DNA of 64,000 nucleotides from contig NC_052481.1 of assembly GCF_009730915.1 (NCBI RefSeq), positions 2,232,001 through 2,296,000 on the forward strand, written 5' to 3'. Shown here piece by piece: positions 1 through 64,000 of the stretch. Position numbers and translations under genes: made by a program. The notes below the pieces were generated by a model, which made no database searches, was not told where the DNA came from, and was given only the letters and a program-made list of their open reading frames with translations. Origin of the DNA: Dioscorea cayenensis subsp. rotundata. Lineage: Eukaryota > Streptophyta > Magnoliopsida > Dioscoreales > Dioscoreaceae. Positions within the stretch are counted from its first letter, which is position 1. The number at the start of each line of letters is the position of its first letter.

Positions 1-250
1 TACATATATTTATATATACATACATGTATGTATATACATTCCCTAGATATACCTATATATAGTATGTTTACATATATAAATACACATATATACGTATATA
101 TATATGTATATATACACAAATATATACATATACATATACATATATATATACTCATATACATATACATATATATACTCAAATACATATATGTATATATATA
201 TGCATATATGCATATACGCAGACATATCCATACACTTATACACATGTTTT
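1..250. repeat. TA/TACA-rich microsatellite
   Basis: About 250 bases of alternating purine-pyrimidine sequence built from TATA, TACA and ATAC units. Open frames here encode only Tyr/Ile/His repeats and are not genes. The repeat probably continues left of the window. Confidence 0.85.
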
Positions 251-506
251 CAATTCCAGATTTACAAATCCTTCCAAACAAACATAAAATCTTATAATAC
301 AGTAATTCCGGTTACATCCAACCAAACACAAGATTTGACTGCACTGTATTTTGAAACCTAAGTATTTCCAGTTACATTGTAACTAGAAATCCACTGCATT
401 TAGAATTACATCCAACCAAACGCTACCTTAGTCACATCCCTTTACTCCATTTCTATCATTTACCACCACCAACACCACCTTCTTTCGCCAATGACTTTCG
501 GGTCTA
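251..506. other. non-coding spacer, possible end of a DNA-element remnant
   Basis: No gene is visible. The phrase TTACATCCAACCAAAC occurs near 312 and again near 409, flanking a short stretch. CCAACCAAAC-type ends are common at the termini of plant hAT and PIF MITEs, so this may be the right end of an element that begins outside the window. This is an inference from the ends only. Confidence 0.3.
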
Positions 507-735
507 TTAGTACACGGGTCACCGATAGAGCTCTCACCGAGTGGTGAGAGTTCGATTCTCGGCTGAGGGCACATTTCTGGGAGTTGTGAATAGTGGTTGT
601 GTACGGGTGGTTCCAGCGCCCACGTGAGCGCGGCCCCGTCCCCACTTGTTCCACCGAGGCTTGTGCACATCCCTGGGTCTCTAGTGGGTTCGCCCCGCTT
701 TTCTTTCCCACAAAAAATAAAACACGACCTTCTTT
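507..735 (+). mobile_element. tRNA-related SINE-like copy 1
   Basis: A GC-rich island of about 220 bp in AT-rich DNA. It carries a Pol III B-box-like motif, GTTCGATTC, at about 550, inside a perfect hairpin (CTCTCACC/GGTGAGAG, 531-550), and ends in an A-rich tail near 711-722. A clearly related block lies at 35,608-35,745, starting with the same GTGGTGAGAGTT and GTGAGGGCACATTT-like phrases. Dispersed copies, a B box and an A-rich 3' end fit a tRNA-derived SINE. I could not define a convincing A box or target duplication, so the exact ends are approximate. Confidence 0.55.
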
Positions 736-1965
736 CTCCTTCTCCTCCTTATTATGTGAGGAAGCAAGGGTAATTACTCCTCACATAATGATTGTGATGA
801 TGAAAAAATTGATGAAGAAGGCCGAGAAAAAATGATAAAAAGAAATAAATAAATGGAATAAAGGTATCTAATAATGCGGGCACTACGAGTAAAAAAATAT
901 GACTATGGTTTAAATCCATACACTTTCATTTTTCAAGAACTACTAGCTATCTAGTGGTTTAGAAAATTTACTTAGAAATATGATTAAATAAAAAAATAAA
1001 TAAAATGAAAACTTTATATGAGAAAATGAGAAAACCTGATATCAGAAGACTAATGCAGAATGGTATAGCTGAGACCAGTGTATCACATAGTTTAAAAGAG
1101 GAAAGTTAGGAGCGACTTATTCTCAAGAGTTGGAGGAGAATGCCTTTTATATAGATTTAAAGAATGGGAGTTAGAAATCATTAAAGTTACAAAATTAATT
1201 TATGGAATTTCAGTAGTTAAAATCTTTTCAAATTCTGAGTTAATTTCTCGATTTTGAAAAGTTAGAAACCCTTTCAAGTTATGAAATTAAGTTTTAAGAG
1301 TTTAAAAAGTTGTTAAAATTTCTAACTTCCAAAACAATTATTTGGAATTCTAAGAATTGAAATTCCTTCAAATTCCAGGACAACTATTTATATTTTCATG
1401 TTTCAACCCTCAATTTCCATTCATTTTGTAATGAGCAAATTTCTTTATAGCTTCATACTTTTAAGCAAATACATATAACAATATCTTGTGTTATCATCTA
1501 TATATAACAAGTTATATATTTAATTATTTTGTAAAATAGATAAAAAAAACAATATGCTTCTTCCTTTATACTGTTTGTATTTTTTTAATGATTTTAATTT
1601 AGTTACTAGTTTTATTATATTAACAAATATATTTCGATAAAAATTGTATTTTATTTATAAGTTTTTTTATTTATATTAATGAGCAAACATCTGCTTCATT
1701 AGAAATAAATATTGGTTATATAAAATTGAAGTGAAAATAAAAATTTAACACAAAAACATACGACTCAAATAGTAATAACAAAAACAACAATAATAATTGG
1801 ACCCAATGATAATAACAATAAGTCAATAACAATAATAATAGGACCCATCTAACTACTACTAATCTATTCATGAATAGTATCAAATAGTATTACACAATAG
1901 TATATAGTAATCATGGACACTAAATTTACACAATATCCATGTAAATAATAGGATGTAAATGACTA

Positions 1966-2018
<53 letters not shown>

Positions 2019-3764
2019 GATGATGATGATGTTATTTAAGAATGGTTACTAGTATTTCTAATTAATCTTTTTGATGTTAATAATTGGTCTAGGTGATATA
2101 GGTTTTGATTAGTCATAAATTAGTCATAATTTATCCTACTGCATCATCTTGTCTACGTTTACTTCATTAAATGTTGAGAAAAATATCTAGATATAATTTA
2201 ATATGCAATCAAATTAAACTATTTGACTATATATGTGTATAATGTGTGAGATCAGAAAAGTTCATGAATGATTAGTGTTTTTTTAATTATTTTCCAACAA
2301 AAGTCATATCACAAGAATGAATCAATGAATCATATCACAAGTTATTCAACATTATCTGTTTGTATATTTTTTTATTTTTTTCTAAATAAAAATAGATAAA
2401 TTATAATTACATTCAAAATAAAACATTAACGGATAAATCTTTATTTTTTGCAAAATATTTATTTTTAATAATATTGTTATTTAAATATAATCTCTATATT
2501 TTGTTACTATTTTTATGTGTATATATATATATATATACTATATGAACAAATCACTCTCCATGCTGAAAAAAAAACTCAATCATTCACATAAAAATTAATT
2601 TTAAATTTGTTTCCGTTATAACAATGGTAGTATTATTTTCTTATAATTATATTTTTTTTTATTCTCATTAACTTTTGAGCATAATTTTTATTCCTATTAT
2701 TATAGTTGACAAAAAAAAAAAAAAATTTAAAGCATCACCATGACACCATCCACTTGCCTTTTGCCCTTCACTTCCACAGTTCCACCCACTTCCAGCTCCC
2801 TGCAATTGACTTCCCAACCCACTTCCCCTCAGGGAACTCCAGCTTATTCATCAATTATATTTGTTTATATATAAGAATTCTCCAAATGTCATTCTCATTA
2901 TTATGATATATATATATATATATTATATAATGAAAATAAAAATTTTGGACTTCTTTTATCTATGATTCAATATCTATTTTACCTAATTACTTAGTATTTT
3001 ATTAACTTAATTTATCAATAATTTTAAAATTTTAAAATAAAATTAAACAAATTAAAAATTTTAAAAATAATGAAATCAATTTTTTTATAGAATGAACAAA
3101 TCACTGTTTTATACTGTTCATCACGATAGAGAGGAATTCAAACTCCAAACTTTGAAGAAATATTAGAAATTTATTTGAATTGAATTTTATACCCAGCAAA
3201 ATTAAAAATTATTTATATAGTCTTATAAAAATAAATTTTATTTATGCATCTTAATAAATCATATTTATTTGAACTCATCTCTCCTAGTTCTAGATACTTT
3301 CATACCACTCTCACTAGAAGTCAATTAAAAAAAATTTATAGGAAAATATTAACCATCTTTTATCCTCTCCTTGTCATTCAAATCATTTTATTTTTTTAAT
3401 AAAATTTGTAAATTGATTTTTAAACAAATAAATAAATATTAATTTTTTACAGAGTTATATAAAAAATGATTTTCATGAGCATCTATAAGCAATTATTCAC
3501 TTCGTGTGTACGAGAGTAATTTTATTTAGTGTTTTTTTAACAATATTTTATTTTCAAAGATCATTTTTTTTAAAAAAAAAAAGTTTAAAATTAAATTCAT
3601 CTCGCAGTTCTTCTCGGTTATTTATTATTTATTTGTTCACTTTATAAATAACACTAAAAATTAATTTAGGAGGTATTTATTTATTTATTTCTGAAAATTT
3701 TCAGCAAATATACAAGATTTGAGGGGCGTATGAGCAAATAGTCACAAAAACAACAGTTTTTCAT
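736..3764. other. AT-rich intergenic region with microsatellites
   Basis: No supportable gene. Local features are an (AATA)n/(AAT)n tract running into (GAT)n at about 1966-2031, (TA)n tracts near 2518-2537 and 2905-2922, and poly-A/poly-T runs near 2710-2725 and 3565-3583. A 66-codon open frame at 2706-2906 begins in poly-A and has no recognisable domain. Confidence 0.6.
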
Positions 3765-3871
3765 CCGGACCTGGAGACTTTGGTTTCGGAGCTCCGCCGC
3801 CTCCGGTGGTTCTACGCCGTACTCCGGCGGGGAAAGTCGCCGGAGTTCCCGGTGAGATCATTGTCCCTCAA
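3765..3871 (+). other. GC-rich exon-like block, gene not identified
   Basis: An abrupt GC-rich stretch in very AT-rich DNA. One frame is open through it, giving a Leu/Arg-rich peptide, and the block runs into a possible splice donor (CCCG/GTGAGATC, about 3850-3858). The DNA then becomes AT/T-rich like an intron, and a copia element is inserted about 290 bp further on. It may be the first exon and 5' UTR of a gene whose later exons I could not identify. No domain is recognised. Confidence 0.3.
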
Positions 3872-4141
3872 CTCCCCAATTTGATTTCCTAAGTTTCAAT
3901 TTCGTTTGTATTCTAGTGTTCTGATCTCTGTTTTGATAGATTTCACAATGTGTTCATTGTTTTGGAGACAATGCTATTGCTTTTGCATCTCGTTAATATG
4001 ATCTTTTTGTCAAAATTTATTGCATGAATTTGGTCTTGAAAAGAAGAAACAATCTTTATTTGCAAGGAATCATTGTTATTGACATTGTTGGTGGATTGAA
4101 TAGCAGAGTTCTTGTCAATGGAAATCAATTAATTTGTAGAG

Positions 4142-4146
4142 AAACT
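4142..4146. repeat. target-site duplication (left) of copia element
   Basis: AAACT directly precedes the 5' LTR. The same pentamer directly follows the 3' LTR at 9108-9112. Five base pairs is the usual Ty1/copia duplication size. Confidence 0.9.
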
Positions 4147-4296
4147 TGTTAGATACATGTATATATGTGTATGTATATCCTGAGTATAGACCATGTACAC
4201 TATACATACCTGTACACTTCATCATCTATTTATACATGAGCTTGTCCATTGAGATCAATGGTTCAAGCATTTCTCTCTTCCTCTCACTCTCTAACA
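4147..4296 (+). repeat. 5' LTR of copia element
   Basis: 150 bp, TG...CA termini, 148 of 150 positions identical to the 3' LTR at 8958-9107. The two differences are near the middle (tatacAtacC here, tatacGtacA in the 3' copy). Confidence 0.95.
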
Positions 4297-4312
4297 TGGT
4301 ATCAGACTAGCT
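4297..4312 (+). promoter_or_regulatory. primer binding site (initiator tRNA-Met type)
   Basis: TGGTATCAGACTAGCT starts immediately after the 5' LTR. TGGTATCAGA is the usual plant copia primer site, complementary to the 3' end of initiator tRNA-Met. Confidence 0.85.
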
Positions 4313-4315
4313 AGG

Positions 4316-4640
4316 TTGCAGTGGCGTCGAACCCCGCCACTCCCTCTCCGGCGACCGCCGCCGTCCGCTCCGGCCGTGCCTATCTCCCCTGCGCCCACGC
4401 CCTGCCCAGCGTGCCCGGCGCTCCCGCCCGCCCAGCGCGCTCACGCTGCGCGCCCTGCGCCGCACGCCCGCGCGCCTGCGCCCGCCGCGCCCGCGCTCCC
4501 AGCGCCCCCATGCCCCGCGCCCTTGCCGCGCCCAGCGCCCGCGTCTGCCCAGCGCCCCCACCCCCAGCTGCCCGCGCCACGCCCCTGCCTGCGCACGCGC
4601 CCTGCGCGCTCGCCCCAGTAGGCTCATTGCGCACGCCTCT
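4316..4640 (+). other. extremely GC-rich leader of the copia element
   Basis: About 300 bp made almost wholly of GCGCCC/GCCCGC-type words between the primer site and gag. Open frames run through it on both strands but encode only Ala/Pro/Arg repeats, as any GC-only sequence would. It is followed by a T-rich tract (4685-4770). It is probably untranslated leader or expanded low-complexity sequence. Confidence 0.6.
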
Positions 4641-4860
4641 AGATCTCTCTCTGCTGGCCAGATCTGGTCAGCCTACCAGATCCACTTTTTCCTCTTTTTT
4701 TTTAATTTATTTTTTTTGTTTTTGGTGTTATTCTCTTGTTTGAGAATTGTTTTATTTTTTTTATTTCTTTTGTCTGATTGATTGTAAGTTAATTTGAGAA
4801 TCTTAAGGACTGATCTCGGACTCGAGTGGAGTTCTTCACGATGTCCGTCACCACGATATC

Positions 4861-5690
4861 TCCCACTCTGATGTGGTGCTTGATGGCACCAATTATATTC
4901 CATGGCGGCTTACTCTCAAGCCCATTCTTGATGGCATTCGTGTTCTTTCCCATGTTGACGGTACTTCTACTGCTCCAGCAGCTCCGACAGTCACTGATTC
5001 TGCCATTCTCAAAGCTTATGAGCAACAGCTTGAGAAGTGGATTGTCGATGATTCTACGACGCGGATGATTATTTGTCAGACTGTTACCATTGATATTCGC
5101 ACCCATATTGCAGATCTACCTACTGCTCGTGCGATGTGGAGCTACTTGGAGCGTCGTTACTGTGGTTCCAGTCAGGCACAGATCTATACCTTATATCAGG
5201 CCCTTGACACTCTGCATCAAGGGGAGGATACTGTTGATCACTACTATAGTAGATTCTGTGGGTTATGGCGCCAGATTGATGCCCTTACACCCTCCCACTG
5301 CCCTACCCACACTGCTCAGCTCCTTACTTGTACTGATGAGGCATGCACCGCTCGCCGTCGCCATGAGGAGTCACGACGTATGTATGCGTTCATTATGCGT
5401 CTACGTCCTGAGTTTGAGTCGACCCGGGCCCAGCTGTTACATGCCCCTACCACACACTCCTTAGATGAGGCATTCACTATTGTTCGTCTTTGAGGAGACT
5501 CGTCTCCGGGCTTCCTTCCGAGGCGAGTGCACTTGCTCGCTACTCGTCCTCCCCGCTCCTTCACCGCTACTCCATCCTCTTCTACTTTTGTTGCTTCTCG
5601 GTCTTCTCAGCGGCCGAAGAAGACTGTGACTTGCCACTATTGTGGCAATGTGGGACACTTTTGAGCGTGATTTGCCGAAAGAAGCAGCGA
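4861..5690 (+). pseudogene. gag: copia Gag with broken zinc knuckle
   Basis: The longest intact piece (4873-5493) begins with the LDGTNY.PW motif and continues as a UBN2/retrotransposon Gag domain with a W.YLERRY-like core. It stops at 5491-5493, and a neighbouring frame continues. A CCHC knuckle (C-HY-CGNVGH) is readable near 5628-5660, but a stop follows GHF and a one-base shift is needed to reach the last cysteine. No in-frame ATG upstream of LDGTNY is convincing. Capsid/nucleocapsid function is therefore lost from this copy. Confidence 0.85.
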
Positions 5691-6949
5691 GGCCTTCCCC
5701 GCATGACTTCATCATCGACTCCTCCACTCCTTCCCACACCTCCTTCTCAGACGCACTCAGCATCGACCTCCACTGTCTCTCTCTCTCCTGCCGATCAGCA
5801 GCAGCTATTGGTGATGCTTCGTCAGTTTCAGCAGTCGCATCCGGGCGACATCTCTACTGGTCAGGCACGTTCGGCTCAGGTTACTCCACCCACTCCAGGT
5901 AGTTCCTGTCCTCTTTGGCTTCTTGACTCTGGTGCTAGCTTTCACATGACACATGATGCCACTCATCTTCACCATTCTCATCCTTCTTCCCTTCATACTC
6001 GTGTTCGCATTGCTGATGGCACACTTTTACCTGTCTCTTCCACTGGTCATCTCTCCACTAGTGCTTTCTCTGTCCCTTCTGTATCTCATGTCCCTCATCT
6101 ATCCATGAACCTTATGTCTGTTAGTCAACTCACTGATTATGACTGTCAGGTCATTTTTGACCGGACCTCATGTCGTGTGCAGGATCACAGTGGAGCGGTG
6201 ATTGGAGCTGGCCGCCGCCATAGTGGAGTATATGCGCTGGATTCCCTTCGTCTTCCCTCTTCAGACAGTGCGCTTCTCATTGTTATCGTCGCTACTATAT
6301 CACATCATCACGTGGCATCATCGTCTTGGTCATTTATGTCGATCTCGTATGTCTTCTCTTGTCGATCGGGGTGTCCTAGGAGCGAGTCTCTCCTCCTTCC
6401 CGATGTTGTTTGTTTTGGTCAGTAAACTTGGCAAGCGATTCTGACGTCCTATCCATTGAGTCGATCTCAAACTAGTGCCCCTTTTTGACCTCATTCACTC
6501 TAATGTTTGGGGTCCCTGCTCCTTTTTGTATCTAAAAGGTGGCAATCGATATTATGTTATTTTTTTATTGATGATCACACACGATTTACACGGGTTTTAT
6601 TTTATGCATCATCGTAGTCGACTTTTATCTATATATCGCTCTTTTTACTACTATGGTGCACACTCAGTTCTCTGCCTCTATCAAGACCTTTAGGTCTGAT
6701 TCTGGCGGAGAATACACCTCCCATGCTTTTCGTACCCATTTGTCTTCTGAGGGCACCTTGCCTCAACTATCCTGTCCTGGGGCTCATCCTCAGAATGGGG
6801 TCGCTGAGCGCAAGCACCGCCACATTTTAGAGACAGCTCGAGCTCTCCTGCTTGGTTCATCTCTTCCTCCTCACTTACGGGGCCGATCTTTCGTTCACGC
6901 TGCCATCTACCTTATTAACTGCAACCATCATCCCATCTTCGAGTCGTAG
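5691..6949 (+). pseudogene. pol: copia protease and integrase region
   Basis: The aspartic-protease motif LDSGAS is at about 5921-5938, followed by a copia protease fold and NLMSVSQL-like segment. HHRLGH of the zinc-binding GAG-pre-integrase domain lies in another frame (6316-6333). The integrase core follows: the first catalytic motif reads HSNVWGP (6496-6516), with Asn where the catalytic Asp is expected. A later frame carries SDSGGEY and GVAERKHRH, the second Asp and the catalytic Glu. At least three frame changes occur in this stretch, so no active polyprotein can be made. Confidence 0.85.
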
Positions 6950-7535
6950 TCCCGGGTGAGTCCCTACATGGAACTCCCCTCGCTATGATCACCTTCGTGC
7001 TTTTGGTTGTCGTTGCTTTGTCTTACTCTCACCTCGGGAGCGGACAAAACTCACCACCCAGTCGGTTCTTTGTGTTTTTCTGGGGTATAGTCTTGAACAC
7101 AAAGGTTATCGTTGTTATGACCCAGTCACTCGTCGCTTTCGCATCTCTCGAGATGTCATATTTGATGAGACTACTCCTTTTTATGCTTCCCCCCCTTCTA
7201 CTACATCTACTTCTCCCACTGTTCCTCTTTCCTTCCTTTTTCCTCTCTCATTCACTGAGGATACTCCCCCAGCTTCCACTACTTCTCTACCACGTCCTCC
7301 TTCTCCAGAGCTTCTCTCTCATTCATCCCCTATTCCATCCCCTTCCTTATCGGTTGATTCCTCCTTACTTCCTTCAGTCTATCCTCCTATTCGTTATACT
7401 TATCATCGTCGGGAACCTGCAGCATCTTCACCTCCGGCGGTCCTCTCTGACACTCCTTCTACTGGTGATCCTGATCCTGAGGTACCCTCTCAGACTCATA
7501 CTTGGGATTTAGTTCCACTTCCTTCTCATGCTACT

Positions 7536-8110
7536 CCGATTACATAACGCTGGATTTACAGGGTGAAGACTCGTTCTGATGGGTCTCTCGAGCGCTATAA
7601 GGCGCGCTTGGTTGCTCGTGGTTTCCGGCGAGGAGCATGGTCGTGACTATGAGGAGACCTTTGCCCTGAGCCCACATGCATCTTGTCACGTATGTTGATT
7701 CTTTGCTACGGTTTGCTAGGGAGTGGACCCTACATCAACTTGATGTGAAGAATGCGTTTCTTCATGGTGACTTAAAAGAGAAAGTTTATATGACTCCTCC
7801 TCCTGGTCTTCGGGTGCCTCCAGGGACTGTTTGTCGACTTCGCCGTGCTCTTTATGGTCTTAAACAGGCTCCACGGGCCTGGTTTGTGCGATTCAGTACT
7901 GTTATTGAGGCGGCTGGTTTCACTTCGAGCATCCATGATTCGGCAGTCTTTGTTCATTCCTCACATCGCGGCCGCACTATTCTTCTACTCTATGTGGATG
8001 ACATGATTCTTCTGGAGATGATCCCCGCTCACATTGCCTTTGTGAAGCGTAACTACGTGAGACATTCTTGGTGGCCGATTTGGGTCCGCTCGTTACTTCT
8101 TGGGTATTGA
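7536..8110 (+). pseudogene. pol: copia reverse transcriptase
   Basis: The segment starts with the RT N-terminal motif KARLVARGF near 7591-7620, then a frame break. From 7676 it reads LDVKNAFLHGDL, YGLKQAPRAW and the catalytic box LLLYVDDMIL (7984-8013), all diagnostic for Ty1/copia RT. The frame ends at 8108-8110, before the thumb and RNase H. Confidence 0.9.
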
Positions 8111-8945
8111 GATCACTTCTCGGTTTGATGGCTACCAGTCTTACTCGGCACTGATATACTCTTGACCTTCTTGCTCGCTCGGCTTGAGTGATACTCGCCG
8201 TCTGTGCTACACCCATGGAGCTTCACTTGCGGCTCCGAGCTTCGATGGGACTCCTTTACCGATCCTCTCGATATCGACATCTTGTTGGCGGCTTGGTTTA
8301 CTTAGGCGTCACCGTCTGACATTTCTCATGCGATCCATATTACGAGTCGGTTTGTTGCGAGCTCCTACTTACATTCATTATGCACATCTTCTCCGAGTCA
8401 TCTGCGCTATCTTTGTGGTACTGCATCTCGTGGTCTATTCTATTCACGTCATTCCACTCTTCAGCTACAGGCCTATTCTGATGCTACTTAGGCTAGTTCC
8501 CCTGATGATCGGTTCTACATTCGCTACTCTGTATCTTTCTTGGATCTTCTCTCATTGTTTGGAAGACTAAGAAACAACATACGATGAGCTAAGTCCAAAG
8601 TCTGAGGGTCGAGGTTCGTGCTTTAGCTTCTACTTGTTCGAGGGAGGTGCTTTGGATTCGCTTCGATCCTACAGGACTTTTGGGATACCGCAAACCTCCC
8701 TATTCCTCTTCACTGTGATAGCACTGGGGCCCCCTTGATTGCTGGCGACACGGTCAAGCATGAGCTGACCAAACACATTGGAGTGGATGCCCATTTCACT
8801 CGATGTCATGTTCGTTCTCGAGACGAGTGTCTCTTCATTACCTTCCCACGGAGGTTCGGGTAGTCGACTTCTTCACCAAAGCGCGAGACTCGCGATCGAG
8901 CATCTTTTCATGTTATCCAAACTCGGACGTATGATCCGTCTTGAG
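8111..8945 (+). pseudogene. pol: copia RT C-terminus and RNase H remnant
   Basis: Similarity is shredded among three frames. The end of RNase H is recognisable near 8774-8850 (HIGVDAHFTRCHVR-like), followed by a VDFFTKA-like tail close to 8870. Frameshifts are numerous. Confidence 0.7.
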
Positions 8946-8957
8946 TTTGAGGAGGGG
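8945..8957 (+). promoter_or_regulatory. polypurine tract
   Basis: A purine run ending GAGGAGGGG lies directly before the 3' LTR, the position of the plus-strand primer in LTR retrotransposons. Confidence 0.8.
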
Positions 8958-9107
8958 TGTTAGATACATGTATATATGTGTATGTATATCCTGAGTATAG
9001 ACCATGTACACTATACGTACATGTACACTTCATCATCTATTTATACATGAGCTTGTCCATTGAGATCAATGGTTCAAGCATTTCTCTCTTCCTCTCACTC
9101 TCTAACA
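8958..9107 (+). repeat. 3' LTR of copia element
   Basis: 150 bp, TGTTAG...CTAACA, near-identical to the 5' LTR and followed by the right AAACT duplication (9108-9112). Confidence 0.95.
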
Positions 9108-9112
9108 AAACT

Positions 9113-12100
9113 CATGTCCATTTGGCAGTAGAAGGGGTTGTTCTTTCAATTATTGTAATATAATTTGGGTGGAGAGTAGTTAACATTGTGTGGGTTTTTG
9201 TTTCTTGAGAACCACATAGATGTCAAATTTAGGCAAAATTTTTATCCTATTTAATCACAGAGTTTCTGGCATGTATATAGACAGTGAATTACATTTGAAT
9301 GTTTGTAAAACCCTAAACAATGTAGAATATCAACATGTTTGGCAATAGAATGCTGGTTTATATAAATTTCTCTTTTAGGGAAGTTGTAGTTGAAGTCTTT
9401 GGAAAGAGTTAAAAGATGCTGTAAAAAAATAGCTTATGGCATGTGTTCTTTGATTCTGTTGATACTTTAATTCACTCTCTCTTGCTCTCTCTCTCTCTCT
9501 TTTTGAAAAGTCTTATGTCCCGTTCACTCACTCGATGATTCTCAGCAATGTTGGATTGTGATACATGTGAGACAGTACAGTCATTGCTGCCAGATATTTG
9601 AGGATTTGGGGTTTATATATGCAACACACAGCTTTTCAGACACCAAGCTCTAGTGGAAGCTCTACTTAATTCACCAACCACCATCAAGCTCCAATGTTCA
9701 AGAATTATGCTCTCTTCTAGCTTATCAAACTGTTCATCCGATACCTACTTTAATGCAAATACATGGAACAAGGAGGCAATTTGTCAGGAAAATAACATCA
9801 CTGGGGTTCACTTTCATTTGTTAGTCTGTGTCTCTGTTTTGATACATCTGGTACAAAGCACAAACACATATGGTGCATGTTCTCATGTTGCTCAAGTTGT
9901 CATTTCTTCCAATGATCCAGAGAACTTAACACAATAAGGTTCTTATTTGTTTTGTACTGAAGATTGCCAAGTTGATAAGAACAACTTGATGGATGACCAC
10001 AGTAACAAGGGAACGTTGAAAACTCTATTCCAAATGCAGGCAAACAACTACTAAAACAACCGAATCTGCATGGACCTGGTGATTAATAAACCAGCTAAAG
10101 TCACTGATACAACAGCAATCTCTGATGGTAATGCGATCAATCTTTCTAACAAGTTACAGGGGTTAATTGAAGGAATAAGTTATTCTTTTTAAGTCAGAAG
10201 GGTTGGATTTTACTGCCAGAGCAACTTGTGCATGGTATGATGGACATATTGTGAATACCGGTCTTCTCTTGCATGAAATGAAGGTTGGTGCCATACAACT
10301 CTTTTCTTATTTCTCTTCAATTCTAAATTATACATGTACTTGCACTTATCTTGTCTTTTTTGAAGCTTTTCTATGATTACATGTTGGACATTAGAATGTT
10401 GACACCCATTGCAAAGCATGATAGCACTTCCTGTCAGAAATCCACTAAGCAAATACCTTAGTGAAGATTGTTTTCCTTCCCTTCTTTCCTGGAGACACAG
10501 ACTTAGCTTTCCATTGTGGTTTAATTTATAATAAATGATTTAGTGCAATAAGAGCCAGTCCTTTTCTGATAGTTGAGTTGACTTTTCAAAGTGCTTATGA
10601 AAGCAATTAGGATTTGATATGTGTGCTTATCTTTCACTTATGTATAATGCACCATGAGGCTGCCACTATGAACCTAATTGAGAATCTCTAAGCACCTTTA
10701 GGTCTCAAAAGAAGAGAGTGGCAAATGCCTCCTAAAGTCACACTATAGATTAGCTAATCCTGACCTAATTTTAGAGTTTTTTAGAAGAGAGATGTGTTGA
10801 AAAGCTAGCATGCCTGCCATGCCATGCAGCCTTCTTCTCTGATTTTTAATTGGACTTTTTTACATATGCACCCTTTAAATCCTTCAAATTACATAGTACC
10901 CTTGTAAAGTTTCTCTTTTGAGTTTTCTATATATATGTATATACCATTTTTAACCATGGATTAGTAAACCATTTATGAAAAAGGGCCTTTATATCCTCAC
11001 TAAGGTATTAGTTTTTATATTTTAAATTTGTATTTATATCTTTTATCAGGGGTTTGAATCTAACAATTGAATGATAAATAAACTTGGAAGAGATAAATTT
11101 ATTTCATGTATAACTAAAACATCAAATTCAAAACAAAAATTATGTAAAGAAACAAATCATATAACCTATAGAGATGTATGTAATAACTTAAATGTTTATG
11201 AATGTAGAAATAAAAGATATACGAGTCGTTTCATCGTTTTCTATTGTAAAATGGTATTGGGTACTAATCAAGGTTATATAGAGAGCATCTCAAATTTTTA
11301 AAGGTATATAAAAAAATTTCATGAGGTTGCGTTTGAAATTTTTAAAATTTTAGGGGGTATAAATGTAAAATAAAATCCTTATTTACTTTTTCTAGTTGGT
11401 TTGTGTTTCTAAGTAGGACCATTAGTTGTGGTTGGTTGATGTTTTTTCATAGAAAGTTGTTCATTTTTAATAGTAATGGATGATGCCACTTGGAGGAAGC
11501 CACTATCAATTAGGTTCATCCACTTCAGTGCATGGATTAACTAAAGAGTATTTTGATTTTCATTAATGATGGTTCAGAGACATAAAGTGAAGCCATTTTC
11601 TTTGTAATATATAGTTTATTTTCAGGTTAAAAAAAAAAAGAGAAAATCATTTTCTATTTAAAAACACTCTTACTACCAATCGTCATCTTACATATTTGGA
11701 AAAATGGCCCAGAATGTTAGGTCACAAACTTTGCATTTCATCATAGCTTCATTGTTTATTGTTGTAAATGCTTGTCACCTTGGTTGTACTGGAAAGTACT
11801 AACAGTTATCAAAGAGGATTCCTTTCTCTTGTGTTTTTTTAGGTAAGTTACTTTTTTGTTTATGTTGTTTTTCAATTGACTATATTTTTTACTTGTTAAT
11901 TAGACCTTGTTTATTAACTACCTTTTTTTATCCTATCATAATCCTAATTTTTGTTATTATTCTTATGTTTATGTTTAATATTCACTCTAACAATACCCTA
12001 TCATTCAACTTTGTTAGTAGTGGTAGTTTTTATGGATCTCAAGAAATTTAGAAATTAATTATCTACATAAGTCGAAAATACACAGGAACTTATCGTTACT

Positions 12101-12448
12101 TTTCTCTTCTTGCTTCTTATATAAACATAAATGGTGATATGGCTGTGATGCAACATAATGGTGCTATAAAAGAATGAAAAAATCATGGAAAAAAATAGTA
12201 ATTGTTTAGTGTTGACGTGTAGAAAATTGCACCTTCAATAAGTGGAAACTTTGTGCAATCCTCCATGTTGTTGTCCACCATCTTTTTCTCAGATCACACT
12301 TGAATAAAATCCTTGCTTTTTGGCCATCTCCACTCTTACTTATATGCATACAAAAGCTTACAAGAATGCCCCCACCCACCATCACTGCACAATAAGCGCT
12401 GCATTGCTCAGAGAGTTATCACTTTGTTAGACAAACAATAGGGAAGTC
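9113..12448. other. 3.3-kb region with no confident gene
   Basis: Moderately AT-rich. Between about 9600 and 10,200 base composition is more balanced and several exon-sized open pieces occur, including a 94-codon frame at 9653-9937, none with a recognisable domain. A (CT)n tract lies near 9478-9502. A 76-codon frame at 11,071-11,301 is Asn/Lys-rich and unrecognised. A transcribed non-coding RNA or the tail of a gene starting near 3.7 kb is possible but unproven. Confidence 0.35.
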
Positions 12449-14253
12449 ATGGCCACTGGAGAAGCAGGAAACAAGAGTGTGGAATGGAGGGTGAATACCA
12501 CAGAGGGTTCAACAGTGAAGCTTGAGCCAGAGTCTAATGTGATTGGCAGAGCATGGCAAGGATTGAAAGTAAAGGTGTTTGAGTTTGCAAAGAAAGTATG
12601 GAAGATTGGAGTTGATGATCCTAGAAAAGCCATGCATGGCATCAAAGTTGGACTGGCTCTTAGCCTTGTTTCACTATTCTATTACACTAGACCTTTGTAT
12701 GATGGAGTTGGTGGCACTGCCATGTGGGCTATTATGACTGTTGTTGTTATCTTTGATTATAGTGTTGGTAAGCATTGAATTCATTAAGATTAGGATGTTA
12801 CCATGTGTATCTCACTATCTCTCATCCTTATATTTAGATCGTTACTTTGTATAATGTTCATCAAAATAGGTGGGAGTTTGTACAAGGGATTTAATAGAAC
12901 AATTGCGACATCTACTGGTGGAGCTCTTGCACTTGGAATCCATTTCTTTGCTGATAAATCCGGGAAAACATTTGAGCCACTGGTTCTTGGGGCTTCTCTT
13001 TTTCTTCTTGGTAAGGAATTCTTCATTCTGTAACTAATAGTCTCACATCGGTTAATTAAACATATGTTTGTTTGGTTTCTGCAGCTTCGGCAGCAACATT
13101 CTCTCGCTTCATCCCTATTGTGAAAGCTCGGTTCGATTACGGGATCACCATTTTCATCCTCACTTTTAGCTTGGTTTCAATGTCTGGTTATCGAGTGGAG
13201 AAGGTGGTCACAATGGCTCAGCAGCGGCTGTCGACCATTGCCATTGGAGTCACCATCTGCTTCCTGGTTTGCATTTTTATTTGCCCTGTTTGGGCTGGTG
13301 GTGATCTTCACCTGCTCATTATTCGTAACATGGAAAAGCTTGCTGATTCCTTTGAAGGCATGCATAATAACATATTAACATACAAGCATACATTTAAAAA
13401 AAAGAAAAACCAAGCTCATTTCAAACATTTGATCCTTGATTCAAAATGAATGAACAGGTTGTGTGGGTAATTACTTTGATGGAAGTGAGAAAAATTCAGC
13501 TGGCTACAAATGTGTCCTTAATTCAAAAGCTTCTGAAGATTCTCTGGTAACTTTGAATTGAGTTCATTATGCAGTTTTTTTTTTTAGATAAAAAAAATCT
13601 GAGCATGAATATTCACAGGCTAATTTAGCGACATGGGAACCAGCTCATGGTGCCTTCAATTTCCGACATCCATGGAAACAGTACCTCAAAGTTGGCTCCG
13701 CCATGCGGTACTGTGCTTACTGCATCGAAGCTCTTAACGGTTGCATCAATTCCGATATTCAGGTATATATATATATCTGAGTTCAAAATTTCACTTAAAA
13801 CAAGTAAGTCATAATGGCTCTGATACCATGTTTTCGTATCAATCCTAGACACCAGAACACACTAAGAAGCATCTAAGTGCAGTTTGCATGAAAGTGAGTT
13901 CAGAGGCATCCAAAGTGCTAAAAGAGATGGTGAACTCTGTGATGACAATGACGAAGTCACCGTGCATCGATCATCTTGTCGGAGAGATGAACATTGCCGT
14001 GGAAGAACTACACAGTGCAATGAGAACTCTCTCTGATTCCATTACAAGATCATCTGCAGTAAGTGTGTCTTTTGTTGAGACACTGCCTCTGATCACCATT
14101 GCATCTCTGGTCATTGAGGTATGCACAAGAGTTGAAGCCATTGTGGACTCTGTTGAGGAGTTGGCAAGCTTAGCTGGGTTTAAACCTGTTGCCATTTCCA
14201 ATGAAACACAAGAACAAGATGCCATGAAAGCTGTTCATGTTCAAATTGTTTAA
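12449..14253 (+). CDS. aluminium-activated malate transporter family anion channel (ALMT)
   Basis: Six coding exons: 12449-12767, 12870-13010, 13085-13357, 13458-13546, 13619-13762, 13849-14253. They join in phase to a 456-residue protein, typical for ALMTs. About six hydrophobic segments lie between residues 65 and 227, including the family motif FDYSVG at the end of exon 1 and GYRVEK. The C-terminal half is the cytosolic helical domain and contains the hallmark WEPAHG (about 280-285) and HPW..Y. ALMTs carry malate and other anions across the plasma membrane or tonoplast. Which ALMT clade, and whether it responds to aluminium, cannot be told here. Intron 3 begins with GC, not GT (AAG/GCATGC), and no GT alternative preserves the frame. 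Confidence 0.93.
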
Positions 14254-15200
14254 TCTGATTTTCATTTTGGCTTTGTATATTCTATTCCAGTGATGAATAA
14301 TGAAATGAAATGCTTCTGAGTTATTAGCATGTGTTATTTGAATATATATGTAAATGTAATGATGAAAGCTCATTATTTCAGTGTTTCAATTGTACCACCA
14401 GTGGTAATTTAGGTTCATAAATCTTAAAAGAGAAAATATCATTTTAGTCTTCATATTGTTTGTCACTTTTAAGGTATGTATCATCTCTGGTTTGTTTCCC
14501 GTCTCTTGCCTTTCGTCTGGTCCGTAATGCTGTTTGTCCTTATTTTCCTGTCTTCTTGTTTGGTTCCTGACGTGTTCATATATATATATATATATATATT
14601 ACTCTAATAAATTATTGATTTATTTAGTTTATTAAAAATAAAAAATAATAATAATAATAATTTCCTCTCATGTGGTTGATGGCATCATAATTCATTTGTC
14701 TAAAAGATTTCTTTATTTCTATAATTCAATTGAAATATATATCATATAGAGGTCACTAACACATTCTTCTTGTTTAACAAGAACTCAAGAAGAATATAAT
14801 TAATCATCCCTTTTTAAATTAATTTTTAAATTATTGAAAATTGGAAAATTTTTAAACTTGCTCTTGCAGATAAAAAAAATTGCTGTTTTAGAATATTTTC
14901 AAATTATTTTCATGCCCTACAATTGAAAGTAAGCATTTTATCCACGCCTATAGAATTCAGTTATTTAAAATAAAAAAATTTAGATGAAAATCCAAAATAA
15001 TTTAATGAAAAGGATATATGCATAATTTCAAACTTCATAATACCCATTGTCAAATATCAAATTATATATATATAATATCAAAATTTCCTGGTTTATATAA
15101 AAAGGTATATTATAATTTCAAAGGTTTTTTAAAAAAATAAAAGAAAAACAAAATAGAGCGTTCAATAAACCCCAACAATAAGGCAGAAACAAAGCAGAAA
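14254..15200. other. intergenic, AT-rich
   Basis: Contains the ALMT 3' UTR and AT-rich spacer with (TA)n at about 14,578-14,600 and (AAT)n near 14,645-14,661. The right part (about 15,170-15,433) is probably the 3' UTR of the convergent splicing-factor gene. Confidence 0.6.
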
Positions 15201-15433
15201 CTTCAGGTTGACTTTAGCATACTGTACAGAACCACCACCAGCTTTAAAAGTTTAAAACACCAAAAGTATCTCACCAATTGCAGCTAGAACATTAAAACAA
15301 CCAACCAGAGAAACATAGAAAGGCACATTTAACAGGGTGATGATCTAAGTATCCAAAAACATTGATTGAACTACTTAAAAACCAAGTTGAAGCCTCACTT
15401 CCCAGCAAGTCTGCCTGCAAATTTTTCTCTCTT

Positions 15434-18400
15434 TTAGGTCCTGGACCTTCGCACCGGAGATCGACTGCAATCAGAACAAGAGTAATCATCACTCCCAACA
15501 ATTTGACAATGACGATTTACATCCAAACAAAAATTTCAGTACTACCATTTCTTCCCCATCAAAACATTATTATAATTTCCAATCGATGTTCTTAACTTTA
15601 TAAGTTACTAGTGGGGTGGATAATTCCTCACCTTGGGTAATGATCATAGTCAGGACTTCGGTTGTCGAAAGCAGGAGGATTATCGTATCGGCCATAAACT
15701 GGACTTCGGGCTCGGCCATAATCAGGACTGGGACGGCCTCTCCGGTACACTGGACTTGGGGAGCGACCATAAGGACTAGGACGCCTTCCATAATCTCCCC
15801 CTCTTCTAGGGCTCTCACGCCTGTCACCATGCCTGTCGTCACGTTCATCATCATCCCTTAAAGCATACTCAACTGAGACCACCCTGTCCAACAGCTGACT
15901 GCAAAACAACAAAGAAAACATGAAAAATTCCCAATTTAATGTCTGGGGCCAATTGTTCAACAGCAAAACTCAAAGATGGACCGGATCGAGACTTTAAAGT
16001 TAGCCTATATCCAAACTTAAACACATATAATGCAAAACAATAGGATTCAAGAAAAAGACCAGCTGCAAGCAAGCAGTCAATTATGATGGAAGCGTGCATA
16101 ATAATTCAACCAAGGTTACAATGACAAGGTCGGGACTTTGTTCTCTGGCAAAAAAACATGATTCTGAGTTGGTCGAGATAAATAGCGTCTTGAATTAGAA
16201 ATACAATTATCGATCATCCATTTTGAAACAAGAAACTGCAAATCAGACGGTTGATTATCCTTCCAAATAGATTAGCAAAACCGAATAAAAAGGTCACGGT
16301 GTTTGTTCCAAGCAGAGAAGGAAATATCAGGAGAATAAAACATTTTCAGCATACACAATCAAAATTGCTAAGATATAGATTAAAAAAAATAACCATAGTC
16401 AAACTGCAGTGTACGCATACACCCAATGAGGATATTACAGTCACTTACCTCATATGTGTGTACTTCAGTGCTTTAGTGGCTTCTTCCTGCGTTTCGAATT
16501 GGACAAAGGCAAAGTTCCGTCTAATACGAACATTTAATATCTTTCCATAAGGTTCAAAGTGCCTCTCTATGTCACGAGTTCTTGTCTGGTGCTGGTCAAA
16601 GTTTATGACGAACAATGTTTTTGTTGGTCGCCCACCTGCATTTGACCGAGAACCATCACGATGTCGGGGTCCACCACGTTCACCCTGCCAAGCAAAATAA
16701 ACATCAGACACATGGTCTTCAAAGTAGAAATGACCTTAATTAGTTGACCAAACTGCACAGGGAAAAAGAAGGAAAAACACCAAAACAGAATATTGGCTAA
16801 TCACTACAACCTGACTTGAAATAAAGCATATTTCAATTAGACATATAGATTAGCTAATGCAATGAAATAGTAGAAGTCACGGTCTAACACCCAATACCTT
16901 TGACCATTCAACCGACAGCCTGCGCCTGCCTTCACCAAATGGTGCACCATCAAGAGCCCTTATGGCATCTTCAGCATCACGTTCGTCCTCAAAATATATA
17001 AACGCAAACCCTATCAAGAAAAAAAATGCAAATAAGAAAAGATAGCATTACACAGAACTAGAAATATATCCTGGGAACTTGGTATGGTACACAAATCAGG
17101 TTATTTTTCCTTGAGAGCGTAGAAGAATACTACACCTGAGATTTGTGTAAGTCTGATGAGTGATGAACATTAGGATGTGAATAATGAAGACTGTATGATG
17201 AACTAAAATTGGTCTGATAAATGCTAAATCCAAAGTCAGAACCCAGAAGTCATTGCTGCCATGCATCACCACTCATGGAACACAAATCTTTCAGTTGGCA
17301 TGGAACGGTGATACGGAATTGCTCTATTATGATGCTTGTAATGGCAACTTTGGGCAATGCAGGGGGAGTAACGGATGATCATATGAAGGAAATGAAGGAT
17401 GCCGATAGTGAGAGGTAGGAGCTGATGTAGTGGCAAGAAGGTTTCCTTGAACATGGATGTTTAATGGTGAGCCCACAAAAGAGCTCGCCCTTATAAGTCC
17501 TGCGTCAAAACAAGCATTTAAAAACAGATGTCCTTGTACAATTACTTCTATTGACCGTATTAACTGAATCATTTTCCAAAAATGGCACCAGATAGATACT
17601 CTCTATGAGAACTACACGCCAAGCGTCAAAAGTCCCGTCAAAAGTCCCATTGAAACTTTTGCCTCGGAAAAAAAGGGAGAAGCATAAGATTATTATGCCA
17701 TTTAAAGCCCATTGATCATCCAAGCTCGGAATCAGTAAAACAAAAATCACACGCCAAAGCTAAAATGTCTATTATCCATGAAGCCGAGAGATGCAGACCG
17801 TTAGAAAAGTTCACCAGTGAACTATCTCCCCAAGAATAGTAAGACAATTACTAAATAAACGACAATGTGCTTAATGACTATTAGAAGTGACAGAGATTAT
17901 TGGTTTATCTACAATCACAGAAAAAGAAAATAAAAGAGAAAAGAAAGGAAAGAACAACAGAGTCATAATCAAACTAAAGGAAACGATCAGAAAAAGCACC
18001 TTAATGACACCAACCAATGCCAAATTATACTCTAGTAAGATCAATTGAGTCCAACAGAAGAGGAAACGCCAACAACTGTTTGCGAACACCAAATAGGTGA
18101 TACTCAAATCTAACTCTTACCAATTATATGATTCACAGCAAAATCGCACAGCCCAGCCAAAAAATATGCATTAAACCATAACAAATTAGCAGCTTTTTAG
18201 AAGCCATGAAACAGTTGCAGGCCAACTCAACAACCATCCATTAAAGATGACCAAGTTTTAATCTTAATGCCGAGATAACCAATTAACTCATAATCCGTCC
18301 ATATACTTTGCTCCATCAACCTTTCTAATTGACACAACGATCATTTCAATCAAATATATTATATATACAAGTTTTCAATCCTTCCTCAAACAATAACAAA

Positions 18401-18660
18401 CAGAAATCAATAACCACAAGCATCAGAATAAATCTCAAGAGAACCAACAGATAACATTAACAAATTTCAAAGATTCAAAGTTCCAAAACAATTCGAACGC
18501 TTTAACCATGGCTCAACAAAAAGAAAAAGAAAAAAAATACAAAACAAAATATACCAGATTTCATGTCGACGCGGCTGACCCTCCCATATCTGGAGAACAG
18601 CTTTTCCAGATCCGCATGGCGAGTGTCAAAATCGAAGTTCCCACAAAACACAGTCCTCAT
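15434..18660 (-). CDS. RS31: RS-subfamily serine/arginine-rich splicing factor (RS31-like)
   Basis: Five coding exons on the minus strand: 18660-18555, 17010-16898, 16684-16449, 15898-15632, 15464-15434. They join to 250 residues. RRM1 (1-73) opens with the plant RS-type start MR.VFCGNF and has [21 protein letters not shown]2 (about 94-165) has [15 protein letters not shown] and [10 protein letters not shown]. The tail (from about 177) holds repeated [13 protein letters not shown] and SPYGR units and ends in an RS stretch. Order, motifs and length match Arabidopsis RS31, a plant-specific SR protein that binds pre-mRNA in nuclear speckles and guides splice-site choice. Intron 1 is 1544 bp, far longer than the others. 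Long introns in plant SR genes often host alternative exons for autoregulation; this is inferred here. Confidence 0.93.
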
Positions 18661-18925
18661 CTTCTCGAATCCTCAAACGAAACTCCAACAAACCCTAAAA
18701 ATCAGAAGAAAAAAAAAAGTACATCAAGATAAATTAACGAGAAAAAAAAGGAAAACCCATAAGCTCCGAGAACCCTAGAATCTAGAAAACCAAAATCATC
18801 AACACCATATGAATCAAAGAGCCAAAAGACCACAAACCCTAGCAAAAGATTTCAACTTTGAACCAAACCCTAGCGATCGGCAAAGAAAGGGGCTCTGAAT
18901 GGTATAAATAGAGGGACTTTGGGAA
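18661..18925 (-). promoter_or_regulatory. RS31 promoter and 5' leader with telo-box motifs
   Basis: Reading the minus strand, a TATTTATA element at about 18,904-18,911 is followed by CTAGGGTTT copies at about 18,863-18,872 and 18,834-18,842, and CTAGGGTTC near 18,772-18,780. These telo-box-like motifs (AAACCCTA) are common in promoters or leaders of plant RNA-processing and translation genes. The TATA call is tentative because TATAAATA reads on either strand. Confidence 0.5.
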
Positions 18926-19205
18926 CCGCTATCGAAGTGGAGTGTGAGGATAGATCCTGGCCGTCTATCATATCTTGAGATTCGTGTTTTAACCCTTGTA
19001 ATTAACCCGGAAATTTTATTTTTAATTAGGATTTTTAATAGATAATTGTTGTTATTGGATATATTTGAATTCAATTCTCTCTGTTGACAATTTCGATTTA
19101 CTTATTTTAAGCCCAAAAATATCTATTATAAGTTAAATATTTTTAAATATATGAATTCACTTATATTGAAAACCATAAATAGTAAAAATAATACTTCTGT
19201 TTTTT

Positions 19206-19497
19206 AGAAAGGTTTAATTGTCGTACAGATCCATGTACTTTCTATTTTTTTAGTCATTCTAATATTTTTAAGTACAATTAAGTCCTTATATTTAGTAAAA
19301 TTGAGTCATTCTAGTCCACAGTAATATTTTTAGATACAATTAAGTCTTTGGAATTTACACTTACCCATCTACACAACGGACTAAAATTACCTAATTCGAC
19401 TAAATATAAGGATTTAATTGTACATAAAAATATTACAAGGATTAAAAGGGTAGAAAGTACACAATTACAGGGACCTGTACAATAATTAAACCTTTTA
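19206..19497. mobile_element. foldback MITE copy A
   Basis: About 290 bp whose ends are inverted repeats: left AAAGGTTTAATTGTCGTACAG, right CTGTACAATAATTAAACCTTT. The inverted similarity continues inwards (TACTTTCTA against TAGAAAGTAC, and further), so nearly the whole element can fold. No coding capacity. Class is not certain and no clear target duplication was found. Confidence 0.75.
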
Positions 19498-19516
19498 GAA
19501 ATAGAAACTACCCTTC

Positions 19517-19822
19517 TTTTTGGTTTAATTGCCCTACATGTCACTATAATTATGTATTTTATGTTTTTTTAGTCCTTCTAATATTTTTAGGTATAATTAA
19601 ATCATTATATTTGGTGGAGTTTGGTCGTTCTAGACTTCTAGTCCACTGTAATATTTTTAAGTACAATTAAGTCAATACAATTTGCAATTACCCATCTACA
19701 CCGTGGATTAGAATGATCCAACTCTACTAAATATGAGAACTTAATTGTACTTAAAAATATTATAAGGACTAAAAAGACAGAAAGTACATAATTACAAGGA
19801 CATCAATTAAACCATTTTTTTT
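19517..19822. mobile_element. foldback MITE copy B, related to copy A
   Basis: About 305 bp with the same internal phrases as copy A in the same order (AATATTTTTAGGTATAATTAAATC, CTAGTCCACTGTAATATTTTTAAG, TTACCCATCTACAC). Ends are TTTTTGGTTTAATTG and CAATTAAACCATTTTT. Diverged from copy A and placed only about 20 bp from it in the same orientation. Confidence 0.75.
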
Positions 19823-20343
19823 CTTATCACATTTTAAGAGGTTTTTTTTTAAAATTTTATTTATTCATTTAAAAATTTATAAAATATTAAATATTATGAC
19901 TTCTAATAAATTATATTCCGTCACATATTTTTTTAAAAATACATTTTAAATAAATTTTTTTTAGAAAATTAATATAATTTTTATAAATTTTAAATGATCA
20001 ATTAATTTTAATTAATTTTTAAATTTATATTATTTAATTAAAATAAATAAGTAAAAATGACAAGAGGGAGTAGCAAATTAGTGCTTCTCAGCAACCAAAA
20101 CAAAATTAAAAATAGATTTACTATAAAACAGTCAACATATTCAGAATGTAAAACTAGAGTTTCATTAAAAAAAGAAGACATTTTTTTAATTCCTTTTTTT
20201 AACTTGGTTTTTTACAATTTAATACATTATAATATTATATTTATATATATATATATATATATATTTCCCTTTTCTAGTCTTTCTTCAACCCGCCGAGAAG
20301 GAAATCAAAGCGCATCACCGAGGTCGTGCTTCAGAGCTCTCCC
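19823..20343. other. AT-rich spacer and likely 5' leader of the RRM gene
   Basis: AT-rich to about 20,270, including a (TA)n tract at about 20,242-20,264, then a GC-balanced block of about 70 bp leading into the ATG at 20,344. The latter is probably the 5' UTR. The 122-codon open frame starting at 20,057 is a shadow that runs through the real first exon in another frame. Confidence 0.5.
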
Positions 20344-23290
20344 ATGGCCGATAGGTATTGGAGGTACGCCGATCCTCGCCATCCTCTCGAGGTCTCCTCT
20401 CACTCCCCTGTCGCTGCTCCCCTGAAGCGTCAACGCTCTGAGTACTCCGGTGTGCCCATTCTTCTCCTTGTGTCCTTTGATTTCTCAGTTTGAATCCTTT
20501 TTCCTTTTGTCTCGATGCATCTTGAATTCTATTCCTGTTGATCTTTGTTGTTCAGTGGGTTTTGATGTGTTCTTTGTTCAATGATCCTTGGAAATCAGCA
20601 TCAATTGTGTAGGCTCACTTAGATCCGCGCTTTTAATAGTTTACTGATTGATTCTTGGAATTCTTGTGTTTGTATTGAAAATTTATAGATTCTAGTTCTG
20701 GAAATCTATGTTTCTTGCTCGTGAAGCCTGTGTGATAGTTTGCTGATTTTTGCTGATTGATTTTTGAATTGGTTGTATTGAAGGTTGATAGATTGGAATG
20801 CTAGTAACTAATGTATTTAGTTTGTGGAATTTCTGTATACGCTGATGTGGATTTCATGGAGATTTTACTGCATTTATACCTTCATCTTTTTGTAGGAGAG
20901 GTTACTGTCTATTGGCAAGTGGCAACATTCATTTGTTCAAATTTCAACAAAGTTTAACTTGTTGGTCCTATAATATATAATAACTTAGTAACCAAAGGTT
21001 TTTCAAACTCTTCTCGAAATGATGTTTTTATCTAATTTTTTTGTCAATTTTCCTGCTGTGGCATAGTTGTGTGATCTTGGACGTACAAAGATAAGCCATA
21101 GAATAGGTATTCTAATTTATGCTCTGTTGAAGATTGGCTAACACTGAATTTATCAGAGTTTAGCTGATTAATATGACCATCTTTGAGAAATCTTGGTTGT
21201 CAAAATTGTGTCTGGTTAAAATCATTTAAGTTAATGCATGAGCCAAGGACATCCTTCTGTATCACTTCTTGGTTGGTCTAAAATTTTGCTTGTTATCGAC
21301 TTCTGTATATCACATCTTTTGTTCAATAGCTTGACCAAAATTAACATCTATTTCTTTTATGCACATTAACCTTTTGTTCTCACTGGTGCAATGATGTTGA
21401 TCACTTTGAAGAGCTATATGCCAGTCCAGAATCATATGGCTACCATCCTTTCGATGAAGAGAGGATTCCCCACCGTGTAATTGGAGATACTGAAAGCCTT
21501 GGGGCATCTTATGACCGCTACTTAAGGAGTGGAGTATGCCTGATTACTTTCATATAAGTGGGGTTTTCACTATTTTGTTTAACAAAAATACAACGCTAAA
21601 GTTTGATTGAAATATTCCAGGAAATTTCTTTATATGCTTCTGGCGAGTCTGTTAGGACTATGACTGGTGGAAGGGGCAGTCATCATGTTTCAGGCTTGGA
21701 GAGTCGAAATATTCAGTATAGCAGCAATGGAAGACCAGATACACCTCTTCCGCCGGATGCTTCAAATACCTTATATGTGGATGGCCTTCCTGCAGACTGT
21801 ACTCAAAGGGAAGTGGCTCGTATCCTTGATTCAGTAATCTAATGTCTTAACACTTCTTGGTCTTCTCTTGTTCCTTCATTTTTTGTAGATATTTTTCGTC
21901 CTTTTGTAGGTTTCCGGGAGGTCAGGCTTGTGTGCAAGGAGAGATATGTAAGTCAATGAAGTTTGCTGAATGTGCTCATTTTGGTTACAGCAAATCATCA
22001 TGTACACAATTGATTCACCTTTTCTTCTTGTGTATTTTGATTTTGTTGCAGACAGGAGGTGATCCATTTGTTCTTTGCTTTGTAGACTTTAAAACTCCAG
22101 GCCAAGCTGCTGTTGCTCTGGAAGCCTTGCAAGGTAAAACAATACACTCTGCATATTAAGTGCATTGCCTGGGATGTTTAAGCTCACAATAAATTGCGCT
22201 TACTACTTTTTAGCTGCTTGTCTGTGCTCATTGTAAGGTTATGCTGTTATAGTCCCCTTGTAGTCAGCATAAATTGCTTTTCTGTTTTTTTTTCCATCTT
22301 CACCTACTTAGTTTTGTTGTTCGGTACACTGTTCTTGTAGAACTTTTCAACCAGTATCCTTGGTTATACCAAGACTAACTGGCATATACTGTTGTCAGAC
22401 AATTCTAAAAGAATATGCAAAAGTTTAAGCAATTCTCGGTAGGATGCAAGAAGAATTTGACATGTTTCTTTGTAGTATCAGTGCATATGTGGAGCAGTCC
22501 TGGTCATCCTCATTGAGTGAAATCTTCCTTATGTGGAGGGCAACGATGTTTGTACCATGGATATCAAGTGTGTAGTCTTATTACTGACAGTCTAGCTGGT
22601 AATGTTTATGTGAAATCAACTGATTAATGCAAAATATTATGCTCTACTGTTCCTTTGGTCCTTTGGAAATAGGTATAAATGTATAATTTAGTTGATCTCC
22701 CTCCATACCTAGTTTGAAACCTTTTTAATTCATCCTTCCACATCAATTGATTTGGTTAAAAATAAAGAGCTATTCATGTTCCTGGGTTGTCATATGACTC
22801 ATATCTCTGTTGTCTTTGGCCACGTACTTGCAACTTTTAATTTCCTTCTCTTTTTGGTCATAGAGTGCAAATTGTATGTCTTGTTGCAGTTCATAATTAT
22901 AATGTCATCTTCTGTATTTTTATTTCTTGATGGTTGAAAATTAACCATCGGATATGTAAATTCCCTAATGTAGTTATATAATGTCTATATTTGTTCATAT
23001 TGAGTGCTTGATGCTGTTTTTTGGAAAGCAAATATAATTACATTAGCTCAACTTTATTGAGGTTCGCATCAAAGCAAATATGATATGGCTGTATTCTCAA
23101 GTACATTCCTTCTATTTGATATTGTTCAGTAATCCTTCCTAGAAATCACAGTTTCAATATAAGATCGTAGCTATTCTATCTTGCAGGTTATATATTTGAT
23201 GAGCATGACCGCCAATCAGCCAATATGAGGCTACAATTTGCCCGATTTTCTGGTCCAAGGTTAAGTGGAGGGTCTCGTAGTAGACATTGA
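20344..23290 (+). CDS. single-RRM RNA-binding protein, nuclear-speckle NSR-like
   Basis: Six coding exons: 20344-20449, 21412-21533, 21621-21819, 21889-21947, 22052-22133, 23187-23290. They join to 223 residues. The start MADRYWRY, the IGDTESLGASYDRYLRS segment (about 65-76) and the linker LPPDASNTLYV are conserved in a plant RRM family that includes Arabidopsis NSRa/NSRb. The RRM spans about 125-208 (RNP2-like LYVDGLP, RNP1-like FVLCFVDF) and the tail is Gly/Ser/Arg-rich. NSR proteins are reported to sit in nuclear speckles and modulate alternative splicing together with long non-coding RNA; that role is family knowledge, not seen here. The exon 2 acceptor (TTTGAAG/AG) is the least certain splice site. 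The last intron is about 1.05 kb. Confidence 0.87.
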
Positions 23291-24362
23291 TTTGTACTGC
23301 TTTTTCAGGTGACTTGTAAAATTAATTTGAAGTTTGTGCATGAAAATTAATTTGAAGTTTGTACATGATGAAATTATCCTAAAATTTCCAACCATTTCCT
23401 TGTAGGCGATGATGGATGGGAGGTTCTGCAAACTGTGGGTCATAAATACAAGTATTAGAGAAATCTTTTGGCTGTTATTTTCTTTAAAAGTCTATGAATG
23501 TGGTCATAGGAGGTGTGCTTTTTAGAGAAACCTTTTTAAGCTATTGCAGCCTAATGTTGTGGCAATTGCATAAATTCACAACTATATGGCTTGCTAGATT
23601 GACATCGTTGTATGTTGGAAATTGGAAGAATAATATTTTATGTGACATTAAATGGCTTATACTGACTTTCATTTGTATTCTTTTCATGGTTTACATTTCA
23701 AGCTTGAGCCTTGTGCACCAGTTTTTCCATGACAGGTGAGAGACACTAATGTTTTCAGCATATAGATTGACATTTTGAAATCCATGGATTCTTTATCATG
23801 ACATTGCTTAATGGTCTTGTGAACTGTATTATTTGTCTGTTTAAAATATTGATGATGGCCGCATTTTATTGCAATATTTATCATACAGGAGGTGTGCTTT
23901 GTGGCAGTTTGATTCATTATCATGTTCCATGCTTTGTGCCTGATGTATATATGTAATCAAATTTGGAAAGTATTCACTACTAATTTCTGCTGCTACTTAT
24001 ATTTCTTCTTCTGTTATTTTTAAAACTATTAAATTAAGTATTCTTGAAGGAAATTCTTTCATGCTTTCATTTTGTTCCTATAATTTTCAGTTCATCTCTC
24101 TTTATATAATATTTTATATGATAATACTGTTTCCTCTAATTAGTCTTTCAGTTAACTACCTCTTGCTGAGTCCTAATTTTCTTCACAATAATTCAAGCAA
24201 ATTGTTGTGGTTTATCAAGTGTCTTATGCATGTGAAACTGCAAATGACCATGCTTGCATTTTAAGTCAACTCATGACTTTTATTACTATCATTGACCCAG
24301 AACAATAAATTGTTACAGAGCCCATATATTACTGCTTTAGCATTCTATTATTGTACTCTCCT
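23291..24362. other. intergenic between convergent genes
   Basis: Probably 3' UTR sequence of the flanking RRM (+) and response-regulator (-) genes plus spacer. The phrase AAATTAATTTGAAGTTTGTGCATG is nearly repeated at about 23,319 and 23,343. No gene seen. Confidence 0.5.
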
Positions 24363-25377
24363 CTACAGATTTTCATCCACTTCCTGCAGGAGTGCGGAGA
24401 GTTTAGCGCAAGTCATTGGCTTTGCAAAAAATTCATCAGCACCTGCATTGAGGAAATCCTGCTTCTCCTTGTCCGTTGAGCACGCACTCACACCTACCAG
24501 CTTCACACGCACGCCCATTCCCCTCAGGTACTTTGTTGCCTGTCACTTATGCAATTCTTTAGTTAGTGTGTATTTAATCAAGTGGAAGCAGCATTATGTA
24601 GGTTGAACTAGGTGTTATTTTATTCCTTATTTGCAGAGCTTGAGTACGTATAAAGGCTAAATATCAAATAAATCAAAGTTGAAAACTATAAACTTGATTT
24701 TTTTTTTTCAGTTATTCCTAGAAGTGTAGAATCTATTTAGATGCTTTTATATATGAACTTAGGATTTAAATAGTTTTACTGGCGTTCTATATATATCATC
24801 TTTTGAGTATAAATTAGATATTGAATTAACATATTTTTTACTATATCTAGGTTAAGTTCGAACAAGTTTCAAACCATTTAAGACCTTGAAGATTGTTTTA
24901 TGAAAAGCCTGACTCAGGACTGGTTAACTCTGATTTGGACTCAAAAACCTTGTATGTAAATCCTGAATTCAGATAATTATTGTATTATTTCTGATTTCTT
25001 TTTCAAAATTAATCAATTTGTGTCCAAACTTGCCTTGAAAACAAGAGGCTGAACCTGAATTTTTTCAAAGTCAGTTTTAAAGAAGAAACTACTACCTCTA
25101 GACCAGTCATAACTGGCATCTCCCTATCCATCAGCACAAGATTGAAGTTCTCTCCTGCGATAAAAAGATCCACAGCTTCCTTTCCATTCACTGCTTCTTT
25201 GCCTTCGACTTTGAGGGTTCTTAGCATTGCCATTGTAATATTGCGCACCATCTTGTCATCATCAACAACAAGAACCCTCAAGTTGTTCTTAAAGCCAGGG
25301 TCACTACTGTTCAGAAAGTTATTCATCTTCTTGTAGCCTGAGGAACTTCCACTGAATGCCATTTCCTTCCTACTCAT
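24363..25377 (-). CDS. type-C two-component response regulator
   Basis: Two exons on the minus strand, 25377-25096 and 24530-24363, give 149 residues. After a Ser-rich N-terminus the protein is a single receiver domain (about 32-145). It has the acidic triad VVDDD (39-41), phospho-acceptor Asp84 in LVLMDREMP, Ser109 in VGVSAC and Lys131 in FFAKP. There is no B-type Myb domain. The short form and the sequence around the acceptor (LMD-EMP) match type-C regulators (ARR22/ARR24-like), which accept phosphate from HPt proteins and can damp the cytokinin phosphorelay. The start was set at 25,377 because a stop precedes it in frame; ATG at 25,362 is an alternative. Confidence 0.88.
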
Positions 25378-26019
25378 TGAAAAATTCTTTTTGTTAGAAT
25401 CAAGAAGCACTTAAAGTTAGTTTACCATATCTGAATAAGGTAAAACAACAGTAGAGATCATAGATAGAACTCCATGTGATTTGAATGGAATCATTGTATG
25501 CTTCTTCAAAAGCCATCTACTTATGAAGCAAATGATGAAACCTAAGACTCATGATTTAGTGCCAATCATGAAGAAAATTACCATGTTTATAGAAACAAAA
25601 AATGAACAACAGGGTTATTGCTTTAATAGAAACTATAATGAAAAAAAGAAATTACAATATGTATAATACATTGCACCATAAGAACTAATTGGGAAAACGA
25701 AATTGGATGATGGAAGCACATTATGCAAACATCTGGAAAGTCAGAAATCCTTAATGAGAATGAGATCAAAGATAATGTTCATCACCTTGGTATGTCCTAA
25801 GGGTTGAATGTAGGCTAGGCTAGCAATGCGTGGATTATGAATTGCACAAGTGCTCCTTAAATAGGGATTGAAGGCATCTTCGACCATCTCCACCAAATAT
25901 CAAGTTTGATATGCTGAGATATTCAAGGATAATGTTTGGATTATAGAAATAAAAACTAGATCATGTAAAAAATAAAAAAAAAATCACACGCAAGATACGG
26001 TGTGGTTGATTTTGTGTGC
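25378..26019. other. intergenic upstream of the response regulator
   Basis: Should contain the promoter of the minus-strand response regulator. No gene or clear element seen. Confidence 0.4.
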
Positions 26020-26249
26020 CAGCATGCCTTCAAATACATGGTTTTGTGTAATGGTACATTTTCAAACACGTGGTTTTGTGTGATGGTATATCTTTAAATA
26101 TCTGGTGTTTTGCAATAGTCTATCTTCAAATCCACAGTTTTGTGCCGCGGTATGTCTTCAAATATGTGGTTTGGTGTAATTGCGTCTTTCTATACTTGGT
26201 CTTGTTTATGTATCTTTCAATATGTTGTTTTGTGTGATAGTATATCTTA
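26020..26249. repeat. degenerate minisatellite, about 36-44 bp unit
   Basis: About six imperfect copies of a unit reading roughly CTTCAAATATGTGGTTTTGTGTRATGGTATAT, split into words such as TTCAAATACATGG, TTTTGTGTGATGG and GTATATCTT. Two more units occur at about 27,208-27,265. A Stowaway element sits at its right edge. Confidence 0.65.
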
Positions 26250-26251
26250 TA

Positions 26252-26607
26252 CTCCCTCCGGTCCTATTTACAGGTCCACTTTAACCAATTTACGCCCATT
26301 AAGAAAATCAGTTAAAATTAGTCGTTATCTTAAATTCATGAAACATTCTATCAACTTTCCAAAATTAACTCCATTTAAAAACCATCAAGATTTCATTAAT
26401 TTCTCGTTATAATTTAATTATATCTTTTATTCTCTCTCAATTTAGTGTTTTAGTTTTTCAAAAAGTATTGGAAAATGTAGTAGTATTTCAAAGATAAAGG
26501 GTAAAGTTGGAAAAAACTATTTAATGCTTCATAGATTTCCAAGTTGACATGTAAAAAGAACCAGAGGAAGCTTCTTAAATGAGACAAGTAAAAAGGACCG
26601 GAGGGAG
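26252..26607. mobile_element. Stowaway-type MITE (Tc1/mariner)
   Basis: A 356-bp unit with inverted ends CTCCCTCCGGTCC and GGACCGGAGGGAG, flanked on both sides by TA (26,250-26,251 and 26,608-26,609). CTCCCTCCG ends plus TA duplication define plant Stowaway elements. No coding capacity of its own; the open frame across it is spurious. Confidence 0.92.
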
Positions 26608-26609
26608 TA

Positions 26610-28978
26610 TTAGACTAACTAATACTCCTATATCAGCAACATTAGTAATTATGGATTGAAAATATGTTGCGTCTCTTATCCTATTAGCTTAAGCTTTTTG
26701 ATTGAATTGTACATATGCAATGCTTGTTTGGTTTGCAGTTATTGTGGTATCAGAACCTGGTTAATTGTTTTGTTCATGTGTCTACTTAAAAGTTAAAATA
26801 GACCCACACATATCACATGGACGCATTAGAGTAATAATTGTCTCACACTGTTTAATGTATTAAGTTTGGTGTTAGATGCAAAAGTAAAAATATTATCTTG
26901 GCATGATTCAACTCATAAGCTTAATTGGATGAGAGACCTCAACTCATATTTAGGTCAAAACTTATTACATTAATTGATGTAGGGCTCTTAGTTGCTCTAA
27001 TTCTCCTCTTGATATGTGTTGACCAATATTTCTAGGCATGTTGCAAACAAACCAATAACTTAAAGTTTTGATACTTTATTAGATGCAAACCAAACACATT
27101 CTCTTGGCCCATTAAGCTAATTGGATAAGAGATATAGACTTATATATTCAAGTTTAAACTCACTGCATTAACCAATATGAGACAATTAGTTACTCTAATA
27201 TCTTTGTCTACGTGGTTTTGTGTAGTATATCTTCAAATATGTGGTTTTATTAATCGTATATATTCAACAACCTATGTATTTTTGCCTTTTGTGGTCTAGT
27301 ATGTGCCTTAATGAAATAAAGTTAGAACCACAAATAAAATCCAACCTCTAACCTTTTTCTTCCTTCTATTGTTCTTAACAAGAGATATCAATATATCTTA
27401 AATTTATTTTTTAAGGGTATCTTTGAATGCATGTATATGATACTTCTGCTAAATTAGAATAAGATATGTCATCACTTTAATCTAACTGATAGAGTCAAAT
27501 TGTGTTTGTGTTTCCTTATTTGGGTAACAATCAAGAGAACTGCACATAGTACAGTATAGTACATGCGAAACAAATGTATATGTGATATTAGATATTCATT
27601 AGGTATATAGTATTATCACTATAGATTTTTTGGATCTAAAATCTATTTTATTTACAATTTGTAGTCCATTGTATTTATATGTGTAGATGGATTTCATTTC
27701 TCTTTCGTCTGTGACTATGTGGATTGAAGTTTCTAATCATATGTGCCACTAAAATTGTGTATCTGCGTAAGTACTCTGTAAAGAAGGTAAAATGAGCTGT
27801 AGGAAAAGAAAAGTAATAATGGAAATTGACTGAAGTAAGTAAAGAAACTTTTACCAATACGTTAGATTTCATTTGCTCAACCATCTTCTTTTTATCATTC
27901 AACCAAACATTGAAAAATAGTTTTCCTTCATGATTTCTTTTTGTTTCCTTCATTTACCCATATCAGTCAATGGTTGTGTTTCATTAGAGGTTATATAGTG
28001 AGAGAAAAGAAAAAAAAATAGCAGAATGCATTCATTTATTTTCTCTTCTATCTCCTCTTTTTTTTCCTCTCTCTCTTAACCAGCAATAAGGCAGTTTAGC
28101 CCCTTATTTTGTAACCTTCTTTTTCTCACTGCCCATGTGAGATTATGCAGTAGTAAGTTGTAACCACTAGCATGGGCTTGTGATTTGAAGGAGGTGAAAG
28201 GTATTATTACTCTAACTGTACTCAGAAGTTGATTTGACTTAACCTATATTAGTTAATGTTGATTGATCACATTATATTAGTTTGGTAATATACCAACTTA
28301 TTCCAATCCCAACTTGGAATAAATCAAAGGCAGGTTGACATTAGATTATAACATAAGATTAAGTTCAAAATATTTATCTTAATTTTGAAACACTAGTCCA
28401 GGAACCCGTGCATAAGTTGGTTTACATGTTGCTCTTTCTTTCTCATAAATCTATTTGCCCGTTTTATCATCTACCATGACTAATTGGACATGCCATCTCT
28501 TGAATCTAAGAGATACAAGGACTGTTAAGTTGATACCATACAACTATACAAGGAGTGTTAGGTTGGACCTCTCTATGGGTGAATCTCCTCCACAAATTGG
28601 AAGGAAAATGCCTTACTTGTCCCATTCTAGCATTTATCTCTGCTTATATCCTTGTATTTATAGGTGATTCTTTTCATTGATTAGCTTCCAGAATGCATTG
28701 AAATGCCAAGCTACCAGGTTGGAGGACACATCAATCAAAACATGTATGCATTTGTGTTCCTCGATCCTTACACATTGGTGCCTGTGATTCACATCCGTTT
28801 ACTTGGCTGATATCTATTGGTTGAAATATTGAATACATGACTTTCTGTATTTGCTTCATATTTTGCATGAGATTCATAGCATTGGCAGATCATCCTTGGT
28901 ACAACCCCTTCAATAATTTCCAATCTCAGCTTTTATAAATTAGATTGACGACGAAGGAGGAGGAGAAAAAGAGGAGGC
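26610..28978. other. AT-rich intergenic region
   Basis: No gene. It holds a pair of diverged direct repeats (about 26,868-27,005 and 27,067-27,203) sharing TTAGATGCAAA, CTTAATTGGATRAGAGA and a TTAGTTGCTCTAAT-like phrase, plus two further minisatellite units. The last few hundred bases should include the promoter of the downstream oligopeptide transporter. Confidence 0.5.
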
Positions 28979-31900
28979 ATGGAATCCTCAATGGAAGAAG
29001 CGAAGCATCAAATCACAAGGCCGTTATGTAAGTAAAACTGATAATTTTCTTTCTCCCTGTTCTCCATGGCCTGTTTCAATCTCCTAATAGTCTCAACTCT
29101 TCTGCAGTGCCTGCAAACCAGCCATCAACATCCTCATCTGCTGAAAAAGAAGAAGAGAACTCTCCCATAGAGCAGGTGGCGTTGACAGTGCCGACCAGCG
29201 ATGACCCAACAATACCTTGCTTGACATTCCGCATGTGGGTGCTTGGCACTCTTTCATGTGTGCTACTGTCTTTCTTAAACCAGTTCTTCTGGTACCGGAA
29301 GGAACCATTGTCCATAACATCTATATCAGCACAGATTGCTGTGGTTCCAATTGGGCACCTGATGGCGGCTACATTGACAGAGAGAGTGTTCTTTAGAGGA
29401 ACTCGCTGTGAGTTTACATTGAACCCAGGACCATTCAACATGAAGGAGCACGTCCTTATCACCATCTTTGCCAACTCCGGCGCTGGTACTGTGTACGCCA
29501 TTCACATTGTCACTGCAGTGAAGGTCTTTTACAGAAAACACATCACCTTCTTTGTTTCCCTTCTCGTCATCCTCACTACTCAGGTTGTCTTAATTTTCTC
29601 CTTTTAGAAACAAACAAATTTATGGTCATAACAATGGTGAAATGGTGGTTAGGTGCTTGGATTTGGCTGGGCGGGAATATTCCGGCGGTATCTGGTGGAG
29701 CCAGCGGCGATGTGGTGGCCCTACAATCTGGTGCAGGTTTCCCTCTTCAGGTGCCTCTCTTCCTCTTTCTGTATATAAAAATCCTTGAATTGTCACTAAC
29801 AAGGACTAAATTTAACATTTAAGCTATAACACAGCATTACCTGTCAACCTTTCTATCTCCCTCCCTCTCCCCCTCCCACCCTTGAATAGGAGTATGTCCT
29901 GAAGTAAGGTGCTTTAGGTTTTTGTTTTGATTGTTAGGAGTCTCAAATCTCCCCAGAAAATGAAGGGTCCCAATGGTTTGGAGGGAGGATCAACCTCTTT
30001 TCCCTTGATTTCTCTTTCAATAAGAAAATAACTTTGATATTTGGCCTTAAAATTAAATAAATCTTATCAGAAAATTAAGCCTTGTATAATTAGCCATAAA
30101 AAGTCAGGCTTGAATCCTATCTGGACTTGCTTAAATTATGTTTCTCATTAATTAACTTGTATTTCTATATGTATTCGTCCCCTGCATTCCATGTACAGCT
30201 GATGCCTGATGGCTTGCTGCGGGCCAATGTCCTTTTCTTAGAAAGGGATTTAAAGCTGTTGCCAAGGCGTTATTACAAAAAATTCTGTTCATGATATAAT
30301 ATTTTAAAGTTTCTCCTTTGAAATATCATTTTAAACTCTTTTGAATCTTTTAATAAAATACTCGTTCATAATCTTTTGATATTCAAGATATTCTACTTTA
30401 ATCAATGAAATCACAGTAGGTTCATTATGACTTGTATTGTTAGGATTTAAGAACACATCATGAGACATTGGTGTCTAGCGCCCACCATGCAATGACAGCT
30501 CCTCCCCTTTCTTTGGCCCTCATGCTATTGGAAGTTTTGTTCCACATATCCAAAAATTTTCTTGTTTTCTTCTATTCTTAAAACAAGGCTTCCGTCTTTT
30601 CTTAATTCCTTTTCAACTAAATTTTTGGTGGCATAGTCTACCACGCATGTGTTCCGTAAGGATTCTTCATAGGTTCTCTTTCAATCAAGTTGTAGATAGG
30701 AATGGCAATTGTTGTGTCCGGGCCGGGCTTATCCAACATGACTGGGAAACTGACCAAAGATTCGGGCTTGGGTTGGGCTTAGAACTGGTTCAAAAATACA
30801 TGCTTACATGCCTACCTCATTTGATTTGTTTGGTGGTGGACCGGTGGTAGTTGCCAATTGGGATGATGGTTTGGTGGACCACCATCTATATGACAACTAT
30901 TAAAACTAGTAATGGATGAGTAGTACTAGTTACAGTCTTTTGCCAACTTGTTTTGCAGCTTTCTTTAATGATAAACAGGTTCCTTGTGTTCAACATGTGG
31001 AATTTGTTTCTCAATCAAAAGCCTGCAAAAGAATCCTATGTTACAGCATCTATGCATGTGTCTGCTATACATAATAATGAGCTCTACTCTCAAATCAAGA
31101 TAAAATTAGTTCTTTTTTACCTAATTAATCTACATTCCGCATTCTTTGATAAATTGGAGTGTTTTGGAGGGTCGTTGCCTCAGACTCTGCATTAGCTACT
31201 ATGGAATATGGACACTAACTTTAAAATGGGTTTATATCTGATTGTGCATCAAAGAATTCTTATTTTTCATGCTCATTGAAGAACAAGAGTGATATTTATT
31301 AGCATTATGTTCATGTTAATAATAAGTTCATCATTTTTTCATGTTTCATTGAAGAATAAAATTGAATAAATGTTCTGTTTATCAACTGGTATGCGTTGCA
31401 ATCACAGGGCACTTCATGAGAAGGAAAGACGAGTCAAAGGTGGCCTGACCCGGAACCAGTTCTTTCTCATAGCTTTCATCTGCAGCTTTGCTTACTATGT
31501 TTTCCCAGGGTATCTTTTTTCAATGCTTACCTCACTTTCCTGGGTCTGCTGGATTTTCCCCACTTCCGTGCTTGCCCAGCAGCTTGGTTCTGGTCTCTAT
31601 GGCCTTGGCATTGGTGCCATTGGCCTTGACTGGTCAACCATCTCCTCCTACCTTGGCAGCCCCTTAGCAAGCCCATGGTTTGCCACAGCCAACATTGCTG
31701 CTGGCTTTGTGTTCATCATGTACATTATCACTCCAATTGTCTACTGGTCAAACCTCTACCACGCTAAGACCTTCCCCATATTCTCTGATGGCCTTTTCAC
31801 TTCATCAGGCCAAGTTTACAATATCTCCAGCATCATAGACTCTGACTTCCACCTTGATGTCCAGGCATATGAAAAGAATGGACCTCTTTATTTAAGTGCG

Positions 31901-33285
31901 TTTTTTGCAGTGACTTACGGTGTTGGCTTTGCTTCTCTTACTGCTATCATCACTCATGTTGCACTCTTCCACGGAAAGTAAGTTTGTCTTCAGAAAAAAA
32001 GCGATACAAATTGATGCATGTTTGTAGATAGTAATCAACGCATTACTTGTCCAGGGAGATATGGCAGATGAGTAAGTCCGCATTTCAGGAGAAGAAAATA
32101 GACGTGCACACGAGGCTCATGAGGAAGTACAACCAGGTTCCTGAGTGGTGGTTTATCTGCATCCTCATTGCCAACATAGCCCTTACCATCTTTGCTTGTG
32201 AGTATTATATTGATCAACTTCAGCTTCCCTGGTGGGGTGTTCTCCTGGCTTGTGCTCTTGCTATCTTCTTCACTCTACCCATTGGGATCATCACTGCCAC
32301 AACTAATCAGGCATCTAATTACTATTTCTATTTAATATTTAAGCTTCTCGCCAACCTTATTGATATGAGTGTTTTTCTTTTTCTTCATTTGAATTCTTAT
32401 AGACACCAGGGTTGAACATCATAACTGAATACGTAATGGGATATTTGTATCCCGGGCGCCCAGTTGCTAACATGTGTTTCAAGGTGTATGGATACATAAG
32501 CATGACTCAAGCCTTAACCTTCCTTCAAGATTTCAAGCTTGGCCACTACATGAAGATCCCACCCAAGACTATGTTCATGGCTCAGGTTTCTCTACCATTT
32601 ATACTTTCTAAAGAATTGGATTGAATATGAATTTGATGATAATTTTGTGTAACAATGGCAATGACAGGTGGTGGGAACTTTAATCGCGGCATTTGTGTAC
32701 CTTGGCACAGCATGGTGGCTAATGGACAGTATCCCAAACATCTGTGACACTGAACTTCTCCCTTCGGACAGTCCCTGGACATGCCCGGCAGACCATGTCT
32801 TCTACGATGCATCGGTCATTTGGGGTCTCATCGGTCCCCGGAGAATCTTCGGAGACCTAGGTTACTACTCTGCTATTAACTGGTTCTTCCTGGGCGGCGC
32901 GGTGGCTCCTATTCTTGTTTGGTTTGCTCACAGGGCATTCCCTCAACATGAATGGATAAGGCTCATTAACATGCCAGTCCTGATTGGTGCCACTGGGCAA
33001 ATGCCTCCGGCCACCGCCGTGAATTATACGTCATGGATTATACTTGGTTTTCTCTCAGGCTTTGTGGTTTATAGGTACAGGAGAGATTGGTGGCAACGTC
33101 ATAACTATGTGTTATCTGGAGCACTGGATGCTGGGCTTGCTTTCATGGCTGTGTTGTTGTACTTGTGCCTGGGTTTGGAGAACATAAGTTTGAATTGGTG
33201 GGGTAATGACTTGGATGGTTGTCCTCTGGCTTCTTGTCCAACTGCTAAGGATGTTATTGTTGAGGGTTGTCCTGTTTTCTCATGA
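28979..33285 (+). CDS. oligopeptide transporter (OPT family, PT clade)
   Basis: Seven coding exons: 28979-29027, 29108-29583, 29653-29750, 31408-31977, 32055-32310, 32403-32585, 32668-33285. They join to 749 residues, normal for plant OPTs. Signature [10 protein letters not shown] and [14 protein letters not shown] are in the N-terminal half; KIPPKTMF (a KIPPR variant) is encoded late in exon 6. Many hydrophobic segments fit a 12-16 TM carrier. OPTs import small peptides and metal-linked compounds with protons across the plasma membrane; which substrate applies here cannot be read from sequence. Intron 3 is 1657 bp. Intron 5 (32311-32402) starts with GC (CAG/GCATCT) and ends TAG. The acidic Ser-rich N-terminus is cytosolic. 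Confidence 0.94.
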
Positions 33286-33771
33286 TTTTGGTTTACTTCC
33301 ATTTGCTTTGCAGGACTTGTTATTGTGTCTAGATTTATATTTCTGGGGCTCTCTGCTTCTTCTCCCAATTAGATAAATCAAAACATACCAAAACATGGCA
33401 AACATGTTTTTTTATTTGTAGATTTATTTTACTGCCTTTTATTTTGATTTATTTACACTTTTAATTTGGATATAGATTTTTATTTTTTAATAAGTTGATT
33501 TCAAATCCTATAAAGGTTAAAATTTGGTGTTTATTTTCAAGTGTTTAAATTGAGCTAGGGCACCAAACAAACGGTGGTTACTCGGATCTTAATTTTACAA
33601 GCTGCAGGAGCTCAATCTAAAGACACAATTATTAATTTTACAATTGTAATTGTAACAGTAACATAAGAACAACTTATCAACTCGTTGGGTTGTTGTTTAA
33701 GTTAAGATTTTTCAAATCTCCCACAACTAAAAGTCCACAGAAACCAAATTCCGCATCTCAAAGCCACAACA
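33286..33771. other. spacer between OPT and PPR genes
   Basis: OPT 3' UTR followed by AT-rich DNA and the probable short promoter/leader of the PPR gene. No other feature seen. Confidence 0.5.
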
Positions 33772-35400
33772 ATGTCTCTACTACACCGACATCGCCGTTT
33801 CTCCACCATCGTCGACCTCGCCCACCTTTCTTCTCCGATCATCGACCCTTCTCATCTCACCTCTCTCCGGTCCAACTCCGACCTCCTCGTCTCCTACTCC
33901 ATCACTCCTCCTCTCCAACCTTGGCCTTCTCGTCTCTCCCCTCGCCATCTCTCCCGCATCATCCATTCTCTCCCCGACCCTCTCCTCGCCCTCCGCGCCT
34001 TCCACCACGCCTCCCACTTCCACCCCGGCTTCTCCCACTCCTACCTCTCCTACCACTCCATCCTCCTCCGCCTCGCCCATGCCCGTCTCTTCTCCTACAT
34101 CCCCCCAATCCTCTCCTCCCTCCGCCACTCCTCCATCCACTGCGGCGAAAACCTCTTCATCTCCCTCATCCGCGCTTACTCCCTCTCCTCCCGCCCTTCC
34201 TCCTCTCTCAAGATCTTCCTTTCCATCCCCTCCTTCCGCCTCCGCGCTTCCGTCCGCTCCTTCAACGCCCTCCTCAACGCCATGATCCAAAACCGCCGCT
34301 TCCACCTCGTCCCCATCCTCTTCAAGCACTGCCAATCCAAGTTCGGAATCATCCCCAATGTCTGCACTGCCAACATCTTCCTCAAAGCTCTCTGCAAATT
34401 GGGCAACCTCGATGGTGCTCTCAAGGTGCTCGACGAAATGCCAACATGGGGTATGGTTCCCAATGTAGTCTCTTACACCACTATTCTCTCTTGCTATTGC
34501 TCCCTTGGTGATCTCCATGGTGCAAAGGCTCTGTTTGATGAGATTTTGCACCGTGGCTGGTCGCCGGACGTCACGACATACACCGTCTTGATCGATGGGT
34601 ATTGCCGGTCTGGCCGGCTTGTTGATGCTGTGCGCACCATGGATGAGATGGATGATGCCGGCGTGAAACCGAATGATGTTACTTACTCTGTAGTGATTGA
34701 GGAATGCTGCAGAGCTAAGAAATCAGGGGAAGCATTGAACTTGATTCAGGACATGTTGGATGGGAAATACATCCCAAGCTCGACGCTTTGTTGTAAGGTG
34801 ATTGATGCATTGTGTGTGGATGGTAAGGTGGAGGATGCTTGTGATATTTGGAAGAAGCTTTTGAAGAAGAATGTTACTCCGGATAATTCGATATCGAGCA
34901 CTTTGATTTACTGGCTTTGTAAGAAAGGGAAGGTTTTGGAAGCTAGGAAACTGTTTGATGAGTTTGAAAAGGGATTCATTCCGAGCTTGTTGACATATAA
35001 CACGCTCATTTCGGGAATGTGCGAGAACGGAGAGTTGCAAGAGGCAGGAAGGTTGTGGGATGATATGTTGGAGAAGAAGTGCGCGCCGAATGTATTCACT
35101 TATAATGTGCTTATCAAGGGGTTTTGTAAGGTTGGTAAGGTGAAAGAAGGGGTTGAGATTTTGGAGGAGATGTTGGAGAAGAAATGCATGCCTAATAAGT
35201 CTACGTATCAGGTGTTGGTTAATGGTCTTTTGGAAGCCGGAGATGGAGATGATGAATTGGTCGAAAAGGTTCTTTGTAATCTGGTTTCAGTGGGAGGTGA
35301 ATTCTTCAGCAAAGATGATTGGAGTGTGTTTGTGTCAAAGATGGTTAAGGAAAGTGAGAATTGGAGAGATGTTCTGAATGCATTGTTGTTAGGTGCATAA
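33772..35400 (+). CDS. P-class pentatricopeptide repeat protein, likely organellar
   Basis: A single 542-codon exon. The N-terminus (MSLLHRHRRFSTIV) is Arg-rich and lacks acids, like a mitochondrial targeting peptide. From about residue 160, roughly ten tandem 35-residue PPR motifs follow (for example VVSYTTIL, VTTYTVLIDGYCRSG, LLTYNTLISGMCENG, VFTYNVLIKGFCKVGKV). No E or DYW editing domain is present; the protein ends soon after the last repeat. P-class PPRs bind organelle transcripts and affect stability, splicing or translation; the target is unknown. The first 600 bases are strongly C-rich and the rest is AT-richer, a GC gradient typical of monocots. It resembles the Arabidopsis At5g16420 type, which is a tentative comparison. 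Confidence 0.92.
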   Translation: MSLLHRHRRFSTIVDLAHLSSPIIDPSHLTSLRSNSDLLVSYSITPPLQPWPSRLSPRHLSRIIHSLPDPLLALRAFHHASHFHPGFSHSYLSYHSILLRLAHARLFSYIPPILSSLRHSSIHCGENLFISLIRAYSLSSRPSSSLKIFLSIPSFRLRASVRSFNALLNAMIQNRRFHLVPILFKHCQSKFGIIPNVCTANIFLKALCKLGNLDGALKVLDEMPTWGMVPNVVSYTTILSCYCSLGDLHGAKALFDEILHRGWSPDVTTYTVLIDGYCRSGRLVDAVRTMDEMDDAGVKPNDVTYSVVIEECCRAKKSGEALNLIQDMLDGKYIPSSTLCCKVIDALCVDGKVEDACDIWKKLLKKNVTPDNSISSTLIYWLCKKGKVLEARKLFDEFEKGFIPSLLTYNTLISGMCENGELQEAGRLWDDMLEKKCAPNVFTYNVLIKGFCKVGKVKEGVEILEEMLEKKCMPNKSTYQVLVNGLLEAGDGDDELVEKVLCNLVSVGGEFFSKDDWSVFVSKMVKESENWRDVLNALLLGA

Positions 35401-35607
35401 GTTGTTGTACAAATGTGGACTTTGGTGATACTTGGTGTTGAAACAAGCTCTTGATGTTGAGAAGAAGAATACTGACTTGCTGAAGAATGAAGATCAATAG
35501 AATGCATATGATACATTGCCCCAAATACTACTTGCAGAAAATCGATAAAATGAGAGAGTAATGTGTATGATTCAATGCAGTGAATATATTGACTCGCAGA
35601 AGAACTT

Positions 35608-35745
35608 TTCATAAGTGGTGAGAGTTTGATTCATGGGTGAGGGCACATTTTTGAGAATGTGAGTAGTGGTTGTATATAGGTCGTCCCAGTGCTCATGTGT
35701 CCGTGGGTGTTGTCCTTACTTGCTCCGCTGAGGTTTGCGTATGTT
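35608..35745 (+). mobile_element. tRNA-related SINE-like copy 2
   Basis: Related along about 135 bp to the block at 507-735, starting AGTGGTGAGAGTT and continuing GTGAGGGCACATTT, GTAGTGGTTGT, CTGAGGTTTGCG. Many differences are C-to-T or G-to-A, including at CpG sites (for example the B box GTTCGATTC has become GTTTGATTC). It lies about 210 bp after the PPR stop codon, so it may fall in or near that gene's 3' UTR. Confidence 0.55.
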
Positions 35746-37400
35746 TTTTTTAACGGCTTAACCGTTCATCTTGACAAAAGAATTATTTTGCGAGAAAATA
35801 TGTGATACATAAAAATGCATTTGATTGGCGCATGTTGTCGATATGAAACTCTGAAGCTTATACCACCATTCATCGCAATGAGTTCGTTCGACGTTGAGAT
35901 CGGAATTGTAAATTATGCATCAGGTATTGTTGTAGGTTGAAATAGAAATGGTGGTGCAAGCAATCTTTGTGCTAGTCTTTATCTTTCATTATATATCAAC
36001 CTTGTGGTTACCTTGTCAAAAAATAAATAAACAAATAACCTTTTGGTTACCTTGCAGGTTATTAACTTGCAAAACTTTCTTCTAATCAAATAAAGAGTTG
36101 GATGGAAAGTGTTGCTTTCTTCTTCAAATTGAGGTTGAAGAATATATATACAACCATACAAGTCACTAATCCTCAACTGCATTTTAACTATCCAACTGGG
36201 TGGATCACAACTATCAGGAGAGAAAAAATTGAATTTGCCAAAGAAATGAAACATCACTCTCCTACTACAGAGGTGGTTATCTGCATCATTGATTACTTAA
36301 GGCGTGACTTACTAGATTACTTGGGTTGGTTATGACTCTCAGCGAAAGATATTGTATGAGGAATTTGAATGTTATATGTATAAACTTTATAAATATATAT
36401 ATATATATATATGGTTGTATAATCTACAAACGTTCATAATCTAATTCTACATATGTTGGGTTTTCAGTCATTGGATTCAATCCAATGGTCACAAATCATT
36501 TTTTTTTTTCCAACAGTTCTTGTTCCGATATATTTTTACCGTACTGCTCAACAGTGTCGATATTATGCTATGAATAATGTGAAATCCGATGCATATGGTA
36601 TTATAAAAAAGGATGCACAATTATATAACCTGAACTATCCATTTTCATTAAAAAAAAACCCAATACACTTCAACTATTTGTTTCTGAACCAAATACATAA
36701 TTTAAACACTGGTTACTTAAGCTACTATTTATATACTCTATCTTTCTATCTCTCTATCACTACTTTTCTCAATTGCAGATGTTTGGCTATGGTGATATAT
36801 ATATATACACACACACACGAGGACCATTCATTTATGGACATTTATAAATAAAAAATTTATGAACGTCCATTATCAGTCATCGGATCTCAATCCAACGGCC
36901 AACATTGATGAACAGTACTTAATATGGTAACAAAAATGATAATTATACAGTACTACTATTTATCAATGTCGCTCATGGATAATGATACAATGGCTGAATA
37001 ATTGGATATATATAATTTTATCATTTACTTTATATATATATATTATGTTTTTCTTATTTCTCAACTTTTATTTTATTTTTTTTAGATGTCTAACAAGAGT
37101 AGAACCCCATATGGTGATATTTTTAAATTTCTAACCGGATTAAGACAATTCCTTTCGCTCTTATCACCAAATTTAAAAACATAGATAATTATTTAATAAA
37201 TAAATAAATAATCAGTTTCATCTTAAAATATTTTGTATACATTAAATAAAAAGTCAAAAAAAAAAATCCCAATTAAAATATTAGTATAAGTTATTCTCAA
37301 ATAGGACACAGTGACAAATAATGCTTGAATATATATATATATATATATATTTATACAAATTTTATATAAAGTCGGTGTAACTCGGCGCGTGCTCCAAATA
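35746..37400. other. AT-rich intergenic region with repeated palindromic motif
   Basis: No gene supported. A 77-codon frame at 36,102-36,335 is unrecognised. TCAGTCATTGGATTCAATCC (about 36,467) and TCAGTCATCGGATCTCAATCC (about 36,874) are direct copies of a motif whose core ATTGGATTCAATCCAAT is palindromic, suggesting MITE fragments. (TA)n tracts lie near 36,390-36,412, 37,034-37,044 and 37,330-37,351. Confidence 0.45.
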
Positions 37401-37449
37401 AAAACCCTATAAACCCTCTTCATCGCTGCCACCACATCGAAACCCTAGA
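37401..37449 (+). promoter_or_regulatory. telo-box-like motifs in the TIM23 leader
   Basis: AAACCCTAT, AAACCCTC and AAACCCTAG lie within 50 bp, about 30-75 bp upstream of the TIM23 ATG. Telo-box motifs are enriched near transcription starts of plant genes for translation, RNA processing and mitochondrial biogenesis. Confidence 0.6.
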
Positions 37450-37476
37450 AATCTCTGCGGCTCGAGCTCGGAATCG

Positions 37477-38049
37477 ATGGCGGATTCAAGGATCTTCAGC
37501 GGAGGGGACGCTGATGACGCTCACGAACCTGGCCGGAGGCTCTACAATCCCTACCAGGACCTCCAGATCCCGCGTCAAATCGTGTATGACTTGCCGACAT
37601 CGCCGGAGATACTTTTCCATGAAGAATCCACCCGCCAGCACCGATCCTGGGGCGAGAACCTCACCTACTGCACTGGTGTGGGTTACCTCGCTGGTGCCAT
37701 CGCCGGTGGATCAATCGGGCTTCGTGATGGCCTTCGTGCTGCGGAGCAGGGAGACAGCATGAAGCTCCGGATCAATCGTGTGCTCAACGCCTCCGGCCAC
37801 ACCGGTCGCCGTCTAGGCAACAAACTCGGCGTGGTCGGACTTCTATATGCCGGGATGGAGAGCGGGTTGGTTGCTCTTCGTGACAAGGATGATTGGATGA
37901 ACAGCGTTGCTGCGGGGCTTGGGACTGGGGCGCTCTTCAGGGCTGCGTCTGGGCCGAGGTCTGCGGCTGTGGCTGGGGCGATCGGCGGCCTGATGGTCGG
38001 TGCTGCGGTGGCTGTCAAGCAGGTCTTCAAGAGATACGTTCCTATCTAG
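37477..38049 (+). CDS. TIM23: mitochondrial inner-membrane translocase subunit TIM23
   Basis: An intronless gene encoding 190 residues, matching the length of Arabidopsis TIM23 proteins. The N-terminus is a soluble segment with [11 protein letters not shown] and [10 protein letters not shown]. From about residue 65, four hydrophobic, Gly-rich helices follow, the Tim17/Tim22/Tim23 fold, with [10 protein letters not shown] in the first and a C-terminal [11 protein letters not shown]. It is the channel subunit of the TIM23 complex that passes presequence proteins across the mitochondrial inner membrane. Base composition is GC-rich against AT-rich surroundings. Confidence 0.95.
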
Positions 38050-40651
38050 GGTTTTTTTTTTCCTTGATCTCAAATCCTTATCTCACTGCTTTATTGATGG
38101 AGTTATGGAATTTTAGGTATTCTGTGAGAATTTTTAGTTGTAACAAGAATGGCCCTCTTTTCTGGTTTTATAGTCATCTGTATTGCAAAAGATGAATCTT
38201 TTTTGACCTAGTTTTGCTGGTATTAGTATGGCAATCTTTGTTGCATTGTTGTGATGGTTTTTTTTTTTCTTGTTACTAACTTGATATAATAGCAATTATA
38301 TGTTATGTTTGTTTGTATGTTTCTTATTTTGATGATTTTGTCCATCTTGATGTTCATGTGAAATTTCTCTTTTATGAAATTAAGCAGGCGAGGAAATTTT
38401 TTTAGAGGAATTGAAGATTGCTTGATTTCCATGTGTACCTTTTTTGTTGAAAAAATATTAACAGGTGAGGAGACATTTGTTATAGCAATTGAGGATTGGT
38501 CATTGTTGGGTGACTTTAGGGTTATTTTGATGCTTGCTCATTTAGTTGTTCGTGTGAACCGTTATTTCGGTGGCCGTCTTGATATACAAGATGTTGTTCA
38601 TGCTTGCTCATCTTGATATACAAGCAATTATTTGTTATGTTTGTTTGTTTGTTATTTTAATGATATTGTCCATCTTGATGTCCATGTGAAATTTCTCTTT
38701 TATGAGATTAAGCAAGTGAGGAAAATTTTTTAGAGGAATGGAGGATTGCTTGATTTCCTTGTGTACCTTTTTTGTTGAAAAAACATTAACAGGTGAGGAG
38801 ACATTTGTTATAGCGATTGAGGATTGCTCACTGATTTTAGGGTTCTTTTGATGCTTGGTCATCTTGTTGTTCATTTGAACCTTTATTTTGGTGTTTTTTG
38901 GGTTTATGTTGATGTTTGTCCATCTTGTTGTGCATAAGAATTTTTTTCTTGGAATGATTTTGCAAGTTAAGAAAAGTATCTTAGGGCTCTTGACGAAGAA
39001 ATTTGTTCCTGAGAAACATGGACTAGTCTCTAGATTCAGTTTCAAGTTATGATGAGGATTACCATGAACATGTAGTTTGTTTGGTTAATGTACCTTTGTG
39101 ATGTTGCATTGTTGGATCACCAAATATATTTAACATGTTTGCAAATTGGATGAGGAGTTAGTGAAGGTAGGTGTTTCACAGATTGCTAAGTGAAGTCCTT
39201 GTTTGATTCTAGGATATACTTGAAGTTGTTACACAAATTTTATATTGTTACAGTTAGACCTCCAAACGATATCGATTTGGATGTTGGCTTACCAATGATT
39301 ACATGTATTAAGTAGAGAATATCAAAATCAGAGTGTCTGTATCAGTAATGAATGGGAGCAATACAGCAGGTGTTTAGGGGTGTTTCATTTCCTTATGGCC
39401 CCTTATTTTGGTAGTTAGGTGTTTGTGGGTGCTTTCCATTCTTGGGCAGGTTTTCCTTATTTTATTTCTTTTTCTTTTTTAAATAAATTTTAGCATAGAA
39501 TTGTGCTTGATTAGTCTTCAGTAACATGCTGTATTAGAAAATTCTAGTCTTGTTTTTGAGTATTGAGTGAAAGTGTTGTTTGTCTTATGATGCAAATAGG
39601 TCACCTGCTTTGTGTTATGCAGTGGTGTAAATTTTATGGAATTGATTCCTTGAGAAAACAAGAATTGGTGTGATCGAAATGGAAGTCTTGAGTAACATGC
39701 TGTTTCATTTTTCTTCTCTTCCAAATGAAGCCGTAGTATCACTAATTTTGTACACAAAACTGTTGTGGCTAGTGTTTTAAAAATTCAAAGATCACAAGTT
39801 TTTTTTGTCAATGCTTGTGTTCTCTTTCAGTAAATACAAATCCAATTGAAACAAGACTTGTGTAGTGCATGAATGCTTCACAATTGTTTAGAAATGGAAA
39901 TAAGGTAATGTTCAGGAATGAAACTTTTTTATTAATTCAACCAAAGGGATCAAAGAGCCCCATCTGCCTTTGTTCTCTATGCAAGATATGTTGTTTTTAT
40001 TCTGATTTCAAGGTTTCTTATTATTAAGGACAACAAAATAAAAGAAAACAAAAATCAGATTGGAAACCATTTTATCTTTAAGTAAAATAAATTATCCTGA
40101 TGTCTGATTTGAACCTAAAATGTGCTTGCCATTGATTTTCATCATCATTTCTGGTTTGGTAATTACTTCCAAACACATGAAAAGAATTTAGCATCATCTT
40201 GATTACATTGTCCTGTCTATAAAATAAGCATTTATTCCTAATAAAATAGGTTAAATAACAACTCATTGAATATAAGAAATTTTAAAAAAAGAATTAAAAA
40301 AAGAGAGAAAAAACAGCACCATAGGTTTAATTCTGGCAAGAAATTACAAGAAAAATGAAGGCAATTACAATGCATATCAAATCATGAGACTACCACTAAA
40401 CATAGACAACATATGTCAGGCATATCTTTTGGCATAAACTAGCTCTTCACAAAACTTGGAAATAACATCTGAATCTGCAAAAAGCTGATATTGGTGATAT
40501 TTGTTGTATCCAAGGATGGATGCAGTTTAACATCCATCCATTCCCAATAAAAACAGCATGCTTTCATGTTATGTATTAGATTAGATAACCGATAATTGTA
40601 AATGAGATTAAGACACCGGGTATGGCCTGGTCTTCTTAATCTTCTTCTTCT
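38050..40651. other. intergenic between TIM23 and the MFS gene
   Basis: Begins with the TIM23 3' UTR, contains a local tandem duplication (listed separately), then AT-rich spacer and the 3' UTR of the minus-strand MFS gene near 40,300-40,651. No other gene seen. Confidence 0.5.
38291..38960. repeat. tandem duplication, unit about 332 bp
   Basis: The segment starting AGCAATTATATGTTATGTTTG at about 38,291 recurs from about 38,623. Long shared phrases include GTGAAATTTCTCTTTTATGA, TTAGAGGAAT, GCTTGATTTCC, GTGTACCTTTTTTGTTGAAAAAA and AACAGGTGAGGAGACATTTG. Sub-motifs of the unit (GTCCATCTTG) appear again near 38,908. Copies differ by scattered substitutions and small gaps. Not coding. Confidence 0.8.
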
Positions 40652-43600
40652 TCAGATATTCAATGCTTCTGCTTCCTCATCTTGCGTCCTCAATGCGGTC
40701 CAATCTTGTGGTTCTAAATGATGTCAAACACAAAATTATAAACTTTAGGTCAGGAAATGATTCTATTGCAGATTAGTAACCATAAATTGCTTTTCCATTG
40801 TTAGTTGTTGAAGAAGCCTCCCTAACTTTTGACCTAATCCTTGATATATAAGAATGTAGCTAAATTCACTAAGGATTATGAAGGAAATAAGCAAGCTATG
40901 CCTAAGTTCATCAGTTTCCTTTGAAGTGCAAGAAGATATACAAGTGACCCATGAAACTTACTTGATTTGTGACTCTCAGCAACCACCATCAATCGCCTTT
41001 GCAGTATTGAGGCCATGAAAAGGAAAATAGAGCACATGCCGAACATGACTGTGATTGGAAACGCATTCACCTATATAAAAAAAAAGGTATAAGAAAATTC
41101 AGGTGGCAACCATCTGTGAACTTCATGTCATCCATTTTCAATCAAAAGACAAGTGCCCCTACAGATCTCACAACAAAAGCTACCGAAAACGAAAGTAAAG
41201 GCTAACGATTAATGCATGAGACATGATAATAAAAGATAAGGATGCTTACGTTGTACAGAACAACACACACAAATATATTGAGGGGAATGCGGAAGAAGTT
41301 CATGATTGTGCTCCTAGCTTCCTCAGGAATATACTGAGATCTCATCTTCATAATAGATGGCCAAAATATTCCCACACAAGCTTCAAAGGTACAAAAACCA
41401 AATATAAGGATACTTCCACCAAATGAGATGCCCCCACCTTTGACGGACGATGGTGTTACTAGGAACTGTTCCATAAAAAAAATAAAAAGAAGCATATTTC
41501 ATTTGAAGATGCATTCCTTCAACAGATTGCAGATTACCAAAGGAAACCCTTACATTTGTAATGATTGGAAGTAGAAGAGTGACTGCAGAGACTGCAAATA
41601 CGATCTGCATGTATGCTTCAACTTTAAGCGCTGGTCGAGCCATCAGCCTAGAAGCAATGGAGCTCCCCAGCATTGAAGATAACATGAAGGTAGCAAAAAT
41701 AAAGCCATGGGGTATGTCTTCGTCATTGGGGCTAAGAGCAGGAGTCCACAGAAACACGAAAGTGTACATGGATCCCTCAAACAATGATTGTATGGCTCCA
41801 AGCAATGCAATCTTCTCGTCTGATATGAAAGAATTTCTCCTTTATATTATCACCAATTCACCAATGGCCTTGATGTTAAAAGGAACTTACAATGGATACA
41901 ATAAATAAATCATGCTTACCAGAGGCAATGGCAACAGCAGCACCCTTGAATTGAGTAAGCAAACCTTTGCTATCAGAAGGATCTCCATAGTTCTCACCCC
42001 ATGTTGATAGTATGATTGCCATGCCAATTGCAAGGAGGCATGCAGCAGCATCAAAGGGAGCCACAGGCCCAAATCCCAAGTTATCAGCCAATAAGTTAGC
42101 AAAGAGCCCAGAGACAATGGCTATCAGACCGTTGCCTAAAAAGATAGCTTTGGAGAAAGTCAAAGACAGCCATTGAGGTTCAAACCCTCTCTGAAAAAGA
42201 AAAGTCACAGGCAATTAGAACAAATAAATGCGAACAGCATAGCATCTTTTGTCAGTTCCCCAGGTCGAAACTTCAAGCTTCAGTATAGAAAAGAAATCAA
42301 TTTATGTATTTTCATTTCTGGGAATATAATAATTTTAAACGTTCTTACATGATGCATCTATGATATGCCAAAGTCAAAGTTTTTTATCATCGCAAAATTC
42401 TCCAAGCACTTATATTTACCGCTAATATGCTCACCATGCTTTGTTTAGTTTTTGCCACATGTTACTGTTCTTAAGATGCGCATCAGTAGTACAGCATTTG
42501 CTAATCTTAAGCTTTAACACCACCAATCTAATGTGCACATATTCTCATGGAGATGCAACAAAGCAAAATGATGAACACCAAACTTGACTCTTCATGTCAG
42601 ACATACAGGGGCATATGTAATTTCTGAGTACAAAATGGAGACAAATAGAGGTTTAGGTTGTCTTGCAAAAGATCATATATAGAAAAAAAAAAAAAAGGAA
42701 GGACAGCTGATCAAGTAAGTCCCTGAAAATTGTGTAGCATCTAAATTTGAAGAACCAATCTGATGAACATGCAACAGATCAGAATTTATCATTTCACTAA
42801 AAGAGAGCCTCCATTTTATGATATTTGGCCATTTTTTTTTCAAGTAAATCGTTGCCTTTATTCAGCAACTAACGAATATAGAGTGGAAACCAGTTTGATC
42901 ACAATCACCTTATTGTGCTCTGCGACGAGCCAAGATTCAAAGGCAGAGAACAAGAGAGATGTAGCAATGCCGCCCAATATCCGACCAAGCATCAACACCT
43001 TATACTCTGGGGAGTGCTTGGTGATGCAACTCAAAATGTAAGTGATGCAGTAGGTGACACAAGCTCTCCTCCGGCCCCTGCATTCACATTCGAAAACATC
43101 AAAGATTTTTCTTTCAAATCTAACAAAAATTTCTTTCCTTGTCAACAGCATCACAATTTACAAGTATTCAATCACAAACTACTCACTGTTTATCAGCCAG
43201 CGATCCCACAATGGTTCCAAACAACATGGAAGATCCAAATCCAGCAATGAAGAGGCGACCTATATCCCCTTTATCAAAACCATACTGGCTGTAGAGGAAG
43301 TAGACATAAGGACCTTGCAGCCAATCTCCAGCTGAAATCCCCAAATGCCATCCAAATCTCAGCAATGTTATCAATCAACACAATGCTTCACAAACTAATT
43401 CCCAAATCTCAGACAAAATCCACAAGCAAACAACAACAAAGATCAATACTCAGACCTAGCAAATCCCCAGATCCAATTCCCATTGCCAACACAAACCCAA
43501 TTGAATTTCAAAAACACAACACCAGATCAAAACTACAAACACGAATCATCTCAAACCCAAAATGATAATTTTTTTTTTTAAAAAAAAATCATCTTTATCT

Positions 43601-43861
43601 ATAAAAATATCTAAAAAAGGCAAAATCTCAGAAATTCACATCAGATCAGTATGCAAACAAGAGATCTAGGGTTCAAAAGACGTAAAACAAAAAGTCATCA
43701 AGGAACCCACCCATCATGAGAGAGTAAACAAGGAGATAGTTGTTCTTGAAGGAATTGAACGCCGAGGAGGTTGCAATCCGATCCTTAGCCGTCTTGCTGA
43801 GCTCCAGCAGCGCCACAATGAGAGCAAGGAAGCCAAACACCATGTAGTAGAAGACCTCCAT
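40652..43861 (-). CDS. MFS transporter, MFSD5/MOT2-like (molybdate-anion transporter family)
   Basis: Eight coding exons on the minus strand: 43861-43711, 43331-43187, 43077-42909, 42190-41920, 41819-41554, 41465-41250, 41070-40962, 40713-40652. They join to 462 residues. The N-terminus MEVFYYMVFG is a membrane helix; GDWLQGPYVYFLYSQYGF, GSLADK.GRRRAC (MFS loop 2-3 motif) and SAFESWLVAEH are hallmarks of the MFSD5 family, followed by about six more membrane segments and an acidic C-terminal tail. Chlamydomonas MOT2 and human MFSD5 are reported molybdate transporters, so molybdate import is the best guess, but plant members are little tested. Introns are small to moderate; the largest is about 720 bp. 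Confidence 0.92.
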
Positions 43862-43863
43862 TA

Positions 43864-43866
<3 letters not shown>

Positions 43867-43902
<36 letters not shown>
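43867..43902 (-). repeat. (GA)18 microsatellite in the MFS 5' UTR
   Basis: Eighteen CT units on the plus strand (GA on the coding strand) end only five bases before the MFS start codon. GA/CT tracts in 5' leaders are frequent in plants and can be bound by GAGA-type (BPC) factors; a regulatory role is inference. Confidence 0.85.
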
Positions 43903-43905
<3 letters not shown>

Positions 43906-44735
43906 AATGAGAAGAAGAAGAAGAAGAAGCAGCGAATGAGAAGAAGATGGGCAATGAAAGGGATTAAATAGTGTTAATCCATAATTAACTTTTGTGATTA
44001 ATAAATTAATATCAAGGGTGTAATTGTAAATAGAAAGGATATTTGATAATTTTAGTTTTTCTTAATTATTAAAAAAATAACTCTTATGTTATCATTAGCA
44101 AATAAAATAAAATAAAATTAATTTATTATTTTTATAAAATAAGAAAAAGGACACAATTTTAAAATTGATATTAATATGCAGGTGATTGTGTGGGTGTTAT
44201 CTGCAAAACTTTTTATAAAAAATTAGAAAAAAAAACCAAATATAATTTATGAAAAAAAAAACTAAAAAAGGGAAATTATATAAATTAAGATTAAGAAATA
44301 TTGAATGATTAAATAAAAAAAATAAATGAAAAATCACCGACAAAAGCGAGGATAGTGAAGAGATCCGGAGTAGTAGTTCAAACTTCAAAGACAAAGAAAG
44401 CGCATTGAATTAATGAGAGGAGAGGGTGGTGTTATGGAGTACCAGCTGGCGCAATTCAAGGGGCTCTTGCTTTCATGAGTTGACCCCACTTGCATTTTTT
44501 TTTAATATTTATATATATATGTATATATTTATTTATTTATTTGAATATATTCATTAAGACTTCTCTTTCTAAGACTCGATATATAAATTTATATATGATA
44601 TTTTTATTTGCTTTGGTGGTCTATACTAATCGTCTTTGAGAATTAAATGGTACCTAAATAGTATCTTATTAAAATGGTGAATGAATAAGTAGTTGAAGAG
44701 ATCTTAATCCTCTGGTTTTAGTATTTTATAATATT
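43903..44735. other. MFS promoter region and AT-rich spacer
   Basis: Upstream of the minus-strand MFS gene. It has (GAA)n near 43,911-43,930 and AT-rich sequence with poly-A runs. No gene seen. Confidence 0.45.
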
Positions 44736-44739
44736 ATAT

Positions 44740-45060
44740 AAAATATAAATAGTAAAATAGTCTTTATTTTAAGTTTTTCACTATTTTAATCCTTATAATA
44801 TAAAATCCATTTTTTTTTGTCTTCGTATTTGCATATTTTATCTTTTAGCTAACTGATTCGCATTTATATTTATACATTTTTGTCTTTTTTGTCCCTCCAG
44901 TTGACAGACGTTCATCAGTTAGAGAGACCAAAAGAGTGGATTCGTCAGCTAAAGACAAAAATGTGTAAATATAAAGATAAAAAAAGGATTTTATATTAAA
45001 AGGACTAAAAGGTGAAAAACGCAAAATAGAAGAATCATTTTGATATTTTTACCTATTATA
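44740..45060. mobile_element. foldback element
   Basis: About 310 bp with inverted halves. Left arm phrases CCTTATAATATAAAATCC and TTTATATTTATACATTTTTGTC pair with right arm GGATTTTATATTAAAAGG and GACAAAAATGTGTAAATATAAA; the centre is near 44,920. The whole unit can fold on itself. No coding capacity; class uncertain. Confidence 0.75.
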
Positions 45061-45560
45061 TAAATATTATATAATATTACAGAACTATTGTATAATATTG
45101 TTTATTCATTATTTATTGATTCCCACCGAAAGAACGGTATTCTTCATTCATTCACAATTACATGGTATGTTGATTTATAATCGAGGAATTATAATCTATG
45201 ATATATTATCTTAAACATATGTAGCAGACCATCATTGTCCCACATGTTAGTTCATTTCACATGATAAATTTTTAAGAGATCATTAAATTATCATAACTAG
45301 TGCACCTCCATAACTATATGCCTAACTGTGTTTATCGCATTTGAGAAAAAAAAAACTTTTATTTGTATTAGTTCTAAATAAAATTCAATAACTTAATGGT
45401 TAATCAAATGGATGTAAATTCAAAAGTGACTCATTGTTGAACTTTAGGGTCTGTTTGATTTACATATGATAATTAACAGCATAAAGCAACCTAATATAAT
45501 TATAAAAAAGACTTGAAGTGTGTAATTCACCAAAGAATGATTTAAATCTCATATGCACCT

Positions 45561-45851
45561 GTGACTACTATGCTTTGTGTTGCTGGTCTATTAAGTAGAG
45601 TAATTCAGTTCCAAAAAGTGAAACAAGTTCGTGATTGTAGAATATGCAAGGATCTCAAGCCAATGAGAATGGTGGTAGAAGCCTCATGTGACAAAACCTT
45701 AGGGAATGTAACAACTTATGTTACATTAGCTAGTGTTTATGTATCCAAACAATTATGCAAGAAGAGTGAGATATCCATATGGTGCTCTATCTTGGTTGGA
45801 CGTGGTTATGTGTGTAATTTTTTCTCCCAAGAGAATCCATTTGGCCTCTAA
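45561..45851 (+). pseudogene. possible PPR-type fragment
   Basis: A 96-codon open piece whose middle (GNVTTYVTLASVYVSKQ) resembles the E-motif segment found after PPR repeats (typically ..TYV.LSN.YA..). No repeats, no proper start and no continuation on either side, so at best it is a fragment. Weak call based on one short motif. Confidence 0.2.
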
Positions 45852-46217
45852 GAAGATAAGGGTTTGTGCACAATTCTTAGCAAAGCAAATGAGGGCAATG
45901 CTCACGCTTACATGAGCACTGGGATTATACATATACAATCACTACTGACACTTTCAAAAATATATCTCACCCGCGAATAAAACTTTTGTCATTTACAAAA
46001 AAAAAAATTTACAAGAATTCACGATTCAGGTACCAATTGATCTCTCGGCAATTGATGACATAATTCCATTTTGGCTTAAACACTTGGTGGGCAGGTGGGT
46101 TATGAGATGGAGTTCGAAGGATAGTGGATGAAATGGAACAATGAACAACTCAATCTCATGCAAGAATGTTCTTATTGACCTAGTTTGAAAAATTTGGGTA
46201 GATCTCCAAATGTTTAA

Positions 46218-46894
46218 GGGGTTGTTTGTTTGCAAAAAGTGGAGTTGAAGAAGAATGAGATAGAAATGAGAATAAGGAGTAATGTATTATGAATGGAAGG
46301 AAAACTGTGTTTGGTTGGAGGGTATATGAGAATAATTTATTGGGAATGGAAAAAGTAAATAAAAAAATATATAGAAAATGTCTTTAATGTCCTTATAGAG
46401 TAAATATTAAATTAATAAATATATTAACTAATAATATTATTTTATTTGTAATATGTATAAATTTTACAAATAATAATAATAATAATGATGATAATAGTAA
46501 TAATAATAATAATAATTATTATTATTATTATAAAAGAATGTTTATTATCATTAATTTTAAATTTTATAAAAACTTAATATATATATATATATATACCATT
46601 GTGGTTTTTTTTGACAAAATTCAAAAAAGTTCCAACCAATGAACAAAAACAAACAAGGAACACGAACAAAAAGAACAAAAACTGGATGAAAAAACAATTA
46701 ATAGAAGGCATAAAATGATCATTTTCTATTCCGGATTGAACAGTCTTTAAGGTTTTTGGATGAATGCCAATCATGCTTCTCCCCTCATCTCATTCCTCAA
46801 GAAACCCCCCACATTCCCATGCCTCCCAACCAAATAATGCATTGGGCCCATTCCCAATACATTCCCAGTCCAAACCTTGCAAACAACAAGCCCC
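46218..46894. mobile_element. hAT-like non-autonomous element
   Basis: A 677-bp unit with inverted ends GGGGTTGTTTGTTTGCA and TGCAAACAACAAGCCCC. It is flanked by similar 8-bp words, ATGTTTAA (46,210-46,217) and ATGTTAGA (46,895-46,902), 6 of 8 identical, consistent with an aged hAT duplication. The interior is AT-rich with (AAT)n/(ATT)n at about 46,460-46,532 and no transposase. Confidence 0.65.
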
Positions 46895-46902
46895 ATGTTA
46901 GA

Positions 46903-47633
46903 ATGGAATGTCAAATGGACATATATTAATAATAGAAGATAGGTAGGAAAACATATGTGTGAAAATTATAACTCCACGTGCTATGTATATTCCTTATTTG
47001 TAGGGTCAAGGAAAAAAAAAAATCAAACTCTAACGTCTATACAAGGTAAGAGCACATATGTATGAAAATAATAACTCCATGTGCCGCGCATATTCCTGAT
47101 TTGTAGGGTCAAGCAAAAAAAAATTACAATAGCTCTCGTGTTCCCTCAAAGCCAATGGTACTTTTGTGGTGTTTTTGAAATATTAGTTTTGTTAATTGGA
47201 AGCCCATTAAGATCCATTAAAATTTTAAGTTAGAAAAAATTCAATCGAACTCTAGTGGTCTTTTAAATCTAGAAAATATGACTTTTGGTTGTCTATCAAA
47301 TTTCGCTTAATGGGCTCAATCTATTGAAATTTAAATCCCAAAACAATTCACTCGAACTCTAGTGGTTATATTAATATTAACCTTCTGAATTAAATCAAAT
47401 TTTAGCAAATCATCAAATTAGGCATAATTGGCGTTCAGACCAGTCAAGGCCCACCATGACCCGAAGCACAATAAAAGGAGCAAAATAGTGTAATTGTGGT
47501 CCCTCAAATGATGAATTATGGGACTTTTATGGTTATTTAAAGTTCCGGTCTCCTGAGCGTTCATGCCCAACATAAGCCATTTAAACTGGTCCTAAAAATA
47601 TAATAAATTAGGTTTTGAGGGTCTACTAAATTA
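46903..47633. other. AT-rich spacer
   Basis: Contains a local duplication: GAAAATTATAACTCCACGTGC...TATTCCTTATTTGTAGGGTCAAG (about 46,960-47,011) recurs at about 47,064-47,116. No gene. Confidence 0.5.
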
Positions 47634-48354
47634 AAGGGTGTTTGGTTCGCGGTAATATGAATCATGTTTGGTTATAGTAGCAGTAGTAATGCTGATGGTA
47701 ATGTGAAATTATCAATAGTGAAATATTATTAAGTAAAATGATAATGTGATTACCACCAAAATAGGTGTCTGTCTGATGCGGGACATATCGAGGAGCTGGT
47801 CTGCGCATTCATGCAAAAATGGGATGTGAGTCATGTGACCTAACGGAGAGGTATTTTGATCATTTTTCCAGGTGTGGAGCGTTTGGGTTTTATGGGCCTA
47901 ACTTGATGGAAAATGGGTCAAATTCCATTATTTAGGCCTCAAAAACCCTAATTTTGCCGTTTTTGGTAATGATTGATTTCGTTATATCTTAGACTAGAAA
48001 TCTCTGATTTGTGAGTCGTTGTTAAGCCTTTTATTTTTTGCTGATATTTGAGAATTTACTATTTTTGGTATATTTTCAAATTATCTCTTTTCTTAGTGTT
48101 ATTTTGTGATCATTATTTTCTTGAGTGATAAGATTTTACTCTTCTCCCAATGCTGGTTATCTTTGATCAAAGGCCTTGGAAGGCTTGTCATCGGGTATTC
48201 TTTCTCGAATCAACGATTTCAAGTATACTATCCAGATTACCAAGTTGGTGGTAATGCGTAATGTTCTTTTTTTCCAATTATGCCCCCACTCATTTAATTT
48301 AATTCCTTATTACATTCATTATCAAAACCCTGGTTTTTATTTTCCCTTATTATT

Positions 48355-48798
48355 TTTATATTATAATTTAATATTTATTTATCTAAATACTTTAAATTAA
48401 GTTTTTCAAATTTTTATACGTAGGGGTATTTTGGTATTAAAAAATTGTGGAAAAAATAATTTTTGATATTATAATTTAATTATTTATTTATCTAAATACT
48501 TTAAATTAATATTTCCAAAATTTTATATATAGGGGTATTTTGGTAAATACAAAGTTATTTTAAAAAATTGTGAAAAGATAATTTTTAATATTATAATTTA
48601 ATTATTTATTTATCTAAATATTTAATATTATATTTTTCAAAATTTTATATTAGGGGTAATTTGGTAAATACAAAGGTATTTTAAAATTTTGTAAAAAAAA
48701 TAATTTTTAATATTTCAATTTAATTATTATTTATCTAAATACTTTAAATTATATTTTTCAAATTTTATATGTAAGTGTATTTTAATAAATTTGGTATA
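48355..48798. repeat. tandem repeat, about 109-122 bp unit, 4 copies
   Basis: Each unit carries ATTTATTTATCTAAATACTTT, then TTTCAAAATTTTATAT, GGGGTATTTTGGTAAATAC and AAAATTGTG.AAA. ATCTAAAT starts occur near 48,381, 48,490, 48,612 and 48,733. Very AT-rich. Confidence 0.85.
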
Positions 48799-49199
48799 TT
48801 ACTGAAGTGATTACCATGACTAAGCAAATATGGTAATGAAAAGATTACCAGTAATATAAATTCTCAACTAAATATGGTTGTTTATATATAGAAAAGAGAA
48901 GGAAGCCTTTTTAATTTGAATAAAACCCTAATCTTTATCTCTACCAGCATTAAATTTGGATTTAAATAAAATTTAGGGGAGATAAATGTCATTTTGAGCT
49001 TATCCATGCTTTAAAAAAAAAGAGAAGGGAATTTTAATATTTTATCCTGAATTCAGATTTTTTTTAAAAAAATAAATATATGTAAATTTAAAATTTGAGT
49101 TTTAAAAAATATATATCCGGATAATGCTAATCAAATTCAAATAAAAATCCGGATATTTGAAAAAATAAGGAGAGATTTTTTTTGGTTAAAAAAAATCAA

Positions 49200-49540
49200 A
49201 ACAATATGGTGGGCCCAGATTTTTTTGGTTGAGGATAGGATAATCTTCAAAGGGGGGGCGGGTCAAAAAAAATAAAATAAAAATATTTCAGCATGGCATG
49301 AAAAAGGAGGTTCTTTCCATGGTGGGACGGAGGTGAAAAAGAGAAGGAGGGCTAGTTTTCCCTTCCATTGCGGGACCGCTAGGATATAAAATATATATAA
49401 AAAAAATAGCATGGTGATGCATGATTGGAGGATCCTTTCTCCACGGTGGGACCGGGAGTACTAAAAAAAAAGAAGTCAGCATTTCATGCAAGGATGAAAG
49501 GCTTTCTCTCTTGATGCGGGACCCGGGTGAAGAAGATGAA
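49200..49540. repeat. degenerate repeats of a GGTGGGACC motif
   Basis: GGTGGGCCC, GGTGGGACGG, TGCGGGACCG, GGTGGGACCG and TGCGGGACCC occur at irregular spacing (about 50-115 bp) near 49,207, 49,320, 49,371, 49,444 and 49,514. They are preceded by CATGCAT/GCATGG-like words and CTTTCTC. Boundaries are fuzzy. Confidence 0.45.
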
Positions 49541-50890
49541 GGTATAAGAATCATGCATGTGGGAGCTCTTCTATGCTTCTTTCTCTCACTCTAAGAACTC
49601 TCTCTTACCTGCTAGACGATCCTCTCTTGATATCCAAATATTGACTCTCTTCTTCGATCCCGGACTCCCAAATTTAATCGGACTATATGTAAAGAAGAAA
49701 GGATGCATGTTCTCTCTTATTTTCTCTTTCCATTTCTTTTCTTTCATTGTATTCTCTCTATCTCTCTCTCTGAGAATCCACGAAGAGAACCAGTGTGGTG
49801 GTGTCCGAAGTGTTACCGACGACCTTGTTTGTTGTTTCAGCACGCTCCTCCTCGTTGCCACCTATTTGCATACACAAATAAAGAGATACTGGAATGATGA
49901 TATTGGTGTTGTTGTGAAGTTTGAAGTATGAGGAAGAAGAGAGTGAATATGATCGGATCGAAAGATGAAGAAGAGCAAGAATAGAATAGATAAGATGCTA
50001 TGCAAATGGATGGGATGGATGACGATGCAAAACTCCTTGCGAAGCTCATCGACGTTGTGCCATTTCTCACATGATGCATCTCGTTATGCAAGCTAGACTT
50101 CAGTACATGATCAACAACCTTAGCTCCCTACGTGCGACAACAACATTATGAGCCTTGTCATCCTTTTTGAAGACCTGCAAGTAATGGATTCCCGACCCGA
50201 TCGATCGTCTGACCGTCATTATCCTCCGTCTAAGGCCTCAACAAGAAAGTCCTATTGAGATGCTTGACGATGGTGATGCCCTCTTCATGAATCTCGAAGC
50301 ATTCTTGAGAAGTTCGTCACTCCAAAGAGGTAGATGACCTTATAAAATCTCATACCAAGTATATATATACAAGTATGTTTTGGTTTCGTTCAACCTATGC
50401 AAGATGCCATGAAGAAAAAAAATCTTAGATGAAAGTTCATGCAAAATACCTACATTTGGTTGTTAATCCCATGCATAATGCCATAGAGAAACAATATCAT
50501 CTTGATGAGGTAGATGAAACTCTATACAAAATGTATAAGATGCGTTCTGGTTGTACACCCCATACCCATGCCATAAAAAATCTTTAAATATTAATGCTAG
50601 ACCCTTCCCTCTGCATATTTTGTCTCTAAATCATGGACATAGACAAGAGTATATGCATGCTATTCATTTTTCACTCACTGTGAATTCCATCGTTTAAAAA
50701 AAAAAAAAGGAAAATTTTGAGGACACATGTGCAAAATTGTAAAAATGTGTGAAAACACGAAAGCTTGAGGGTTTAACTGCAAAAGCCATAAAAATATGAA
50801 AGTTTGAGAGTTTATTTGCAAAATTTTATAAAAGGTGAAAAATGTGAAAAGATAGAGGGTCTAAATGCAAAATAAAAAAAAGGAAGGTTT
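49541..50890. other. non-repetitive part of the 6.5-kb unit
   Basis: More GC-balanced from 49,560 to about 50,340. Short open pieces exist on both strands but none has a recognisable domain and stops are frequent, so this may be decayed captured gene sequence. The remainder is AT-rich, with AAAATGTGAAA.T.GAGGGT phrases repeated near 50,745-50,860. Confidence 0.35.
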
Positions 50891-50927
50891 TAGCAAAGAT
50901 GAGGGGTATTTTGGTAATTTTACAAGA

Positions 50928-51140
50928 CCCCCTTAAGCTTACCGTGATGTCCAATCCATGGCGACTGCTCTCCTTAAGAGGGCCTCCCCATTGCCTCTTG
51001 ATAGTCACAGAAGCAAATGGATTGTTGAAGACCCTTAAAGACTCCCTTAAGCTTACCGTGATGTGTAATGCATGTCAACTGCTCTCCTTAAAAGGGCCTC
51101 TTCATTGCCTCTTAATAGTCACGGAAGCGGATGAGTTATA
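50928..51140. repeat. two direct copies of a unit of about 113 bp
   Basis: CCCTTAAGCTTACCGTGATGT, ACTGCTCTCCTTAA.AGGGCCT and CATTGCCTCTT.ATAGTCAC appear at about 50,930-51,010 and again at about 51,043-51,123. Confidence 0.85.
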
Positions 51141-51147
51141 AAAGTTC

Positions 51148-51700
51148 CAAAACCTCTTAAAACTCTCTTTGAGCTCATGGACCCTATTTGAAGCCATTGA
51201 CTCTCTTAGGAGCGATGAAAAATCCCAAAGAAACCCGTAAAACTCTTTTTGAGCTCATGGACCCAATTTGAGGCCATTGACTCTCTTTGGAGTGATAAAA
51301 AGAATCCAAAATCCCTTAAAACTCTTTTTGAGCTCATGGACCCAATTTGAGGCCATTGACTCTCTTTGGAGTGATAAAAATAATCCAAAATCCCTTAAAA
51401 CTCTCTTTGAGCTTAAGGACCCAATTTGAGGCCATCGACTCTCTTAGGAGTGGTATGAAAAATTCCAAACCCTTAAAACTCTTTTTGAGCTCATGGACCC
51501 TGTTTGAGGCCATTGACTCTCTCTCTCTCGAGTGATGAAAAATTCCAAAAACCCTTAAAACTCTCTTTGATCTCATGAACTTTGTTTGAGGCCATTGACT
51601 CACTTAGAAGGGATAAAAAATTTTAAAACCCATAAAATTCTTTTTTGAGCTCATGGACCCCTTTTGAGGCCATTGACTCTCTTTAGAGTAACAAACAAAT
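51148..51700. repeat. tandem array, unit about 77-80 bp, about 7 copies
   Basis: Each unit reads CTTAAAACTCTTTTTGAGCTC, ATGGACCC.ATTTGAGGCC, ATTGACTCTCTTTGGAGTGAT, then AAAAATTCCAAAACC. Units begin near 51,158, 51,235, 51,315, 51,395, 51,473, 51,556 and 51,635. Minus-strand open frames across it are by-products of the repeat. Confidence 0.9.
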
Positions 51701-51799
51701 TTCAAGACCTTCAAAAGCGAAGCATTCTAAAACAAAAAAAAAGAGAGAGAAGAAGGAAAAATAAAAGAAGATGGGGAAAAAAAAATCAAAATCAAGGCA

Positions 51800-53640
51800 T
51801 TAAAAAATGATGAATCAACATATGAGCTCAACAACCTCAAGATTACAGTGTTGAAGAGTTCATAAGTTGCAAAAAGTTTCACAAGCCTGAAGACCGAAGC
51901 TTATGAAAAGTCAAATCAAGTTCCAAATCAAATCAAAGAATGCAAATTCAACAAATGAACCCAACAACCTCAAGGATGAAGAGTTGAAGAGTTCACAAGT
52001 TGTAAAAAGCTTCACAAGCATAAAAGCCGAAGTTCATGAAAAGCCAAACCATATTTGCGATTCCTCAATGCAGAGAATCTATAACTTAAAGTCCAGATCA
52101 AATTTAAGACAAACTCAAAACATCCAAATAAACGAGCTCAACAACCTCATTGTTGAAGCGTTGAGGAGTTCATAAGTTACAAAGAGCTTCACAAGCATGA
52201 AAACCGAAGCTTATAAAAAAATCAAATCAAGATCCAAATCAAATCCAAGATGCAAGTTCAAAGTCTAAGACCCAAGTTTCAAACAAATCAATAAATGAAC
52301 TCAACAACCTCAAAGCTAAAGCGTTGAAGAGTTCACAAGTTATAAAAGTTTCACAAGCCCAAAAGCCGAAGCTTATGAAAAGTCAAATCAAATTCCAAAT
52401 CAAATCAAAGTTGCAAATTCCAATATCCAAGTTCCAAGTTTCAAACAAATCAACAAATGAGCTCAATAACCTCATAGTTAAAGTGTTGAAGAGTTCACAA
52501 GTTGCAAAAAGCCTAACAAGCCTGAAGGCCGAAGCTTATAAAAAAAAAAATCAAATCAAGTTCCAAATCAAATTCAAGATACAAACTAAAAAGTTCAAGT
52601 TCCAAGTTTCAAACAAATCAACAAATGAGCTCAACAACAACAAAGTTAAAGTGTTGAAGAGTTCACAAGTTGCAAAAAGCTTCAAAAGCATGAAAGCCGA
52701 AGCTTATAAAAAAATCAAATCAAGTTCCAAATCAAATTCACGATGCAAGTTCAAAGTTCAAGTCACAAATTTCAAACAAGTCAACAAATGAGCTCAACAA
52801 CCTCAAAGTTAAAGTGTTGAAGAGTTCACAAGTTGCAAAAATAGCTTCACAAGCATGACAGGCGAAGCTTATGGAAGGTCAAACCAAGTTTGTGATTCAT
52901 CGACATAGGGAATTCACAGCTTGAAATTCAAATTAAATCTAAGATGCAAAATCAAATATTCAAGTTTCAAACAAGTCAACAAATGAGCTCAACAACCTCA
53001 AAGTTAAACCGTTGAAGAGTTCACAAGTTGCAAAAAGCCTCACAAACCCGAAGGCCAAAGCTTATAAAAAAATCAAATCAAGTTTCAAATCAAATCCAAG
53101 ATGCAAAATCAAAGATCCAAGTTTCAAACAAATCAACAAATGAGCCCAACAACCTCAAAATTAAAGCGTTGAAGAGTTCACAAGTTGCAAAAAGCCTCAC
53201 AAGCCCGAAGGCCGAAGCTTATAAAAAAATCAAATCAAGTTTCAAATCAAATCCAAGATGCAAGTTCAAAGTTCAAGATACAAATTTCAAATGAATCAAC
53301 AAATGAGCTCAACAACTTCATGGATAAAGCGTTGGGGAGTTCACAGGTTGCCAAAAGCTTTACAAGCATGAAAGCCGAAGCTTATGAAAAATCAAATTAA
53401 GTTTCAAATCAAAATCTAAGGTGCAAGTTCAAAATCAAAGATCCAAGTTTCGAACAAGTCAACAAATGAGCTCAACAACCTTAAGGATAAAGCGTTGGAG
53501 AGTTCACAAGTTGCAAAAAGTTTCACAAGCCTGAAAGCCGAAGCTTGTGAAAATTTAAATCAAGTTCCAAATCAAGTTCCAAATCAAGTTCCAAATCAAG
53601 TCCAAGATGCAAATTCAAATATCTAAGACACAACTTCACC
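51800..53640. repeat. tandem array, unit about 162 bp, 11 copies
   Basis: The motif GTTGAAGAGTTCACAAGTTG recurs near 51,849, 51,982, 52,159, 52,322, 52,484, 52,651, 52,813, 53,010, 53,167, 53,331 and 53,490. Each unit continues CAAAAAGCTTCACAAGC, AAAGCCGAAGCTTAT, AAATCAAATCAAGTTCC, CAAGTTTCAAACAAATCAAC and AAATGAGCTCAACAACCTCA. Spacings (133-197, mostly 157-167 bp) are not all multiples of three, so the Lys/Ser-rich open frames are not conserved across units. The size is close to nucleosomal satellite repeats, but the array is short and sits inside a transposon-like unit. Confidence 0.9.
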
Positions 53641-54050
53641 AGTTTTTTTTAAGTTATGTTCAAGATGCATATTTCGACCGTTGACGAAGACCAAAAGTCA
53701 ACAAAAGTCAAAGCGTAATTTTCGGCGAAATAGTCGGAAGGAGATAAAAGGCTACAATTATTGTTGCGTTAAGATGATTAAATTCCAAACTTCTTGTACT
53801 TTCAACGAAGTCTATGAATTCATGAATAAAAAATTTATTTGTCAGAATCTGTTTCTTTCTTCACACTTATTTTCTTAATCGGAGGTTCTTGTGACAATGT
53901 CCAGGGTAATTAACATTAGGGGTTTGCCCCTAATGGAAGTCATGAACCCACAATCCCTTGAAGTCTACAAAATATTAAAATTTGATTTGTGATCCATGCT
54001 TTTTATCCGGTCAATCCTAATCAAAGGCCGGATGGAAAGAAAGGAGCCCA
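53641..54050. other. tail of the 6.5-kb unit
   Basis: Follows the array. It includes AAAGTCAACAAAAGTCAAAGCG (about 53,693) and AATAAAAAATTTATTTGTC (53,824), the latter like a plant polyadenylation region. No gene recognised. It could derive from an LTR retrotransposon 3' end, but no LTR pair was found. Confidence 0.3.
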
Positions 54051-54146
54051 TAATGGTAATCTCACATTACCATAATATTCCTAGGCATATAACATACCCG
54101 ATCACATTACCATGGTAATATATCATTTCTGCAAATCAAACGCCTT

Positions 54147-54920
54147 CTAAGTCTTTCTTGTTTATTAAATCCAACAATAAGGTGCTATGAATTACAAAAT
54201 AAAAAAAACTAAAAATGTATTTAAAAATAAATAAAATAAATATGTGATATAAAATTATACATCAAGTCTTTTTTCCAACTCCATTGCTTAAATGCTGATT
54301 ATAAAATAGTGTGATTCAAAGTGTAATTTTGCATGATGTGGGGTTAGAATTTGATTTCAATAATATATTTGATTTGTAGTTAATAAAGTATTAGATTTTG
54401 ATTAATTGATTTATTAAAAATAATAATTTTACATCGGTTATTTTTCATAAATAGCCAATACTTGCTTAATGCAAGGAGTAAGGTATTTATCAGTGCATGA
54501 GCAGACACAGTTCAAAACCCTATGTTTGTGTACTATAATAATATTGTTCATATTACACAAAGTTTTATAAGAATGTGATAGATTTTTAAGAAGGGGACCC
54601 ACCAATGTGAAAGTTTTATTAGTTGGTGGGACTCACCGATTCTTTTTTATTTTTTATTTTTATTTTTGAATTAGATCATATCTTTTAATTTTTTATTATT
54701 ATTAAAATTTAACCATTTGATGATATCTTTTTTTTTTATTATTATTTTTAAAATGCAACTGTTGACCATATTATTTTATTTTTAAATTCAACCGTTGATC
54801 ATATATTTTTTTTAATTTTTCAATACTTAAATTTTTATTTAACCTCTATAAATACACCCATATACTCAAACAAACTTACATTCTTCTCCGCTTCTTCATC
54901 TTCTAATTTTCAATTATATT
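54147..54920. other. AT-rich leader of the PIF/Harbinger element
   Basis: AT-rich, with GGGACCCACCAATGTGAAAG and its near repeat GGTGGGACTCACC (about 54,595-54,640). Probably contains the left end of the Harbinger element, but I could not define a terminal repeat. Confidence 0.35.
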
Positions 54921-56110
54921 ATGAATAAAAATACTCCTCCATCTTCCTAAGCTCCAAATTTTCCAAATAATTTTCAAACTTTTTCATATTCTTTTTTCCC
55001 ACCAAATATGCAAGATTTCCAAAATTATCCTCAAAACTCACAAAATTATCCCACCTCACAAAATTTTTCCCATTTTTATCCAAATGTCTAAAATCAACCA
55101 AATTATCCATATGGTTATCCTATGTTTTCTGGACCCGGTTTCTTCAATCCAAGTATTGGTATGGCAAGTTAACAAATCAATATAAAAACAAGTGGCTATC
55201 GAATTCCTTCAAGCGACCTCAAAAATTTGGATAAAAGTTCTCGTGCTGATCAACAAAATACAACGGAAACAGGTTCATTTTCTGACTCTCAATTCCCCCT
55301 TTTTTCCACACAACCAGGGATTGAGAATAACATTATAAATGACGACCAACATGAAGATCAAGTTGAAAAACAACAACCTTGGAGCATGGAAGATGATAAA
55401 ATGCTTGTGAGTGCATGGCTTACAATTTCAACTGATAGCGTTGTGGGTACTACCCAGAATAATATAACGTTTTGGAAAAGAGTGACCGACTATTTCAATG
55501 AAAATCGGTGATCTGGTCCAAGGAGAAAAACAACAAGCTGTAAGCAATATTGGTTTTGGATACTTCCACTTATTAATAAATTTAATCAAATATACAATAG
55601 ATTATTAGGGGAGCATCATAGTGGATGGAGTGATGATCAATTGAAGGAACATGCTCGTACTCTATATTATCATAATCGTAAAAAACATTTCATCCATGAG
55701 CATGTTTGGGTCATGTTGAAAGATGATCTAAAATGAAAACCAAACACTTCTCTTGCTAGGTCTTCAAAGAAATTAAAGATCAATGAAAGCGGTGCATTGA
55801 TGTAGATGACAGTGAGATTGAGGCTCGTCCTATTGGCCAAAAAGCAGCAAAGGCAAAAGCAAAGGCCAAGAGAAAAGAAAAGTCAAATGTGGTCGAAAAA
55901 CCAAACGTGGACGAAGAAATGGAAGCAAGGTGGGTAGAATTACGAGAATGGAGGAATGAATAATTAGCAGAAGTGCGTAGTTTGAAAAAATCTTTTAAAA
56001 TGGTTGTTGATCATCAAATTTTGACAATGGATATTAGCCACATGAATGCTGAACAACTCAAGAATCATCGTCTTATGTACAATGTTATAAAATCAAAATA
56101 TAATATTTAA
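54921..56110 (+). pseudogene. PIF/Harbinger ORF1 (Myb/trihelix-like) pseudogene
   Basis: From an ATG at 54,921 the sequence reads as an Asn/Pro/Gln-rich N-terminus (FPPNMQDFQNYPQNSQNYP-like) with several stops. It then enters a Myb/SANT-like DNA-binding domain (WSMEDDKMLVSAWL at about 55,381-55,422; FWKRVTDYFNENR) and, after a stop, CKQYWFWI and RTLYYHNRKKHF. A Lys-rich segment and a terminal coiled region (MDISHMNAEQLKNHR) follow, ending near 56,110. In PIF/Harbinger elements ORF1 helps bind the ends and bring the transposase to the nucleus. Multiple nonsense changes make it inactive. Confidence 0.8.
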
Positions 56111-56494
56111 GTTTTATTTATTTTATTTTTAATGTAATATATTTTTAATATTATGTAATTTTAAATTTCGGTCATATAATGTAATTTTATTTTTAATGCA
56201 ATGTAATTTTAAATTAATGTGGTATCGTAATCAAATTTTATTTATAATGCTATGTAATTTGAATACACTAGCCCTTGTAAACTAGACATTTGAAAACTAA
56301 CCATTGTAAACTTGTCGTTTGAAACTAGCTGTTGTAAACTAGCCATTTGAAACTAACCGTTTGAAAACCAGCCGTTTGAAAACTAGTTATTATATTGTGC
56401 TATATGTATATATATATGAGAATAAGTTCCATGCTTCTCTACTTAACAAATTCGAAGTTTTATAAACTACATCACTTTGTTAACATTCTAGATA

Positions 56495-57782
56495 ATGGAT
56501 CCTGTCTAGTTGGAACAAATCAAGCAATTTTTGGTAGATAAGTTGATGGATGATTTGGAACGAAAGATGTATGTGTTACTAGAGGAATGAGAGAGGCGAA
56601 AAAAGGGTGAATCATCTAGTGGCCCTAGAAGAAGCCGAATGCATTTGAATCATGATCGTAAAGCAGTGAAAGGCATTTTAATGACTACTTCGTCGATGAA
56701 CCAGTTTATCCTAATAATGTATTTCTTCGAAGATTTCGAATGTGCAAGGCGTTATTTCTGCCAATCATAGATGCACTATCAAGTCATTCAGAATATTTCC
56801 AATTAAGGGTTGATGCAACTGGTAAACTAGGGCTTTCACCACTTCAAATATGTGCTGCTGCTATCCAACAATTAGCATATGAGGCACCGGCTGATTAGTA
56901 TGACGAGTACATACGAATTGCTGAATGTATTGTAATTGAATGACTATTTAAATTTTGTTGATTTATTATTGAAATTTTTACAGCAAGATATCTAACAAGA
57001 CCCAATAATGATGATATTGGACGTTTACTTCAATTACATTCTGAGTGACATGGCTTTCTTGGTATGCTTGGTAGCATAGATTGGATGCATTGCCATTGGA
57101 AAAATTGCCCAGTCGCATGGAAAGACCATTTCACTCGAGGGGATCAAGGGGTTCCAACAATTATGTAAGAAGCGGTTGCTTCAGCAGACCTATGGATTTG
57201 AAATTCATTCTTCGGAGTTACTGGTTCTAATAATGATATCAATGTGCTCAATCAATCTCCTCTGTTCAGTGAAGTATTACATGGGCATGCTCCGGAAATT
57301 CAGTTCAATATTAATGGTACAACATATATGAACGGATATTATCTTGCTGACGGCATATATCCAGATTGAGCAACATTTGTTAAAAGTTTTTCATATCCGG
57401 AAGACCCGAAGAGAATCAAGTTCAAACAAATGCAAGAGGTTGGAAGAAAATACGTTAAGCGAGCATTTGGTGTGCTTTAATCTCGATGGCAATTGTCCGT
57501 GGCCCTGCTCGTTTTTAGCACAGGGAAAAACTGAGAGATATAATGTACACATGCATAATATTGCATAACATGATTGTTGAAGATGAAGGGGATACAATTA
57601 CAAATTGGGATGACGAAGAAAGTGAATCTCCATTTCTCGTCAATCAAGGGTGCACTTAAGATTTTCAACAATACATAAGAAGAAATGCCAAAATACGTGA
57701 TCAAGAAGTACACCATCAACTTCGATCCGATTTAGTAGAGCACATTTGGCACCACTTCGGAGTGAACGAAAATGAAAATTAA
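56495..57782 (+). pseudogene. PIF/Harbinger DDE transposase (HARBI1-like) pseudogene
   Basis: Reading across frame breaks, motifs appear in family order: FRMCKALFLPI (about 56,735), LGLSPLQICAAAIQQLAYEAPAD (about 56,830-56,897), RPNNDDIGRLLQLH, LGMLGSIDWMHCHWKNCP (first Asp region, about 57,066-57,113), FFGVTGSNNDINVLNQSPLF (second Asp, about 57,211-57,270), INGTTYMNGYYLADGIYPD, then the C-terminal RAFGVL.SRW. At least eight in-frame stops interrupt it, many at places where relatives have Trp, Gln or Arg codons. With the ORF1 remnant upstream it forms one dead autonomous element. Confidence 0.88.
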
Positions 57783-59053
57783 TGCTTTTATGTCTTTTAT
57801 TAATGACTTTAATTATGTAATATTTTTAGGATTTTCTAATTTATATAAGTTATTTTTTATTTCTTGATCATTTTTGATAAATAATTTTTAGTTTTTTTTT
57901 GCATCACAAACTAATTATTTTTTTTTTGAAAATAATATAGAACTATTTTATTATATTTTAAATATTTATTTTGAAATATAATTTTAATTATGTTATTAAT
58001 TGTTTTGTTAATAATATTTAAGAATTTATTAAATAACTGTGCTTTAATGAAATATATTAATGTTAATAGTTAAAAGATGAATGAAATGATTGTAGGTATA
58101 TTTTATAGTATAAAATATTTATGAAAGATAGTTTAATGGGTAAGTGTTTGATGGGTTATATTTTATAGTATAATTATTATGAGAGCTAGTTTAATAAGTA
58201 AGAGTTTAATAGATTAATCAAGTGACATGAACATCAAACTTTCGGATAGTCTAATCATTAAAGATGCCCTCATTACAATCCACTTCCCCATTTATATGTC
58301 CCTTTCACTGCTACGAAAAATGTGAAATTTCTTTTTAACCAAAAATGTTACATAAAAGATGCATTGCATTTGCATGAGCAAACGTTGTATTGTATTTTAG
58401 TTCATCTTTTCTTTTTTTAAAACGTAGCTTCAAAAATATATTTACATTTATCCCAATTTATTGCCAAATATTTTGAATTATGATTTGATTGGCACTAACT
58501 AAAATAAATTGTTTTAGTTATAAAATTACTCATACCGGTCCAATTTACTTGTGTCAGAATTTTTTTAAATTAATATCTACTTTAAAAAATCTATAAAATA
58601 TTAATTAAAATTTTCAATTTTTATTTTTAATATAATCTTATATTTCTAATACATTCTGAAAATCAAACCATTATGTTAAGAGAAAATAAAAAAAATTATA
58701 AACAATTTAAAAAAATTTTATTGAGTTTTTAAATAAAAATAATTTTAAAAAATTAATATAATTTTATATAAATTTAAGATAATATCTAAATTTATCTTGG
58801 GTTCCACAGCTAGTAGACTTCTGATGTATTTTTTTCGTTGAGTTTTGGAATGAATGTGGTTTCACTTTTTTTCAAAAGAAGATAATATCTAAATTTTAAT
58901 AAACGTAAAGTGATTACAATGGAGAAATATATATATATATATATATATGAGATTAAATTATCTATGCACATTTGTAGATTTGAAATCTACAAACATTATT
59001 ATTAACCACCGTTAAATTCTGTTTCATAAACAGTGTTACTGTACTTATAAATA
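57783..59053. other. AT-rich spacer
   Basis: Likely includes the right end of the Harbinger element: TATTTTATAGTATAA and AGTTTAAT.GGTAAG phrases are duplicated near 58,098-58,160 and 58,160-58,210. (TA)n lies at about 58,929-58,948, and a perfect 11-bp-arm palindrome TTTGTAGATTTGAAATCTAC at about 58,971. No gene. Confidence 0.4.
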
Positions 59054-59530
59054 GGGATAGTTTCATTGGTGGCCACAAATGTTTTTAAGTTATAACGCTA
59101 TGGCCACAAGTCTTTTTTTTCTAACCCACGGCCACAAAAGTTTTCTCCGTAGCACGAGAGGCCACAAATGTTGCTTTTTATGGGTCAAGTTTCCGTGAAA
59201 GTGACGAGGTGGCGTCCACCTCAACATATTAAATTCAAAACTGTATCTGACTTGGCAGTCCAACACATGATCCTTTTAGGTTTTACTACGTTGCACTCCA
59301 GCTCAGCCCCCTTCAGTCCAACTAAGCCCCCTTCATCAAAACTCAGCCCCCTTTCTCTTCTCTTTGTCCCAAAAACCCTTCTTGTCTGAGCTTCCTAAGC
59401 AAGTGTCCCTTTTTTTAGTGAGCGCGCCTCTCCGCCCTGTCATCTATTCCTCTCCATTGATCTCCACCGTTTTGCCATCGGAAACCCTCGACCATCGCTG
59501 CAGACAACATCATCCCGGAACGACAACTAA
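59054..59530 (+). mobile_element. left end of a Mutator-like element
   Basis: GGGATAGTTTCATTGGTGGCC at 59,054 is a typical plant MULE terminal repeat start (relatives read AGGGTAGTTTCACTTGTGG). It is followed by spaced GGCCACAAATG/GGCCACAAGTC repeats (59,081, 59,112, 59,131, 59,160). The matching right end was not found before 64,000, so the element probably extends past the window. The sequence after 59,270 has CAGCCCCCTTC-type repeats and is probably the leader; a 73-codon frame here is not a recognised gene. Confidence 0.6.
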
Positions 59531-60375
59531 AGGTACCCATCTTACTGTTTTACTTCTTTATTGCAGTCCAAAGCTTAGACTACCCAACATTCTTTTGATT
59601 GCCTTCGATTTAGGCTATTACATCACGAGAACAATGAGTCCAGTAAAATATTAGATGAAGCCCCCAAGTTTAAAGGACATTTACCATACATATCGCCTAG
59701 ATCAAAAAGGACATTAATAAGTTATTAACAATCATTTAAAAAGAACACATATTATTAGTGTCTAATAAAAAAATTTGAAGGTCGATAATAAGTTAAAGAA
59801 TATTTAAAGGCCAATAATAGATTGAGAGAATGGAGGAGTAGAACCCCTATCATACACAAAAGTAGGCTTATCCGAATAAAAATGATTTTTGAACTCCGAA
59901 AAACATAGAAAAAGTGGAAAAATCCTTTACAAGAGGTGCATGTCTTACATATGAAATTATGCATGATTGATGTTGTGTAAATATTCCAATTCTGGGAGTT
60001 TAAGATGCCTTGAACATGGATGTCAAAATTTAGCTTGATTGTTCCACATAGATGCAGGTGCAAGTGCAGGTGTAGGTATTTAGCTTGATTGTTCCACATA
60101 TGAACTTGGATGCCTTGGTAGAATTTATTGGTCTAATATTTTTTAGATCAAATTTAGCATTAGAGGGAAGGATTTCTTGGATTTGGTAAGAAACTGAATG
60201 TATAGTTGCTTTCATAGAACAATTTATTATGTTGTTTCTTTAATTTGATTTTCATATTATGTTGTTTGATTTCATATTATCAATTATGTCCTGGTTTAAC
60301 TACGTCATAATTTTTTTTTGGCTTGTTATCATCACTGGCCTAATATGGCAATTTTTTCATGTTTTTAAATTCAAC

Positions 60376-62694
60376 ATGTCTGATATGGAAGGGGTGTTAA
60401 ATAGTAATGTGCAATCATTACCTCATGTAGAAGAGGAGTTTGTTGATTCTGATTATGATATGTCTTCTGGTGATGAGGATTATCAAGAGGTCATGAATGA
60501 ACAAAGGGAAAAAAGTAGAGGCAAACAAGCTGGTGACCTATCCTTCGCACAAGCTAGTTGTGTAACACAAGGAGTTGGTGGTGGAGATGTAAGTGAATCA
60601 GAGAATGATGAATCTGATGAGCTATTGACAGAGTCTGATTCAAATGGTGAGGGTCATATTAGGTTTGCAGAATTTAATGAAGAAAAGGAATTGTACAACC
60701 CACGGTTAAGGGTTGGAATGGTGTTTAGGGATTTTGACCAACTCAAAAAAGCATGCAGAAACTGGGGGATTAAGCACAGATTTCAATTATGGTTCCCCCA
60801 AAATGACAAGAAGAGAGTTATTTGTGCTTGTCACAACAAGAAATGCTCATTTAGGATTTATGCAGCTCACATGAGCAAAGACAATCCATCTGTGCAAATT
60901 AAGAGTGCAAATTTAGATCACAGCTGTGGGAAGGTCTTCAGTAATTTTCATGTGACTTCAAGGTGGCTTGCAACCAAATACTTTGACAAATTCAAGGCCG
61001 ATCCAAATTGGAGCTATAATGGGATAATTAAACAAGTCAAGGATGACCAAGGTATCACAATATCTCACATGAAAGCTTGGAGAACAAAAAATTTGGCTAT
61101 GAGGTGGGTTAATGGAGATGAGGCTGAGCAGTACACAAAACTTAGCATGTATGCAGCTGAGCTTAGACAAAGTAATCCTGGGACCACAGTAATTTTGTGG
61201 AGGGATGAAGGTGTCTTTCAAGGATTCTATGTCTGCCTAAAGCCCCTAAAGGATGCATTTTGGTCAGGATGTAGGCCATTCATAGGCTTTGATGGATGTC
61301 TTTTGAAAGGCATTTATGGTGGACAAGTTTTGTCAGCAATAGGTATTGATCCAAATGACTGCATATTTCCCCTTGCTTATGCAGTAGTTTTAACTGAGAG
61401 TAGACAGACTTGGACATGGTTCATGGAGCTTTTGAGGGATGATTTGGAGATATGGAATAGCAAATATATCACCATAATGAGTGATCGCCAAAAGGTAAAT
61501 TTCCATGCTTAAAACAAATTCTATTTATGCTAAAAACTAATTTATCTTTGTTATGTACATGTAGGGCTTAAAAAGGGCTGTTGAAGACATATTTCCAGAT
61601 GCTGAACACAGAAATTGTGTTCGGCACATTTACACAAATTTCAGAGAGAAATTCAAAGGGAAAACCCTAAAAGATTATTTGTGGAATGCTGCAAGGGCCA
61701 CATATGTGCAAAGGTTCAACTATTGGCTTGGAGAAATAGAGAAAGAGAGCCTAGAAGCCAGGAGATGGCTTGATCATCAAGACAGGCCCCATGCAAGCTG
61801 GACCAGGTCATTGTTCACAACTTCAAGCAAGTGTGATATTCTTCTCAACAATATTTGTGAGTGTTTTAACAGGTACATCCTTGATGCAAGGGATAAGGGA
61901 ATCATCACAATGCTTGAGATGATCAAGATGAAGTCGATGAGGAGAATATAAGGAGAAAAATGTTGAAGTACAATGGGAAGATATGCCCAAAGATCCAAAA
62001 GAAGCTTGACAAGATGAAGGAGGAAAGCCATTGCTACACCCCAGAATTTTCAGGTGGACCCAAGGTCCAGATCATAGGTGTGGGGGAGACCTTCATTGTT
62101 GACATGGTTGAAAATACTTGCACATGTAGAAGATGGGAGTTAACAGGGTCACCTTGCCCTCACGCAATCAGTGCTATATATGGTAACAATCAGCAGCCAG
62201 AAGAATTTGTGCATGCGTGCTACATGGTGGATACATACATGAAGGTCTACCATCACTTCATAAACCCAACCAACAATGAAGAGCTTTGGCCAGAAGTAAA
62301 TGATGGCACAAGAGTGATCCCACCACCAGTTGGGAGAAGAAAAAGGGGAAGGAGAGCAATAGCAAGGAGGAAAGAGGCTGAAGAAATTGAGAATGCCCAA
62401 CATGCATCAAAATCCAGTGGTAATACTTCTGGGAAAGGCAAACAAAAATTAATTAGGAAGGGATTAAGCAAAGGGAGGTGTAGTGTATGTCATGCAATTG
62501 GCCATAACAAAAGGCATCACGAGAAAGTAAGTATTTTTTATTTATTTCAGTTCAGTTGAAATGCATTAGTTGAATGATTTTAAATATCAGCAATTTTTTT
62601 TTTAAAAATCTGTATTTTATGATGCCAGGGGATTGAGAATGCACCTACACATGCACCTTCAAGTGTTGGCCCAAAAAGACAGAAATTACATCAT
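60376..62694 (+). CDS. MULE (MuDR) transposase, one frame break
   Basis: Exon 1 60376-61494, exon 2 61565-62526, exon 3 62629-62694, all with canonical splice sites; a possible fourth exon (about 62,785-62,966) is open but its junction does not fit the phase. Domains: acidic N-terminus (about 1-105), MuDR DNA-binding domain (CACHNKKCSFRIYA zinc motif), the Mutator DDE core with FIGFDGCLLKG (Asp1), IMSDRQKG across the exon junction (Asp2) and NNICECFN (Glu), then a SWIM zinc finger CTCRRWELTGSPCPHA and a C-terminal CSVCHAIGHNKRHH knuckle. ATG 60,376 is preferred over the upstream in-frame ATG at 60,259, which adds an unlikely hydrophobic stretch. The only lesion seen is a stop plus frameshift at about 61,949-61,960, between Glu and SWIM. 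Confidence 0.88.
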
Positions 62695-62784
62695 GTAATG
62701 TTGTCATATAAAAACCTGTTTAATTATGAAAGCTAGTTTTACGTTGCATTAATTTATTTGAATCTTTGTTTGCTTTTACGGAGG

Positions 62785-62966
62785 AGAAAGTAGTCGAGCG
62801 ATCAATCTAGAAGATGTCTCGGTTGGTAGTCTGCATACTGCCAATTCACCAAGTCGACCCCTTGATTTCATAGGCACCCAGCGAGTCTCAAACAAGGCAA
62901 CCAAGTCAAATTACCAACAAAGGGCGATGATTAAATGTCGACATAAGCGGTTCTTCACATGTTAGT
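62785..62966 (+). other. possible last exon of the MULE transposase
   Basis: An open stretch of about 60 codons (SSRAINLEDVSVGSL...) ending in TAG, in coding-like composition, just downstream of exon 3. The nearest acceptor (ACGGAG) would give a phase that conflicts with exon 3, so either the upstream donor differs or a small indel broke the frame. Confidence 0.4.
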
Positions 62967-63160
62967 GTGGCTAACATGGGAAATGCGATCTATTGCACAA
63001 TGCCACCTCAATCTCCAACAAGAAATAGGGCTTCTTCCTCGGTCATGCACGATGGAAAGGAAATGGAATGTTTTTGATGATGGAAAAACTCTCTTGAAGT
63101 TTAAATTATGAACTTTGTGAACTAGTACTATTGTTATGAAGTTTCTTTTTAAGCATTGTC
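62967..63160. other. spacer after the MULE
   Basis: Probably 3' UTR of the transposase transcript. Nothing else recognised. Confidence 0.4.
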
Positions 63161-63244
63161 GGTTATGTATTTTTGTTGGATTTGTTATGTTTGAACCTTG
63201 TTGTAAGCACTAGAAACTATGCATTTAGTTGGCTTTTGTTATGA

Positions 63245-63960
63245 ATTGTGTTAATTTTTTTCCCGGGATTTTTGTAACCAGTGATTTGTCTCGTGCACAT
63301 TTACTCCCGACTTGTGATGGAGATATGTATTATGCTAATTTTTTTCCCCGGGATTTCTGCAACTCAGTGATTTATTTATTATGAAGTTTTTTTATTCTCG
63401 GGGTTTCATTAGATTTGTATCATGCTATTTATTCCCAGTGTTTTACGCAATTTAGTAGATTTGTATTGTGCACATTTATTCCCATGTTTCAGACATGTTT
63501 GAATTGTTAAAAATTTATTCTCGGGGTTTCAACAAACTATATGGAGTAAATTTTTTTCCCGAGATTTTGTAACTTCAGCAGATTTGTCTTTGTGCACATT
63601 TATTCCCGACTTTGTGATGGAGATATGTATTATGCTAATTTTTCCCCCAGGTTTCTACAACTCAACAGCTTTATTTATTATGAAGTTTTTATTCTCAGGT
63701 TTCATTAGATTTGTATCATGCTAATTTATTCCCAGGTTTCTGCAGTTCAGTAGATTTGTATTGTGCACATTTATTCCCATCATGTTTCAGCAGGTTTGTA
63801 ATCTTAAAATTTATTCTCAGGATTTTGTCATCTGTTTGCAAAATCCTTGTTGTAAAAATTAGCACATTTTTTCCCTCAGTTTTGAAATCTGTTTGCAAAT
63901 TTTGATACATACAAGTCTGCATACTTGTATTTCTTTAAAACTGTAAATTGATATTGATTT
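63245..63960. repeat. nested tandem repeat, period about 299 bp with 50-60-bp subunits
   Basis: GTGCACATTTAYTCCCGACTTTGTGATGGAGATATGTATTATGCTA phrases start near 63,292 and again near 63,591. Within each, subunits of the form TTTRTTCYCRGGTTTC...ATTAGATTTGTATCATGCTAATTTATTCCC recur every 50-60 bp (ATTCTCGGGG, ATTCCCAGG, ATTCTCAGG, TTCCCGAG). The array continues to the end of the window, at least in degenerate form. It may be the 3' subterminal region of the MULE. Confidence 0.8.
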
Positions 63961-64000
63961 TGGCATTATAAACTTGTATTTTTTTCGCCAGTTTCAACAA

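Follow-up and report, generated by a model that had tools for sequence, protein, structure and literature searches.

The question raised by this locus is whether a single DNA transposon can house and spread several unrelated tandem arrays, as the initial annotation proposed for a 6.5-kb unit at 47634..54146 (6,513 bp). All coordinates are positions in the window, that is, the whole 64,000-nt stretch of DNA that was analyzed. The data showed a different structure: the unit is almost certainly a nest of three transposable elements, a host DNA transposon and two LTR inserts (Table 1). One transposon between the ends was not borne out, since LTRs that inserted later make up 5,174 and 455 bp of the 6,513 bp. 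The case shows how nested insertions can mimic one exotic transposon.

Table 1. Features of the nested elements, with their positions in the window.
Feature	Position	Strand	Remarks
Host, MITE-like DNA transposon with two LTR interruptions; 879 bp insert-free	47635..54147	+	inverted ends, TAA duplication, insert-free C12 copy
TAA target duplication, left copy	47632..47634	.	
TAA target duplication, right copy	54148..54150	.	
Left terminal inverted repeat, AGGGTGTTTGGTTCGCGG...	47635..47658	+	one base shorter than C12 end
Right terminal inverted repeat, GAAGGCGTTTGATTTGCAG... on minus strand	54124..54147	-	
Palindrome ATTACC-N8-GGTAAT, host	48236..48255	.	
Palindrome GGTAAT-N6-ATTACC, host	48832..48849	.	
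Palindrome GGTAAT-N5-ATTACC, host right arm	54055..54071	.	
Palindrome ATTACC-N2-GGTAAT, host right arm	54106..54119	.	
Native host array, about 4 units of 122 bp	48349..48790	+	very A+T-rich
Insert 1, 455-bp partial solo LTR, TGATGCGGGAC...CAAGTATAC	47774..48228	+	last bases of family end GCTGCATCA missing
Insert 2, solo LTR, 5,174 bp	48879..54052	+	begins with TGTTTATATATAG; its end is GCCCATA, where the family has GCCCACA
ATGGT target duplication, left copy	48874..48878	.	
ATGGT target duplication, right copy	54053..54057	.	
GGTGGGACC-type motifs, part of insert-2 LTR	49252..49541	+	three-piece alignment to C6 LTR bases 412-602
Array in insert-2 LTR, 2 units spaced 114 bp	50924..51144	+	ungapped repeat search, 107 bp x2
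Array in insert-2 LTR, 7 units of ~79 bp	51146..51700	+	Tandem Repeats Finder, 79 bp x7
Array in insert-2 LTR, 11 units of ~162 bp	51810..53627	+	anchor count

First, the two ends of the unit were compared. Their alignment score of 29.5 was reached by none of 2000 dinucleotide shuffles and by 1 of 2964 random window pairs; under another scoring, which was the weaker test, the observed score was reached by 6 of 2964 random pairs. The pairing of the ends was confirmed by this score together with the direct TAA duplication, and because the two TAA copies stand where they do, the borders first given for the unit were right to within a few bases. Exact GGTAAT/ATTACC palindromes with a spacer of up to 12 bases occurred four times in the window, each time within the unit; 100 shuffles gave a mean of 0.11 and a maximum of 2. 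When one mismatch was allowed, nine palindromes were counted in the window and seven of them in the unit; the total of nine is unremarkable, as the shuffles averaged 5.03 and reached up to 11. These palindromes are plausible as putative transposase-binding sites. No transposase was recognised by eye among the frames of at least 70 aa in the unit, and two frames of the unit (49548-49928 and 50848-51138) gave only sub-threshold Pfam matches, with E values of 0.07 and 0.1.

The host was also found elsewhere in the genome without its inserts. The C12 copy, which is 1,266 bp long, was free of both inserts; its ends matched, it was flanked by TAA on either side, and its array had seven units. A joined empty-site query (48800-48878 plus 54058-54149) was matched across the join in all 39 other places scored (40 of 443 candidates were scored), and the interior of the host with its array was present in at least 40 other merged places. 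Twelve of the 39 joined-query places were also among the listed interior places, contiguous and on the same strand. A complete separate element at 47634-48885 had been considered as a candidate and was rejected after the joined query matched across the join. Reads of both ends were limited to four further copies of the host, C12, C1121, C16 and C17. The C1121 copy had a TGA duplication on both sides; the C16 copy had both ends with unlike flanks (TAG and AAA) and no duplication; in the C17 copy the left end was decayed and no clear duplication was seen. The left end was lost in the C3 copy. The host thus has the hallmarks of a MITE, namely terminal inverted repeats, a short target duplication and many copies. 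Many copies with TWA duplications and arrays of variable length had been expected of the unit; the copies, the variable unit number and TAA in the window and in C12 were found, but the duplication was TGA in C1121 and was missing in C16.

The host element is probably of the PIF/Harbinger type. Its ends, of the type GGG.GTTTGGTT, together with its 3-bp duplications, presumably place it close to PIF/Tourist elements, and it is like PIF/Harbinger (Tourist-type) MITEs in its short inverted ends, its many copies and the lack of any coding capacity seen. However, it differs from them in carrying a 122-bp tandem array and in the TGA of one copy (C1121), where TWA (TTA/TAA) is expected. The duplications TAA, TAA and TGA, which are not strictly TWA, would also suit the same nest with a host mobilised by a transposase of another superfamily that makes 3-bp duplications, but the PIF/Tourist-like ends and duplication length argue against such an origin, and we consider it unlikely. 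Broken frames, presumed to be a dead PIF/Harbinger transposase, are present to the right of the unit, and mobilisation of the unit by this neighbour had been suggested. The suggestion was unsupported by the sequence between 54120 and 60416, where neither GGTAAT nor ATTACC occurs, and by the candidate neighbour end GAGGGCATCTTTAATG (minus strand, 58256-58271), which is unlike the ends of the unit and had no opposite-strand partner with up to four mismatches within 53001-59500. None of five pieces of the presumed Harbinger frames matched Pfam at E 0.1, and four of them, retried, gave nothing at E 10.

The array native to the host was examined by Tandem Repeats Finder, which found one period of 109 bp and one of 122 bp at 48367-48770, and by an anchor count, which depends on the mismatch limit and gave four units of ~122 bp in the window and seven in the C12 copy. 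In the C12 array, unit 1 resembles unit 4 and unit 3 resembles unit 6. Among the 40 interiors listed, 30 spanned 631-693 bp, five were longer (894, 904, 1019, 1027 and 1151 bp, the last being the longest among the scored places) and five were shorter; the length differences were close to multiples of 122 bp. The variation in unit number between copies could be read as convergent local duplication in each copy, with no array carried during the spread. However, the 30 interiors have about the length of the four-unit window copy, the long interior matches ran collinearly along almost all of the 650-base query, with 84-90% identity, and the first window unit matched C12 unit 4 at 97%, which makes convergence very improbable. 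The host family, with many four-unit copies and some of about six to eight units by length, offers a natural series for the study of array length change. More tentatively, this plant DNA-transposon family may have carried the 122-bp array to many sites, with growth and shrinkage by whole blocks and with some of these sites seeding new satellites. The family may then be a genuine nursery of satellites, separate from the arrays of the LTR in the window copy; this is possible, and we rate it well below an even chance.

The 455-bp stretch in the left arm was rejected as native host sequence, since the C12 copy is without it. With a query that included insert 1, no other match extended past query bases 133-597 (window 47766-48230). 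In the same family, copy L006 is a solo LTR of 570 bp with CAAAT on both sides, and copies L003 and L005 continue into TTTGGTACCAGAGCC and TTTGGTACTAGAGCC, which are primer-site-like. The window copy of insert 1 is truncated, and no clean target duplication was found for it.

The edges of insert 2 were defined by its relatives. Its right part (53646-54050/54054) matched at least 39 other places in the genome at 94-98%, and all of these matches stopped at 54050-54055 (40 of 1420 candidates were scored). Among 29 loci fetched for the right edge, all 16 with a plus-strand match had the end GCCCA(C/T)A; beyond it, 12 of the 16 continued into differing DNA and 4 into AAGTCTG.CAC.CCC.GTGGGGAC, which is primer-site-like. 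On the left, matches in 12 rows began at query base 78-80, corresponding to 48877-48879, and five more began 5-13 bases before 48879. The start TGTTTATATAG was seen next to different flanks in 14 distinct copies (17 rows, 29 loci tried). A full-length copy at C6:21625488-21642564 had CCTAA on both sides and two LTRs of 5,710 and 5,747 bp, TGTTTATATAG...GCCCACA. Inside it, an integrase core (PF00665) was matched in Pfam at E 1.7e-13; among the pieces upstream, an RNase H-like piece was weak (E 0.016) and two others had no Pfam match. The stretches TCTGGCACGCCCGGTGGGGAC and GAGGGGGGCAT are candidates for the primer binding site and polypurine tract, as judged by sequence only. Four LTR copies were fetched for their edges, and a duplication with both edges was obtained only in C15, a solo copy with TAAAC on both sides; no start was found in L042 and L043, and L045 is a 5' LTR. 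The LTRs of the copies measured were 4.1 to 5.7 kb long. Insert 2 therefore belongs to the LTR retrotransposons, with two LTRs and an internal part, a TG start, a CA end and a 5-bp duplication.

The arrays listed at the outset were themselves real, as Tandem Repeats Finder, the repeat search and the anchor counts gave ~122 bp x4, a 114-bp spacing x2, ~79 bp x7 and ~162 bp x11. At 52130-53605, Tandem Repeats Finder reported 163 bp x8.9. The unit numbers of insert 2 varied among its relatives: the ~79-bp unit was present five and six times in the C6 LTRs and five times in the C15 solo LTR, and the ~162-bp unit 17 and 18 times in the C6 LTRs and eight times in the C15 solo LTR. A transposon housing five arrays was not what these data showed, since the GGTGGGACC motifs, like the arrays of 114, 79 and 162 bp, sit in a separate 5.2-kb LTR, which has its own 5-bp duplication and occurs in many other places with different flanks. 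The idea of a DNA transposon as array vehicle held for the array first given as ~115 bp; it was limited to that array because the others lie within the separately inserted LTR and were brought by it.

A single 6.5-kb DNA transposon gathering and spreading at least five satellite-like arrays would account for the paired inverted ends with TAA at the borders and for the position of all arrays between them. However, it is contradicted by an LTR with sharp edges, by the absence of this LTR from the junction at every other scored host place and by the C12 copy, and it is extremely unlikely. Moreover, about 86% of the interval was found without the ends. Weakest of all is an origin of the ends from separate, unrelated MITEs, one at 47634-48880 and another whose end is at 54147, flanking an array cluster: a third GGTAAT/ATTACC cluster at 48800-48850 does resemble another end, but this cluster is contiguous with the right end in the joined-query places, and C12 and C1121 hold the left and right ends, which the initial annotation feared might never be found paired, within a single element flanked by the same 3-bp duplication, so that we give this origin practically no credence.

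For the nest of three elements, the following course of events is proposed. A non-autonomous MITE-like DNA transposon would have inserted with a TAA duplication. Inside it there would already have been about four copies of the A+T-rich 122-bp unit, along with several GGTAAT/ATTACC palindromes. The host family would have dispersed this ready-made array to many places, and in some copies the array would later have been altered by whole units or blocks, probably through unequal exchange or slippage. An LTR retrotransposon of another family would have entered the left arm, leaving the 455-bp solo LTR, whose last bases were lost. A retrotransposon whose very long LTRs bear arrays would have entered the right arm with the ATGGT duplication; with it came the GGTGGGACC-type motifs as well as the arrays of 114, 79 and 162 bp. 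Recombination between its two LTRs presumably left only a solo LTR, because its internal part is absent. The two retrotransposon insertions may have come in either order. Three DNA patterns searched for relatives in viral_contigs gave no match.

Each piece of the nest belongs to a known kind, and both modes of array carriage are already in the literature. At this one spot, tandem arrays of variable unit number have arrived both with a DNA transposon and with an LTR. Transposable elements reportedly spread minisatellites in rice, according to a title of 2004. A sugar-beet minisatellite paper (PMC2820488) was set aside, as the part of it at hand had no bearing on the case. In the excerpts at hand, satellite arrays borne by MITEs are described for miDNA4 and Xstir of Xenopus (PMC12628747, PMC9659126), and D1100 of rye is named as a plant case (PMC9659126, PMC6947457). 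As far as these excerpts go, the three systems are like the host in that a non-autonomous DNA transposon carries or founds a tandem array and disperses it, but the host differs in its 3-bp duplications, its ~122-bp A+T-rich unit and an array described here from within the element. For the second mode, internal tandem arrays of Tat/Ogre Ty3-gypsy retrotransposons give rise to satellites (PMC7004042), and Gmr9/GmOgre and PisTR-A are named as retrotransposon array cases (PMC9659126), again in partial texts. Within what these texts cover, Tat/Ogre elements are like insert 2 in having several unrelated arrays of variable unit number in an LTR retrotransposon family. In contrast, their arrays occupy the 3' untranslated part that follows the coding region, whereas the arrays of the insert-2 family lie inside both LTRs.

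The interval at about 47634-54147 had been described in the initial annotation as one 6.5-kb transposon-like unit with paired ends, filled with satellite arrays. Tandem arrays were indeed found there by repeat searches of the window, and the two ends were more alike than chance would give: no shuffle out of 2000 scored as high, and one of 2964 random pairs drawn from the window did (6 of 2964 under an alternative scoring). The window has four exact GGTAAT/ATTACC palindromes, against a mean of 0.11 and a maximum of 2 in shuffles, and each of the four lay within the interval. Allowing one mismatch raised the window total to nine, an ordinary number (shuffles: mean 5.03, maximum 11), with seven of these inside the interval. 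Judged by its open frames, the window comes from a plant, and copies were sought in the same genome (584 Mb, 2,249 contigs). The data showed three nested elements with their borders, empty sites and variable unit numbers. One array is borne by a DNA transposon, the host element, and the others by a retrotransposon LTR inserted into it. The original observation is partly confirmed and its interpretation partly supported: a DNA transposon carried the array of about 122 bp, but not the remaining arrays.

Features of the window
Feature	Position	Remarks
Host element, MITE-like	47635-54147	879 bp without its two inserts; TAA at 47632-47634 and 54148-54150
Small insert, partial solo LTR	47774-48228	455 bp; terminal bases gone, without clean duplication
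Array of about 122 bp	48349-48790	belongs to host element; 4 units
Large insert	48879-54052	ATGGT duplication at either side
Broken frames	55173-57568	may belong to a Harbinger element, judged by eye
Mutator-like transposase frames	60244-62559	frame 60244-61509: PF03108 E 2.4e-12, PF10551 E 1.7e-7
Open frames resembling Ty1/copia	4311-8570	judged by eye
G+C-rich tandem repeat	4387-4613	within the Ty1/copia-like stretch
Tandem repeat of 296 bp	63253-63825	1.9 copies

The edges of the large insert were sharp. On the right, 53646-54050/54054 matched at least 39 other genome places with 94-98% identity (best 40 of 1,420 candidates scored), and all these matches broke off at 54050-54055. The end GCCCA(C/T)A was found in 16 plus-strand matches (29 loci fetched), followed by differing DNA in 12 and by AAGTCTG.CAC.CCC.GTGGGGAC, a stretch resembling a primer binding site, in 4. 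On the left, in a search with 48800-50900, 12 match rows started at 48877-48879, five more started 5-13 bases left of 48879, and further rows later; the start TGTTTATATAG was present in 14 distinct copies with differing flanks. Contig C6 has a full-length copy (21625488-21642564) with CCTAA at either side, LTRs of 5,710 and 5,747 bp and an integrase core (Pfam PF00665, E 1.7e-13). A solo copy on C15 (4,144 bp) had TAAAC at either side; among three copies fetched alongside it, two were without a readable start and one was a 5' LTR. By these features the window copy is a solo LTR. The LTR contained the GGTGGGACC-type motifs, the 114-bp pair and both the 162-bp and 79-bp arrays, all of which could be aligned to the C6 LTR. 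Unit numbers in the window, the two C6 LTRs and C15 were 11, 17 and 18, and 8 for the 162-bp array, and 7, 5 and 6, and 5 for the 79-bp array. Between the two C6 LTRs no difference was seen in 428 sites at the 3' end, against 58 in 1,132 at the 5' end, an unevenness that could come from gene conversion or misalignment.

For the small insert, matches to 47634-48233 other than the window itself were confined to query bases 133-597 (best 40 of 926 candidates scored). Members of this family start with TGATGCGGGAC and end with GCTGCATCA. Fetched copy L006 (570 bp) had CAAAT at either side, and copies L003 and L005 continued into TTTGGTACCAGAGCC / TTTGGTACTAGAGCC, a primer-site-like stretch.

Once the large insert is removed, the right arm of the host element adjoins 48800-48878, and matches to this 171-base joined query (48800-48878 plus 54058-54149) spanned the join in 39 of 39 other places (best 40 of 443 candidates scored). 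The C12 copy, without either insert, was 1,266 bp long, with in-register inverted ends and TAA at either side. Four further copies were examined for ends: C1121 had TGA at either side, C16 had both ends and unlike flanks, and the left end was decayed in C17 and lost in C3. The C16 copy (5479648-5480893; L082, L083) had the longest span, with flanks TAG versus AAA, as if two copies had recombined. The 3-bp duplications and end type suggest a PIF/Harbinger-like element, whose transposase would bind at the GGTAAT/ATTACC palindromes. The adjoining broken frames, proposed as its mobiliser, are not supported as such, because five pieces gave no Pfam match and neither GGTAAT nor ATTACC occurred between 54120 and 60416. 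A host-element fragment, truncated to about 305 bp (L077, C19:7426300-7427110), lay within G+C-rich DNA, where a motif starting CGCACG was repeated about 304 bp apart; a split match like that of L077 (joined-query bases 1-141 and 127-166) was seen at several further places.

The array of about 122 bp had 7 units in C12 and 1 in the truncated C19 copy. The interior search gave 63 rows (best 40 of 368 candidates scored); with the window's own row and another 13 of weak score (E 1.6e-8 to 6.3e-4) removed, 49 remained and were merged into at least 40 places. Among the matches listed, the interior spanned 631-693 bp, the length expected of 4 units, in 30 of 40 places, was longer in five (894, 904, 1019, 1027 and 1151 bp, or about 2, 3 and 4 extra units) and shorter in five. 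The longer spans probably hold more units, as judged from length alone except in C12. At least 12 of the 39 joined-query places overlapped listed interior places. In C12, units 1 and 4 were 95% alike, as were 3 and 6, and units 2 and 5 were 92% alike, although unit 2 was just as near to units 4 and 6 (93%). The pattern hints that a block of three units was duplicated, but does not prove it. The array would have travelled with the host element, its unit number shifting through unequal exchange or slippage.

Published work describes MITEs with tandem arrays, Xstir and miDNA4 (PMC12628747, PMC9659126), and arrays of Ogre/Tat retrotransposons as satellite sources (PMC7004042), and tables list more cases, including a MITE-derived satellite of rye (PMC6947457, PMC9659126). 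Since both MITE-borne and retrotransposon-borne arrays are described there, both halves of the locus are of already known kinds. The arrays here lie within the LTRs, whereas those described for Ogre/Tat lie before the 3' LTR, a difference of detail.
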